In this document: positions 1 to 64,000 of the stretch, in pieces
Numbering within the stretch: position 1 is the first letter of the stretch
How the letters are laid out: each line of letters begins with the position of its first letter
Source of the DNA: Sipunculus nudus
Lineage: Eukaryota; Annelida; Sipuncula; Golfingiida; Sipunculidae
Reading direction: 5' to 3'
Assembly (NCBI GenBank): GCA_026874595.1
Contig: CM049313.1
Location: 40,142,659-40,206,658, forward strand
DNA length: 64,000 bases
Program-made: the position numbers and the translations under genes
Notes under the pieces: generated by a model
Seen by the model: the letters and a program-made list of their open reading frames with translations, nothing else
What the model was told of the DNA's origin: nothing
Database searches by the model: none

Positions 1-762
1 TACAACATTAAACACTCTCCTGAATTTCTTTGGAATTTTTTTTTGTCATTGATTATTATTTTTTATATAAATCCAATAGTTTTGATTTTTCAGTTGGCGT
101 TATAAGGTATTGTCTTTTTAATACAGAGAGAGTTCATGTCTTGTCATTCTCTCTCTCTCCCTCTCCCTCTCCTCTCCCTCTCTCTCTCCCTCCCCCTCTC
201 TCCCCCTTTCTCTCTCTTTTCATGCCTAAATTTCTGAAGGACATATTTCATATAAAAAGTCAGTAACTCAAACTAAACTACTTACTCCTTACATTTTGCT
301 TATCAGACTGCATTGTCACTGCCATCAGTGAACTGTCTCTTATTTTCAATACCACACCCCTTCCCATTCCCGTAACGTGTTTCTATATGTAAATTGATAG
401 CCGTCTATCCAACTGTCCTACACTGTTATATAGTTTACATACTGACCACTAGTACGTGACCCTTTGTAAAATAACTAATACAGTCTCCTTGGTTGGCCAA
501 GACAGCAAGGGAAACTGTACCATGAAGACCTTAGCGATTGTCTTAATAACAACCTCCAGGGCGTATACTTTATTCACTCAGAGTTTCACCTACCGATTAC
601 TTTCTGTTCACGTATGATCCTTATCTCAATCTCACAGGTGTTTGAGTGAAGTCCAATTTAACTGAGACACACAGCGCCCCCTCTCCGTGGGTCTGTCACT
701 CGCTCACCGTCAGGACAGCCGAGAGGACGCGCTGAAACAGGCAGCATCCATAACCACCAACC
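1..762 (+). other. Upstream region and 5' UTR of ALDH copy 1
   Basis: Contains a CT-rich microsatellite (about 148-218) and no gene. Only the last ~90 bp, from CGCCCCCTCTCCGTGGG, align with the sequence before copy 2. No clear TATA box or initiator. Confidence 0.6.
148..218 (+). repeat. CT-rich microsatellite
   Basis: Run of CT and CCCT units on the + strand, 550 bp upstream of the ALDH copy 1 start codon. Confidence 0.9.
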
Positions 763-810
763 ATGGCCGCGCCGGTGCCCATCAAGAACCCTGACATCAA
801 ATACACACAG
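763..810 (+). CDS. ALDH1A-like: ALDH copy 1 exon 1 (start codon)
   Basis: Sixteen codons starting [10 protein letters not shown] and ending before donor GTACGG, phase 0. The segment IKYTQ joins IFINNEW in exon 2, as in vertebrate ALDH1A N termini. Confidence 0.9.
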
Positions 811-1540
811 GTACGGAAAAAAGGGAGGCGGGTTTCTTGCTTGGAATATATTGTTTCATGACACGTAAGAAATTTCACCATTTTAGTTTCACAAAGCACG
901 CAGGCGCATAGATCTAAACATACTGAATATACCAAGATCGATTTACGTTTTTTTTGCCCCGATTCTGTCTATTTTTAGCACCGCTACACTCAGCAACTAT
1001 TCTGCCTGTACGAAAAGCACTATTGTCTGTTCGTTGTAGCTGAACCACTTTTTTTTACAGTGCTCCACTATACAGCATAAAGCAGAGCTGCAGCGTGCTT
1101 TGCACGTCCCTACCGAGCGTCACATCGTGTACTATTGTCCTTCAGTGTCACGCTCATATACTGGTATCATCTTACCCAAATGTTCAGGGTAATATAATAT
1201 GTAATCTATGCATATTTAAAAGAAAAACAAAATAAAAATTTAGCGAAATCCCTGCATTTGTTTATAAGATTTAACCCCATACGAGTACAATGTCCGGTGC
1301 TGCCCGGTTTTCGTCAATGAACCTTGTACAGGTCACACGATTGACCAGGTTTGAGATAAGGGGGTGAGTCCGCAATATTCACCTACCCGAACTGAAGATG
1401 TGCTCGAGTACTTGACCTACCTCAGTCTGCAATCAAATGCAAACGCCAGACAAAGCAGGGACTAAAGACAATAAGGATAATCTGTTATGGATAATCAGTT
1501 GTAAAATGTTATTAAAAACATTTAGTATTTAGTGTATATA

Positions 1541-1590
<50 letters not shown>

Positions 1591-1839
1591 TATGTATATT
1601 TTTATACACTTAATAAATATATATATATATATGTATATTTATATCGCTTGCGGATATGCGGGTGTCATAATAGGTAAGATTAATCTGGGGTTATAAGGTT
1701 CGGTGAGATTGTTGTTGGGGCCCAGGTGGCTATTGTGTTGTGCTGGTTCAGTAGCGAATTGTATGATATACTTAACGTTACAAAGCAGGTGTTTGGCCTT
1801 TTAATATATATAATATAATATAATATAATATAATGTAAT

Positions 1840-1915
<76 letters not shown>

Positions 1916-4900
1916 CTACACAAACCTTGTGTAGGGCTTGCAGATAAAAAAACTTGCAGATAAAAAGCTAAAGCACTAGGTGGGGCCTTGATTATCGTTT
2001 CTAGACGCCAGTGTTTGACTTCAACAAGTTTGAATGGCACTTGTATATCCATGCTAAGTGTTTTTTAATTGTTGTTGCACACTTTCTACATTCTACAGTG
2101 TCTGCTAGCTTCTCATATCCCGTGTACACAGCATGCAGTTAAGAGAATCGGATTTAACACTTTCTGTATACTAGTATCTCTCCCTCTCCTCGTGAACTGA
2201 TCGTACACACACAATACCAGTATCGATATATGCCATTGTTTAGGAGACCTTGAGACGTTTATTAACCCTTGTTGATAAGAAAAAAAGAATTGCTGTCCTA
2301 TCATATCGAAAAGACTGCGCGTATCTAAAGAAATCTGCACCACCGGGGGGCCTATTTAAAAATATATCACATAACCATAGATTCTACACACACACACACA
2401 CACACACATATATATTTAAAGATAGATAGGAAATATGGAGCAACATACGTTATATATAACAACACTGCTCCTTTTGTACCGTAATTGCCACTTATGATTT
2501 AAGTGGAACAAATGAACGTGTGAATACACGTGGTGAGAAATCACACGTCATTAGGTATAAACACATTCCGTGTTGACCCACTAACATAGTTTTGTTTCGA
2601 GCCCTGTATACCCCGCTCTCCCTCCCTCATTCTGTTTTACCCAGTTGCCGGGCCTAGCTGTCCTTTTTTATACACTGACATGTAAACAAGCACGCCAAGC
2701 ATGACGGCCCTGTACAAAGAATAGGTTTGCCAGAAAACATGGGCAAGCTTGGTCCTGACCCACATTCTGACAACAAACACTGTTCAGTGCAGCATGCTCA
2801 CGTGTAAGTGATACCTAGGAGCTAACATGTTTTTATGTTTGAACCAGTTTACAGATTTCTGGATCCAGAGTTTCTTGCCAGGGTTGAGGATTCTAAATGG
2901 TTTGCGTGTGCTTTTTATCTTGAAAAATAACAGCCGATAACTTACGAATCTTTGTTTGGACTAGGTGTCTAAGTACATTGACGGGTCCAGGTTTATATAA
3001 AGCCAGCTATTCATTTGCCTTTTTAAAGAGAATTTATGTAATTTATCTCTTACTCTGCGGATATATTGATGAACTGTACTTTGTTCCTGTTGAAAAAAAG
3101 TTCTCACAACGCCTCAAGGTGGATGTATGAGATTGTTCATCTAAAAACTGTTAAAAAACACGGCACATGCGGCATTGTTGACAAACAGAAAAAAAATACA
3201 AACTAAGGTGATTAGTTACATATGTGCAGAAGATTTTACGGTCGTCAGATGCAAAACGCCATTGACGTGCCACAAGATATCCTTGTTGATGTGTGGATTA
3301 TTGTCCCCCCCCCCGTGAAATGCACGTGGCTATAAACAGAACGAACAGCCTATGGGCTGTGGGATCGGCGTTTTCTGACCTATTTTTTTTTTCATAAAAA
3401 GTGCAAGGGATTATGTCTAATTAATAGAAGTCATATATCGGAAAAAAGGCCCATTAAAAACACGAAGCCGGGCAGAAAGCTTCAAGGCCCCCGGGTTCTG
3501 AACTTGGGATTTCTATTGTTAATCAATTGATGCGATTTTCTGTGACAGATGGCGAGTGGAGCCACTATGTTATGTAGATCGTTCATTCATACCTATACAT
3601 TCCTTACTATTTGTCCCATTACAGCCCTCCTACTAATCCCTTTCAAGCAATACATTGCTTGAACGTACACCGCCACCAGGGGATAAGATTATTTTCTGAT
3701 ACCGTGTCAAGCATTTCTATTTTTATCTTTTGATCTGAGTGCATTTCACATGTCTATACATTCAGCTTATCTTATCTTTTTTTTGTTCGTTTAATCATCG
3801 ATGCGATTCTGAATTTTTAACAATATACCAAAAGTAATTTAAGATTTAACAGTAATATGAAAAAAAAATACAGTGTAATCCATCTAATTTCTTAAGCTTT
3901 ATAACTGCAAAGATTTATTTATGTACTTCGAATCAAATATAGGATATTATCTTAATCAAAATAGAATCTTGCGATGAACCACTGTATATTAAAGATAAGG
4001 CCATACCATTCAAACGGCTACGGAGAAGTATGACTTGTCCAGCAAAGGAAACAACTGGATGTGTAAATGTAATACCAACCTAGAAGTAAACAATAAATTA
4101 GATTACTTTGACACCCCGAAATACTGCGCTTTAATTAGTTTGAACAAATGGTTCAAGAGTCTTGGCCCTGTTCCAGGACCTGGTGGCGGTATATGGCAAA
4201 TTCTCTTATGGCAAACTTTCGATGTTGAATGAACTAGATCAGCAAATATTACCACTATGCTGGAAGCGTACCACACTACCTACTGATATTACTGTTGTAT
4301 TCTTGTTATACGCAACTGTAACATCGCTGGAATTTAAATTACGTCTCTGCTAACATTCTACTAAACATACACATAAATATTTTACCTTATGAAATACATT
4401 CACTCTTCAAATGACGGGAAACCAAAACATTTTCCGACCTCTGATCATATTCTTCACAAGTCCGAGCATGCGTATTCTAGCAGTCGGAAAATGGTATTCG
4501 TAAGCGTGCATTAACGAACGATTGTTTGATGGCATGAACCTCAACCGTGCCAAGCGGAACCCTTACAGAAGGAACCATGGCTCTTGCTGGAGCCCCGTGA
4601 GTTCATTACAGGAATTTTTCTCCTTGAAATGTTAGGTACGGTCCATGTATATGGACTCAGCAAGCGATATTCTGCTCCCGTAGTTCCTCTTTTTCCTTTG
4701 TTCGAAGAGAAAACCAAAGCAACCCCCCCCTAAAAAAAACACAAAAAAATTACTACTTAGTGAATAATTGGCATGGATTTGGAGTGATTAGGAACTTGAT
4801 AAGCAGGAAATGCCTTGGTAATTTCCTAAAGATTTTCGTACTGGTTTTGAGAATTATATTGACAGGTGTTTACTTATTGCATTTGATTTATCTGCAAATG

Positions 4901-6474
4901 AAAATGTTCAAGTCATATCCTTTTAAATATGGATGTTACGAGAATTGACATTTGTTTGAGATATATAGCTGATGCAGAATGGTGAATTTATATATACTGG
5001 TTTGAGCTCCTAGTTTAATGTATGTATGGACACTAATTCACGTGACGCCCTCGGTACCGACAAAAATATTCGAGGCTCAGTGAGACACTTGCGGTAAACG
5101 AGCTTCATAAAATGGCTTCGTCAGTGGAGGAATAAATTGGGTTAATCATTCATGCCTCGTGCTGCTCGTGTATGTAGATTAAATTAATGAAGGCTTTGGC
5201 CTTGGGACCGGAGAGCGTGCGAATGCTCTGACGTAACGCATGACATGATATAGTGCCTATATTTTCCACTATTGCGACGGAAATTTATACCATTATAAGG
5301 CATCATTATATCACAAATTGAATTCAAAGCATGATTTTACAACTGAAGGATGTCGGTTGTCCCTTAAAGAGGCCTATTCCGATATCTGAAGCCTATTGCC
5401 TTAGGATAATCCCTTGAACATTTCATAAAACAACAATCTCACTGAACACAGGCTGTTCATTTTGTTTATACACACCTGTTTATATTTGGTGGGAGCGTCC
5501 GCCAATTTATTTCAACCACACTCAACAAGGACATCTGGTGGCAAATCAGACGAACCAGAGTTTTCTAATGACGTTTTGAAATTAGTCACCTTTCAGCTTC
5601 CGCACGTATGCAACCAAACGCCTTCAGAATATTTTTGTTTGTCAATATAGGCGCATGTACCGTGTTTACTGACAGCTTGTAGATAATTTGATTCAGCTTT
5701 ACAAAGGCATTATAAGAACTTTATTCAGGTATTTGTACTTGCAGCAAGCGAACAGCAGGCTTTTAATAATAAAGCAAACCTAAGATTTCTTGAAATCCTG
5801 AAAATTGTTCGCTGCACATTTTATTTCCTCAATTGTCGTCACTGACGTCATTGTCCTTGACTTAATGTTCCTCAGAACTTCCATGCATGGCAGTGACGTC
5901 ATTATGAGGATGCCATTTGCTCTATGATGCCTGATTTGAAGTGTTCAAAATCTTGTTTGTCATTAAATGATATCAAAAGTTCTTGAAAATTTTAAATGTT
6001 AATTGTTAGTACATGGACCATAGGCGCGATCGATATATGTTTTGATTGATATATGTTGCATAGAGACATCAGAAATAATGGGGCGAATATGGCTGGATTC
6101 AGATTCACCTTTTGTAACCGTCTCAAAAGCTGAGCACTAGTTCTTGGTCCGTGTTTCCACAGCTTTCATCGGAACTCCTCGAGAACATGCATGGCCAAAC
6201 AAACAAACTCACAAACCATGTTGATCACATAGACCCGTCCACCAAGAAGAAGACTTTAAAAAAAAGATCCATTTTTACACGAGGTTGCAAGTTTTCCCAT
6301 AAAATAAGTAGAGCAGTTGAATGTAGATATCATTGATCTCAATAAACCGAAAAATATATGTTCTATTTTATTAAAGAAAATCAAATAGAAACCAATTCGG
6401 AATGATTCGTGTGAACAGTGAAACATTTTGTCGTATTTGTCATTCGTTAAAAAATACCAATTATTTGTTCAATT

Positions 6475-6528
<54 letters not shown>

Positions 6529-8718
6529 CACACACACGCTCACGCATAAAAAATGGCGCCACCTCCAATAGACTTCGCTTGAGGGTTTCCTGCTACAAGA
6601 CCTGTAGTGAGACTGACCGGGCGGGGCTTCTTGAATTAGTCTGGTTTGGTGTTTATAGAAAAAGGGCTGCAGTAAGTATTGGAACCTTACACCAAATAAT
6701 GCCCACAGAGTGACCAGAAACCTGATAGTCTGTTTATAGACAAGAGAAAATGCAACGTGCCTCCCTTTTCAGGTAAAATGATATTATGCAGAAGGCCTGT
6801 GATTGAAACCGGACAAGCCTCACTTTGTCTGATTAAGACAGCATTTAAACAAACCGCTTGAATGTTACACTGTCAGCCCTATTTGTACTCAAGATGTTCT
6901 CTTGGGTAAGGGAGGGGTTATAACCTCGAAAATTAGGATCGTCCTGGCTACAGGCCTGGAGTTCGTCAGTAGATGCCCAGCTGCATCGGCACTTGTTTCT
7001 TGGGGGGTTCTACAGAACAAATGTTCTGTTGTATAATGTTTGATGGATATCGGTCAAAACAGCCCATTCGGGCCCCAGACATGAAATTTGCGGAAATTTG
7101 AGGTTTCAAATTTGCGATATTCACGGTCGCTCTCTGACCGCGAAATTTAAACCACGCAGATTTGAATGCATTTACCAGTCATGATCATTGTTTTTAAAAG
7201 CTGCTGATAGTTGGCGACAGTTGAGATGATGTCCATCGAGCCTGGTTAATTTCCTTTAAGTGATTCAGAGGGATTAACGGGGCCCATTTATAATAAGATC
7301 GGTTGGCTTAGAATAAAAAACCGTGACCCTTTGCAGAGATATGCGGATGCCCTCGACAGTTTTTGACGTCACCTGCACATGCATGGAAAGTGTCATGCCC
7401 GCCGGGCAGTAATGTTTAAAAATGACGTGTATGTGTGCCAAGCTAGATGACATCCAGTGCCGCTTAAAAAATAGTAGAAGTAGAAATTTGGTAGCAGGTG
7501 ATCTTTCACATTGTGCCGTATTTAGTTATAATTAATGAATAAAATTTATCACTAAAAGTAGTGAACGTAGCCACTAAGGTACCGCCACCTTGTGACTAAT
7601 GCTAGCACTACCGAAGTCATGTTGGGCCTAACGATGTTTGATTGGCTTTTGATGACGTGAATTATTGAATATTTGAACGGTAACAGTGGAAGATGATGTT
7701 TAGCTTCAGATTTTAACTGTGGAAACTGAATACGGGTCCTTCTTCCGCTAATTTGGAAGTAGTTTGCAACGTAAACGGGACTCAGATTATTCTAAGCACA
7801 TCTCTGCCTTTGATCCTGCAACACGGGGGCTACCTAAAGGCGTACCTTGCTGGTTGAGCAGGTGAATTACGACTCAGCTTTTAATTAACAGAAGTAAGTT
7901 TCCCTTATCAAAACAGTTTTTCCATAACACGCGTATTACACGGTTATGTGGTCACAGGTTGGTTTCTCTGTCACACCTTATAGACATGAGAATTGTTTTG
8001 ATTGAGCCTACCCCTGAACTAATCTCAGCCAGCGGGGCCGACGCTTCCCGTTGGTGACTGTTCGAATATGCGATATCGCGACAGAGAAATAGTAGGCCTC
8101 GGTAATAGTGAAATTAGCGGTTTATGAAATAATTTGGTCACTACAGTTAATAGTTTCAGATTTGATAAATAAAATATACTGCTAGACTAATGATAGAGCG
8201 CGAAAACAGAACCTCGTTAAACTTTTAAAGATACAAAAACAGCGAAAATTCAGCCCCGCCGATATAAAGGCAACCACAGGGATTAGTTATATAATTTGCC
8301 GCGGCAGTTACTGTTCTAAGCTTTGAGACGCAGCAAATAAAGTTTGATGGCTCTGTTTGTGGGAGGAATCATGTTTTAACCATTTCATCGACTGGGCCAG
8401 TCCACATTAACGAAGGCTTGCACGGTACTCATTAATATAAATCCAGTGAGATAAATTTACCTTAAAAAAACAAGAATGATACCCTGGAAACAATGTGTAA
8501 AACAATTTGTCTGCTCACCAATCAATATGCACTTAATCTCAGGTTTCACAGAGAGCTTTAACCTTGATAAAAACAAATTGATTAGTGTTATACATTGAAT
8601 TTAGATCGTCCTATGTTATATGTCTCATGAATGTTGTCTTCAGAAATAAGAATTTCGCACAATTCGAACAGAACTGAAAGGCTTCAGGCCAATTTAATTT
8701 CATTTAAAGATATGTTAT

Positions 8719-8772
<54 letters not shown>

Positions 8773-11700
8773 TATTTAAAAAATGTGACTACCTGAAGTC
8801 ATTCTTATCACAATATTATAAAAACTATCACAGGATGAAGTTTTAAACTATGGAAAAATCCCAAATTTCCTTAACGTATCTTGAACATGCGCCGGAGGTT
8901 AGCAGAATAAAGGATATAAATACGAACTATCAACGCATATTAAATAAAAAAAAAGTATTTATATCTTTACATAAGTTCATCATTGATATATGCAACATTT
9001 ATAAAAAAAAAATTTTTAGTTAACCATTATATGCTATTTACAGGAAGTATCTATGTTAAAATTTGTGTAAGTTAAAGTAGGACAACTGGAAACTGCAAAG
9101 ATCTTGCTCCTCCTTTAGTGATGGACCCACCTGCTGCTACATAATAAAATGTCATTTGTTTGCGAAAAAAAATATCATTGGTTTCACAATAACTTATGTA
9201 CAGTTTTCAACAACTTCGTGTTGTAGATCTTCATTAACAATGAGTGGGTGAATTCTGAGAGCGGCAAGACCTTTCCGACCATCAACCCTTGTACAGGCGA
9301 AAAGATAATCGATGTCCAGGAAGGGGACAAGGTAAGACATGAGGGTAGATAATTATAAGGTAAGAGCAGAGGTAAGATACTTATCAGGTAAGGACCAGAG
9401 GTGATAATTATCAGGTAAGATCAGAGGTAGATAATTATAGGGTAAGACCAGAAGTAGATAATTATAAGGTGTGACCAGAGGTAGATAATTATAAAGTAAG
9501 ACCAGAGGAAGATAATCATAAGGTATGGCCAGAGGTAGATAATTATAAGGTTTGACCAGAGGTAGATAATTATAAGGTAAGACCAAAGGTAGATAATTAT
9601 AAGGTAAGACCAGAGGTAGATAATTATAAAGTTAGACTAGAGGGTAGATAATTATAAGGTACGATCAGAGGTAGATAAATAAAAGGTAAGACCAGAGGTA
9701 GATAAATAAAAGGTAAGGCCAGAGAGAAGATAATTATAAGGTAAGTTCAGAGGTAGATAATTATAAGGTAAGACCAGAGACAGATATTAATAAGGTAAGA
9801 CCAGAGGGTAGATAATTATAAGGTAAGACCAGAGGTAGATAATAAGGAGGTAAGACCTGAGGATAGATAATTATAAAGTATGACCAGAGGGTAGATAATT
9901 ATAAGGTACGACTAGAGGGTAAATAATTATAGGGTAAGACCAGAGGGGTGATGATTATCAGGAAAGACAAGAGGGTAGATAATTATAAAGTATTACCATA
10001 GGTTAGATAATTATAACGTAAAACTAGAGGGTATATAAATATAGGGTAAGACCAGAGAGGTGGTAATTATAAGGAAAGACAAGAGGGTAGATAATTATAA
10101 AGTATTACCAGAGGGTAGTTAATTATAAGATAAGTCCAGAAGGTAGATAATTATAAGGTATGACCAGAGGGTAGATAATTATAAGGTATGATCAGAGGGT
10201 AGATAATTACAAGGTATGACCAGAGGGGAGATAATTTAGGGGTTAGACCAGAGGTAGATGATTATAAGGTGTGACCAGAGGATAGATAATTATAAGGTAT
10301 GTCCAGAGGGTAGATAATTAAAAGGAAAGACTAGAGGGTAAATAATTATAAAGTATTACCACAGGGTAGATAATTATAAGGTATGACCAGAGGTTTAATA
10401 TTTATAAGGTTAGACTAGAGGGTAGATAATTATAATGTAAGACCAGAGGGTAGATAATTATATCGTATGACCAGCGGGTATATAATTATAAGGTAAATTA
10501 AAGGCCAGAGGGTAGATAATTATAAGGTAAGACCAGAGGGTAGATAATTATAGGATAAGTTAAAGGCCAGAGGGTATATAATTGTTAGGCAAGACCAGAG
10601 GCTTGATAATTACAAGGTAAAACCAGAGGGTAGATTATTTTGATGTAAGTCCAATGGGAAGATAAGTTTAAGGTGAGAGAAGTAGGTAGATTATTATTGG
10701 GTAAGACCAAAGGGTAAATAATTATGCTAGCTTTTCCTGTACCGATCTGTTGTGCTTTGTTGGCTGATGACAATATGATATCCAGCTGATGAAACTTCTC
10801 TTATAATAGGCTGATGTGGATAAAGCCGTCGCTGCTGCAAAGGAAGCCTTCAAGATCGGGTCAACATGGCGGACAATGGACGCCTCCGCCAGAGGGCGCC
10901 TCCTTAACAAGCTAGCCGATTTGATGGAGCGGGACCTTGTTTACTTGGCTGTGAGTGAACATAGATATACACTGCACGAGTATAATTTTCTCTGATGTTT
11001 CCATAGGCATATACTATCAGTTTTTCATGACATATCTTATACTGAGATTCTAGGGACAGCTTATTCTGGTAACAGTTTTCGGTTGATAAGGATTTATTGG
11101 TCATCAATTACTTGAATTCATTGTATTGTAGAATTAAGTATCACTTGAAAAACATACATAGAATATGGCTTGAAGAAATAAAACTTAATAACCTGAAGCT
11201 GAAATATCTGAACATTTACTCTTTTAATAAATGTGCGAACTATCAATGACACAAAACATGACAAGCTGTCCCTTGCTTTGTTTGGCCTCGCAGAGCCTGG
11301 AGACGCTGGATAATGGCAAGCCGTTCAAGGACGCGTTTTACGGCGATATCCCATTCAGTGGGAATGTGATCCGCTACTACGCAGGATGGGCAGACAAGAT
11401 TGTCGGCCAGACCATCCCTGTCGGTGAGTCTGGGTGGAAGTTTCGGGGCTTTTTATGTCACATTTTAGCTCGGGTGACTGTTAGTCAACTGAGCTATAAT
11501 GATCGGTCAGCATCCGTGTTAGACTGACACGTTTTGACACCTTTCGACCTAGAAACCTGTAACTGAATATTCAGGGAGGTCCATAAAAATCTCCATGGAA
11601 ACCTGAAACTAGGTCACTGTTACCTATATTCCCCGAGCTTGAAAGAACCCCCAGAATAATTTAAAATTTGATACAAAACCTCCAGTATCTTGATAGATAA

Positions 11701-14700
11701 TGCATGAATGCCTCATATATTGCCTTGAATATTGATCATGACTAGTTATGTCAGTTCCCGAAAACTTGTGGCGGCACTTGTATTTTATCTATTTTTTCGA
11801 TAGTTTTATTATTTTGAGACCGTCAAATGACAGTTTATATGTCAATTTCTCGAGTATGGTTTCATTTAGTGTCCTGGAACCTGGTGTGTTTCTTGTTATG
11901 AATGGTTTCATCAGTTCCTGAAGATTGGTGGTGCCACCTGTATTTTCCATTTTCTTTTTCCCATTATTTTGAGACTGCCAAATTATATTGATACTATCAG
12001 ATTTACAATTGTGGTTTCATCGAATGTCCTGAAACCTTGTGTGTTATTTGGGCCCCGCTTGAATATGCGAATGCCCTGTAGTCATTACCTTGTCCGTCCG
12101 TCGGTCCATCTGTCCATCTGTTCCTCTTTCTGAATATATCCGTTAAATTTGTTTCCTGATTAGAACTCTAATTTGGATACACATCGATTTCAAACTTGAA
12201 GTATTTATGGCCCACTTCTAAAGCAAGAACTTTATAGATTTTTGGTTCATGAGGTCAAAGGTCAAGCTCACAGAACTAATAAAAAGATTGTGCATGCGAA
12301 ATTTCCATCTCAACCCTTCCATTTAATACAAATAGGTGGCCTGCAAACAGGAGATGAACCTGACTGATTTTGGGGTCACAAGGTCACAGTTGCCATCTGT
12401 CCACAAATTTGTTTCTGAATGATAACTCCAGGTTGGATCAACATATTGGTTTCAAACTTTGATTTATATACGGCCCACCACTAAAGTGAGAACCATTTTG
12501 ACTTTGGAGTCATGCGGTCAAAGGTCAAGGTCACAAGGACCCACACGTACACCTTTTAAAAGGACTTTGGATGCATTTTAAGCCAAACTTTTCATCCGAG
12601 ACCTTCTATCTTCCACATTTCGCTCACCAATAGTGCAAGAAATTTATGGATTTTGGGGTTACAAGGTCAAAGGTTAAGGTCACAGGGACCCTCAGTCCAC
12701 ATATTTGTTTCCAAATAATAACTCAAGTTATGGGTAATTGATATCAAACGTGTTCTGAATTGAAAATCGAAATTTTGTTTATTTTTTACCCTCTTATTTC
12801 AGTTACGGTGTTAAATTTAATGTAGGTTATCATACTTTGATAAGATCATCTTCACTTTCATCCTTGAAATAATTTACATCAATTTAAGCTGAGCGCCGTG
12901 ACCCACAGGTCCCTTGTTTTTTAAAGTTTACAATCTTAAAATCAATTTATCAGATAATATTAAAAAAAACTTTATAGAAGTTGTTGGTGTTGTAGTATCT
13001 GGTTACATTTATAAAATCCTCAATGCTGGCTGAAGGAAAGCGGACACAGCAGACGACGCAGTGCGCATACTCTTGGAAAATGTTTTTATATTCATTCATA
13101 ATGGACATGTACTTGCACACCACCGTTTTGTGACTAATACGCCCACCGTCATCTCATATCATTCCAGACGGCAGCTATTTCACGTACACAAGACACGAAC
13201 CAGTCGGTGTGTGCGGCCAGATCATCCCAGTAAGTGGAACTGTCACGTGACCACGGAGAACCAATCATAATCATACTCTTCGATTTAACTTAAAATTAAT
13301 CAATTTGATATTCCTGAATCCATAACATGCAACATGGGATATTTGATGTCCATATCACTAATTATTTTCCATTCGAAATATTGTGTATGCTTATTTATTT
13401 GATTAATAAATATAACGATTATACTAATGATATATTTTGAAAATCAAGTTTGAGAGTATAACCAAAATGTATGATAGTATTTATGAAAAAAAAAACAAAA
13501 AAAAAAAACGTAGTTCATTGTTTATCCTCCAGATGACAGCATTACATGATTTTATGAATGGTTTGTTTTTCACAGTGGAACTACCCGGTGGCCATGTTTG
13601 CGTGGAAGATCGCCCCGGCCCTCGCCTGTGGCTGTACAGTGGTGGTCAAACCAGCAGAACAGACACCTCTGACGGCCTTGTATATGGCACAGCTGTGCAA
13701 AGAGGTAAAATATACGTGCAGTCATGTTCTGATAGAATAAGAGCTAAGAAATAACATAATGAAAGACAAAAGTAATTCATACAGGACTTACTTATTTGGC
13801 CGATGTGCACTAATGCACTCTGACATAAAAATATCCTGAAATACGTGTAATTCAGTTATTGGTATTTGTTATATCAAATTTGTTCTACATGCACATATAA
13901 ATGAATTTATTTCAGTTAAGTTTACCCATAAATAACATTCAGTTACTATATACAGCATACTGTTTCCTGGATAAATAAACATGTATAATCCAATATTTCC
14001 CACCCTACACGCACTTAAAGGTTTTTTTTTAGATGCGATGTATTCCTTGACATAAATAAGGTCGGTTTCTCAGACACTGTCGATTTTGCCTGCTAACCTC
14101 CCATCAATAGTATTTATTTTTAAGTCGAAAATTACCGATTTTGAACTTCAGTCGCTCGGACATTTCTTTCAAGAAAATAAAAAAGTAAATGTTCGATATG
14201 ATTCCTTTTTGTTATACTGTGTTTTTATCTCTTTAGCAAAGCATTTTGTTATTATTATGTTGTCATATGAATTTTAAATCGTAAACCTACATTGAAAAGG
14301 ATAAAAAGGAAGAAAAATTCATTTATAAAAAATGCCTATGAAACCAACCTTTTTTGGCCTTATAATAACGGCAAAAATCAGAGTATTTAAATATTACTGA
14401 GTGTTAAATATTATTTCAACGTCCATGACGCACATCTTTCAGGCCGGCTTCCCTCCTGGCGTGTTGAATGTTGTCCCTGGGTACGGCCCCACAGCCGGCG
14501 GTGCGATTACAGCGCACCCTGACGTCAACAAGGTGGCATTCACCGGCTCCACTGAGGTAGGCGTCATCTGCTGGTACATAAAGAAACTGAAAGTTATTGG
14601 GATCGACACAAACTTAAGAAAAGGACTCTGTGAAAGATAAGAATCTGAAGTTTTGCAGTACAAGGTGTTTTATTAGAAAACAAAAGTTGATAGGCATCAG

Positions 14701-17700
14701 TGCGTTTTTCAGCCATTTACTTATTCTTGTATGAAACGCCATCCTAAAATAAAAACTGGAATATTTGCTGATTAGTGAAAGTATGCAATAAAATGTCATA
14801 CATATTACGGAAAATCATCTACACCTTAATTATCGTGACATTTGTGAAAGGTTCGACAATAAAATTGACAAACATGTCTCAATGTTATATCTATTATTTA
14901 TTTATTTATTCTTTTTTTTTTTTTGGGGGGGGGGGGGGGGCTCTGTCACTGTGAACTTTGTGTTTGCCGAATATATGTCATGGAAAAGACTTATACGTAT
15001 ATTTTGATGAAAATTTGAGGTTTAAAGACCCCTATGAACCGTTTAAATACCTAAAATTTAGCTGTGTTATTCAAAAGAAATGATAATTGGTCCAATGATT
15101 ACTGGCATGTATTACAAATCTTTAACTACCCTGTTCAGTGCAGATATATGTTATGTGCATTCATAATAATAGTAGTTATCATTTTGGGTAAATATAACTT
15201 AAAGTATCATAAATAATTTATTCTTTTTTTCAGGTTGGCAAGATAATCCAGCAAGCAGCGGGAGGCAGCAACCTGAAGAGGGTCACACTGGAGCTTGGCG
15301 GGAAAAGTCCGAACATCATCCTGGATGACGCTGATCGTACGTAAAACAAACACGCATGCGCACAGACATACTCCAGTTTCAATGAGCACAGTCTTGTGCA
15401 CATGTCGAGGAAAAATAACGTTCGCAAGAAAAATATTGATAAATTAATTCTGTATCTCGTATACATTGATTCTAGATGTGAAATAATAATTCTACATAAG
15501 AAAAACGAAATGGAAACAGATAGTGACTTGGCAGAGTTTCAGGAAAGTACCTCTCGGTTAATGCAGTTTGTCGGGTTTTGCAAGCGATACAGCTTCCCTG
15601 ATTTGTTTCTGTAATGTCGTTTTACAAATTAAAAGTTTCAAGGATATAATGCAGGAGAAACATACGACAGCCTATACATTTAATAAAGTCAATAACTTTA
15701 GATGAATTTCGGACTTGGATAGCTTAGTTATTTACCCGAGAGACAGGAGAATACACAGGAATGGCCATAGGAACACCCATGGCTTTTGTCGTGGTTTTAC
15801 TGATAACAGTGTGTGTACATTATCAAGCTTTCCATGCTTTTTCAGTTGACTGGGCGGTCGAGATGGCTCACCACGCCATCTTTTCCAACATGGGTCAGTG
15901 CTGTATCGCGGGGTCAAGGACGTTCGTTCAGGAAGGTATCTATGACGAGTTCGTCAAACGATCCAAGGAGCGCGCGCTGAAAAGAAAAGTCGGCGATCCA
16001 TGGAATATGTCAAGTGACTCGGGACCTCAGGTAATTTAAAGAAAGTCATGAATATTGATGAACTCCCAGGAATGTCTACTATGTCGCATTAATTTAAGCA
16101 TTGTCTGGTACTTTCATCACTGTCACGTTTGTGTGTGTAGATTTTACATAAATATATTCGTCACTATTACTGCTTTATTGTTTAAATTTTTGGTATTATG
16201 AAAAGTGTTTTTTTTTTTCACATGGTCAACGTGGTCATGATAGAATCTCCTGTAAACATTTGCTGTCTGTGTATGATTCGTTTGGAATTTGAATAACTCC
16301 TTTAATTAAAGTGGCTGTGTACATAATATACATTTAAATTACATGTACATTTGTAATAATATCGGTTTTAGAACATTTTGGCTGATTGCAAACGCTAATT
16401 AGGAAAGCCATCACGGCACATGGACTTGCAGTCTCCATTTATCTGGTTTATACATAGTTACGGATATTTGTGTGAGTAAACACCCTCGGCGTTCGTCTGT
16501 TTAACATAAATAACTGTGCGAAAATAGTTTTAGGCTTGAAAAATCTTTATAAAAGTGACGTTGCTTGGTAAGGCCAACATGTGGTGTGTGGACTATGTTT
16601 ATATATTTTCTCCTGGTGCAAGTTTATTTCTACTCGTGTACAGGTGTAGGCAAACGGTTCTAGAACGAAATATAAGGAGGTTCTTTAGTATTTAAAGGAG
16701 AAAACACGGTACTTCATGAATATTAAATAGACATGGTATTTGAATAGGTCCCTGTAACATAATGCAATACATACACGTATATTTACTTTAAGGTTGATGA
16801 GGAGCAGATGAACAAAATCCTAGATCTAATCAAGAGTGGCGTGGACCAGGGAGCCACGCTGACCTGTGGTGGGAAACGTGTCGGGGACAAGGGCTACTTC
16901 ATCGAGACCACCGTGTTCTCAGACGTCAAGGATGACATGCGCATTGCCAGGGAAGAGGTAGGTCAAAGGTTAGGGGACAAAAATAAAGGGAGGGAGAATC
17001 GTGAAATATCTGAACTACAAACGTCACAAGGGGCAACTAAAGGGATTGGAAATCACTAAATATCTGAGCTAAAAGGTCACAAGCGGAAACAAAAGGGAGA
17101 GAAAATCACTAAATATCTTAGCTGAAAGGTCACAGGAGGAAAATAAATGGAGAGAGAATCGTGAAATATCTAAGCTAAAAAGGTTAAAAGGGGAAACTAT
17201 AAGAGGGACAACCACTAAATATCTGAGCTAAAATGGTCACAGGAGGAAAATAAAGGGAGGGATAATCACTAAATATCTACGTTCTTTGCAGAATGATTGG
17301 CATAAGTGGACAAGCATTGATGGGTCTCGTTTATTAATGCTTGTATGTTTGACTTAGAATGCTTGATATACTAAAACTGAATCTGCGCGCATCTTTATTT
17401 GTATTTTAAGAAGCCTTAAAATATTTCTCTTTAAAAAATGAGATTTAACAGTTCATTCTACTTTTCTAAGGTGCATATTTGTTCTTCACAATGACATATG
17501 ATGTTTTATATAGAATGATATACAATTAATTTGTATATATTAAACACAATAAAAGAGATATAATGATCCATTTGTTGAAGAGACTGCTGAACATGTTCTC
17601 CACCCTAGAATCTGGTACATGAAATATTGTTATATTTTATTATCTAACAGATATTCGGACCAGTGATGCAGATCTTCAAGTTCAAGACGATAGAAGAGGT

Positions 17701-19699
17701 TTTGGAGAGAGCTAACGACACTAACTACGGCCTAGGTGGCGCTGTATTCACAAAAGACATCGACAAGGCTTTGATGATCTCAAATGCCATCAGAGCCGGG
17801 ACCGTGTGGTGAGCAAACCATTCATAGCCAACTTGTAGAAGTGAAAATGTACTCGAGTACTCGAGGCCGAGTAATTCTAACCGAGTACTCGGATCCCAAA
17901 GCAGGACTCCAGTACTGGCACAGGCCAACATTTCTTTAAAACCTATTCTTCAAGTAGATATCAATTATGGCTGTATATTTATTACTGTCAAACATGATTA
18001 ACTGCGCTTGAACATTGAAGTAACCCTTTACTGAAGGCAGAGCCAGGCCATATGGTAGTAATGAACTGCTTAGGCGGAGTTCTGCGCTCAGTGAGGCTTT
18101 TCTAGTTTCAAATGTAATGGCAATAAAATAAGTTGAGTACTTGAGTCTGAATAGGTATTAACTATCGAGTACTCGAGAGCAAAAGTCGCTTTACATTACA
18201 GCACTAGCTGTGTATTATTCTAAAATGTTAAGCCATCATAATTATTCAAATATTCTCCTAAATTGCTGAACAGTTTTAAACAATTTAAATTTGTCAGTTT
18301 TAGGGTATTTGCTTAAAAAATTTACTTGGAGATTCTTCATTTAAAGGTACAGGAAAACATGCAAGACCTTTAAATAAAATGAACTTGTTTTATTTCTATT
18401 TATTAAAAATAATTTGCAAAAAAGAAACAATTTAAAGTCAATAAGTTATGATGAATCATTATATGCTCTCAGTTCAAACTACCTTAAAGTATTTAATCTC
18501 CATTTTCTTCAGGATTAATGATTACAACAGAACTTTTCCCCAAGCTCCTTTTGGGGGCTTCAAGGAATCTGGAATGGGGCGTGAACTGTGAGTATGCAAC
18601 TTAACTCTGACCTCTTGTATGTGAAATATTAATTGTATATTTAAAGATTTATACACGATAACAGTGAACTTAAAATATGATTAGTAAATTAATATTCAAA
18701 TCAGATGAAAAGGAATGTGACTATATATCCATGAGTCTAAACACTGTTAGGTCAAAAAAAGGTATGGTTTTCAGACATTTTTCAGAAAACAGTGCGGGCG
18801 GGAGGGGTATTTTATAACCTTTTTTGTATGTTTCGATAAAAGTGTCATGATCAGGGAAAAGCATTATAAAAACATTTTTTTCTATACAGGTAAAAGCAGT
18901 ATATAATAAAGGAAAACTTACCAAATTGTATGATTTAATTTCTTGAAAGATTAAAAACAAAATAAACATTTTTGATGCTCGTGGTTAAAATTGACGCGGG
19001 CGGTGCATGAGAACATTACCTTTTATTTTTTTGGCCTTAAGCTTTCTTAATAGGAATAATTGATGAGTCATGTTGCTTGCGCAACATAAAGTGTATCAGT
19101 TTAAATAATCATGGATATTATGCTTTGGATTAAGAATTGTTTCAGTTACAAATGCGTCTGTGGATCATTAATCAATGCTGTCTTGTTTACTTGCAGCGGT
19201 TCTTATGGACTTCAGCAGTACACGGAGGTTAAAACAGTAAGTCACGCTCGTTTACTCCGGCTCTCATCCTGCTTTCTTCGTAATGGTGGATCAGCGTTCA
19301 ATTATTCTCCTGACAGGAATGGTGCCTTACAAAATTTTAATTTAGTCAGCGGGTATAAAACAAAATAATATATCGCTCGTCGATATTACAAACCCGAACA
19401 CTCAGTTCATTCAATGCCACTAGGTTTCACTATTATGCGAAGTGATAGGTCTGTCAACACTAATGAAATATATCTATACTTATTACAAAATGTATTTCAA
19501 AGATTTCCACTTATTGTCGTCTCGAATGTTTCGCATTTCGCCTTTTTTTACACAGGATTTACAAAAGGTTCTTAGATGGGAGATACGTATGTATAAATAC
19601 ATATATTTCATCGACATGAAAAAAAAAATAAATCATTATCATAAAACATGTAATTTACTAACACAGGTGACGGTGAGGATCCCACAGAAGAACTCATAA
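763..19699 (+). CDS. ALDH1A-like: Aldehyde dehydrogenase, cytosolic ALDH1A/ALDH2-like, copy 1 (14 exons, complete)
   Basis: NAD(P)+-dependent oxidation of aldehydes (retinal, acetaldehyde or lipid aldehydes) to acids. Exons: 763-810, 9227-9331, 10810-10950, 11294-11423, 13168-13229, 13576-13704, 14443-14556, 15234-15336, 15846-16030, 16793-16957, 17651-17808, 18513-18587, 19197-19236, 19667-19699. All junctions are GT-AG and every phase closes, giving 495 codons, the usual class 1/2 length. Key residues, in an ungapped register five below ALDH2: WNYP Asn164, VVVKPAEQT Lys187, FTGSTEVG Rossmann loop 239-245, LELGGK Glu263, GQCC nucleophile Cys297, EEIFGP Glu394/Phe396, PFGG 459-462. The short N terminus has no mitochondrial presequence, so a cytosolic tetramer is expected. 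The start is the ATG in an AACCATGG context, shared with copy 2. ALDH1A versus a mollusc-specific ALDH1/2 lineage needs a tree. At the channel mouth it has WINDYN and Thr454 where ALDH2 has WVNCYD and Phe459. Confidence 0.95.
1535..1650 (+). repeat. TA microsatellites in intron 1, copy 1
   Basis: Two TA runs separated by ATTTTTATACACTTAAT. Counterparts lie in copy 2 near 38560-38645. Confidence 0.9.
1804..1914 (+). repeat. TAATA / TA microsatellite
   Basis: TAATA pentamers passing into a long TA run. The apparent reading frame through it on the - strand is only a Tyr-Ile repeat. Confidence 0.9.
6480..6523 (+). repeat. TA microsatellite
   Basis: Pure TA run. The equivalent in copy 2 is 49197-49230. 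Confidence 0.9.
7102..7153 (+). repeat. Imperfect hairpin in intron 1, copy 1
   Basis: GGTTTCAAATTTGCG pairs with CGCGAAATTTAAACC around a loop holding GGTCGCTCTCTGACC. The same structure is at 50692-50743 in copy 2. Confidence 0.6.
8722..8764 (+). repeat. TA microsatellite
   Basis: Pure TA run in intron 1. The corresponding place in copy 2 (about 52115-52130) has only a short remnant. Confidence 0.9.
9227..9331 (+). CDS. ALDH1A-like: ALDH copy 1 exon 2
   Basis: 35 codons, residues 17-51, [12 protein letters not shown] to VQEGDK. It contains the conserved INP turn (Pro37). Acceptor TTGTAG, donor AAG|GTAAGA; the minisatellite begins at this donor. Confidence 0.95.
9332..10725 (+). repeat. 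Splice-donor-containing minisatellite, intron 2 of copy 1
   Basis: About 50 imperfect monomers of 26-29 bp in direct orientation. The consensus carries AAGGTAAGACCAGAGG followed by GTAGATAATTAT. The first monomer includes the authentic exon 2 donor. Most monomers keep GGTAAGACC or a one-base variant. The array ends at ATTATGCTAGCTTTTCC, about 85 bp before exon 3. Confidence 0.95.
10810..10950 (+). CDS. ALDH1A-like: ALDH copy 1 exon 3
   Basis: 47 codons, residues 52-98, containing [15 protein letters not shown], a typical class 1/2 N-terminal helix region. Phase 0 at both ends. Confidence 0.95.
11294..11423 (+). CDS. ALDH1A-like: ALDH copy 1 exon 4
   Basis: Residues 99-141 plus one base, [11 protein letters not shown] to GQTIPV, with RYYAGWADK. 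Residues 113-122 correspond to the ALDH2 substrate-channel lip (ALDH2 Val120 and Met124 equal Gly115 and Phe119 here). Confidence 0.95.
11565..12030 (-). repeat. Diverged dispersed repeat, shared with intron 1 of copy 2
   Basis: Read on the - strand it carries motifs such as GGTGGCACCACCAATCTTC followed by AGGAACTGATGAAAC, and a TCTCCATGGAAACCTGAAA-like block on +. The reverse complements of the same blocks recur several times at 45150-46470. Confidence 0.6.
12055..12720 (+). repeat. Dispersed repeat with TCCGTCCGTC head and AGGTCAAAGGTCA boxes
   Basis: Three diverged copies of a unit with the same order of motifs: TTTGTTTCtgaat, 'ataactc', a 'caaactt' block, 'ggcccac', 'tttatgga/tttttgg', then a direct-repeat box ending GGTCACA. 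The pattern resembles a repeat common in bivalve genomes (from memory). Its function is unknown. Confidence 0.6.
12252..12264 (+). promoter_or_regulatory. Perfect DR1 nuclear-receptor-type site (in repeat)
   Basis: AGGTCA-A-AGGTCA, the textbook DR1 for RXR, HNF4 or PPAR-type receptors. Related boxes occur at 12515-12533 (CGGTCA-A-AGGTCA-AGGTCA) and 12664-12682 (AGGTCA-A-AGGTTA-AGGTCA). Sequence match only; occupancy is unknown. Confidence 0.35.
13168..13229 (+). CDS. ALDH1A-like: ALDH copy 1 exon 5
   Basis: Completes Asp142 and encodes residues 143-162, [20 protein letters not shown], the strand leading to the catalytic Asn164. Donor CCA|GTAAGT. Confidence 0.95.
13230..13575 (+). other. Intron 5 of copy 1
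   Basis: 346 bp, AT-rich, with an A-rich tract around 13487-13509 before the acceptor. Nothing else seen. Confidence 0.85.
13576..13704 (+). CDS. ALDH1A-like: ALDH copy 1 exon 6
   Basis: 43 codons, residues 163-205. Holds WNYP with oxyanion-hole Asn164, channel residue Trp172, and VVVKPAEQT with cofactor-binding Lys187. Phase 0 at both ends. Confidence 0.96.
13705..14442 (+). other. Intron 6 of copy 1
   Basis: 738 bp, AT-rich. No repeat or coding signal recognised. Confidence 0.8.
14443..14556 (+). CDS. ALDH1A-like: ALDH copy 1 exon 7
   Basis: 38 codons, residues 206-243, [15 protein letters not shown] to VAFTGSTE. Contains the first part of the GSTEVG NAD-binding loop. Confidence 0.96.
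14557..15233 (+). other. Intron 7 of copy 1, with a T/G homopolymer junction
   Basis: 677 bp with a poly-T run followed directly by about 17 G at 14912-14940. Otherwise unremarkable. Confidence 0.8.
15234..15336 (+). CDS. ALDH1A-like: ALDH copy 1 exon 8
   Basis: Residues 244-277 plus one base. Contains [11 protein letters not shown] with general-base Glu263. The donor is C|GTACGT: joining to exon 9 gives DADLDW, which fixes this choice over the GTAAAA four bases downstream. Confidence 0.95.
15337..15845 (+). other. Intron 8 of copy 1
   Basis: 509 bp, no repeat or coding signal recognised. Confidence 0.8.
15846..16030 (+). CDS. ALDH1A-like: ALDH copy 1 exon 9 (catalytic cysteine)
   Basis: Residues 278-339, including [16 protein letters not shown] with the nucleophile Cys297 (second cysteine of the pair) and IYDEFVKRS. 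Donor CAG|GTAATT. Confidence 0.96.
16031..16792 (+). other. Intron 9 of copy 1
   Basis: 762 bp. Nothing recognised beyond short T-rich runs. Confidence 0.8.
16793..16957 (+). CDS. ALDH1A-like: ALDH copy 1 exon 10
   Basis: 55 codons, residues 340-394, [16 protein letters not shown] to MRIAREE, ending with Glu394 (ALDH2 Glu399, ribose contact). Phase 0 at both ends. Confidence 0.96.
16962..17281 (+). repeat. Minisatellite (53-60 bp unit, ~6 copies) at the exon 10 donor
   Basis: Six diverged direct repeats, each running from GTCACAAGG/GTCAAAGG through a purine-rich stretch to AAATATCTGAGCTAAAA. The first unit starts four bases after the exon 10/intron boundary. Unrelated in sequence to the intron 2 array. 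Confidence 0.9.
17651..17808 (+). CDS. ALDH1A-like: ALDH copy 1 exon 11
   Basis: Residues 395-446 plus two bases, [13 protein letters not shown] to IRAGTV. Phe396 completes the EEIFGP motif. Donor TG|GTGAGC; Trp447 is split across the intron. Confidence 0.96.
17809..18512 (+). other. Intron 11 of copy 1, with GAGTACTCGA palindromes
   Basis: 704 bp. The palindrome GAGTACTCGA or close variants recur near 17850-17900 and 18130-18180, bracketing about 230 bp. This is possibly the ends of a small inverted-repeat element, but no target duplication was identified. Confidence 0.6.
18513..18587 (+). CDS. ALDH1A-like: ALDH copy 1 exon 12
   Basis: Residues 447 (split) to 471, [20 protein letters not shown] then MGRE. 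Holds the PFGG motif and the C-terminal edge of the substrate channel (Asn452, Thr454, Phe460). Confidence 0.95.
18588..19196 (+). other. Intron 12 of copy 1
   Basis: 609 bp, AT-rich, nothing recognised. Confidence 0.8.
19197..19236 (+). CDS. ALDH1A-like: ALDH copy 1 exon 13
   Basis: Completes Leu472 and encodes [13 protein letters not shown], the conserved C-terminal oligomerisation strand region. Donor ACA|GTAAGT. Confidence 0.94.
19237..19666 (+). other. Intron 13 of copy 1
   Basis: 430 bp, nothing recognised. Confidence 0.8.
19667..19699 (+). CDS. ALDH1A-like: ALDH copy 1 exon 14 (stop codon)
   Basis: [10 protein letters not shown] then TAA, matching the typical class 1/2 C terminus ending QKNS. 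Confidence 0.95.
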   Translation: MTVRIPQKNS

Positions 19700-20341
19700 A
19701 GAACTCAAGGTATAACTGACCTGGAAAATACAAAGAATACTGGAAACGGGAAGAGGATCATGACAACCAGTGCACAACCCAAGAACACATTTGACTCGCG
19801 TCAATATTGCATTCCCCGGGAAATCTTAATGACTGACTATTAAACAGATAAAAAATATTTTCCCCGTGCTTCTCCAAATAACCAATGGCTTGAAACCCCT
19901 GTATCTGAGTGATAGGATAATGTCAGCGATGATATCAATGGTCACGTAATGTGAAACCGCGAAACTCTAGATGCTGTATCTTTATATTACTAAGTTTGTA
20001 ATAATGAACTTACGTAAGAAAAACTTGTCGAGGGAAAATGAGATTTGTATATTATTTATCAATGGCAAAATCTTGCACCTTTGCGAAGATGTGGATTAAA
20101 ATAAGGTATATTATGAACCTGAACCAATAGATAGGGACTTTTTCCCGTAAGCTTAATTATTAATGGGTGCACGATCAGGTTTACTTTTCTGTTTCTGCAG
20201 TGAAAGGTTGTTTGTTAAGCAAAGGGAACTAGCATGCATTAGTATTAAAGGTCGACGATCATTTCTTCGTCACTCCTGGCATGTACCTTGCAGCGAGAAA
20301 CTTGCCGTTTTTAGTTGATCATTTTGTACGTATGCAATAAA
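19700..20341 (+). other. Likely 3' UTR of ALDH copy 1
   Basis: Non-coding, following the stop codon. The first canonical AATAAA after the stop lies at its end; the mRNA end is inferred, not seen. Confidence 0.6.
20336..20341 (+). promoter_or_regulatory. Candidate poly(A) signal of ALDH copy 1
   Basis: AATAAA about 640 bp after the stop codon. A second AATAAA at 20461-20466 is an alternative. Confidence 0.5.
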
Positions 20342-20466
20342 GAATATGTCTTTTATACATTGTCACAAGGGCTTTACTGTTGTATCGCAATAACAAATAT
20401 GTCCGCACGTTCGCGGGAGATAGTTGTATGGATATAACATGTATCGAACGACCAAATAATAATAAA

Positions 20467-22454
20467 GTCAATTACAGAGGTAAAGTGTTCGTCGTTTCAA
20501 TATAAGAGATCAGTTCTGTGTTATATCGTATCGTGTCCCCAACGGAATCCCAAACAATGAACAGTGACGTAAAGGCAGACACTGTTGGGGTGCCTGCTAT
20601 GTGATAACATACGTACATAATATTATTAGCGGGTTATTATTTATGTATATAAAACGCCTCAGTTGTTTATATGCTCAATTTGTGGTTCATTCAATCATAA
20701 TAACATCGAAGGGGATAATTCGGAAGATAATCTTTCATAATTGCCCGTCCCTTCATACATCCTTATATTAACAACCAACATTATTATCAATGGTAGTGGC
20801 GCTGAACTTCTGTCACGGAACACCACTGTGGCCAAGCCACCTGAAATGCTCAGGTTGGTCTTGAACTGTCGGGAACGAAGCAAATTGAGTTCTTTTGGGA
20901 TCCGTTTCTATACTTTTCCCCCATAAATCTTAACATATTTGACATTAAATCTTGAAGGGGCCTTTGCAGTGCCATTTGTCAAAACCTATACGCTTATCAG
21001 GTATCAAACAGGGGAATTCTTTCTTGGAAAACTACTATGATATATTGCTACTATGAATAATACTCGCCGTTCGGCTCATTCTTCAAACTGTGTTTCAAGC
21101 TGTGTTTCTGTTGAAAACCTGCTATATGTTATAGATTTGTATGAGATGAACGTTATGAGGAAACTTCAGCAGCAATTTGATTTTCCGCTTTTTACAACTC
21201 ATAATATATAAACCTTACATATAATGGGATGATTTGTTTATTTGATGCGATTACATAACCGCATGAAAGCCGTCATTATGCATTATGCAATTATATTCAT
21301 GGAAGTCGACCAATAGGGAAATTTAAAATATAAACGAGCGTTAAGACTAGAAAGAGGGCAAATCAGAAAAGCATGGGGAGAGGCAGAAGCGGATCCAGGG
21401 GTGGGATACACGGGGTCGCCCCCCCCCTTTCATCCGCAGCAACCTTTTTAAGGTTTCAGACCAATTTTTGCGACCTGGACCCTGATTTTCCAGTCCTGCG
21501 ATCCTTTTTTAGGTTTTGTAATAAGTCCCCCTGGGTTAGACCACTCCGTTCACGTAATCCTGTAACCGTCCCTGAGAAGGCCTTTCCGTGGAAAAGATGA
21601 AACAGTTTAAAATGGTGTTTAAAATAAAGTGAAGCGCCAATATCAAAAATAAATACATTTGCGCTAATAGAATTGAAAGAAAATACTGGTTCAGTCATAA
21701 AATATGCAATTATAAAAAGTTTGATGAAAGGTCACATGGGTACACATAAAACCAATAAGATGATTAAGAAAAGTCTAATATTAATTTAACCATCACGGAC
21801 TGAGAAAACACTTAAAGTAAAGAAATTTATCACAATAAGATACCAGATCTCATGAGGAACTATAAATATAAACGGTGAACATTTTATAGTAAGTTTAAAA
21901 AAAATCAATGAAATTCTTGTTTAAAAGGATGTCTTTAAAGTACATTCAAACAATTGGTAAAATCTATTGTGTCGGGTTTAAAGATACATTGTTCTACAAA
22001 TTACGTCTTGTCGCACAAAACCTGTCAATAGATTTCAGTTCAATTGAGGGTTTAACGAGGAAGAATATATTTTTTATATATGTTGTATTTTGGTTTGAAA
22101 ACACATTTAGTTTCCACACGGAGTTAAACCAGTAAATAAGCAAAATGTGTCTGGAAAAAAGGATCTTCTGAAAACATTGGAGCGCGCATTTAGCTCCAAT
22201 TGAAAAAGAGTTCGTTGGGTCTTGAAATAAGTTCATGAAAGCAAATGTTTTCCGGCTTCTACAGTTTGCGAAAAATGAGAAATGATTAAAACCACGAAAA
22301 CAATTTAATATACAGTATAACAGGCCAAGAAGTAAAACTCAAGAGAGAAAGAAGCAGGGGACTCTTCCTCATTTACAATGAGTCATTTATGTGCAAATAA
22401 GGAGCGCCTGGTAAGTATTTGAACATTTCGTTCTGTTTTTCATATAAACCTTAT
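20467..22454 (+). other. Intergenic region after ALDH copy 1
   Basis: About 2 kb without a supported gene. Around 21380-21430 the sequence AGCGGATCCAGGGGTGGG and a C run resemble the termini of non-autonomous hAT elements, but no matching end was found. Confidence 0.5.
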
Positions 22455-22455
22455 A

Positions 22456-22483
22456 TAGATAGATAGATAGATAGATAGATAGT
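22456..22483 (+). repeat. GATA tetranucleotide microsatellite
   Basis: About seven TAGA units, about 65 bp left of a LINE 3' end. Confidence 0.9.
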
Positions 22484-22911
22484 TAGGACAACTCATCTGA
22501 CTGTAATACATATAATGAAAATGCAAATAAAATCAAAATGAAAGTGGATTTTTTTTTTATTTCAAAACAATACAGATACACAAACACATGTAATGATACA
22601 ATACCAAAACAACAAACAGCACTGCAAACGGACAAGAACCATAATAGTATATTACTACAACAAGAGTTCAATATATGATATTTTTATCATGCAGAATGGA
22701 GTAACATTTATAATCAATCATCCACATTAAGAAAACTCTTTAATCTTTTCCATAATAAATTATGTTGAAAAAGTTTCCTTTTATGAATTGCTACTTGTCT
22801 CTCAATAGTATAGTATAATTTTATATGTTTAACAGCCACATTTAGAGACAACGGGTATTCTTTACATCTTGCCACATAAATATAGTATTTCATCTACAGG
22901 ATAATTTTGTC

Positions 22912-23103
22912 TTACAATTTATCAGAACTTACATTGAACAGTATTATATCTCTAGCATATATCATGGGCAGGTTCCAGGTGTCTAACCATATAAATATTT
23001 CCGACCATAGCTTTTTAACTTTAGAACATTCACAGAATAAATGTATCTGTGTTTCTTTGTCTTGCTTACAAAAGGTACAAATGTCATATTCTTTTAAACT
23101 CAT
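22912..23103 (-). pseudogene. LINE zf-RVT zinc-binding tail fragment
   Basis: An open stretch with CTFCKQDKETQIHLF, then C and KVKKLW: the CxxC...ETxxHLFxxC...LW signature of the zinc-binding domain at the C terminus of LINE ORF2 proteins. It presumably helped bind template RNA. The surrounding frame is broken. Confidence 0.75.
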
Positions 23104-23381
23104 CTTTACAAAAGATTTGCTTAACGTTAAGATTCTATGTAGTATTTTAATTTTGCAGATATAGAGGTTGAATAGAGATTTTTAAATGCCTCTAATACAC
23201 TTTTGTATCACATTCTGGTACACTCTGTTGCGATTTTAGAAGAGTATTTTCTGGGCGTTCGAACTTCTGTTTAACAAGTTTAGTATATATTAAACTGGTT
23301 TCACCACTAATAATAGTTTATCAATCATATACATAAGTACTATGGCTTTATTAATGTTTCCTTTAATTTCTCTTTTCCATC

Positions 23382-23844
23382 TTATTGGGATTGCATGTAG
23401 TATGCTATTGTATTGATATGATACCCATAGTTAGTTCTCATTTCCTGCTGAGTATAAAATACATAAGGATTATTCACTTTTATGGTTAAGTGGTGAACAT
23501 ATTTTATACCAGTATCATACCATTTTCTATAAAATACAGTTTTACTGTTTATTTTAAGATAAGAGTTGAACCACAAGGTTAAAATATTCATTTACTGTTT
23601 CAGGATAATTAAGATTATATTTACACCTTTCCTGAATAATTTCTTTACAAAAAAGATTGACCCCTTTCAGCACTGATGTTTGGTTTAAATCTTCCATTTT
23701 TAAGTTACATGTGAATAGATACTCAGTCAAATTATTCAAGCTACAATTAACCAGTTGGCTCCATCCTTGTTCCAAACTGAAAGCCAGACATCTATAAATC
23801 CATGCAAGTTTTGTAGCTTGTAGTTTAGAAGAGATATTGTTCAT
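23382..23844 (-). pseudogene. LINE ORF2 C-terminal region, frameshifted
   Basis: Two overlapping open stretches (23554-23844, then 23382-23591). The first has KLAWIYRCL and WSQLVN; the second has LWFNSYLKI and VFYRKWYDTGIKYV. These resemble the post-RT region of Tx1/L1-like ORF2 proteins. Recognition is by motif order, not alignment. Confidence 0.65.
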
Positions 23845-24640
23845 TTTTAGACCACTTTTTTTAACTTTAGGTGCAATTAAAAAATATTACTTTCGATTTT
23901 ATCAATTTTATTGTTCTGTATAAAATTGAAGAGGGTAACTTCTATTTCTTCGAGGAATGAAGCAGGTGGATACGGTAGAACTGAGAATTTATATTTTAGC
24001 TGTTAGATTAATTCTGATTTAATCACTATTATTTTTCCCACAGGTGTTAACTGTCTTTTTGCCAAATATCAATTAAACTCTTAATTTTTCTAATGTAAGT
24101 CTGAAATTTAGGTCACATACATTTTTTATAAAGTTTATTGTTGATTGAATACCAAGAATTGTAACTGGTCCTGTAGACACATTTTTTTATTATCTGGTCT
24201 TTACCAAATGTATGACTTCCCGTTTGCATAACTACTGTTTTTTTTCAATATTTATTTTTAATTCACATAATTTCTTAAATTGTTTAAAATCTTCAAGTTG
24301 TGTCATCTGCGTACTGGGAGATCACGTTTTTCATTATTTATCTCAATTCCTTTATTTTTTGTATTATCTCTGATCCTGTAGTCTCAGTACCATTGCTTAT
24401 ATCCACCTTATAAAACAGTTCAACTAACGCAGGTTGAATCATGAGAATAAAGAAAATATTTTCCTACATATCAAAGCGGAAACCCTTGATACATTTAAAT
24501 CCTTAAACATTGGTTATACAATTATTCCACAACAAAAATATGGAATTAAAATCTGATACATTTTTATCAGGATTCCCTTAAAGCAAATCACAAAACTTTA
24601 TATATATAATCAAAGCTGATATTTTACAAAAGTTCTGTGG

Positions 24641-26048
24641 GCAATACATCCCTCTTTACTTTACATAATTAATTTTCCTTTAGTTTGGTTCCTGAGCTTG
24701 TATCACCTATAGTCGAAACATTTGGTTCCTTAACTTGTAATTGAACCACATTTAGTTGAAAACTCATGTGGATTATACAATCCATATATTTATTAATATT
24801 ACTAACAGTTATAACTACGGTAACATTCAAATTTGAAGTTTCGCATATTGCAAAACATTTTTGTGTGTGCTTAGCCTGATTTACATAGACATAAAAAGAA
24901 CCATTTCGTGATTATCTCATATCAGTCTAAATTCTCTATTTTACAGAAACATTTTACTATGAAAACTTAAGTTTAGCTGTCCGAATGAAAAGTTAACAAT
25001 ATAACTTGAAATGTGAGCTTTAATATGTTATTACACTCAAGATGATCTCATCTTAGTTACCTATCCCAATTTCATTTGATATTTCCTCAGACACGTGCTG
25101 ACACTACTGTATTGGCCAATTCAGGTGATCTGTCAATATGCTACTTATTCATATCAATGTAAGGTATTTATGGTTTTGGTTTCCCATACCAGCACAAATT
25201 AATTCTTTATCAACAGTTAACATTGACAAGGTTTCTGTTTAGGCTACTGGTAATCCCTATTTTAATCTTAGAGTCCAAAAATATGGTTATGCGTCAAAAT
25301 ATGCGTCAAAAGTTGTGATTCAAGCCCTCAATAAATAATGGCCATTCGATTCTCGCACAATGATATGAATCATATCATCAGCACAGATACCGTTTAATAT
25401 ATATCCATTTGGTGGAAATCAGTCCTTCAATAAAAATTAACTTTACAATTTGGTAATTCATGGGAATTCAAAAGGAATGTACATAACCAAAATGGAACTT
25501 CACACAATGTCTGACCAGCAGACAAATACATGTATATGCGAACATAAATATTCACGACAGACATTATCTTTTATGGGTCTACCGTATAGAGGGTTCTTTA
25601 CCTTTTTTTCTCTCTTTTTTTAACTATCTTAACAGATAATCAAAAGTTCAACAGAGAGAGTATAATAAGTGTGTCTCTGATTTCGATTCCAGTCAATCGT
25701 GTCTTTCTCACTGTCGACTTAAACCAGAAAATTAAAAGTAGAAATGAACCAAATTTATAGCACTTAACACGTAACAGCGCATATATGAGATGTTCACGAG
25801 TGGTTCATCCTTATTGCTTAATTGGTCGCTAAGAATAAAATGTCAAGTGTGGACTATGAATATCTGGAATTTAAAAAATAATAATAAATATATAAATATA
25901 TATAATGGTGTTTTACCGCTACCTCAACACAATAATGGCAGGTCCAATTACATGTTGTTAAACTTAATTTAGAATGTTGAAATGCAAACAAAAATACAAT
26001 CCTTATCTAAGGCATCATTAGAATAATATTAATAACAAAAGAAAATTA
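24641..26048 (+). other. AT-rich stretch without supported gene
   Basis: 1.4 kb between the LINE remnant and the 240-bp duplication. Nothing recognised; no endonuclease motifs on either strand. Confidence 0.5.
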
Positions 26049-26530
26049 ATCGATTAACCTTAGGCATCATGACAAGTCACCTTTGGTAAGGGTAAACACA
26101 CTGGCTAATGATTAAGCTATAAAACAAAGTCTTTCAGCAACACTGTAGGAAATATGTTCTCTAGGAAAAACCAGCCGTGCTGTTCTCTATCCAGTATGAC
26201 ACGCATAATAAAAGATCTCGGACTGATCGAGCAATAAAACAAGTCTATCGGCTTATAGAAAAAGTGTCCTCTGTAGAAGCCGCCCCTAATCGATTTACCT
26301 GGTGCATCATGGCAAGTCACCTTTGGTAAGGGTAAACACACTGGCTAATGATTAAGCGATAAAACAAAGTCTTTCAGCAACACTGTAGAAAAAAAAATTC
26401 TCTAGGAAAAACCAGCCGTCCTGTTCTCCATCCAGTATGACACGTATAATAAAAGATTTCGGACTGATCGAGCGATAAAACAAGTCTATCAGCTTATAGA
26501 AAAAGTGTCCTCTGTAGAAGCCGCCCCCTA
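26049..26530 (+). repeat. Tandem duplication, two 240-bp units
   Basis: Unit 1 (26049-26288) and unit 2 (26289-26530) share long blocks such as AAGTCACCTTTGGTAAGGG exactly 240 bp apart, about 95% identical by eye. No function suggested. Confidence 0.9.
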
Positions 26531-26559
26531 TCCAATGTAACACACATCATTGAAGTTCG

Positions 26560-27530
26560 CGGTCTTCAAATTTAACTTTGAATAGGTACCACTTAGCCCT
26601 CAATGATTGAGCGTCCCTGCCAAAAACGTACTTCCTTCTTTTCATTATAAGCCTGTTTAAGCTACGGTAAAGCCTTTTTCTTTAAGGCATAGTCCTCCAT
26701 TGTCAGATGTTCTATGATCGCCTGTGAAGGTGTCCCGTTTGACTTGTTTAGTGAAGTTTTGGCATGTCGTAATATTTTATTTCTGACTGAGCGAGAAAAG
26801 CATCTAAAATGATATATCTGTGTTTATCAGTTATTTTCCAATACTTTGTACTGTCTCTATGACTGCTTTAGCCTCTGTCACAGTTTATTAAATTCCCAAA
26901 AGTTTCGTTTCCGAGATACATTTGGTCACAATATACATGCAGTCCTCATCCCGCTTTTCTGGCACCCCAACTAATCTCAAATTAAATTCCCTTGTGTAAC
27001 GTTTAATGTTAAGTATTTTTCTCGTTAAAACCTTCTCCAAGGTTTCTATTTTTTCTGTTATCTTCTTTTCAGTTTCTTTAGTGTTCCAATTTCGTGCTGA
27101 AGCTCCTTGTTCGTCCGTTCTATGGTCTCCATTTTATTTGTAACTGTGTCGTTCTGGCTTTGTACAAATTGCGCAGTGTTTTCTAGTTCTTTTATTTGGC
27201 ACCCATGCTCCTTCGTTTGATTACTCATAATATCCAGTTTTTCTTCTAGTGTTTTAATATCTCTCTGCAGAGCGTTTTTACACTCTTCAATCGCTTTACA
27301 AGTTTTCTGTTCTAAGCCACTGAAATAACTTTCAAACTCGCCTCACTTGTCTCACCTGCTTATTGCCCTTGTTGTTCCGTCATGGCCTCCATGTTTTCTT
27401 TCTCTGGCCCCTCTCTGTTTTCGTCTTTCGCCGAGTTTTCTGAAAACTATGAGTCCATTCGTCCGGATTTCCACATCACTATAATATCTCAATGACTCTT
27501 GCTGTTGGTGTTTTTCAGCTTTTTTTCGTC
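26560..27530 (-). pseudogene. LINE ORF1-like fragment (coiled coil plus RRM-like part)
   Basis: On the - strand, 27340 down to 27065 reads as a charged heptad-like coiled coil (CKAIEECKNALQRDIKTLEE followed by KLDIMSNQTKEHG). After a frameshift near 27060 comes EFNLRLVGVPEKRDED, similar to the start of the L1 ORF1p RNA-recognition part. Further left the frame is broken. ORF1p is the RNA-binding trimer of L1-like elements. It could belong with the LINE at 22.5-24.6 kb, but the endonuclease expected between them is missing, so it may be a separate insertion. Confidence 0.6.
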
Positions 27531-27867
27531 AGAGCGGGAGCTCGTCCAGGGTATGACTTGTTTGTCACGCATGCACACCGATCTTTTCCGTGAAAGTGGA
27601 TTTATCATATAAGTTCCATTTTCAAAACCACTGCAATGGCACTTCTCTATTAAAAAATTAAGTATAGAACTTAAAGTAGCACTTTACCATTTATATTAAC
27701 CATTTTTAACCATTAAAACCATTTATATTAAAGGACATTAATAATATTAATCGAGTTAAATCAGATAAATACCTGGGATATAAAAGTCCTCATTGAGTTA
27801 AGATTATTCTGATTTTTTCTGACTTCTTACGTAACCTTGAGGATTGATTCTGATCCTGTTTTTACAG

Positions 27868-28131
27868 GACGCCGGTCTGATGGAGGGGCCTGTACATGTA
27901 CTGGCAGTGATTGTGAGGAAGAAGCCACTTTGTACAAACGTGCTTCTGGTGGAAGGTGGTCTATCTTGTCAAAGATGCCTGAAGACCGGAATTCGCACAA
28001 CACTCGGCATGCGGTCCTGGAATATAAAAACGACCAGTTCTGCTTCACAAGACTGAGTGTGACACAGGCGGGAGAGTATCAGTGTAAGCAGAGCAGCAAG
28101 GTTGTCTCTGTGTTTGACATCTTTGTCATGG
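27868..28131 (+). CDS. Ig-like domain exon
   Basis: 264 bp, open throughout, phase 1 at both ends. The AGEYQC motif fits a V/I-set strand F. The early cysteines are more numerous than in a canonical Ig fold. Confidence 0.6.
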
Positions 28132-28763
28132 GTATGGGAGACATTTATAAATACAATACTGAGACATATATTGTTCATGAAATAGACTGATATATTATTA
28201 TGACAACTTTTTATTTATTAAACACCGCTTCAACACTTTATTGTCACCGTAACTTAATTTTGCATGGGCATAGCTTTGGACTTAAAAGTTCTACCGATAT
28301 CCGAGTCAAGACAAACATTTATTACAGTTCCACCTTAAACTTTTTTCTGTGATCTTTCTTATATATATATATATATTGATGTATCAGTTTTGTTAATTAT
28401 TTAAATATAGAACCTATTCCATACAAAACGGTATCCAGTGAGGAAATATTTGCAACAACAGACAGATTAACTTTCCGTGAAGGATAGAAAACAATTTTGT
28501 TTAAGTATGCAAAACTACTGTGCTAGACTTAAGTTTGCATGCTAAAATTGCTTTCGTCAAGTGAATTACACTAACATATATGTATATATACAGTTCTTTG
28601 TTTGCGTTTTAGAAAAGATGAACTGGAATAATTAATTGGGTCATTCTGTTGACAGAGGGACAAACGAATATTCAAATGTCATATTTACATCACATCTCAT
28701 CGTATCTGTCTTCTGTTGCCCTTGGAATAATGACCACAGCATTCTTTGTTATCATTACGATAT
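27868..28763 (+). CDS. Ig-domain transmembrane protein, partial (two exons)
   Basis: Exons 27868-28131 and 28656-28763, both phase 1-1, as is usual for Ig-domain exons. Exon A (acceptor TTTTTACAG, donor G|GTATGG) encodes an Ig-like domain with cysteines early (ACTCTGSDC), a Trp, and the strand F hallmark LSVTQAGEYQCK. Exon B (acceptor TGTTGACAG, donor T|GTGAGT) encodes a hydrophobic helix around SSVALGIMTTAFFVIITI, a transmembrane segment. The product looks like a type I cell-surface receptor or adhesion protein. No signal-peptide exon is visible upstream, where the space is filled by transposons, so the 5' part is missing or distant. A terminal exon near 29260-29415 is possible but unproven. 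No function can be assigned. Confidence 0.55.
28656..28763 (+). CDS. Transmembrane helix exon
   Basis: 108 bp, phase 1 at both ends, so it splices in frame to the Ig exon. About 20 hydrophobic residues with no charge. Confidence 0.5.
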
Positions 28764-29070
28764 GTGAGTACATTTAACTATTCTCTATAACAAAGAATAT
28801 CTCTAACAAAGAATATAAAAACATGATAAAACATGATAGATTTGTTATATTATATACATATATGTGTGTGTGTGTTTGTGAGTGTGTTATGGAAAAGAAT
28901 TTTACCTAATCCCCATAGTTTTGCATTCACTTAATACTTATTTTCTGGTGTTTATCACTTTCTTGGTCGTGTTCCTGGCCAATTTTAAAGTTGTTTAAAA
29001 TGTTTGATCTTTACTCTACATGATATACTTACGGTGGTGGCACTCGACCTCTGCAATGCAACTCCTCTGT

Positions 29071-29178
29071 GGCCACCCCTCGTAAATGCTCGGCCGCTCC
29101 TCGTAAATGCTCGGCCACTCCTCGTGAAAACTCGGCCACTCCTCGTAATTGCTCGGCCACTCCTCCTAAATGCTCGTA
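29071..29178 (+). repeat. 21-bp minisatellite (about five copies)
   Basis: Direct repeats of a unit containing CGTAAATGCTCGGCCACTCC. Because 21 is a multiple of three, several frames stay open (for example TPRKCSA repeats), so the open frames here are not evidence of a gene. Confidence 0.9.
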
Positions 29179-29179
29179 T

Positions 29180-31555
29180 TTCATCATAAAATGTGGAGAA
29201 CAATGCCATATGTGTCCTAACGAGTGTCATGTTTCACATTTCCTCATAGTAAAGAATTTGACTTTTTTTGCGAAATTACTGTCGGATCGCCAAATAGAAT
29301 AAATGACTCCAGCGACCTTCCATCAGAGGTCAATTCTACTCGAAACGAACCTTTTCTGTTTGGGCACTGTCAGACGACCGGGACTACTTATCTCAACTGT
29401 CAAACTTCAAAATAAAAATTTGCAACAATTTAAAGAAACACCTTTTGTTTAAATTCCACATGCACATTCTTACAAAATATCAATTGTATTCCGTAGTCCG
29501 TAAAGGCTTACTACAACACACACCCATGTGTGTGAAATTTGCCTTTAATCAATATTTATCAAATACACTTGAACACAATACATTGTCCTCAACACCATAT
29601 TTATACCTACGCCGCTTGAGTTTTCACGTGACATGACACCCCCAGTGTAAACAATAACAGACTGCACGTGTTTTAGTGGGCGTTGTCTGATCTTGTGCCT
29701 TCTAAAAAAAAACAATGGAAACAGTGTCGCTTTATTGAACCTCTACGTGTACTGAACTTAAATAATGGGACCTTGGGACATACGTCTGTTTAATTATTGA
29801 TATAAAATCAATTGTAGGATGACTGCTGATTTTATGAACATCTAAAGATGGTAGAATTGGATTGTTTTTACTTTGTATTTCAGCAGCAAAGACAATCATG
29901 AAATATTCTATTTTCCATAAGACCACAATTCCTTGCATAAAGCAAAAGATTCGAAATGACGTTGCCTCTATTGATTAAGAATTAATTCTATTTTGATAAT
30001 TTCTCAAATAAATTAATTCATGTCCTGTGTAACAGAACAAATTAATCATCCTTCGTCGCTAAAGATTTCTCGTCGTTCTCAGAACCTAAACACGATTTAA
30101 GGTTTGACCAACCCCATATTTATCTGATTTTATCAGATTCATATTTTACGGTTGGCTTTATATTGCTAATATTGTAGTAATAATATAAATTACATGTATA
30201 ACTTATATATCACTTTAAAACTATTTTTTATTTAATTAATAAAAAAAGTTTGACTAAATTACCCACTTTATTTTTTTTTGTATAGCTAAAGGATGTATAA
30301 TCTTGTTTATGCAGCAATGCTATGGTTTAACGCTTGGCTAAACCATATTATAACATTCCCTAGCGAGGTATCTTTGAAAACATAGATGTCGACGTTTACA
30401 GCAATAAAATATAGCTGGTTTGTCCATGCAGGTTTCCCTCATCGGGTTAAAGCACTTTTAAAAACGTATACTTTTCAATAAGGTTATGTTATCATCCCTT
30501 TTTCTCTTTGTCTTGTTTAACTTCAGTGAAATCTTGAAGCGACATAAGTCTTATTTACAAGGAGAGATTCGGTTGAATTTCACTTTGGGATGTAGGTGTC
30601 TTTTTGCACATCCGTCTTCACTGCTTCTTGTTTTTGATGTACGTATATGGTACTAATAGAGTTGTTCCTCATATTTCATATAACACACTCTGATTGATAC
30701 ATTTACATATGTATGCATGTATGTAAATATACGTATACATCATGTATATATAAAAATATCGGTTTCTTTTTTGGGGGGGCAAGGAGCTTGTATTTCTCTT
30801 TGCAGAGAAATACCCACCCGAGAGTCCAAACAATCTCATACAGCTCATTTCAGTTATTTACTCATATCAAACCTCCCCTAATATTATATTGCCTCGAGGA
30901 ATAGGAATGTTACTGTAATTCTGATCATACAGGCTACTACTGCTTGTCATTAGAAACTTTCATCGATATGTTCACGCACGCGTTGAACTTCTGTTGTGTT
31001 ACATTGTTGCATATCAAAACCACAATGTCACAAGTGCAAGAAGCATATAAAAGATGTGAAATTAAAAATACTTATGTTCTGTGAATTTTTATTCATTTCT
31101 GCTCATGCATATTTGCAACGTTACAAGAACAGTGTATGTATCTGGTAAAAATAAGGATATTTGTTTTTCTTAAAAATAAAAGGCCGACGTTGTTAATAAT
31201 CTAAATAAATCTAAATCAGGCTATTAATAGTCTCCATCGAGACAATTTGTACAATTGAACTTTTATTATAAATATTTTTCTTTCAAAAAAAGTATTTGAC
31301 GACAAAAATTTCAAAATCTTCGATATAACATCATGGCACATGCTTCACTTCCAGACAGTGTCTTGTTTCAGCAAACCCCGCAAGCTAGTGCAGTAAAAAA
31401 CCTGTACAACAATAAACATCAAGTTTTTTGCCCTAAAATACATTTCAACATGCCTGCGTCTTCAAAACTGCATATAAAGCGCGATATTTACAGTAAGTGG
31501 ATCGGTGCTGCCGCCGGTCATCACTGGTCATGTCCATTTCTTCACTGCCGTCGGC
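29180..31555 (+). other. Intergenic region before the gypsy element
   Basis: Mostly AT-rich without a supported gene. The frame ending at 29415 (SSDLPSEVNSTRNEP region), next to an AATAAA at 29411, is a weak candidate for the last exon of the Ig protein. Nothing else recognised up to the left LTR. Confidence 0.5.
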
Positions 31556-31673
31556 TGTTATTAAGTGACCAACTCCAGCTGGACTACACAGAACTTCATT
31601 ATATCCGAACGAGGCTGACTCGCAGGTCAAATGATCAAATGGCGTTTCGATAAGACTGGTACCTTCAACAACA
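31556..31673 (-). repeat. Gypsy 3' LTR (left end)
   Basis: 118 bp, TGTTATTAAG...CAACAACA. About 55 bp from the TGTTAT end are closely similar to the right LTR (CCGAACGAGGCTGAC and neighbours); the rest is diverged. On the - strand it is preceded by the purine tract at 31674-31685. Confidence 0.75.
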
Positions 31674-31922
31674 TCCTTTTCTTTCAGATCAGAATATTTT
31701 AAAATAACATGAGAGTACTTAAAATTACTGTTGAACAATTACTGTCGCGCTCTTCTTTTTTTAATTCGTTGCTTATGCTCACATGGCATTCATGGTTTGT
31801 AATGGATCCTTATTAAATACATTATAAGCAAAATTAATGAGTCCTTATTTCTGTGTTACACATGTGTTATTCAAACTCCTTAGGACTTAACGTATACTAC
31901 TTCTACAAAGCATTCGGCTCTA

Positions 31923-32142
31923 GGACAACAACCCCCCGGACAATTACCCCCCGGACAAATACCCCCCGACAATTACCCCCTGGACAATTACCCCCTAGAC
32001 AATTACCCCACGGACAATTACCGCCAAGGACAATTACCCCCTTGGACAACTACCCCCGAGACAACTACCCCCCAGACAATTACCCCCCCCCCGGTACAAT
32101 TACCCCCCGGACGACTACCCCCCGGACAACTACCCCCATGGT
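31923..32142 (+). repeat. C-rich 15-bp minisatellite, left arm
   Basis: About 14 imperfect GGACAATTACCCCCC units. The G-rich strand is the - strand. Confidence 0.92.
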
Positions 32143-32715
32143 TTAATAACACTTTTAAAGAACACATTGTACAAACTAAAAGTAAAATATTCCGATTGTA
32201 AGTAAAACAAATACCGGTGATAATATATTTCAAACCAAGCATAGGTACATTGTCATGTGTATTGTAAAAATAGAAAAAAAATCAATTACATCAAGTTTTC
32301 AGTAGCTGTTTACTAGTTCTAAGCAATGGCTCTCAGATGATTGTATTGTGTATTGTAAAAAAATTGTGAATATATGGTAAAAAGTCCATTATATAAAATA
32401 TGCTTTACATTGGCAAGTTGTAATACAAAAGCTTTGTAAACATATGTTCCATATAACCACCCGCAAGCTTACAATATAATTCCATTCAAATAGGGAATAC
32501 CATACATTCTGATCCATTCTTACCAGTGTCTTTAAGTAATATCATAATAAGTAATAGCATGATATTATTATCTAAAGTAATTTTCTTTTTATTTTTTTTG
32601 TTTGCAATTAATTTTATTTATTTCTTTGGCTTTCTGTGCTACTCATTAGCAACACAGAATATATTTAAATGTATAACTTTAACTTATAACTAGTACTTTA
32701 AATGTGTTATTATAC

Positions 32716-32928
32716 CATGGGGGTAATTGTCCAGGGGGTAGTTGTCCGGGGGGTAATTGTACCGGGGGGTAATTGTCTGGGGGGTAGTTGTCTGGGGGGT
32801 AGTTGTCCAAGGGGGAAATTGTCCTTGGGGGTAATTGTCCGGGGGTTAATCGTCTGGGGGGTAATTGTCCAGAGGGTAATTGTCGGGGGGCAATTGTCCG
32901 GGGGTAATTGTCCAGGGGGTAGTTGTCC
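32716..32928 (+). repeat. G-rich 15-bp minisatellite, right arm
   Basis: About 14 imperfect GGGGGGTAATTGTCC units, the reverse complement of the left arm. Confidence 0.92.
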
Positions 32929-33587
32929 TGTTGCCTAAGCATTCATACATAGTCTCTGAATATCTAAGGCGGTTTGAACACCCTTCCACACCTTGTAATA
33001 ACACTCGTGGGTATCTCTGATGAGGGATTCACTTTCTGATGACGTGTGGGACCGGAAGTGTCAGAGGTATCAGGCTCGACAGGTCGATCAGCTGGTGTGT
33101 TTGACTCAGTTTTTGCATTGTTTGCACCGTTAAGCTGGGTCTCCGCGTTATTAGACAGGTCATCTGTATCAATAGATTCTCTTATATGAACCCGATTGCA
33201 TCTGTAGCTGCGACCATCAACTTTTTACCTACTGACTTCTTAGGACAACTTTTGCAGTTACTACTCCAGCTTTCGAATTCGCGTCTTTGGCGTGTGGTTG
33301 TTATTTAATTCTGACCGGTTAACCTATAACAAGCTTTGGTAACAGGCGAGCATTTCTAACATAGTAGGTCTCGGCTTTGTTTCTTCTCTGTATTACCTGC
33401 TGTGGCAATTGTTGCACTTTCGGAGCATACAGCGTGTCCTTGCATGGTTAGAACGATCTGGTGCGGCGTGACATGAATCTTTGAACTGGAGAACTGTCCA
33501 TTCCTGGTGTAGGCGTATTTCTCTATTCCAATATGGCCTTCCACATGTCTCCATTAGTGCGTTTGGACTTCTTGATTAGTCCTTTAG

Positions 33588-33794
33588 CTATTTTGACCGC
33601 TGACTCGGCCTTTCCGTTGGACTGTGATGTGAACTAGACGTTATGTTTGCAAAGTCCCAATTATGTGCAAACAGGCTGAACTCTTGTGACGCATAATTAG
33701 GTCCATTATCTGTGATCATCACATTCGGTATTCCAGGATTTGCAAATATTGGTTTAGTTTTGCTTATAAGCGAGTCACTAGACATTCTATCCAA
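33588..33794 (-). pseudogene. Gypsy integrase core fragment
   Basis: Contains VMITDNGPNYASQEF and ITSSSHHSPTE, the second Asp box and following segment of the DDE integrase. The third catalytic part is disrupted, and the flanking sequence (33000-33588) is frameshifted. Confidence 0.75.
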
Positions 33795-34128
33795 CTCGCA
33801 AACTTCAATATAGTCGGAGTAAAAGTCTACAAATACACAGTTATTCTGATCTGAGCATTCTCGGCCAATACATGGTTTTTCTTGCAGTATTTGTGGATAC
33901 CTAAACGTGAAGCATGTGCTCTTGCTATCATATCCCGTCTCATTATTGTATACTAGGTTCTAGTTCCTCGAAATACTAGGCCGTTCTGTGTGGCTAGCTC
34001 ATCTCTATACGGCCAGTATTCACGTATGCACAAATGTACATCAAATTTGTCATCAGGCCAACTGATGCTGATCTTATTCATCACTGTTCGTAAAGTAATG
34101 TTTCTGTTTGTTTCTAAATTTATCTTGT

Positions 34129-34682
34129 TCAAACGGTTATCAGTAACAAACCCATCATCATCAATGGTGATTGTAACAGTTCATCCCGAAACTTCTGTTT
34201 GTCTTCAAGGTGGAATATCATATACTGTGGTGTGTCTGGTTCAACTTTGTGCAATGGCACAGCCGCTCTGGATAGTGTGTCACTTATGTACATTTTGGGT
34301 CCTGCTTTATACTCAGTTTTCAAAGAATATCATTTCTGCAGTTTAAGTCTCATTCTCTGCAGAAGTTTGTGAGTATTGGCTTCTTGAATATGGCCATCAA
34401 GCGTTTTTGGTCAGATTGTATCAACACGTCTTTCTTTCTCAGTATATACTGAGAAAAACACTTTGTTGCATACACAATTGCTAGGTACTCTTTCTCAATT
34501 TGTGCAAAGTTGCGTTCTGTTTTGGAAAGTGTACTTGACGCGTACGCGATAAGATGTCCCTCTTGCGTTAAAACTGCTCCAAGGCCAACATCTGAGCTGT
34601 CACATTCTATAGTCACGTCTTTGTTCACATCATAGTACCGTATTACTGGATCCTGTGTGATGAGCGTTTTGGTTTTGTCCAT
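34129..34682 (-). pseudogene. Gypsy RNase H region
   Basis: 34350-34682 has TIECDSSDVGLGAVLTQEG, YASSTLSKTERNFAQIEKEY and an LIQSDQK-type segment, in Ty3/gypsy RNase H order. It continues after a break in 34129-34323 with MYISDTLSRA, the usual RNase H-integrase linker motif. Confidence 0.8.
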
Positions 34683-34802
34683 TGCTTCAGTGTTTTGGAC
34701 TCAATGTTTTGCCTTTATCAGCGAGACGACGTAGTGTTCACATATTGAATTTGGACAGGTATGTGACAACTCCTAATAGTCGATGAACTCCTTGTGCGTC
34801 TG

Positions 34803-35660
34803 TTAGGGCGACATATCAGGAACAGTTTTTACCTTGTTTGGATCTGGGGACAATCCCTGGTAACTAAGTATATCTCCCATGTAGGAAACACTATTCAGTT
34901 TGAACTTAAGTTTGTGTTTGTTCAACTTCAGTCCTCTGTCCTTACATCGCTCCAAAAAAGCTAGAAATGCTTTGTCTTGAGAGGCGAGTGCTTCTGCCTT
35001 TGTATTCCCTGATCCATATATGATGATATATTCAGCAATGACCTCAACATTGTCAAGACCTTCAAGACATTCGTCAAGGCGTCTTTGGAATTCTTCAGGT
35101 GATGAGCTGAGTCCGAAGGGCATGCGCAACCATCGATATCGACCGAACGGTGTCCAGAACGTGGTGAGCAAACTTAATGGTTCATTAAGACACACTTGTA
35201 AGTAGCCATCTTTGGCATCGGCTACTGAGAAGATTTTTGCTTTTGCAAGACGTGGTGCGACATCATCATCCGTTGGTATTGGAAAATGGTTTCTTTGGAT
35301 CGCTTTATTCAGATTTTGAGGGTCCAGAGTAAGTTTATTCGGATTTCTGACTGCAACTATGCTGTTGATCCATGAAGTTGGTTCTGTAACTTTTTTAAGC
35401 ACTCCCATTTGTTCTTGGTCAGCTATTTTGTTCCGCAGTTCATTCTTAACTGGTATTGAAACCCGACGTTTGGTGTTTTGTACTGGTTTGACATCAGGAT
35501 CCTTGTTGATATGATAGGTAACTGGCAAAGTTCTGAGAAGAAATCTTTGTAGTATTGTAACACTATCTTTGGTTAGGTTGACCGTATTTGTGAGAGAGTT
35601 AACTAAACAATACTTATTGAAGCTAATTAACTGCAGGGCTTCACATCCCTTGCCAGACAA
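34803..35660 (-). pseudogene. Gypsy reverse transcriptase (active site altered)
   Basis: 285 open codons, the longest frame in the window. Visible RT boxes: DPQNLNKAI, FSVADAKDGYLQV, the WLRMPFGLSSSPEEFQRR fingers/palm box, and VIAEYIIIYG. The last should carry the two catalytic aspartates (usually xDD) but reads A-E-Y, so catalysis is lost. Downstream SYMGDILSYQGLSPDP is the usual following segment. Confidence 0.85.
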
Positions 35661-35817
35661 TAGAGATGTGTGACCTTCCTCTTCAATTTCAAAATATATC
35701 CACCTGGTAATGTCATTTGATGTGCATCGCAGACTGGCTGAACCTACTGGCTGGATGTATGAATTGTTATATGCTTTCAGCTAAGCATTTGATTTACGTG
35801 ACGGGTCACTGGAAATT

Positions 35818-36213
35818 CTACAGTAGTCTTTTTACATGTGCTACACAAGTGCTCCATGTTGCTCCAGAATCAAATTGAAATTTCACTGGTAGAGTTGTAA
35901 TACTGCTAGGTACTTTCACTTTGACCTCAACATAATATTGTGTTTTAGCTGTTTCAGTTTCTGTACCATTTATGCTTTCACGATTGCTTTCATCACTGTT
36001 TTCATCACTGTTTTCATCAATTTTCTCTTCAAATACCTGATGAACTTGCTGTGTGCTTCTGCGTGTCTTATAACTTCTCTTTTGCCTAGAACTGCTTGTT
36101 TTTATTATTTCTTCTAGATGTGCACATTTCAGCAAAATGGTTTTGATGAATATTGCAGTGTGTGCATGTTTTTTAGTATGCTGGACCATTGCCTTTTTGG
36201 TGTCTGTTACCAC
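35818..36213 (-). pseudogene. Gypsy protease region
   Basis: The open stretch ends with VKFQFDSGATWSTC, the DSG(A/T) active-site motif of retropepsin-like proteases. Its N-terminal part overlaps the zinc-knuckle region in another frame, so a frameshift lies between them. Confidence 0.7.
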
Positions 36214-36220
36214 AATACTT
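36105..36220 (-). pseudogene. Gypsy nucleocapsid zinc knuckles
   Basis: Two cysteine clusters: CKYCGNRHQKGNG (last Cys missing, stop codon shortly after) and CTHCNIHQNHFAEMC, a CX2C...HX4C knuckle. These bound element RNA in Gag. Confidence 0.65.
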
Positions 36221-36638
36221 GCATCTGTTTATTATATAATTTGTTTTAGATTTTTTCACATGTCGTTGTTCTCTAGACTATGCATAATTTACTATCTCTG
36301 TGTTTGTATACTCCATATCCTGTAACTGTGCTGCTGCTGTCTCACTTGTTTGGGATATATCAAGTGTTTTCTGTAGTGTTAAATTTGGTTCACAAATTTA
36401 ACGTGCTCTAGTCTGATTACACTTCCTATAACGATTGTATCACGCAGCATTTCATCCAATAATGAGCCATAATCACATGTAGCAGCTGTTTTTCTTAGTT
36501 TGTTACAAACTTATCGACCGTCTCTCCGGTTTCCTGTGTACATGAATTAAACAGATATTTTTCATAGATAGTGTTCTTAGACGGCTGAAAATGTTCTGCT
36601 AATTTAATTAAAATTGTATCACTGTCCGAACAATCTGT

Positions 36639-36887
36639 TTATGATAGCGGCAGGTTTTTATACACTTGGTGACATTCTTTTCCGATCACTGATTCTAACA
36701 AGGTTGCAACACGTACTGCGTCGCTCTTTTTGTCAGGTTCTGTAGCCACTTCATAGTTTTTCAAGCTATCACTGAAAAACTGCCAGTTTGAGGCTAAATC
36801 TCCTTTCATATCCGTTTTTCGGGAGATGGTATGGCATGCAATGGGGCCGATATTTCCATCAAGAAACTTTACTTGTGTTCCGTTCAT
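36639..36887 (-). pseudogene. Gypsy gag fragment
   Basis: An 82-codon open stretch containing NWQFFSDSLKNYEVA and VRVATLLESVIGKE, matching the W...F..Y..A......AV..ATLL..IG.E pattern of Ty3/gypsy capsid-like Gag proteins. The rest of gag is interrupted. Confidence 0.7.
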
Positions 36888-37098
36888 AAGCGTTAAAAAT
36901 TGTCACTAACCTAGGCGCAGCCGTGAAAATCCAGTGCACGTGTTTTGAAGCCAAAACGGTAATCTGTACATGTGAATGCCAAGCGCCGTTCGTCTGGCCG
37001 CATATTGTAATGTCCGTTAGTCCGAGGTTAAGGAACACATGTACCTAGGTACTGACAGCGTTTACATAGGATACTGGCCCGTGGATCCGATTATTTGG

Positions 37099-37112
37099 CG
37101 CTTCTGACACCA
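37099..37112 (-). promoter_or_regulatory. Primer-binding site of the gypsy element
   Basis: On the - strand TGGTGTCAGAAGCG directly follows the 5' LTR; TGG pairs with a tRNA CCA end. A tRNA-Leu primer is likely by similarity to known sites, but this is from memory. Confidence 0.65.
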
Positions 37113-37240
37113 TGTTATAAAGTGATTTACTCCAGCTGAACTACACAGAACTTTATTATATCCGAACGAGGCTGACAGGTCATAGGTTAAATGACGTTAC
37201 GGTTAGACAGTCGAGTAGTCGAGCGGGGACTATTATAACA
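37113..37240 (-). repeat. Gypsy 5' LTR (right end)
   Basis: 128 bp with inverted termini TGTTATAA...TTATAACA. Contains TCCAGCTGAACTACACAG, shared with the left LTR. It lies 558 bp before the start codon of ALDH copy 2. Confidence 0.8.
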
Positions 37241-37798
37241 GTATAAAATATGACGCATATTAAAAAAAAATATTTAACAGCTACTAATACGCCTACCTTG
37301 TTCATCGATGTGTCATTTTATAAATCCCTACAAACAAACGTGTTAAAGAATTACTGCGTACATCACCCTATCGGCAATGCGGCCGCCAGTTTCAACATGT
37401 GCGAGCTCGCGTTTCGAGGTCATGCCAAACCCGAAAGCTGACGGAATCCTATAATCCAAAGGGACATCAAAGTTCTTAGACTTGGACCAGCGTTGAGAAA
37501 CCAAAGTTGAGGCTTTCTTACATTTAATGAGGATACATTTCTGGTCAATTGCTGGTTATGTAATTCTATGTTGCAGTAATCGGCCGAGCTCACGCAAGTA
37601 GACGTGCTTGGAAATGTTGCCGAACATTATGTCACTCCGCCTCTATTGCCATATAAGGGAGCATGTGACCCAATCCGGCGGACCGGTTGTTGGGTCTTTA
37701 ATTTAGACTACGCCCCCTGTCCGTAGGTCAGTCACTCACTCACCTTCAGGACAGCCTAGAGGACGCACTGAAACAGGCAGCATCCATAACCACCAACC
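37241..37798 (+). other. Upstream region of ALDH copy 2
   Basis: Mostly unlike the region upstream of copy 1. Similarity begins near 37710 (CGCCCCCTGTCCGTAGG), about 90 bp before the ATG. ATATAAGGG at 37651 is a possible TATA-like element about 147 bp before the start codon; weak. Confidence 0.5.
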
Positions 37799-37846
37799 AT
37801 GGCCGCACCGGAGCCCATCAAGAACCCTGACATCAAATACACGCAG
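37799..37846 (+). CDS. ALDH1A-like: ALDH copy 2 exon 1
   Basis: [10 protein letters not shown]..., 16 codons, differing from copy 1 by V5E and two silent changes. Donor CAG|GTACGG. Confidence 0.9.
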
Positions 37847-38597
37847 GTACGGAAAAAAAGGGAGGCAGGTTTCTTGCTTGGAATCTTTTGTTTCATGACA
37901 TATCAGACCTTTCACCATCTTAGTTTAACAAAGCACACAGCACATAGTGCCTAACATACTGAATATAGGCCTCCCAAAATCGATTTACTTTTTTTCCCGA
38001 TTCTGTCTATTTTTAGCACCGCTACACTCAACAACTATTCTGCCTGTGCGAAAAGCATTATTCTCAGTTTGATGTAGCTGAACCACTTTTTTAGTGCTCC
38101 ACTATAATGCATAAAGCAGAAGTGCAGTGTGCTGTGCAGGTCCGGAGCGAGCGTCACATCATGTACTATTCGCCTGCAATGCCACGCTCATATATTATCT
38201 TACCTAAGCAATCGTTCAGGGTAATGTGATATGGAATCTGTTCAAATTTATATGAAAAAATAACAATTTAGGGAAATCCCTGAATTTGTTAATCAGACCT
38301 ACCACTTTTGCTGGCAGGTGTTTGTCAATGAACCTTGTACAGGTACATGATTGACCAGGTTTCAGATAAGGGGGGGGGGGGGGGGTTGTGATTCCGCAAT
38401 ATTCACCCACCGGAACTGAAGATATGCCCGAGTACTTGACCTACCTCAATTTGCAATCAAATGCAAACCCCAGACAAAGCAAAGTCTTAAGACAATAATG
38501 ATAATCTGTTAGGGATAATCAGTTGTAAAATGTAATTAAAAACGTGTTTGTATTTAGCGTATATATATACATATATATCAATATTTATATACACGTA

Positions 38598-38647
<50 letters not shown>

Positions 38648-41600
38648 TCCACAGACCTAGTGAAGTGCCGAGGAAACAAAAACTTGCAATGTTTTAGGAA
38701 TTAATGGTTTAGGCTAGCGAGGCTAGTGATAAAAAGCTAAAGCAAATAAAACCACTTGGTGAGGTCGCGAGTATACGAACTAGACGCCTGTGTTTAACTT
38801 CAACAAGTTTGAGTGGCACTTTTATATACGTTCTACAGTGTCTGCTAGCTCCTCATATACCATGTACACAGCATACTGTTTACAGAATCGGATTTACCTC
38901 TTTCTTTATACTAGTATCTCTGCCGCTCCTGGTGAACTTAGTACACACACAATGCCAGGATCGATATAAGCCATTTCTTAGGAGACCTTGGGACATTGAT
39001 TAACGCTTGTTGATAAGAAACAAAGGTTTCCTGTCCTCTTATTTACCTAATGAGATAATTTTTATGTTTTTATGGTTGATACGAAGATTCGGGCGTAAAA
39101 GGTTGAATCATGTCATATCAATCGTGTTTTTTTCCCAAGACATGACTTAATGCATTGTCGTGTCAGCAGGTTATTGTTTTGTTCCTGCGAGAAGAAAACA
39201 AGGGACTTCCTGTTTTGATAATTTCAGAAAGACTGCGGGTACCTAAAGAAATCTGCACCACTGGGGCTACTTAACAAAATATCACATTTACATATATATA
39301 TATATATATATTTATATATATTAAATATAGAGCAAGATACATTATATAATAACAACACTGCTCCTTTTGTAATTACCACTTATGATTTAAGTGAAACAAA
39401 TGTATGTGTGAATACACGTGGTGAGAAATCACACGTCATTAGGTATAAACACATTCCGTGTTGACCCACTAACATAGTTTTGTCTCGAGCCCTGTATATT
39501 AAGCGTCCCTCCCTTATTCTGTTTAACCCAGTTGCCAGGCCTAGCTGTTCTTTTTTATACACTGACATGTACACATGCACACTAAGCATGACGGCTCTGT
39601 AAAGACAATAGGTTTGCCGGAAAACATTGGCAAGCTTGGTTCTGACCCACATTCTGACAACAAACACTGTTCAATGAAGTATGCTCACGTATATTTATGC
39701 GTGATACTCAGGACCTAATATATTTTTATGTTTGAACCAGTTTACATATTTCTGGATCCAGAGTTTTCGCCAGGGTTGAGGATCCAAAATTGGTTTGCGT
39801 GTGCTTAATTGTTATCTTGAATAATAACAGCGGATAATTTATGAATTTATGTTCTGGACAAGTTTTCCAAGTACATTGACGGGTTCCAGGTTTACTAAAA
39901 TCCATTTGCTTTTTCAAATAGAATTTATGTAATTTCTCTCTTACTCTGTATATTAATGAATAGTACTTCATTCCTGTTGAGAAATGTTCTTTTTTTTATT
40001 ACAAACAAATACAATACATGCAAAACTAATAGTGAAAGTTTAAAAAACAATTCGATATCCTTTTCATATATATTTATGTATATAAAGAACCACTGTCTCA
40101 CAAATATTAATTGTATTATCTAATTCCATATGGTGTTATATATATTCCCAAAACAAACTATCTGATGATAATATATAGTAAATATGTATATAATATCTGT
40201 ATTCCCAAAGTATATCCTCTAATTATCTGGATACCTATAATTTATGAAATCTCTCCCATAACTAAACTCTCCCCATCTACTATGAAATTTAGTTACCTTT
40301 TTTTTGTGCCATCATAAATTCTATTCTTGCATATTTCCAGATTTCCTGGCATGCTTTATCAAAAGATAGACCTTCTTGACTATTTCTAGCTCTGTTTATA
40401 TATTTTTTACCACTAACAGCATTAATTTTTCCTAATACAGGCGCCCTCGTAGCACCATACACTACTGTAGAGATATTTATATTAATATTAATACCTTTTT
40501 GTTTACACCACCTTTCAATATCTGACTATAGTTTCTAACCTTATAACAAGACCAAAACTGGTGTTTTGAATGTTCTTGCCCTCTTTGAATCTTTAATCTT
40601 CCATTTACATAACTAATAATTATTTACTAAACAATTGTTAGGTAATTTATATTGAAACTCTCTAGATTTGGTGTCCAAACATATTTTAGAGGAAGCTTAT
40701 ATCTACCTCTACGCCTGACATGCAACTTGCTATATTTGGAATGTATGGCCCTTTTCTTAATAAAGTACCCTTAGCACTGACTTATTTCTTACGAACAAGC
40801 ACCAGATATAAGTATCTGCTCCCAATTATAAAGCTCTATACAACTTAAATTTTGCGGCTTAAGATTTTTTAACGAAGACACAAGGGCATACTTTTTAAAA
40901 AATGTTTTCTTGAGATACCTTTTCCTATCCAAAATTAAAAAGGCTTGATATTGCCCATGTAATCAAATAATCTAATCCTGTGTTAATTCCTACGTCTGAA
41001 AACTGTTTCCATACGCTAAAACATTCTCAATTTTTAATAATTTATTATTTCAAATAATTTGTTGTTTAACTGGAACGTTTTCAAATATTTCTTTTTAAGA
41101 CTTCTTTGTAAAAACGTGGAATGTTAAATAATTTTATATCTTTTATTTCTATTTTACTGTTAAGCTACAACTCTACAATTGGACAGAGTATCTGTACAAA
41201 TGTCTAAACAACAATTTCATGGTCTTTCACCTACCTTTATCTATCTTTTAAGCCAGGTTACTTTTGTTGTATAAATTATTGATTCCATATTTGGAGCATT
41301 TAGACCACCATTATCCACTTCTTGTACTAATTTTAGTCTCTTAATTCTCGCTCTACCTCCATTCCACATAAATCTGAAGAGAAGTTCAACTCTTTACAAA
41401 AGTCAACTGGTACTGAAGCATCACAAATATATTAATAAAACTTTGAAAAAGACGGATTTTGCTACATGTATTTTTCCCAAGAATGTCAGTCCTCTCTTGT
41501 TCCACATTTTTTATGTATTTTGTACTGAATTCTTAGTGAAAAAATTTAAATCCTGCGATTCTGTTTTATTATATGAAATGTAAACTCCCAAAAATTTTAT

Positions 41601-44600
41601 TGGATTATCAGGCCATCTTATTCCTAAAGGTTTCTGCTTATTATTCCTATATTAACCTATCAACATACCTTCACATTTTTCATAATTTATTATTAAATCA
41701 CTAAAAGAACCAAATTGTTTAATGATCTCAAGGAAATATTTAGCTGATCTTTTATTTTTTATAATTCCTACCGTATCATCTGAATACTGAAGTAACTTAA
41801 AATGATATCCTGAAACTTTTATCCTGAATCCTTTTATCTTTTCTTAACTCTTTATGTATTCTGCCACTACTTAAGCAGCTAAAACAAACAAATATGTAGA
41901 CAAGGGGTCTTCTTGCTGAACTCCTCTTTAAACTTTAAAATATCCAGATATTACCCCATTATTTATTGTGCAGCTTTCTATATTATTATATAAAATGTGA
42001 ATCCAATTGATAAATATGGATGGAAATTAATATTTCTCCAAAACTGATATCATAAAGTTCCATTCCAAGGAATCGAAAGCTTTTTTAAAATCTATGCTGA
42101 TTAATATCCCAGGTAACTTTTTTATTCTTGTATATTCTAAAAGGTCTGATAAAATTCTTATATGTTCCCCTATATATCTTCCCTATATATACACATTAAT
42201 AATGATTAATAATGATTCGCATTAAGAATTTCTTGCATAACCTTATTTAATCTTAATGCTAAAGTTTTTGTTAAAATTTTATAATTTAATATAGATTTAA
42301 TAGAGATCTAGGCCTCAAATATTTTAATAATATTCTATCTTTTCCTTGTCACTTAATGCTTTTATTGCCTCTTTTTAAATTTTTTTTTTTTAATTAAATA
42401 TAGATTTAATAGAGATCTAAGCCTCAAATATTTTAATAATATTCTATCTTTTCCTTGTCACTTAATGCTTTTATTGCCTCTTTTTAAGAAAACGAAAATT
42501 CGCCTTTTTTGAAATGATTTATTAAATGATACTACCAAAGTTGAGCCGAAAAGGGGCAAAATCTTTTGATAAAATTCTGCAGATATGCCATCATTTCCTG
42601 GGCTTTTGTTTTTTGCGAATGTTTTTAGAGATTAAAAACATTCTTCTTCTGTAATTTCTTTACCTAAATATTCTGAATTTGGAAAACACTGGCAACTTTA
42701 TTTTATCATCCAACAAGTATTCATCCAACTCCTTCTGAGTGTTGTTTGCTTGTGAACAATTTAACTCCTGATAAAATTCCTTTTGCATTTCTATTTTTTT
42801 TTCTCTTGGTTACTATTTCTTCTCTAGTTGACACTAATTTTCTTAAATATTTTTGTCCACTTTTATACTTCTCTAAGTTGAGGAAATATTTAGAATTTTT
42901 TTCCGTGTTCTAACTCATTTTAGATCTAAGCATACAACCTTGTGTTTTATAATTTTCAATAATTGCCAACTGATTCTTAACTAGTGTTATTTCATCTTCT
43001 AAAGCTTGGCAATGGGATACTCGGATGTGTGTAATGTTTCCTGCAATACCTGTAGTTTTTGCTTAAGTGTCTCTTCTTTTGACCTTCTTTCTTTAGCTCT
43101 TTTTTCAATATTATTTACTATACTGTCTTATCTTGTATTTAAACAATCCCCATTTAACTCTGTCATCTTTGATATTACTGTATTCTCCATCCAATACTTT
43201 TTTCTTTGTTCAGATTTTCCACAAATTCTGCTTCTTGTAATATATCTCCATTCAATTTCCAATAGCCTTTACCCTTTTTCTCATTATCTGATGTGTGTTC
43301 CAAATCCAAAATAACTGCGCAATGATCTTAATGAATGTATGGTTCAATATATGTATCTTTAACTATCCTCTCACGTTTGTAAGATCAACCAATAATCTAA
43401 TCTAGAGCAAATATTACCATTCTTTTGTCTCTATGTATAACGTTTCATTGACGGGTTTTTGATCTAAAAATATCACTCAATGATAAATAATCTGTTGTTT
43501 TCTTTAAGTTTTCTACTACTACTAATGTCTTTTGTTCCTTCTTTTTTTACCCAAAATATCATCAAATGTATATTAAATCTCCTCCTACTAAGACATTGTC
43601 TGTATTTTCTATATGCTGCTGTATTGAGTTATAAAGGGTAATGTAAAATCTATTTTGTTTATTTGTCATATTTGTTGCATAAATGTTTATTAACTTAGAT
43701 TCTATTCCCTTTATTTTTAATCCAATCATTAGAAACCTTCCATCTTGAGAACTGTGTACCTTTAACTCATCTACTATTTCTAAATTCTTTTTAATGAAAA
43801 TAGCACATTCCCTACTAGATGAGTTTTCGTGACTATAAAAAGCTTTCCCATTCCATTCATTACTCCACTGATTCTCTATTTCTGTAGTTCTATGTGTTTC
43901 TTGTAAGAATAATATATCTAAATAAAGATCTTTTCTTTTTGGGGTTACCTAACCCCCTTACATTTAAGCTTAATAATCAAAATGACAGAAATAACACAAA
44001 TATTACTATTTCACCATAAATACCTTACTAGGAGATAAAGAAGTGTTTTGAGTTTGTATATTAATAAAGTTTTTTTATGTGCACAAGGAACAATAAACCA
44101 ATTGAAGAAGTAATCTTTTTGGTTTAAGTATCCTTGTAACATTTAACCTAATTTTTTTTAATATACCCAACAAGTTGTAGCCGTTAGTTTACTTCCTTGC
44201 ACTAAGCTTTGTACGCTTAAGGTTACATGGATCATCTTGATCCATTCTAAACCTGAGGAATGTCTTATTCTCTAAAGTCTATTCATCATCATATCAGCAA
44301 AAGGACCTCTGACAGGCTTGCCCCTTTTTGTATTTATTATTCTTTTTTAACGACTAACCCAATTTCAATCTATATCTTAGTCAAAATTTTCTTTCTTATA
44401 GTATGCTGACTTTGTTCTAAATTATTATTTTTTTAATTTAACATTTACAAATTAATTTTTCTAGCCTTCCCTGGTATATTAATATCCTGATTCTAATACA
44501 TATAACCATTAATATTTGATTTCTAACAGGGTAAAGTGTCCTGATTGACTGATTGACTGCTTGAATATTCAACTTTACAAATTAGTATATCCATAAATTT

Positions 44601-44609
44601 CTATGATAT

Positions 44610-44663
<54 letters not shown>

Positions 44664-47600
44664 ATATATATCAAATTACCTATTACATAAAAACAATTGA
44701 CTCTTTCAGAATAGGTAGCTCACTGTGTGATACACCTCAAAATATGTTTATATAATTTTTACCATCTAGACATCCTTGATATTAACAAAATAAAAAGCCT
44801 CATATCACCTCAGATGTCTACCTATGATGCCAACATCCAAATACCGTTATAAATAGTACCTCAGAACTAAAGTTTGAAAAGATAAATATATATATATATA
44901 TATATATATAAAACAAACAAAAAAACTCTAGTAACTAAACATATATAATGCTTAATACTTATCAACATAGTTCTAGCCCAATGAACAAGAAGCATATTTA
45001 ATATTATCATTTAAAAATAACTTTCCACAATACCTTGTACCTATTCTTATCAGTTTTCTCTTATGCACCGAATAAATATGTATCCATAATTCTATATATA
45101 GAGTAAATTTGATAACAATCCAACCAGCCTTTCCTAAGGAATCCGGCAATTTGTGTGTATTTTGCATTATTTCTGGAGTGCTCATACAAACCCCAAAATT
45201 TTGAGAATACAGGTCACAGTGACCCATTTTCAGGTTTCGTGGGAGAACTTTTAAGGAACTCTCCGGATGCCAAGTTAGAAGATTCTGGGTTCAATGGTTA
45301 TGATTTGTGTCCCATCTGGTATCCACTTTTCAATTATTCTGGGGGGGGGGGGGGGGGGCGGTGCTTTTAAGTCCCAAAGCTCAGAGAATATAGGTATCAG
45401 AGACCTAATTTAAATTTTTTAGGAGACTTTTCATGCACCTCCCTGGATTTCAAGTTAGAAGATTCTAGGTCAAATATTTTTGATTTGTGCCCTGCTTTGG
45501 TATCAATTTTCAATTAAGCTGGGGGTGCTTATATTTGTGCTCTGTTAACGGACGACAACATCTTTAAAGGTCTCAAAAATAAAAAAAATGTGTTAAATTT
45601 CGAGAAAAAGTATAATCTAGGTGGCAACACCAGTTTGCAGGAACTGACGAAACACTTCTTGATCAATATGCATGCAAAGTTAGAAGACTGTCAAATTAGA
45701 AGATTCTGGGTCCAGTGGTCACGGTTTGTTCTCTGTTAACAGATGACCACATCTTTAAAGGTCTCAAACACAGAAAATATCGTAAAAAATACATTTGGCG
45801 TCACCAGTCTGTAGAAACTGATGTAACATTCCATGACCAATATCCATGCAAATAATCATGGTAATCAGTGCCTTAGTTGTTCTGATACTTGAGTTTGTGA
45901 ATCAAATTTTCCATTTTTCTGGGGGGGGGGGGGGGTACTTCTAAGCCCATTAGCACAGAGGTTATGAGTAACAGAAAACTAATTTTAGGTTTCCAAGGAG
46001 ACTTTAAAAGCAACCCTGCATGTCGAGATAGAAGATTCTAGGTCAGGTCCTTACAATTTGTGCCCTGTTAACAGATGATCGCACCTTTTAAAGGTCTCAA
46101 AAATGGAGAGAAAATATTAAAATATTGAAAAAAATAAAGGTGGAGCACTATAGTCTTCAAAAATTGATAAAACACTCCATGATCAATATCCCTGCACAGA
46201 ATCATGGTGATCAATGTCTTAGTTGTTAAGATACTTTAGCTTTTGAACAACTGTCAAATTTTCCATTATTCTGGGGAGTATTTCAGAGCATCATAGCTCA
46301 TGTTTTGGGTAAGAGTGACCTAATTTTAGGTTTCATAAGAGGCTTTCATGGGCCTCCCTACATATCAAGATAGAAGATTCTAAGTGCAATCTTTACGATT
46401 TGTGCCCTGGTAAAAGATGATCGCATCTTTTAAGTCTCAAATATAGAGAGAGGAAAAAAAAATCGTAAAAAAAAAATTTTTACAACGCCTCCGTGGTGGA
46501 TGTATGAGTTTGTTTATCTACATCTACATTTTTAACAATATATGCAAAAAAATTAATTCAAGATTTTACAGTAATATGAAAAAAATTCCAGTGTACTCCA
46601 TCTAATTTTTTTACCTTTTAACTGCAAAGATTTATTTATGTACTTTGAATCAAATATAGGTTATTATTTTATTCAAAATAGAACCTTGCGCTGAACCAAG
46701 TGCTACTTGTAAGAGATTGGACCATACCATTCAAAAGGTTACGGAGGAGTATGTTGTGTCTAACTAAGGAAACCTCTTTACTTCCACATCTGGATGTGTA
46801 AATGTAGTATCTTCTAAAGTAAACGAAAAAATTAGATTACTTCGTTGAAACCCCGAAATACTACGCTTTAATTAGTTGAAACAAATGGTTTAAGAATATT
46901 GGCCCTGTGAAGGGCCTGGTGGCAAATGCTCTTTGTGCAAACAGTCAATGTTGAATTAAATAAATCAGCAAAAATTACCAGTATGCTGGGAGCGTACCAC
47001 GTCTACTGATATCACTGTTGTATACTTAATCTTGTTATACGCAACTGAACAAATATTTGACCGTAAGAAACACCTTCAATCTTCAAATGACGGGCAACCA
47101 AAACATTTGCCGACCGCTGATCATATTCATCACAAGTCCGAGCATGCGTATTGCAGCAATCGGAAAATGGTCATCGTCAGCGTTCATTAACGAACGATTG
47201 TTTGAGGGCATGAACCTCAGCCGTGCCGAGCGGAACCCTTACAGAAGGAACCATGGCGCTTGCTGGAACACCGTGAGTTCATAATCACAGGAACTTTTCT
47301 CCTTGTGATTTAGGTGCGGAACATGTGTACGGACTCAGCAAGCGATACACTTCCTCCATAGTTCCTCTTTTGCCTCTGTTTGAAAAGAAAACAAAAGCAA
47401 TAAAAAAACATACTTTAATTAAAATAATTTTATACTTTGTCGAGGTAATGACACTTTAAATTACTATTTGAATAATTCGCGTGGATTAGTAGTCATTAGG
47501 AATTTTATAAGCAAGAAAGGCCTTGGTAATGACCTATAAAGATTTTTCGTACTGGTTTTGTGAATTATATTGACATCAGGTGTTTACATATTGCACTTGA

Positions 47601-49194
47601 CTTATCTGTAGATGGGAAATGTGCAAATCGTATCCATTTTAAATATGGATATTACGATAATTTGACATAAGTTTGAGATATATATGCAGGTTGGTGAGTT
47701 CTGGTCTTAGTTCCTGGTTATTGTATGTATGGACAGTAAGTCACGTGACGCCCTAGGTACCGACATAAATGTTCGAAGCTCAGTGAGTTACTTGCGGTAA
47801 ATGAAATACATTAAATGGCTTCGTCATTGGAGGAATAATTGGCGTATCATTCATGCCTCGTGCCGCTCGTGTATGTACAACAAATAAAAGAGTGCATTGG
47901 CCTTGGGGTCGGAGAGCGTGCGGAAGATCCATCGTTACTCCTATATTTGAGCGCAAAACGTGATATAGTGCCCATATTTGTCCACTTATGCTACTGAAAT
48001 CTAGAGAAAATTTATACCAATAAGGCTAAAGAATCAAAAATTAAATTCAAATCATGATTTTACAACTGAAGGATGTCGGTTGCTACTTATACATGTTTGT
48101 TCAAAGAGGCCATAAAACAGCAATCTAGCAATACACAGGCGCTTCATTTTGTTTATATCCACCTATTTATATTTTGTGGGAGTGTCCGCCACTATAATTC
48201 AAACACATTCAACAAGGACATCTGGTGGCAAGTCAGACCAACCAGATTTTTTATATAAGTCACCTTTTAGCTTCCGCTTATATGCAACCAACCGCCACAG
48301 GATTTTTTGTTTGTTTGTCAACATGGGCTCATGAACCGTGACAGACAGCTTGTAGATAATTTGATTCATGCTTTACAAAGGCATTATAAGAACTTTACAT
48401 TTACAGTTATTAATATGCACATGAGCAAGGAATCACGTAAGTTCTACATTAAGGCAGATGAACAGCTAGCTATAAATAACTAAGTAAACCCAAGATTTCT
48501 TGAAATCCTATAAAAATTGTTCGCTGCACATTTTATTCCGTCATTGTCGTCACTGACGCCATTGTCCTTGAATTATTGTTGCTCCGAACTTCCATGATAA
48601 TGACGTCATTATGGCGATGCCATTTGCTCTATAATTACTGATTTGAAGAGTTCGAAATCTCGCTTGTCTTCAAATGATATATAAAGTTCTTGAAAATTTT
48701 AAATGTAATTTAAATAGTACGTTGGCCATTAGCGCGATCGATGCATGTTTTGATTGATGTAGGTTGCATGGAGACATCAGACATAATGGAGCGAATTTTG
48801 CAGGATTCAGATTTACCTTTTTCAACCGTCCCAAAGGTTAGCATTATTTCTTGGTCCATGTTTCCATAGCTCTCATCGGAACTCCTCGAGAACATGCATG
48901 GGCAAACACAAACTCACAAACCATGTTGATCACATGAACCCGGCCACCAAGAAGTAGACTTTAGAACACAGATCCGTTTTTACACGAGGTTGAAAGTTTC
49001 CCCCATAAAAGAAGTAGAGTAGTGAATGTAGATATCATTGATCTCAATAAAATGAAAACTATTTATATCCGATTTTATTAAAAATTCAAATAGAGACTTA
49101 TTCGGAATAATTAGTGTGGACATTATGTCACATTTGTCATTTGTTAAAAATACAAATTATTTGTTCAATGTGTCCGATATATGACTTATTTTCC

Positions 49195-49236
<42 letters not shown>

Positions 49237-52200
49237 ACGCACGCACACACACATGGACTCAAATATTAAAAGGATAAATTATGGCACCACCTCCCGCAGA
49301 CTTCGTTTGAAGCCTATTGCAAGACTGACCGGGCGGGGCTTCTTGAATTAGTCTGGTTGGTGTTTATAGATAAAGGGCTGCAGTAAGTTCGGGAACCTAA
49401 AACCAGATAAAGGCCACAGAGTGACAATAAACCTGACGGTTTTTTTATAGACAACATTACATGCAACGTGCTCCTCTTTTCAGGTAAAATGATATCACAC
49501 AGAAGGCCTATAATTGAAGCCGGATAAGCCTCACTTTGTGTGATTTAGACAGCATTTAAACAAAACCCTTGAAAGTTACACTGCCAGCCCAGTTGGTACT
49601 CAAGATTCTACGGAACCCTGTTCTGTTGTATAATTAATGTTACGTATATATCAGTCAAAACAGCAGGTTCGGAAGTGCCCGTACAGTTTCAAAGGAACAC
49701 AAATAATTTTCCTTGATTAATTTTTATGAATTAATTTTAGGTGACCGATGCAAGAGTACATATTAGCGGCGTTAACCATAGCCCCGTTGGGCTTTTGTAT
49801 TTACGTTTACTACTGAATGCTTAAAGCGTGATTCCTTGTACCGATAGACCTGACTCAGTTACCAGCGCTTATCATTAAAGCCATGTAAAGTCGGTATGGT
49901 GAATCCCTTATATTTGCATATTAGGGCGTCACAAAGCTCTTGACGATTATCTCGTATTTGCATATCAGGCCGTCACATCTAATGTGAATGGCATCGTTGC
50001 TATGAGATTAGAACGCTAACGGCGGTCCAATTGGCAATAGACAGCTCGACCTCTTCGTAACATTCGCACTGAAATCATTTATTCAGGAAGTCCATACATG
50101 GACCTTCGTGTCCCGTGATATAACTCTGCTGTTCGAATATTACAGTCCACAGGCCAAATGTAAATACATTGTAGACACTATCGCAACGATTTTGTAATGT
50201 GTATTTATTAGTGTTCCAGTTACATTTGAAAGTCTTGCCACTGCAAATTTTCCAACACGCAGATCGTCGTGACCGTTTCAGTCACGTTTACATGTTGTAC
50301 ATAAAATATCTCACGCTCACTTGTTAGGCTAGAGGAACTCATTTAAACAGGCCTGCTTTGAAAAGGGATGTTCTGATAAACAAACGGTGACTCACTTTAG
50401 CTGAGGGTTATAGTGTTGAAATTCCTGCCGTCCTCAAAATAGGCGATGAACTAAAAATTTCAGACTGATCAAATGGGAATATCAATAGCCAGCTGGAAGC
50501 CCGCAACAGGCGGTAATTGTATGAACCATGTTGGTTTTGAAAGAGATTCTGGGAAAGACATCTAATTACTACTTACGTCACTGGAAAAACCCTTCGTTCA
50601 GCGAGGCGGTGATGTGTGGTGCTGACGGTCCCATGCTGACTGGAGATTACCAGTCGATGAAATGATATGTGGTTGTCTTCTTATTTGCCAAGGTTTCAAA
50701 TTCGCGATATTCAAGGTCGCTCTCTGACCGCGAAATTGAAACCACGCAGATTTGAATGTATATGCCAGGTCATAATCATTTATTTCAGAAGCTGCCGATA
50801 ATTGGTTAATATACAGCCACGTAGTGATCTCCATCGAGCCTGGCGCATATACTTTAAGTAAATTCAGGGAGATTTACTAGACCCATTTATAATAATGTCG
50901 GTTGGCCTAGAAGCAAAAACTGTGAACCTTTGCACAGATAAGCTGACGCCGGCGGGCGCGCCCGGCAGTTTTTCATGCCCCCCCCCTTCACATGCCTGGA
51001 AGTGTCAGTGGCCGCCGGGCAGTAATATATAAAAATGACGTGTATGTGTGCCAAGCTAGATGACATCCAGTGCCGCTTAAAATGAATAGTAGAAGTAGAA
51101 ATTTAGTAAAAGGTACTCTTTCACGTTGCGCCGTATTAAGTTATTGTATGAAACTTGTAAAGTAGTGAACGTGGCCACTAGGGTAGCGCCATCTTGTGAC
51201 TAATGCTATCACTACCGAAACGTTTCGGGCCTAACGATGTTTGATCGGCTATTAATGACGTCAATTATTGAATATATTTGAAAGGTCACAGTTCATGATG
51301 AGACCAAATTGCCGTAAAACATTGGAATATGATGTTTGGCTTTCAAATTTTAACTATGAAAAACTAAATACGGTTCCTTCATCTACAAATATGTAAGTAG
51401 TTTGCAACGTAAACGGGACTCAAATTATACTGAGCACATCCCTGCTTTTGATCCTGCAACAAGGGGGCTACCTACAGGCGTCCCTTGTTGGTTGAGCAGG
51501 TGAATACGACTCATATTATCTTAATGAACAGAAGTAAGTTACCCTTATCAAGACAGTTTCCCATGTAACGAAGACAAGTTACTCAGGGGAAAATATAAAA
51601 ATACAAAAACCGCTAAAATTCAGCCCCGCCGATATAAATGCAACCACAGGGAGTCGACCAGTGAGTCGCACACTAGTTATATAATTTGCAGCGAATTGGC
51701 AGTTACTGTTCTAAGCTTTGAGACACAGCAAAGTAAGATTTATGGCTCTGTTCGTTGGAGGAATCATGTTTTAACCATTTTATCGACTGGGCCAGTTCAC
51801 ATTAACGAAGGCTTGCACGGTGCTCATTAACATAAAATCCATTAACATAAAATAACTCTCGAAAAACAAGAACAAATCCCAGGAAACAATGCGTTAAACA
51901 ATTTTGTCTGCTCAATATGCCTCAATCAATATGCACTTAAACTCAGGTTCCACAGAAAGCTTTAACCATGATAAAAAACAAACAATAAGTGTTAAAAATT
52001 GATCGTTCAGTGTTACATGTACCATGAATATTGTCTTCATAAATAAGAATTCCGCACACTTCGAACAGAACTGAAAGGCTCCAGGCCGGTTTAATTTCAT
52101 TTAAAGATATGACATAAAAATATATATAATATAAAATTAAAATGTGATTACCTGATGTAATTCAAATCACAATATTATAAAAACTATATCACAGGATGAA

Positions 52201-55200
52201 ATTTAAATCTTTGGAAAAATCCAAAATTCCCAAGACGTTTTTTGAATATGTTCCGGAGGTTTGCAGAGTAAAGGGTATTATACGAACTATCAACGCATAT
52301 TTAATAAGAAAAAATAATTTATCTTTACATTAGTGCAACAAATATACAACATTTATAAAAACTGTTTTAAGTGAACCATTATATGCTATTTACAGGAAGT
52401 ATCCGTGTTATGATTTGTGTAAGTTTTTGGAATCGCTAAATAGGGCAACTGGAAACTGCAAACATCATGCTCCTCTTTTAGTGATGGAGTCACCTGCTGC
52501 TACATTATAAACTGTCATTTATTTTGCGAAAATAAAACTTATTGGTTTCACAATAACATATGTACAGTTTTCAACAACTTCGTGTTGTAGATCTTCATTA
52601 ACAATGAGTGGGTGAACTCTGAGAGCGGCAAGACCTTCCCGACCATCAACGCTTGTACAGGCGAGAAGATAATCGATGTCCAGGAAGGGGACAAGGTAAG
52701 ACCAGAGGGTAGATAGAGGCTAGGATCAGAGATAGATAATTATAAGGTAAGACCAGAGGTAGATAATTATAAGGTAAGACCAGAGATAGATAATTATAAG
52801 GTAAGAGGTAAGACCAGAGGTAGATAATTATAAGGTAAGACCAGAGGTAGACAATCATAAGGTAAGACCAGAGATAGATAATTATAAGGTAAGAGGTAAG
52901 ACCAGAGGTAGATAATTATAAGGTAAGAATAGAGGGTAGATAATTATAAGGTATGACCAAAGGGTAGATATTTACAAGGTCAGACCAGAGATTTGATAAT
53001 TATACGGTCAGACCAGAGGAAGATAATTATAAGGTTAGACCAGAGGAAGATAATTATAAGGTCAGACCAGAAGAAGATAATTATAAGGTAGGACCAGAGG
53101 TAGATAAGTTTAAGGTAAGACTAGAGTGTAGAAAATTATAAGGTAAGACCAGAGGGTAGATAATTATAAAGTAAGACCAGATGTAGATAATTATAAGGTT
53201 AGACGGGATGTGGTTTTTATAAGGTAAGACTCGAGTGTAGATATTTATAAGGTAAGGCCAGAAGGTAGTTAATTAAAAGGTAAGACCGGAGGTATAGAAT
53301 TATAAGGTAAGACCGGATTTATATAATTATAAGGTAAGACCAGGGTTTGATAATTATAAGGTATAACCAAAGGTGGATAATTTTAACGTATAACCAGAAG
53401 TAGAAAATAATAAGGTAAAAGCAGAGGTAGATACTTATAAGGTAAGAATAGAGGGTAGATAATTATAAGGTATGACCAAAGGGTAGATATTTATAAGGTC
53501 AGACCAGAGGTTTGATAATTATAAGGTCAGACCAGAGGAAGATAATTATAAGGTTAGACCAGAGGAAGATAATTATAAGGTAGGACCAGAGGTAGATAAT
53601 TATAAGGTAAGACTAGAGTGTAGAAAATTATAAGGTAAGACCAGAGGGTAGATAATTATGAAGTAAGACCAGAGGTAGATAATTATAAGGTAAGACGGGA
53701 TGTGGTTTTTATAAGGTAAGACTCGAGTGTAGATATTTATAAGGTAAGGCCAGAGGGCAGTTAATTAAAAGGTAAGACGGGAGGTATATAATTATAAGGT
53801 AAGACCGGATTTATATAATTAGAAGGTAAGACCAGGGTTAGATAATTATAAGGTATAACCAAAGGTGGATAATTATAACGTATAACCAGAGGTAGATAAT
53901 AATAAGGTAAAAGCAGAGATAGATACTTATAATGTAAGACGAGAGGGTAGATAATTATAAGGTAAGACTAGAGGGCAGATAATTATAAGATAAGACCAGA
54001 GGTAGATAATTATAAGGTAAGGCCATAGGATAGATAATTATAAGGTAAGACCAGAGGTAGATAAACGTAAAATAAGACCAGACGTAGAAAATTATAAGGT
54101 AAACCCAGAGGTAGATAATTATATGGTAAAACCAGAGGTAGATTATTATAAGGGAAGACCAGAGGGAAGATAATTATAAGGTAAAACCAGCAGGGTTGGG
54201 GTAATTGTAATGTGTAATTGTAATTACCTGTAATTAATTACATTTTTTAAAGTAATTGAATGTAATTTGTAATTGAACAAAATTTAATTACAAGTAATTG
54301 TAATTGTAATAATTACAAGGGTAAAAATGGGTGTAATTTAAAAAAATTTTCAATGACTTTCTAATTACTATCCAAATTCATGACAGAGCACCATACCTGT
54401 TACCTCCTTCCTTTGCATTGTTTATCAAAACACTTGGTAAGGATTGTTAGCTATGATTATTGAATAAATAGTACTTTTGCATGTAATAAACATGGTAATT
54501 TATTAGTATGCCTTTTAAGTTATACTGGCCTTTTTAATTTGCGAATACCTCCACTGCAATGTAGATAAAGTGACAAGCTTCCATAATGTACACCTGTCCA
54601 CAGCTTCACTACAACAAGTGTGGGCTTGCTACATTTCATACTTTTACTGAAATGGAGACTGGTTTATCTGCTAATTAGCTGACACTGAGAGAGTCACAGG
54701 AAGAAAAGAGGCTAATGATTTAGGAAAGGCTGATATCAGAATTACCTCAAGTCAGTGGCCCATGAGGTAAATAGAGATAGGTATCAAGATAGCAGGGCAG
54801 TCTCAGTTGGCTTGCTCTAACATTGAAGAGTCTCCACTGTTTCCTGTGCCCAGAGACTCTGGGCATTGTGTACTGGTTTTACTCTCTGTCATACATAATT
54901 AAGAAGCTAACCATGGTGAATGCACTTGATTTTCATTACCTGTTCCGATAAATAATTTCATTAGATCAAATTGTAATATATTATGTATTCAGGATGAATA
55001 TATTTATATGAATTATTCATATGAAATGTTTGCATTAATGAGTTTAGTGAAATCACATTGTATTTAAAATTCCAGTATTTGTGACATAACTTTAATCAGC
55101 ATTGATAGTAAAGAAATTAGGATTTATGAGTTGATTTATGTGTAGGATTACAATATAGGATTAAGGTAGTCGCTAAAAAGGTTTTTCCATCAAAAGTTTG

Positions 55201-58200
55201 AACCAACAATTATCTACTCGGCACTAACTGGCACATGCCAGTGTTATCAAGCATGAAATTATGTCAAATAAAGGATAATATGTGATAAAAGAATATTAAA
55301 TGAACCTCTTTTGCACAAATGACTTCAAGATAATATGTTTAAAATATAGTTTACCCATTTGTACTTTCAGATATTTCTATTTTGTGTCAAAACGCTTATT
55401 CAGCAAATGCCTGATACTATAAAGAATACACGCTATGTTCATACATGATGATGACAGCCATTTTTGCCTTTCCATGAAAGAAAAGTGTAAACTTGAACAT
55501 TATGAAATGATATATTATCATTAGTATAGCCATTGTGCACTTTAAATTATGACACCAGACTGGATATGTTTTGTTTGCAGTTTTTCCTCTTATAAATTTA
55601 TCAATTGGCCTTTCTACCATGAATGGTACTGTACATGAACCATTCCTCCGTATATATATATTTTTTATAAAGTAATTGAAAGTAATTAATTACTTTTCAA
55701 AAGTAATTGTAATGTTATCATTACTTTGTAATATGTAAGCAATTTGTACTTGTAATTGTAATTGGGATTTTTTTAAGTAATTGTAATTGTAATGATTACT
55801 TTTCAATGTAATTGGCCCCCACCCTGAAGACCAGATGGGCAGATTATTATAAGGTAAGACCAGAGGGTAGATAATTATAAGGTTAGTCTAGAGGTAGCTT
55901 ATTATAAAGTGAGAATCGAAGGTAGATAATTATAAGGTCAGACCAGATGGTAGATAATTATAAGGTAAGATTCGAGGATAGATGATAATAAGCTGAGACC
56001 AGAAGGTAGATAATTATAAGGTAAGACCGGAGGTCGATGATTATAAAGTAAGACCAGAGGTAGATAATAATAAGGAAGACCAGAGGTTTGATAATTATAA
56101 GGTCAGACCAGAGATTTGATAATTATAAGGTCAGACCAGAGGAAGATAATTATAAGGTTAGACCAGAGGAAGATAATTATAAGGTTAGACCAGAAGAAGA
56201 TAATTATAAGGTAGGACCAGAGGTAGATAATTTTAAGGTAAGACTAGAGTGTAGAAAATTATAAGGTAAGACCAGAGGGTAGATAATTATAAAGTAAGAC
56301 CAGAAGTAGATAATTATAAGGTAAGACGGGATGTGGTTTTTATAAGGTAAGACTCGAGTGTAGATATTTATAAGGTAAGGCCAGAAGGTAGTTAATTAAA
56401 AGGTAAGACCGGAGGTATAGAATTATAAGGTAAGACCGGATTTATATAATTATAAGGTAAGACCAGGGTTAGATAATTATAAGGTATAACCAAAGGTGGA
56501 TGATTTTAACGTATAACCAGAGGTAGAAAATAATAAGGTAAAAGCAGAGGTAGATACTTATAAGGTAAGAATAGAGGGTAGATAATTATAAGGTATGACC
56601 AAAGGGTAGATATTTATAAGGTCAGACCAGAGGTTTGATAATTATAAGGTCAGACCAGAGGAAGATAATTATAAGGTTAGACCAGAGGAAGATAATTATA
56701 AGGTAGGACCAGAGGTAGATAATTATAAGGTAAGACTAGAGTGTAGAAAATTATAAGGTAAGACCAGAGGGTAGATAATTATGAAGTAAGACCAGAGGTA
56801 GATAATTATAAGGTAAGACGGGATGTGGTTTTTATAAGGTAAGACTCGAGTGTAGATATTTATAAGGTAAAGCCAGAGGGCAGTTAATTAAAAGGTAAGA
56901 CGGGAGGTATATAATTATAAGGTAAGACCGGATTTATATAATTAGAAGGTAAGACCAGGGTTAGATAATTATAAGGTATAACCAAAGGTGGATAATTATA
57001 ACGTATAACCAGAGGTAGATAATAATAAGGTAAAAGCAGAGGTAGATACTTATAATGTAAGACGAGAGGGTAGGTAATTATAAGGTAAGACTAGAGGGCA
57101 GATAATTATAAGATAAGACCAGAGGTAGATAATTATAAGGTAAGGCCATAGGATAGATAATTATAAGGTAAGACCAGAGGTTTGATAATTATAAGGTCAG
57201 ACCAGAGGAAGTGAATAATAAGGTTAGATCAGAGATAGATAATTATAAAGTAAGACTTGAGGTAGATAATTATAAGGTGAAACCAGAGGTAGATAAACGT
57301 AAAATAAGACCAGACGTAGAAAATTATAAGGTAAACCCAGAGGTAGATAATTATATGGTAAAACCAGAGGTAGATTATTATAAGGGAAGACCAGAGGGAA
57401 GATAATTATAAGGTAAAACCAGCAGGGTTGGGGTAATTGTAATGTGTAATTGTAATTACCTGTAATTAATTACATTTTTAAAAGTAATTGAATGTAATTT
57501 GTAATTGAACAAAATTTAATTACAAGTAATTGTAATTGTAATGATTACAAGGGTAAAAATGGGTGTAATTTAAAAAAGTTTTCAATGACTTTCTAATTAC
57601 TATCCAAATTCATGACAGAGCACCATACCTGTTACCTCTTTCCTTTGCATTGTTTATCAAAACACTTGGTAAGGATTGTTAGCTATGATTATTGAATAAA
57701 TAGTACTTTTGCATGTAATAAACATGGTAATTTATTAGTATGCCTTTTAAGTTATACTGGCCTTTTTAATACGCGAATACCTCCACTGCAATGTAGATAA
57801 AGTGACAAGCTTCCATAATGTACACCTGTCCACAGCTTCACTACAACAAGTGTGGGCTTGCTACATTTCATACTTTTACTGAAATGGAGACTGGTTTATC
57901 TGCTAATTAGCTGACACTGAGAGAGTCACAGGAAGAAAAGAGGCTAATGATTTAGGAAAGGCTGATATCAGAATTACCTCAAGTCAGTGGCCCATGAGGT
58001 AAATAGAGATAGGTATCAAGATAGCAGGGCAGTTTCAGTTGGCTGGCTCTAACATTGAAGAGTCTCCACTGTTTCCTGTGCCCAGAGACTCTGGGCATTG
58101 TGTACTGGTTTTACTCTCTGTCATACATAATTAAGAAGCTAACCATGGTGAATGCACTTGATTTTCATTACCTGTTCCGATAAATAATTTCATTAGATCA

Positions 58201-61200
58201 AATTGTAATATATTATGTATTCAGGATGAATATATTTATATGAATTATTCATATGAAATGTTTGCATTAATGAGTTTAGTGAAATCACATTGTATTTAAA
58301 ATTCCAGTATTTGTGACATAACTTTAATCAGCATTGATAGTAAAGAAATTAGGATTTATGAGTTGATTTATGTGTAGGATTACAATATAGGATTAAGGTA
58401 GTCGCTAAAAAGGTTTTTCCATCAAAAGTTTGAACCAACAATTATCTACTCGGCACTAATTGGCACATGCCAGTGTTATCAAGCATGAAATTATGTCAAA
58501 TAAAGGATAATATGTGATAAAAGAATATTAAATGAACCTCTTTTGCACAAATGACTTCAAGATAATATGTTTAAAATATAGTTTACCCATTTGTACTTTC
58601 AGATATTTCTATTTTGTGTCAAAACGCTTATTCAGCAAATGCCTGATACTATAAAGAATACACGCTATGTTCATACATGATGATGACAGCCATTTTTGCC
58701 TTTCCATGAAAGAAAAGTGTAAACTTGAACATTATGAAATGATATATTATCATTAGTATAGCCATTGTGCACTTTAAATTATGACACCAGACTGGATATG
58801 TTTTGTTTGCAGTTTTTCCTCTTATAAATTTTATCAATTGGCCTTTCTACCATGAATGGTACTGTACATGAACCATTCCTCCGTATATATATATTTTTTA
58901 TAAAGTAATTGAAAGTAATTAATTACTTTTCAAAAGTAATTGTAATGTAATCATTACTTTGTAATATGTAAGCAATTTGTACTTGTAATTGTAATTGGGA
59001 TTTTTTTAAGTAATTGTAATTGTAATGATTACTTTTCAATGTAATTGGCCCCCACCCTGAAGACCAGGTGGGCAGATTATTATAAGGTAAGACCAGAGGG
59101 TAGATAATTATAAGGTTAGTCTAGAGGTAGCTTATTATAAAGTGAGAATCGAAGGTAGATAATTATAAGGTCAGACCAGATGGTAGATAATTATAAGGTA
59201 AGATTCGAGGATAGATGATAATAAGCTGAGACCAGAAGGTAGATAATTATAAGGTAAGACCGGAGGTCGATGATTATAAAGTAAGACCAGAGGTAGATAA
59301 AAATAAGGAAGACCAGAGGTTTGATAATTATAAGGTCAGACCAGAGATTTGATAATTATAAGGTCAGACCAGAGGAAGATAATTATAAGGTTAGACCAGA
59401 GGAAGATAATTATAAGGTTAGACCAGAAGAAGATAATTATAAGGTAGGACCAGAGGTAGATAATTTTAAGGTAAGACTAGAGTGTAGAAAATTATAAGGT
59501 AAGACCAGAGGGTAGATAATAATAAAGTAAGACCAGAAGTAGATAATTATAAGGTAAGACGGGATGTGGTTTTTATAAGGTAAGACTCGAGTGTAGATAT
59601 TTATAAGGTAAGGCCAGAAGGTAGTTAATTAAAAGGTAAGACCGGAGGTATAGAATTATAAGGTAAGACCGGATTTATATAATTATAAGGTAAGACCAGG
59701 GTTAGATAATTATAAGGTATAACCAAAGGTGGATAATTTTAACGTATAACCAGAGGTAGAAAATAATAAGGTAAAAGCAGAGGTAGATACTTATAAGGTA
59801 AGAATAAAGGGTAGATAATTATAAGGTATGACCAAAGGGTAGATATTTATAAGGTCAGACCAGAGGTTTGATAATTATAAGGTCAGACCAGAGGAAGATA
59901 ATTATAAGGTTAGACCAGAGGAAGATAATTATAAGGTAGGACCAGAGGTAGATAATTATAAGGTAAGACTAGAGTGTAGAAAATTATAAGGTAAGACCAG
60001 AGGGTAGATAATTATGAAGTAAGACCAGAGGTAGATAATTATAAGGTAAGACGGGATGTGGTTTTTATAAGGTAAGACTCGAGTGTAGATATTTATAAGG
60101 TAAGGCCAGAGGGCAGTTAATTAAAAGGTAAGACGGGAGGTATATAATTATAAGGTAAGACCGGATTTATATAATTAGAAGGTAAGACCAGGGTTAGATA
60201 ATTATAAGGTATAACCAAAGGTGGATAATTATAACGTATAACCAGAGGTAGATAATAATAAGGTAAAAGCAGAGGTAGATACTTATAATGTAAGACGAGA
60301 GGGTAGATAATTATAAGGTAAGACTAGAGGGCAGATAATTATAAGATAAGACCAGAGGTAGATAATTATAAGGTAAGGCCATAGGATAGATAATTATAAG
60401 GTAAGACCAGAGGTTTGATAATTATAAGGTCAGACCAGAGGAAGTGAATAATAAGGTTAGATCAGAGATAGATAATTAAAAAGTAAGACTAGAGGTAGAT
60501 AATTATAAGGTGAAACCAGAGGTAGATAAACGTAAAATAAGACCAGACGTAGAAAATTATAAGGTAAACCCAGAGGTAGATAATTATATGGTAAAACCAG
60601 AGGTAGATTATTATAAGGGAAGACCAGAGGGAAGATAATTATAAGGTAAAACCAGCAGGGTTGGGGTAATTGTAATGTGTAATTGTAATTACCTGTAATT
60701 AATTACATTTTTAAAGTAATTGAATGTAATTTGTAATTGAACAAAATTTAATTACAAGTAATTGTAATTGTAATGATTACAAGGGTAAAAATGGGTGTAA
60801 TTTAAAAAAGTTTTCAATGACTTTCTAATTACTATCCAAATTCATGACAGAGCACCATACCTGTTACCTCCTTCCTTTGCATTGTTTATCAAAACACTTG
60901 GTAAGGATTGTTAGCTATGATTATTGAATAAATAGTACTTTTGCATGTAATAAACATGGTAATTTATTAGAATGCCTTTTAAGTTATACTGGCCTTTTTA
61001 ATTTGCGAATACCTCCACTGCAATGTAGATAAAGTGACAAGCTTCCATAATGTACACCTGTCCACAGCTTCACTACAACAAGTGTGGGCTTGCTACATTT
61101 CATACTTTTACTGAAATGGAGACTGGTTTATCTGCTAATTAGCTGACACTGAGAGAGTCACAGGAAGAAAAGAGGCTAATGATTTAGGAAAGGCTGATAT

Positions 61201-63959
61201 CAGAATTACCTCAAGTCAGTGGCCCATGAGGTAAATAGAGATAGGTATCAAGATAGCAGGGCAGTCTCAGTTGGCTGGCTCTAACATTGAAGAGTCTCCA
61301 CTGTTTCCTGTGCCCAGAGACTCTGGGCATTGTGTACTGGTTTTACTCTCTGTCATACATAATTAAGAAGCTAACCATGGTGAATGCACTTGATTTTCAT
61401 TACCTGTTCCGATAAATAATTTCATTAGATCAAATTGTAATATATTATGTATTCAGGATGAATATATTTATATGAATTATTCATATGAAATGTTTGCATT
61501 AATGAGTTTAGTGAAATCACATTGTATTTAAAATTCCAGTATTTGTGACATAACTTTAATCAGCATTGATAGTAAAGAAATTAGGATTTATGAGTTGATT
61601 TATGTGTAGGATTACAATATAGGATTAAGGTAGTCGCTAAAAAGGTTTTTCCATCAAAAGTTTGAACCAACAATTATCTACTCGGCACTAATTGGCACAT
61701 GCCAGTGTTATCAAGCATGAAATTATGTCAAATAAAGGATAATATGTGATAAAAGAATATTAAATGAAACTCTTTTGCACAAATGACTTCAAGATAATAT
61801 GTTTAAAATATAGTTTACCCATTTGTACTTTCAGATATTTCTATTTTGTGTCAAAACGCTTATTCAGCAAATGCCTGATACTATAAAGAATACACGCTAT
61901 GTTCATACATGATGATGACAGCCATTTTTGCCTTTCCATGAAAGAAAAGTGTAAACTTGAACATTATGAAATGATATATTATCATTAGTATAGCCATTGT
62001 GCACTTTAAATTATGACACCAGACTGGATATGTTTTGTTTGCAGTTTTTCCTCTTATAAATTTTATCAATTGGCCTTTCTACCATGAATGGTACTGTACA
62101 TGAACCATTCCTCCGTATATATATATATTTTATAAAGTAATTGAAAGTAATTAATTACTTTTCAAAAGTAATTGTAATGTAATCATTACTTTGTAATATG
62201 TAAGCAATTTGTAATTGTAATTGTAATTGGGATTTTTTTAAGTAATTGTAATTGTAATGATTACTTTTCAATGTAATTGGCCCCCACCCTGAAGACCAGA
62301 TGGGCAGATTATTATAAGGTAAGACCAGAGGGTAGATAATTATAAGGTTAGTCTAGAGGTAGCTTATTATAAAGTGAGAATAGAAGGTAGATAATTATAA
62401 GGTCAGACCAGATGGTAGATAATTATAAGGTAAGATTCGAGGATAGATGATAATAAGCTGAGACCAGAAGGTAGATAATTATAAGGTAAGACCGGAGGTC
62501 GATGATTATAAAGTAAGACCAGAGGTAGATAATAATAAGGAAGACCAGAGGTTTGATAATTATAAGGTCAGATCGGGGGTAGATAATTATAAGGTAAGAT
62601 CATAGATAATTATAAGGATAGATCAGAGGTCGAAGATTGTAAAATAAGACCAGAGTTGATAATTATAAGGTAAGACCGGAGGTAGATAATTAAGAGGTAA
62701 GACCGGAGTTATATAATTATAAGGTAAGATCAGAGGGGTGATGATTAACAGGAAAGACAAGATGGTAGAAAATTATAACGTAAGACTAGAGGGTAAATAA
62801 ATATAGGGTTAGACCAGAGGGGTGATAATTATAAGGAAAGACAAGAGGGTAGATAATAATTAAGTATTACCAGAGGGTAGATTATTATAAGATAAGATAT
62901 GAGGGAGATATTTATAAAATAAGACCAGAGGTAGATAATTATAAGGTAAGACCAGAGGGTATGACCAGAGGGTAGATAATTATAAAATAAGACCAGAGGT
63001 CAATGATTATAAAGTAAGACCAGAGGAAGATAATTATAAGGTAAGACCATAGGGTATATAATTATGAGGTAAGACCAGAGGGCAGTTAATTATAAGGTAA
63101 GACCAGAGGGCAGATAATTAAAAAGTAAGACCAGAGGGTAGATGATTAAGGTAAGACAAGAGGGTAGATAATTATAAGGTGAGACCAGAGGTAGATAATT
63201 ATAAGGGAAGATCAGATGTTTTATAATTATACTAGCTTTTTCCTGCGCCGATCTGTTGTGTTTTGTTGGCTGATGACAATATGATGTCCAGCTTATGACA
63301 CTTCTCTTACACTAGGCCGATGTGGATAAAGCCGTCGCTGCTGCCAAGGAAGCTTTCAAGATTGGGTCAACATGGCGGACAATGGACGCCTCCGCCAGAG
63401 GGCGCCTCCTTAACAAGCTAGCCGATTTGATGGAGCGAGACCTTGTTTACTTGGCGGTAAGTGAACACACTAGATAGACACTGCACGAGTGTAATTTTCT
63501 CTGACGTTTCCATAGACATATACTATCAGTTTTTCATGACATATCTTATACTGAGATTCTAGGGACAGCATATTCTGGTAACAATTTTCGGTTGATGAGG
63601 ATTTATTGGTCATCAGTAACTTGAATTCATTGTATTGTAGAATTAAGTATCACTTGAAAAAGATACTTAGAATATGATACCCCCTGGGAGCAGACCACAC
63701 AAGGTGGCTTGAAGAAATTCAATTTATACACCTCAGCATGAAATATCTTAACACTTATTATTTTTTATGTGCCAACCATGACTAGCACAAAACAAGACAA
63801 GCTGTCTCTTGCTTTTTTTGGCCTCACAGAGTCTGGAGACGCTGGATAACGGCAAGCCGTTTAAGGACGCATATAACGTCGACATCCCGTTCAGTGTGGA
63901 CGTGATCCGCTACTACGCAGGATGGGCAGACAAAATAGTCGGCCAGACCATCCCTGTCG
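37799..63959 (+). CDS. ALDH1A-like: Aldehyde dehydrogenase, ALDH1A-like copy 2 (exons 1-4, runs off the window)
   Basis: Tandem paralogue of the gene at 763. Exons 37799-37846, 52591-52695, 63316-63456 and 63830-63959 have the same lengths, phases and splice sites as exons 1-4 of copy 1; the remaining ten exons lie beyond the right edge. Over 141 shared codons I count 19 synonymous changes and 7 amino-acid changes: V5E, P37A, F113Y, Y114N, G115V, G121V, N122D. Exon 3 has six synonymous and no replacement changes, so purifying selection looks active and nothing is broken. The change cluster in exon 4 lies at the substrate-channel lip. The introns hold a LINE and a large higher-order repeat. 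Same expected reaction and cytosolic location as copy 1, possibly with altered substrate preference. Confidence 0.92.
38602..38645 (+). repeat. TA microsatellite
   Basis: Pure TA run in intron 1 of copy 2. A G run of about 16 lies upstream at 38371-38386. Confidence 0.9.
40500..40660 (-). pseudogene. LINE C-terminal zinc-binding tail, degenerate
   Basis: A segment reading [15 protein letters not shown] on the - strand matches the second half of the CxxC...HLFxxC...W tail. The leading cysteines are lost. Confidence 0.5.
41500..42700 (-). pseudogene. LINE reverse transcriptase domain (broken)
   Basis: Motifs on the - strand: [17 protein letters not shown] near 42055-42110, [14 protein letters not shown] then INNG near 41960-42010, and [12 protein letters not shown] near 41770-41800 (SDDT in place of the usual YADDT). 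Interrupted by stops and by a 109-bp internal duplication (42289-42487). Confidence 0.8.
42289..42487 (+). repeat. Local 109-bp-offset direct duplication inside the LINE
   Basis: 90 bp at 42289-42378 repeat almost exactly at 42398-42487 (ATATAGATTTAATAGAGATC start), separated by a T-rich linker. Confidence 0.9.
42900..43980 (-). pseudogene. LINE endonuclease domain (broken)
   Basis: Motifs on the - strand: [10 protein letters not shown] near 43950, [16 protein letters not shown] near 43870-43920, NVLVGGDLI near 43580 (normally GGDFN), and [11 protein letters not shown] near 43290-43320 (SDH motif). This is the apurinic-type endonuclease that nicks target DNA for L1-like elements. Confidence 0.8.
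43981..45149 (+). other. AT-rich DNA with TA arrays
   Basis: Possible LINE 5' part; no ORF1 recognised. Contains TA runs at 44608-44671 and 44887-44910. Confidence 0.5.
45150..46475 (+). repeat. Diverged tandem repeats, dispersed family
   Basis: Four or five units of about 250-330 bp sharing the blocks AGTTAGAAGATTCTGGG, TTTGTGCCCTG, ACAGATGACCACATC and TTTAAAGGTCTCAAA, and an AACTGATGAAAC-like block. G runs occur at 45340-45358 and 45920-45935. The reverse complement of this family is at 11565-12030. Confidence 0.75.
49197..49230 (+). repeat. TA microsatellite
   Basis: Orthologous in position to the run at 6480 in copy 1. Confidence 0.9.
50692..50743 (+). repeat. Hairpin in intron 1, copy 2
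   Basis: GGTTTCAAATTCGCG pairs with CGCGAAATTGAAACC, 14 of 15 positions, with an inner GGTC/GACC pairing. Counterpart of 7102-7153; the pairing is better here. Confidence 0.6.
52591..52695 (+). CDS. ALDH1A-like: ALDH copy 2 exon 2
   Basis: 35 codons identical to copy 1 except P37A (INACTGEK), with three silent changes. Donor AAG|GTAAGA identical to copy 1. Confidence 0.95.
54191..55826. mobile_element. Non-autonomous hAT-like element, copy A
   Basis: 1636 bp. Termini CAGGGTTGGGG and, reversed, CAGGGTGGGGG (CAGGG is typical of hAT). Flanked by AAAACCAG and AAGACCAG, an 8-bp target duplication with one mismatch, derived from the minisatellite. Subterminal regions are dense in GTAATTGTAATTAC-type motifs in both orientations. 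No transposase. The ~62-codon open frame on the - strand near 55417-55620 is not credible as a gene. Confidence 0.85.
57423..59059. mobile_element. Non-autonomous hAT-like element, copy B
   Basis: 1637 bp, about 99% identical to copy A by eye, with the same termini and the same flanking bases. Carried by the 3.23-kb higher-order repeat, not by separate transposition. Confidence 0.88.
60656..62291. mobile_element. Non-autonomous hAT-like element, copy C
   Basis: 1636 bp, nearly identical to copies A and B, with the same flanks. Differs at scattered single bases. Confidence 0.88.
63316..63456 (+). CDS. ALDH1A-like: ALDH copy 2 exon 3
   Basis: 47 codons with the same protein as copy 1 exon 3; six silent differences. 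Donor GCG|GTAAGT. Confidence 0.95.
63457..63829 (+). other. Intron 3 of copy 2
   Basis: 373 bp, aligned with intron 3 of copy 1 (10951-11293, 343 bp), with a short insertion around 63678-63705 (CCCCCTGGGAGCAGACCAC). Confidence 0.85.
63830..63959 (+). CDS. ALDH1A-like: ALDH copy 2 exon 4
   Basis: [19 protein letters not shown] to GQTIPV plus one base, with five amino-acid changes from copy 1 between residues 113 and 122. Donor G|GTGAGT; the window ends 41 bases later. Confidence 0.95.
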
Positions 63960-64000
63960 GTGAGTCTGGGTGGGAATTCTGGGCTTTTTATATCACATTT

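Follow-up and report, generated by a model that had tools for sequence, protein, structure and literature searches.

A donor-anchored minisatellite in intron 2 of two tandem ALDH1A-like genes

Minisatellite-like tandem repeats of an exon-intron boundary, many of whose units carry splice signals, have been described in amphioxus as mirages, in Adh3, troponin C and the globins BflGb6 and BflGb9, with similar repeats in PGBD5 (PMC3087553, PMC3902484; PGBD5 and troponin C were added by PMC3902484). The passages of these papers drawn on here describe mirages in cephalochordates, give Adh3 units of 10-72 bp and report no interference with regular splicing (PMC3087553, PMC3902484). The human Alzheimer's risk gene ABCA7 holds a VNTR of 25-bp units in intron 18, the first GT of which is the exon 18 donor; according to the excerpts of that study, arrays range from 298 to 10678 bp, an isoform retaining one unit amounts to 2 ± 1% independently of VNTR length, and in-frame skipping of exon 19 increases with VNTR length (PMC5954066). 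A 31-bp VNTR in human CBS is named c.1444_1467+7 (PMC2630376), a name implying a unit made of 24 coding bases and the first seven of the intron, across the donor. No further donor-anchored repeat was recognised among the literature matches listed, which consisted of titles and abstract openings and had subscription papers mostly outside them, and we claim no absence. The donor-anchored minisatellite is thus already known as a kind, and the ALDH1A-like case described here is a new, large example. Amphioxus mirages and the ABCA7 VNTR, for which the passages seen give no link to each other, are brought together here as having the same anatomy.

The window, that is, the whole 64 kb stretch of DNA analysed, has a G+C content of 35% and holds two tandem plus-strand genes, both encoding ALDH1A-like aldehyde dehydrogenases. 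Joining the 13 exons of copy 1 gives an open frame of 487 codons, of whose product residues 1-339 have retinal dehydrogenase 2 as best PDB match (E 5.5e-163); exons 1-4 of copy 2 are visible before the window ends. Over these four exons the copies differ by a dN of 0.02 and a dS of 0.25, so both look constrained. Rfam (gathering threshold) and tRNA scans of the window returned no matches.

763..19242, plus strand: ALDH1A-like gene copy 1; 13 exons found, last end approximate, stop codon not reached
763-810, 9227-9331, 10810-10950, 11294-11423, 13168-13229, plus strand: copy 1 exons 1-5
13576-13704, 14443-14556, 15234-15336, 15846-16030, 16793-16957, plus strand: copy 1 exons 6-10
17651-17808, 18513-18587, 19197-19242 (end approximate), plus strand: copy 1 exons 11-13
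9227..9331, plus strand: exon 2 of copy 1, ending in AAG at the donor
52591..52695, plus strand: exon 2 of copy 2
10810..10950, plus strand: exon 3 of copy 1, 141 nt, in-frame skippable
63316..63456, plus strand: exon 3 of copy 2, 141 nt, in-frame skippable

Intron 2 lies in phase 0 after the Lys codon of EGDK in both copies, and much of it is filled by a minisatellite with a unit of 27-28 bp. As the first-pass annotation had noted, the array begins at the exon 2 donor and its monomer repeats the donor 9-mer AAG/GTAAGA: wrap-around alignment placed the first monomer on the donor itself, at 9329 in copy 1 and 52693 in copy 2, with the last three exon bases AAG inside it (9329-9331 and 52693-52695) and with a degraded second monomer in copy 2. 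Tandem Repeats Finder located this unit at 9329-10725 (copy 1) and at 52727-54190, 55827-57422, 59074-60655 and 62292-62961 (copy 2), with related rows to 63231. The span 52696..63231, which had been taken for one array, actually consists of four blocks, between which lie three non-minisatellite inserts, each about 1.6 kb long. Counting partial units, there are 50 monomers in copy 1 and 55, 59, 59 and 36 in blocks A-D (about 209 in copy 2), and the arrays measure 1397 bp in copy 1 and 5622 bp in total in copy 2, lengths read from one sequence. The copy 2 array is further organised in 492-bp higher-order units. Outside gaps, blocks B and C are 96.5% and 97.0% identical to A, C is 99.5% identical to B, and A is 84% identical to the copy 1 array. 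Downstream of the array, both introns end in 84 nt of non-repeat sequence, identical at 75 positions. The result is a pair of paralogous introns of very different size (1,478 nt in copy 1 versus 10,620 nt in copy 2) between nearly identical exons.

9329..10725, plus strand: donor-anchored minisatellite of copy 1, about 50 monomers; 13 decoys scoring at least as high as the true donor
10726..10809, plus strand: non-repeat end of intron 2, copy 1; holds the exon 3 acceptor
52693..54196, plus strand: array block A of copy 2, opening with the true donor; 26 decoys that equal or outscore it
54197..55826, plus strand: insert T1, with hAT-like ends CAGGGTTGGGG...CCCCACCCTG and flanks AAAACCAG/AAGACCAG; boundaries approximate
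55827..57422, plus strand: array block B of copy 2; 22 decoys that equal or outscore the true donor
57423..59073, plus strand: insert T2, 99.4% identical to T1 outside gaps
59074..60655, plus strand: array block C of copy 2; 23 decoys that equal or outscore the true donor
60656..62291, plus strand: insert T3, 99.5% identical to T2 outside gaps
62292..63231, plus strand: array block D of copy 2, the block least like the other three; 11 decoys that equal or outscore the true donor
63232..63315, plus strand: non-repeat end of intron 2, copy 2; holds the exon 3 acceptor

These arrays resemble mirages in being minisatellite-like and in beginning at a splice boundary, but their share of the exon is at most three bases, and the copy 2 array is very large (about 209 monomers) and carries inserts and a block duplication. 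Their likeness to the ABCA7 VNTR is that the unit carries the true donor and that the next exon is in-frame skippable, as exon 3 (141 nt) is here; the ABCA7 unit, in contrast, lies in a C-rich region, and length polymorphism and RNA were measured there, whereas the present case is read from sequence alone. The CBS unit differs in being mostly exonic and present in 16-21 copies, and decoy donors were not found mentioned in the parts of that paper seen (PMC2630376). Our preferred reading, to which we give a probability of roughly 0.8, is that the ALDH1A-like arrays are donor-anchored intronic minisatellites like the amphioxus mirages and the ABCA7 VNTR, and that their extra donors are by-products that are not kept as donors. 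The 35% G+C of the window is lower than is usual for Branchiostoma, so amphioxus is no more than a lead for its source; a different source would widen the known range of mirages.

The suggestion that the array was seeded by duplication of the donor is well supported though not proved. The phase of the array in both copies, the shared AAG and a second donor-anchored array in the same gene all point to it, and no match to the monomer better than E 0.87 was found elsewhere in the window. Sharing between exon and array is limited to AAG (positions -3 to -1; the exon 2 alignments start at -3), and three bases do not prove a duplication across the boundary, since AAG could precede the GT by chance. 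The short overlap is also what can be said for coincidence, in which an unrelated minisatellite reached the exon and its monomer held a donor-like 9-mer by chance; we consider this the least probable of the readings weighed here, because the exact phase recurs in both copies, the monomer has no counterpart elsewhere in the window, copy 1 holds another donor-anchored array, and decoy strength tends to fall with distance from the 5' end (most clearly in copy 1, not in block D). Under the preferred reading, we infer that a short stretch whose first base lay at the exon 2 donor, or three bases ahead of it, underwent tandem duplication, and that slippage or unequal exchange carried the array across intron 2 while the ALDH gene was still single. 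An array at the same donor in both genes probably predates the gene duplication, although later gene conversion could also have made the arrays common to both.

16958..17278, plus strand: second donor-anchored array, copy 1 intron 10; 53-bp unit, unrelated to the first, without strong donors

The anchoring of this second array was assessed in a scan of 15 of the 16 donors in the window (the intron after copy 2 exon 4, which leaves the window, was set aside), covering at most 2.5 kb per intron against a null of 200 first-order Markov resamples. Two of the 12 donors tested in copy 1 anchor an array; the exon 9 donor of copy 1 was borderline (6 of 200 resamples) and is left out of this count. The best alignment of the intron 10 array with the exon 10 donor region starts at +2, and none of its nine GT sites reaches the score of the exon 2 donor (maximum 3.2, eight below zero), so that only one of the two arrays yields decoys. 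Two donor-anchored arrays, one of them without decoys, point to a mutational tendency at donors instead of selection for decoys, two cases being few.

How many decoys the arrays supply depends on the strength demanded of them. All donor scores depend on the weight matrix used, under which the window's 16 donors range from -1.2 to 6.2 and that of exon 2, at 6.01, is among the highest. Leaving out the true donor, exact copies of the 9-mer number 8 in copy 1 and 23, 20, 20 and 10 in blocks A-D (73 together). Sites that equal or exceed the true donor's score number 13 in the copy 1 array and 82 in A-D, with one more in insert T2. In 200 mononucleotide shuffles of A-D such sites averaged 3.5 and never exceeded 10; the same blocks read on the minus strand give none, and the remaining 51.9 kb of plus strand has four, one of which is the copy 2 exon 3 donor. 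Outside the arrays the exact AAGGTAAGA occurs on neither strand of the 64 kb window. By duplex energy with U1 (-8 kcal/mol or lower), 93 sites qualify in blocks A-D and 19 in the array of copy 1. The first-pass figures of about two hundred potential U1 sites in copy 2 and dozens in copy 1 hold in the loose sense, as the GT is kept in 180 of 201 donor-phase monomers of copy 2 (true donor included) and in 44 of 50 of copy 1, but the full-strength sites come to only about 82 and 13. The locus offers a natural test bed for how the spliceosome chooses the first among dozens of equal donors.

Decoys are not thinned out near the true donor, and purging was rejected: strong decoys, if anything, lie nearer the 5' end, with a correlation between decoy strength and distance of rho -0.37 (p 0.01) in copy 1, of -0.24, -0.25 and -0.22 in A, B and C (p 0.07-0.10) and of 0.02 in D. 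In copy 1 the very next monomer holds an exact donor copy at 9357, 28 nt downstream of the true donor, and such unpurged full-strength decoys close downstream are odd if mis-splicing is costly. Nor did predicted accessibility consistently hide the decoy 9-mers in copy 1 and block A, the exact decoys being more open than the true donor in 1 of 8 and 16 of 23 cases, respectively.

Retention of the repeated donors for U1 would be expected to leave GTAAG more conserved than its surroundings in the monomer, an excess that no block showed. Identity to the consensus at +1 to +5 was 0.86 versus 0.92 for columns 10-27 in copy 1, and 0.88-0.89 versus 0.89-0.90 in A-D. For the whole 9-mer AAGGTAAGA, identity slightly exceeded that of columns 10-27 in A, B and C (0.90-0.91 versus 0.89-0.90), equalled it in D and fell short of it in copy 1 (0.86 versus 0.92). 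A window-rank test was run on copy 1, A and D (49, 53 and 31 monomers), leaving out B, C, the true-donor monomers and monomers of fewer than 24 columns. In copy 1, the donor 9-mer came last of 27 nine-column windows for intactness, GTAAG came 22nd of 27 five-column windows, and the GT dinucleotide came 5th. The corresponding ranks were 10th, 14th and joint first (49 of 53) in A, and 18th, 20th and 20th in D. Selection against the decoys was considered because of a higher mutation frequency in the donor columns of copy 1 (0.147 versus 0.078, p 0.02) and was rejected, as copy 1 is the only one of the three blocks tested to show the signal, A and D lacking it, and the monomers cannot be treated as independent.

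These ranks bear directly on the proposal that the array is a functional decoy field that recruits U1 along a long intron and so suppresses premature polyadenylation or helps to define exon 2. The proposal gains from the concentration of full-strength sites (82 in A-D against four in the rest of the window), from the well-kept GT of block A, from the marginally better kept 9-mer of A-C, and from U1 suppression of intronic polyadenylation, which is described in published abstracts. We nevertheless judge it very unlikely, because neither the 9-mer nor GTAAG stands out among the windows of the monomer, and because the two introns 1, at 8.4 and 14.7 kb, are nearly without such sites (one of the window's other four). 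Polyadenylation hexamers argue the same way, occurring at 1.2-3.2 per kb in the arrays and at 2.2-3.0 per kb in other stretches (one of which includes exons), with no consistent enrichment or depletion in the arrays, as does the intron 10 array, which sits at a donor and has no strong donors of its own. The decoy role suggested by the first-pass annotation, whether as U1 titration, polyadenylation suppression or a shift in donor choice, is not supported.

The same annotation's remark that the array has few pyrimidine tracts and supplies donors without acceptors was borne out by a simple test. Acceptor-like sites were called at 10-12 of 20 pyrimidines before NYAG, an initial cut-off of 14 of 20 having missed some real acceptors; real acceptors have 12-17 of 20 pyrimidines in the 14 of 15 checked (the copy 1 exon 10 acceptor was left out). 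Even at 10 of 20, the five array blocks hold no acceptor-like site, and the two introns 1 hold 13.5-13.7 per kb. Reading through the exon 2 donor meets a stop codon at intron nt 19-21 in both copies, so exon 2 extended to any decoy would end prematurely. Insert sequences T1-T3 each hold four acceptor-like sites (at least 12 pyrimidines), 450-1251 nt upstream of the next strong donor, and this arrangement makes cryptic exons possible.

The stop codon and the insert acceptors could be taken to mean regulated non-productive splicing, with decoys diverting transcripts into stop-containing mRNA and thereby tuning ALDH dose, more so in copy 2. The excerpts on ABCA7 lend this some analogy, in that the one-unit isoform brings a stop and such transcripts rose under a block of NMD, but they also give that isoform as independent of VNTR length (PMC5954066). 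As GTAAG lacks excess conservation as well, we regard such regulation as quite improbable.

On our preferred reading, that of an array whose donors are by-products, splicing would most likely still take place at the first donor, because extension of exon 2 runs into the stop codon and because the array offers the later donors no upstream acceptor with which to define an exon of their own. By analogy with ABCA7, the likely effect of the array would be passive: a low level of splicing errors into the monomers that follow, and some loss of exon 3, in frame, at a rate that grows as the array lengthens. Skipping of exon 3, which at 141 nt in both genes would keep the frame, is predicted to be more frequent in copy 2 and is the first thing to look for.

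The growth of the copy 2 array would have followed a course of its own: formation of the 492-bp higher-order units, a hAT-like insertion, and then a recent duplication of array plus insertion. Judged from their ends alone, T1-T3 resemble a hAT-type element inserted into the array, with flanks AAAACCAG/AAGACCAG of 8 bp. The identity of 99.4-99.5% among T1-T3, together with that of 99.5% between B and C, suggests that array plus insert was duplicated recently or is an assembly repeat, and the near-identity could be partly an assembly effect. A broader extrapolation, which we hold to be unlikely, is that mirages represent a general route of intron growth beyond cephalochordates and mammals, through donor-seeded minisatellites that persist through gene duplication, and that in copy 2 the array and the transposon acceptors together yield poison exons, exon 3 skipping and an ALDH1A-like output set by array length.

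Elsewhere in the window, the minus strand at 33588-36228 holds open stretches that resemble pieces of a Ty3/gypsy-type polyprotein. A separate 15-bp minisatellite (GGACAATTACCCCCC) occurs at 31923-32137 and 32719-32928 in opposite orientation, forming inverted arms that are about 90% identical.
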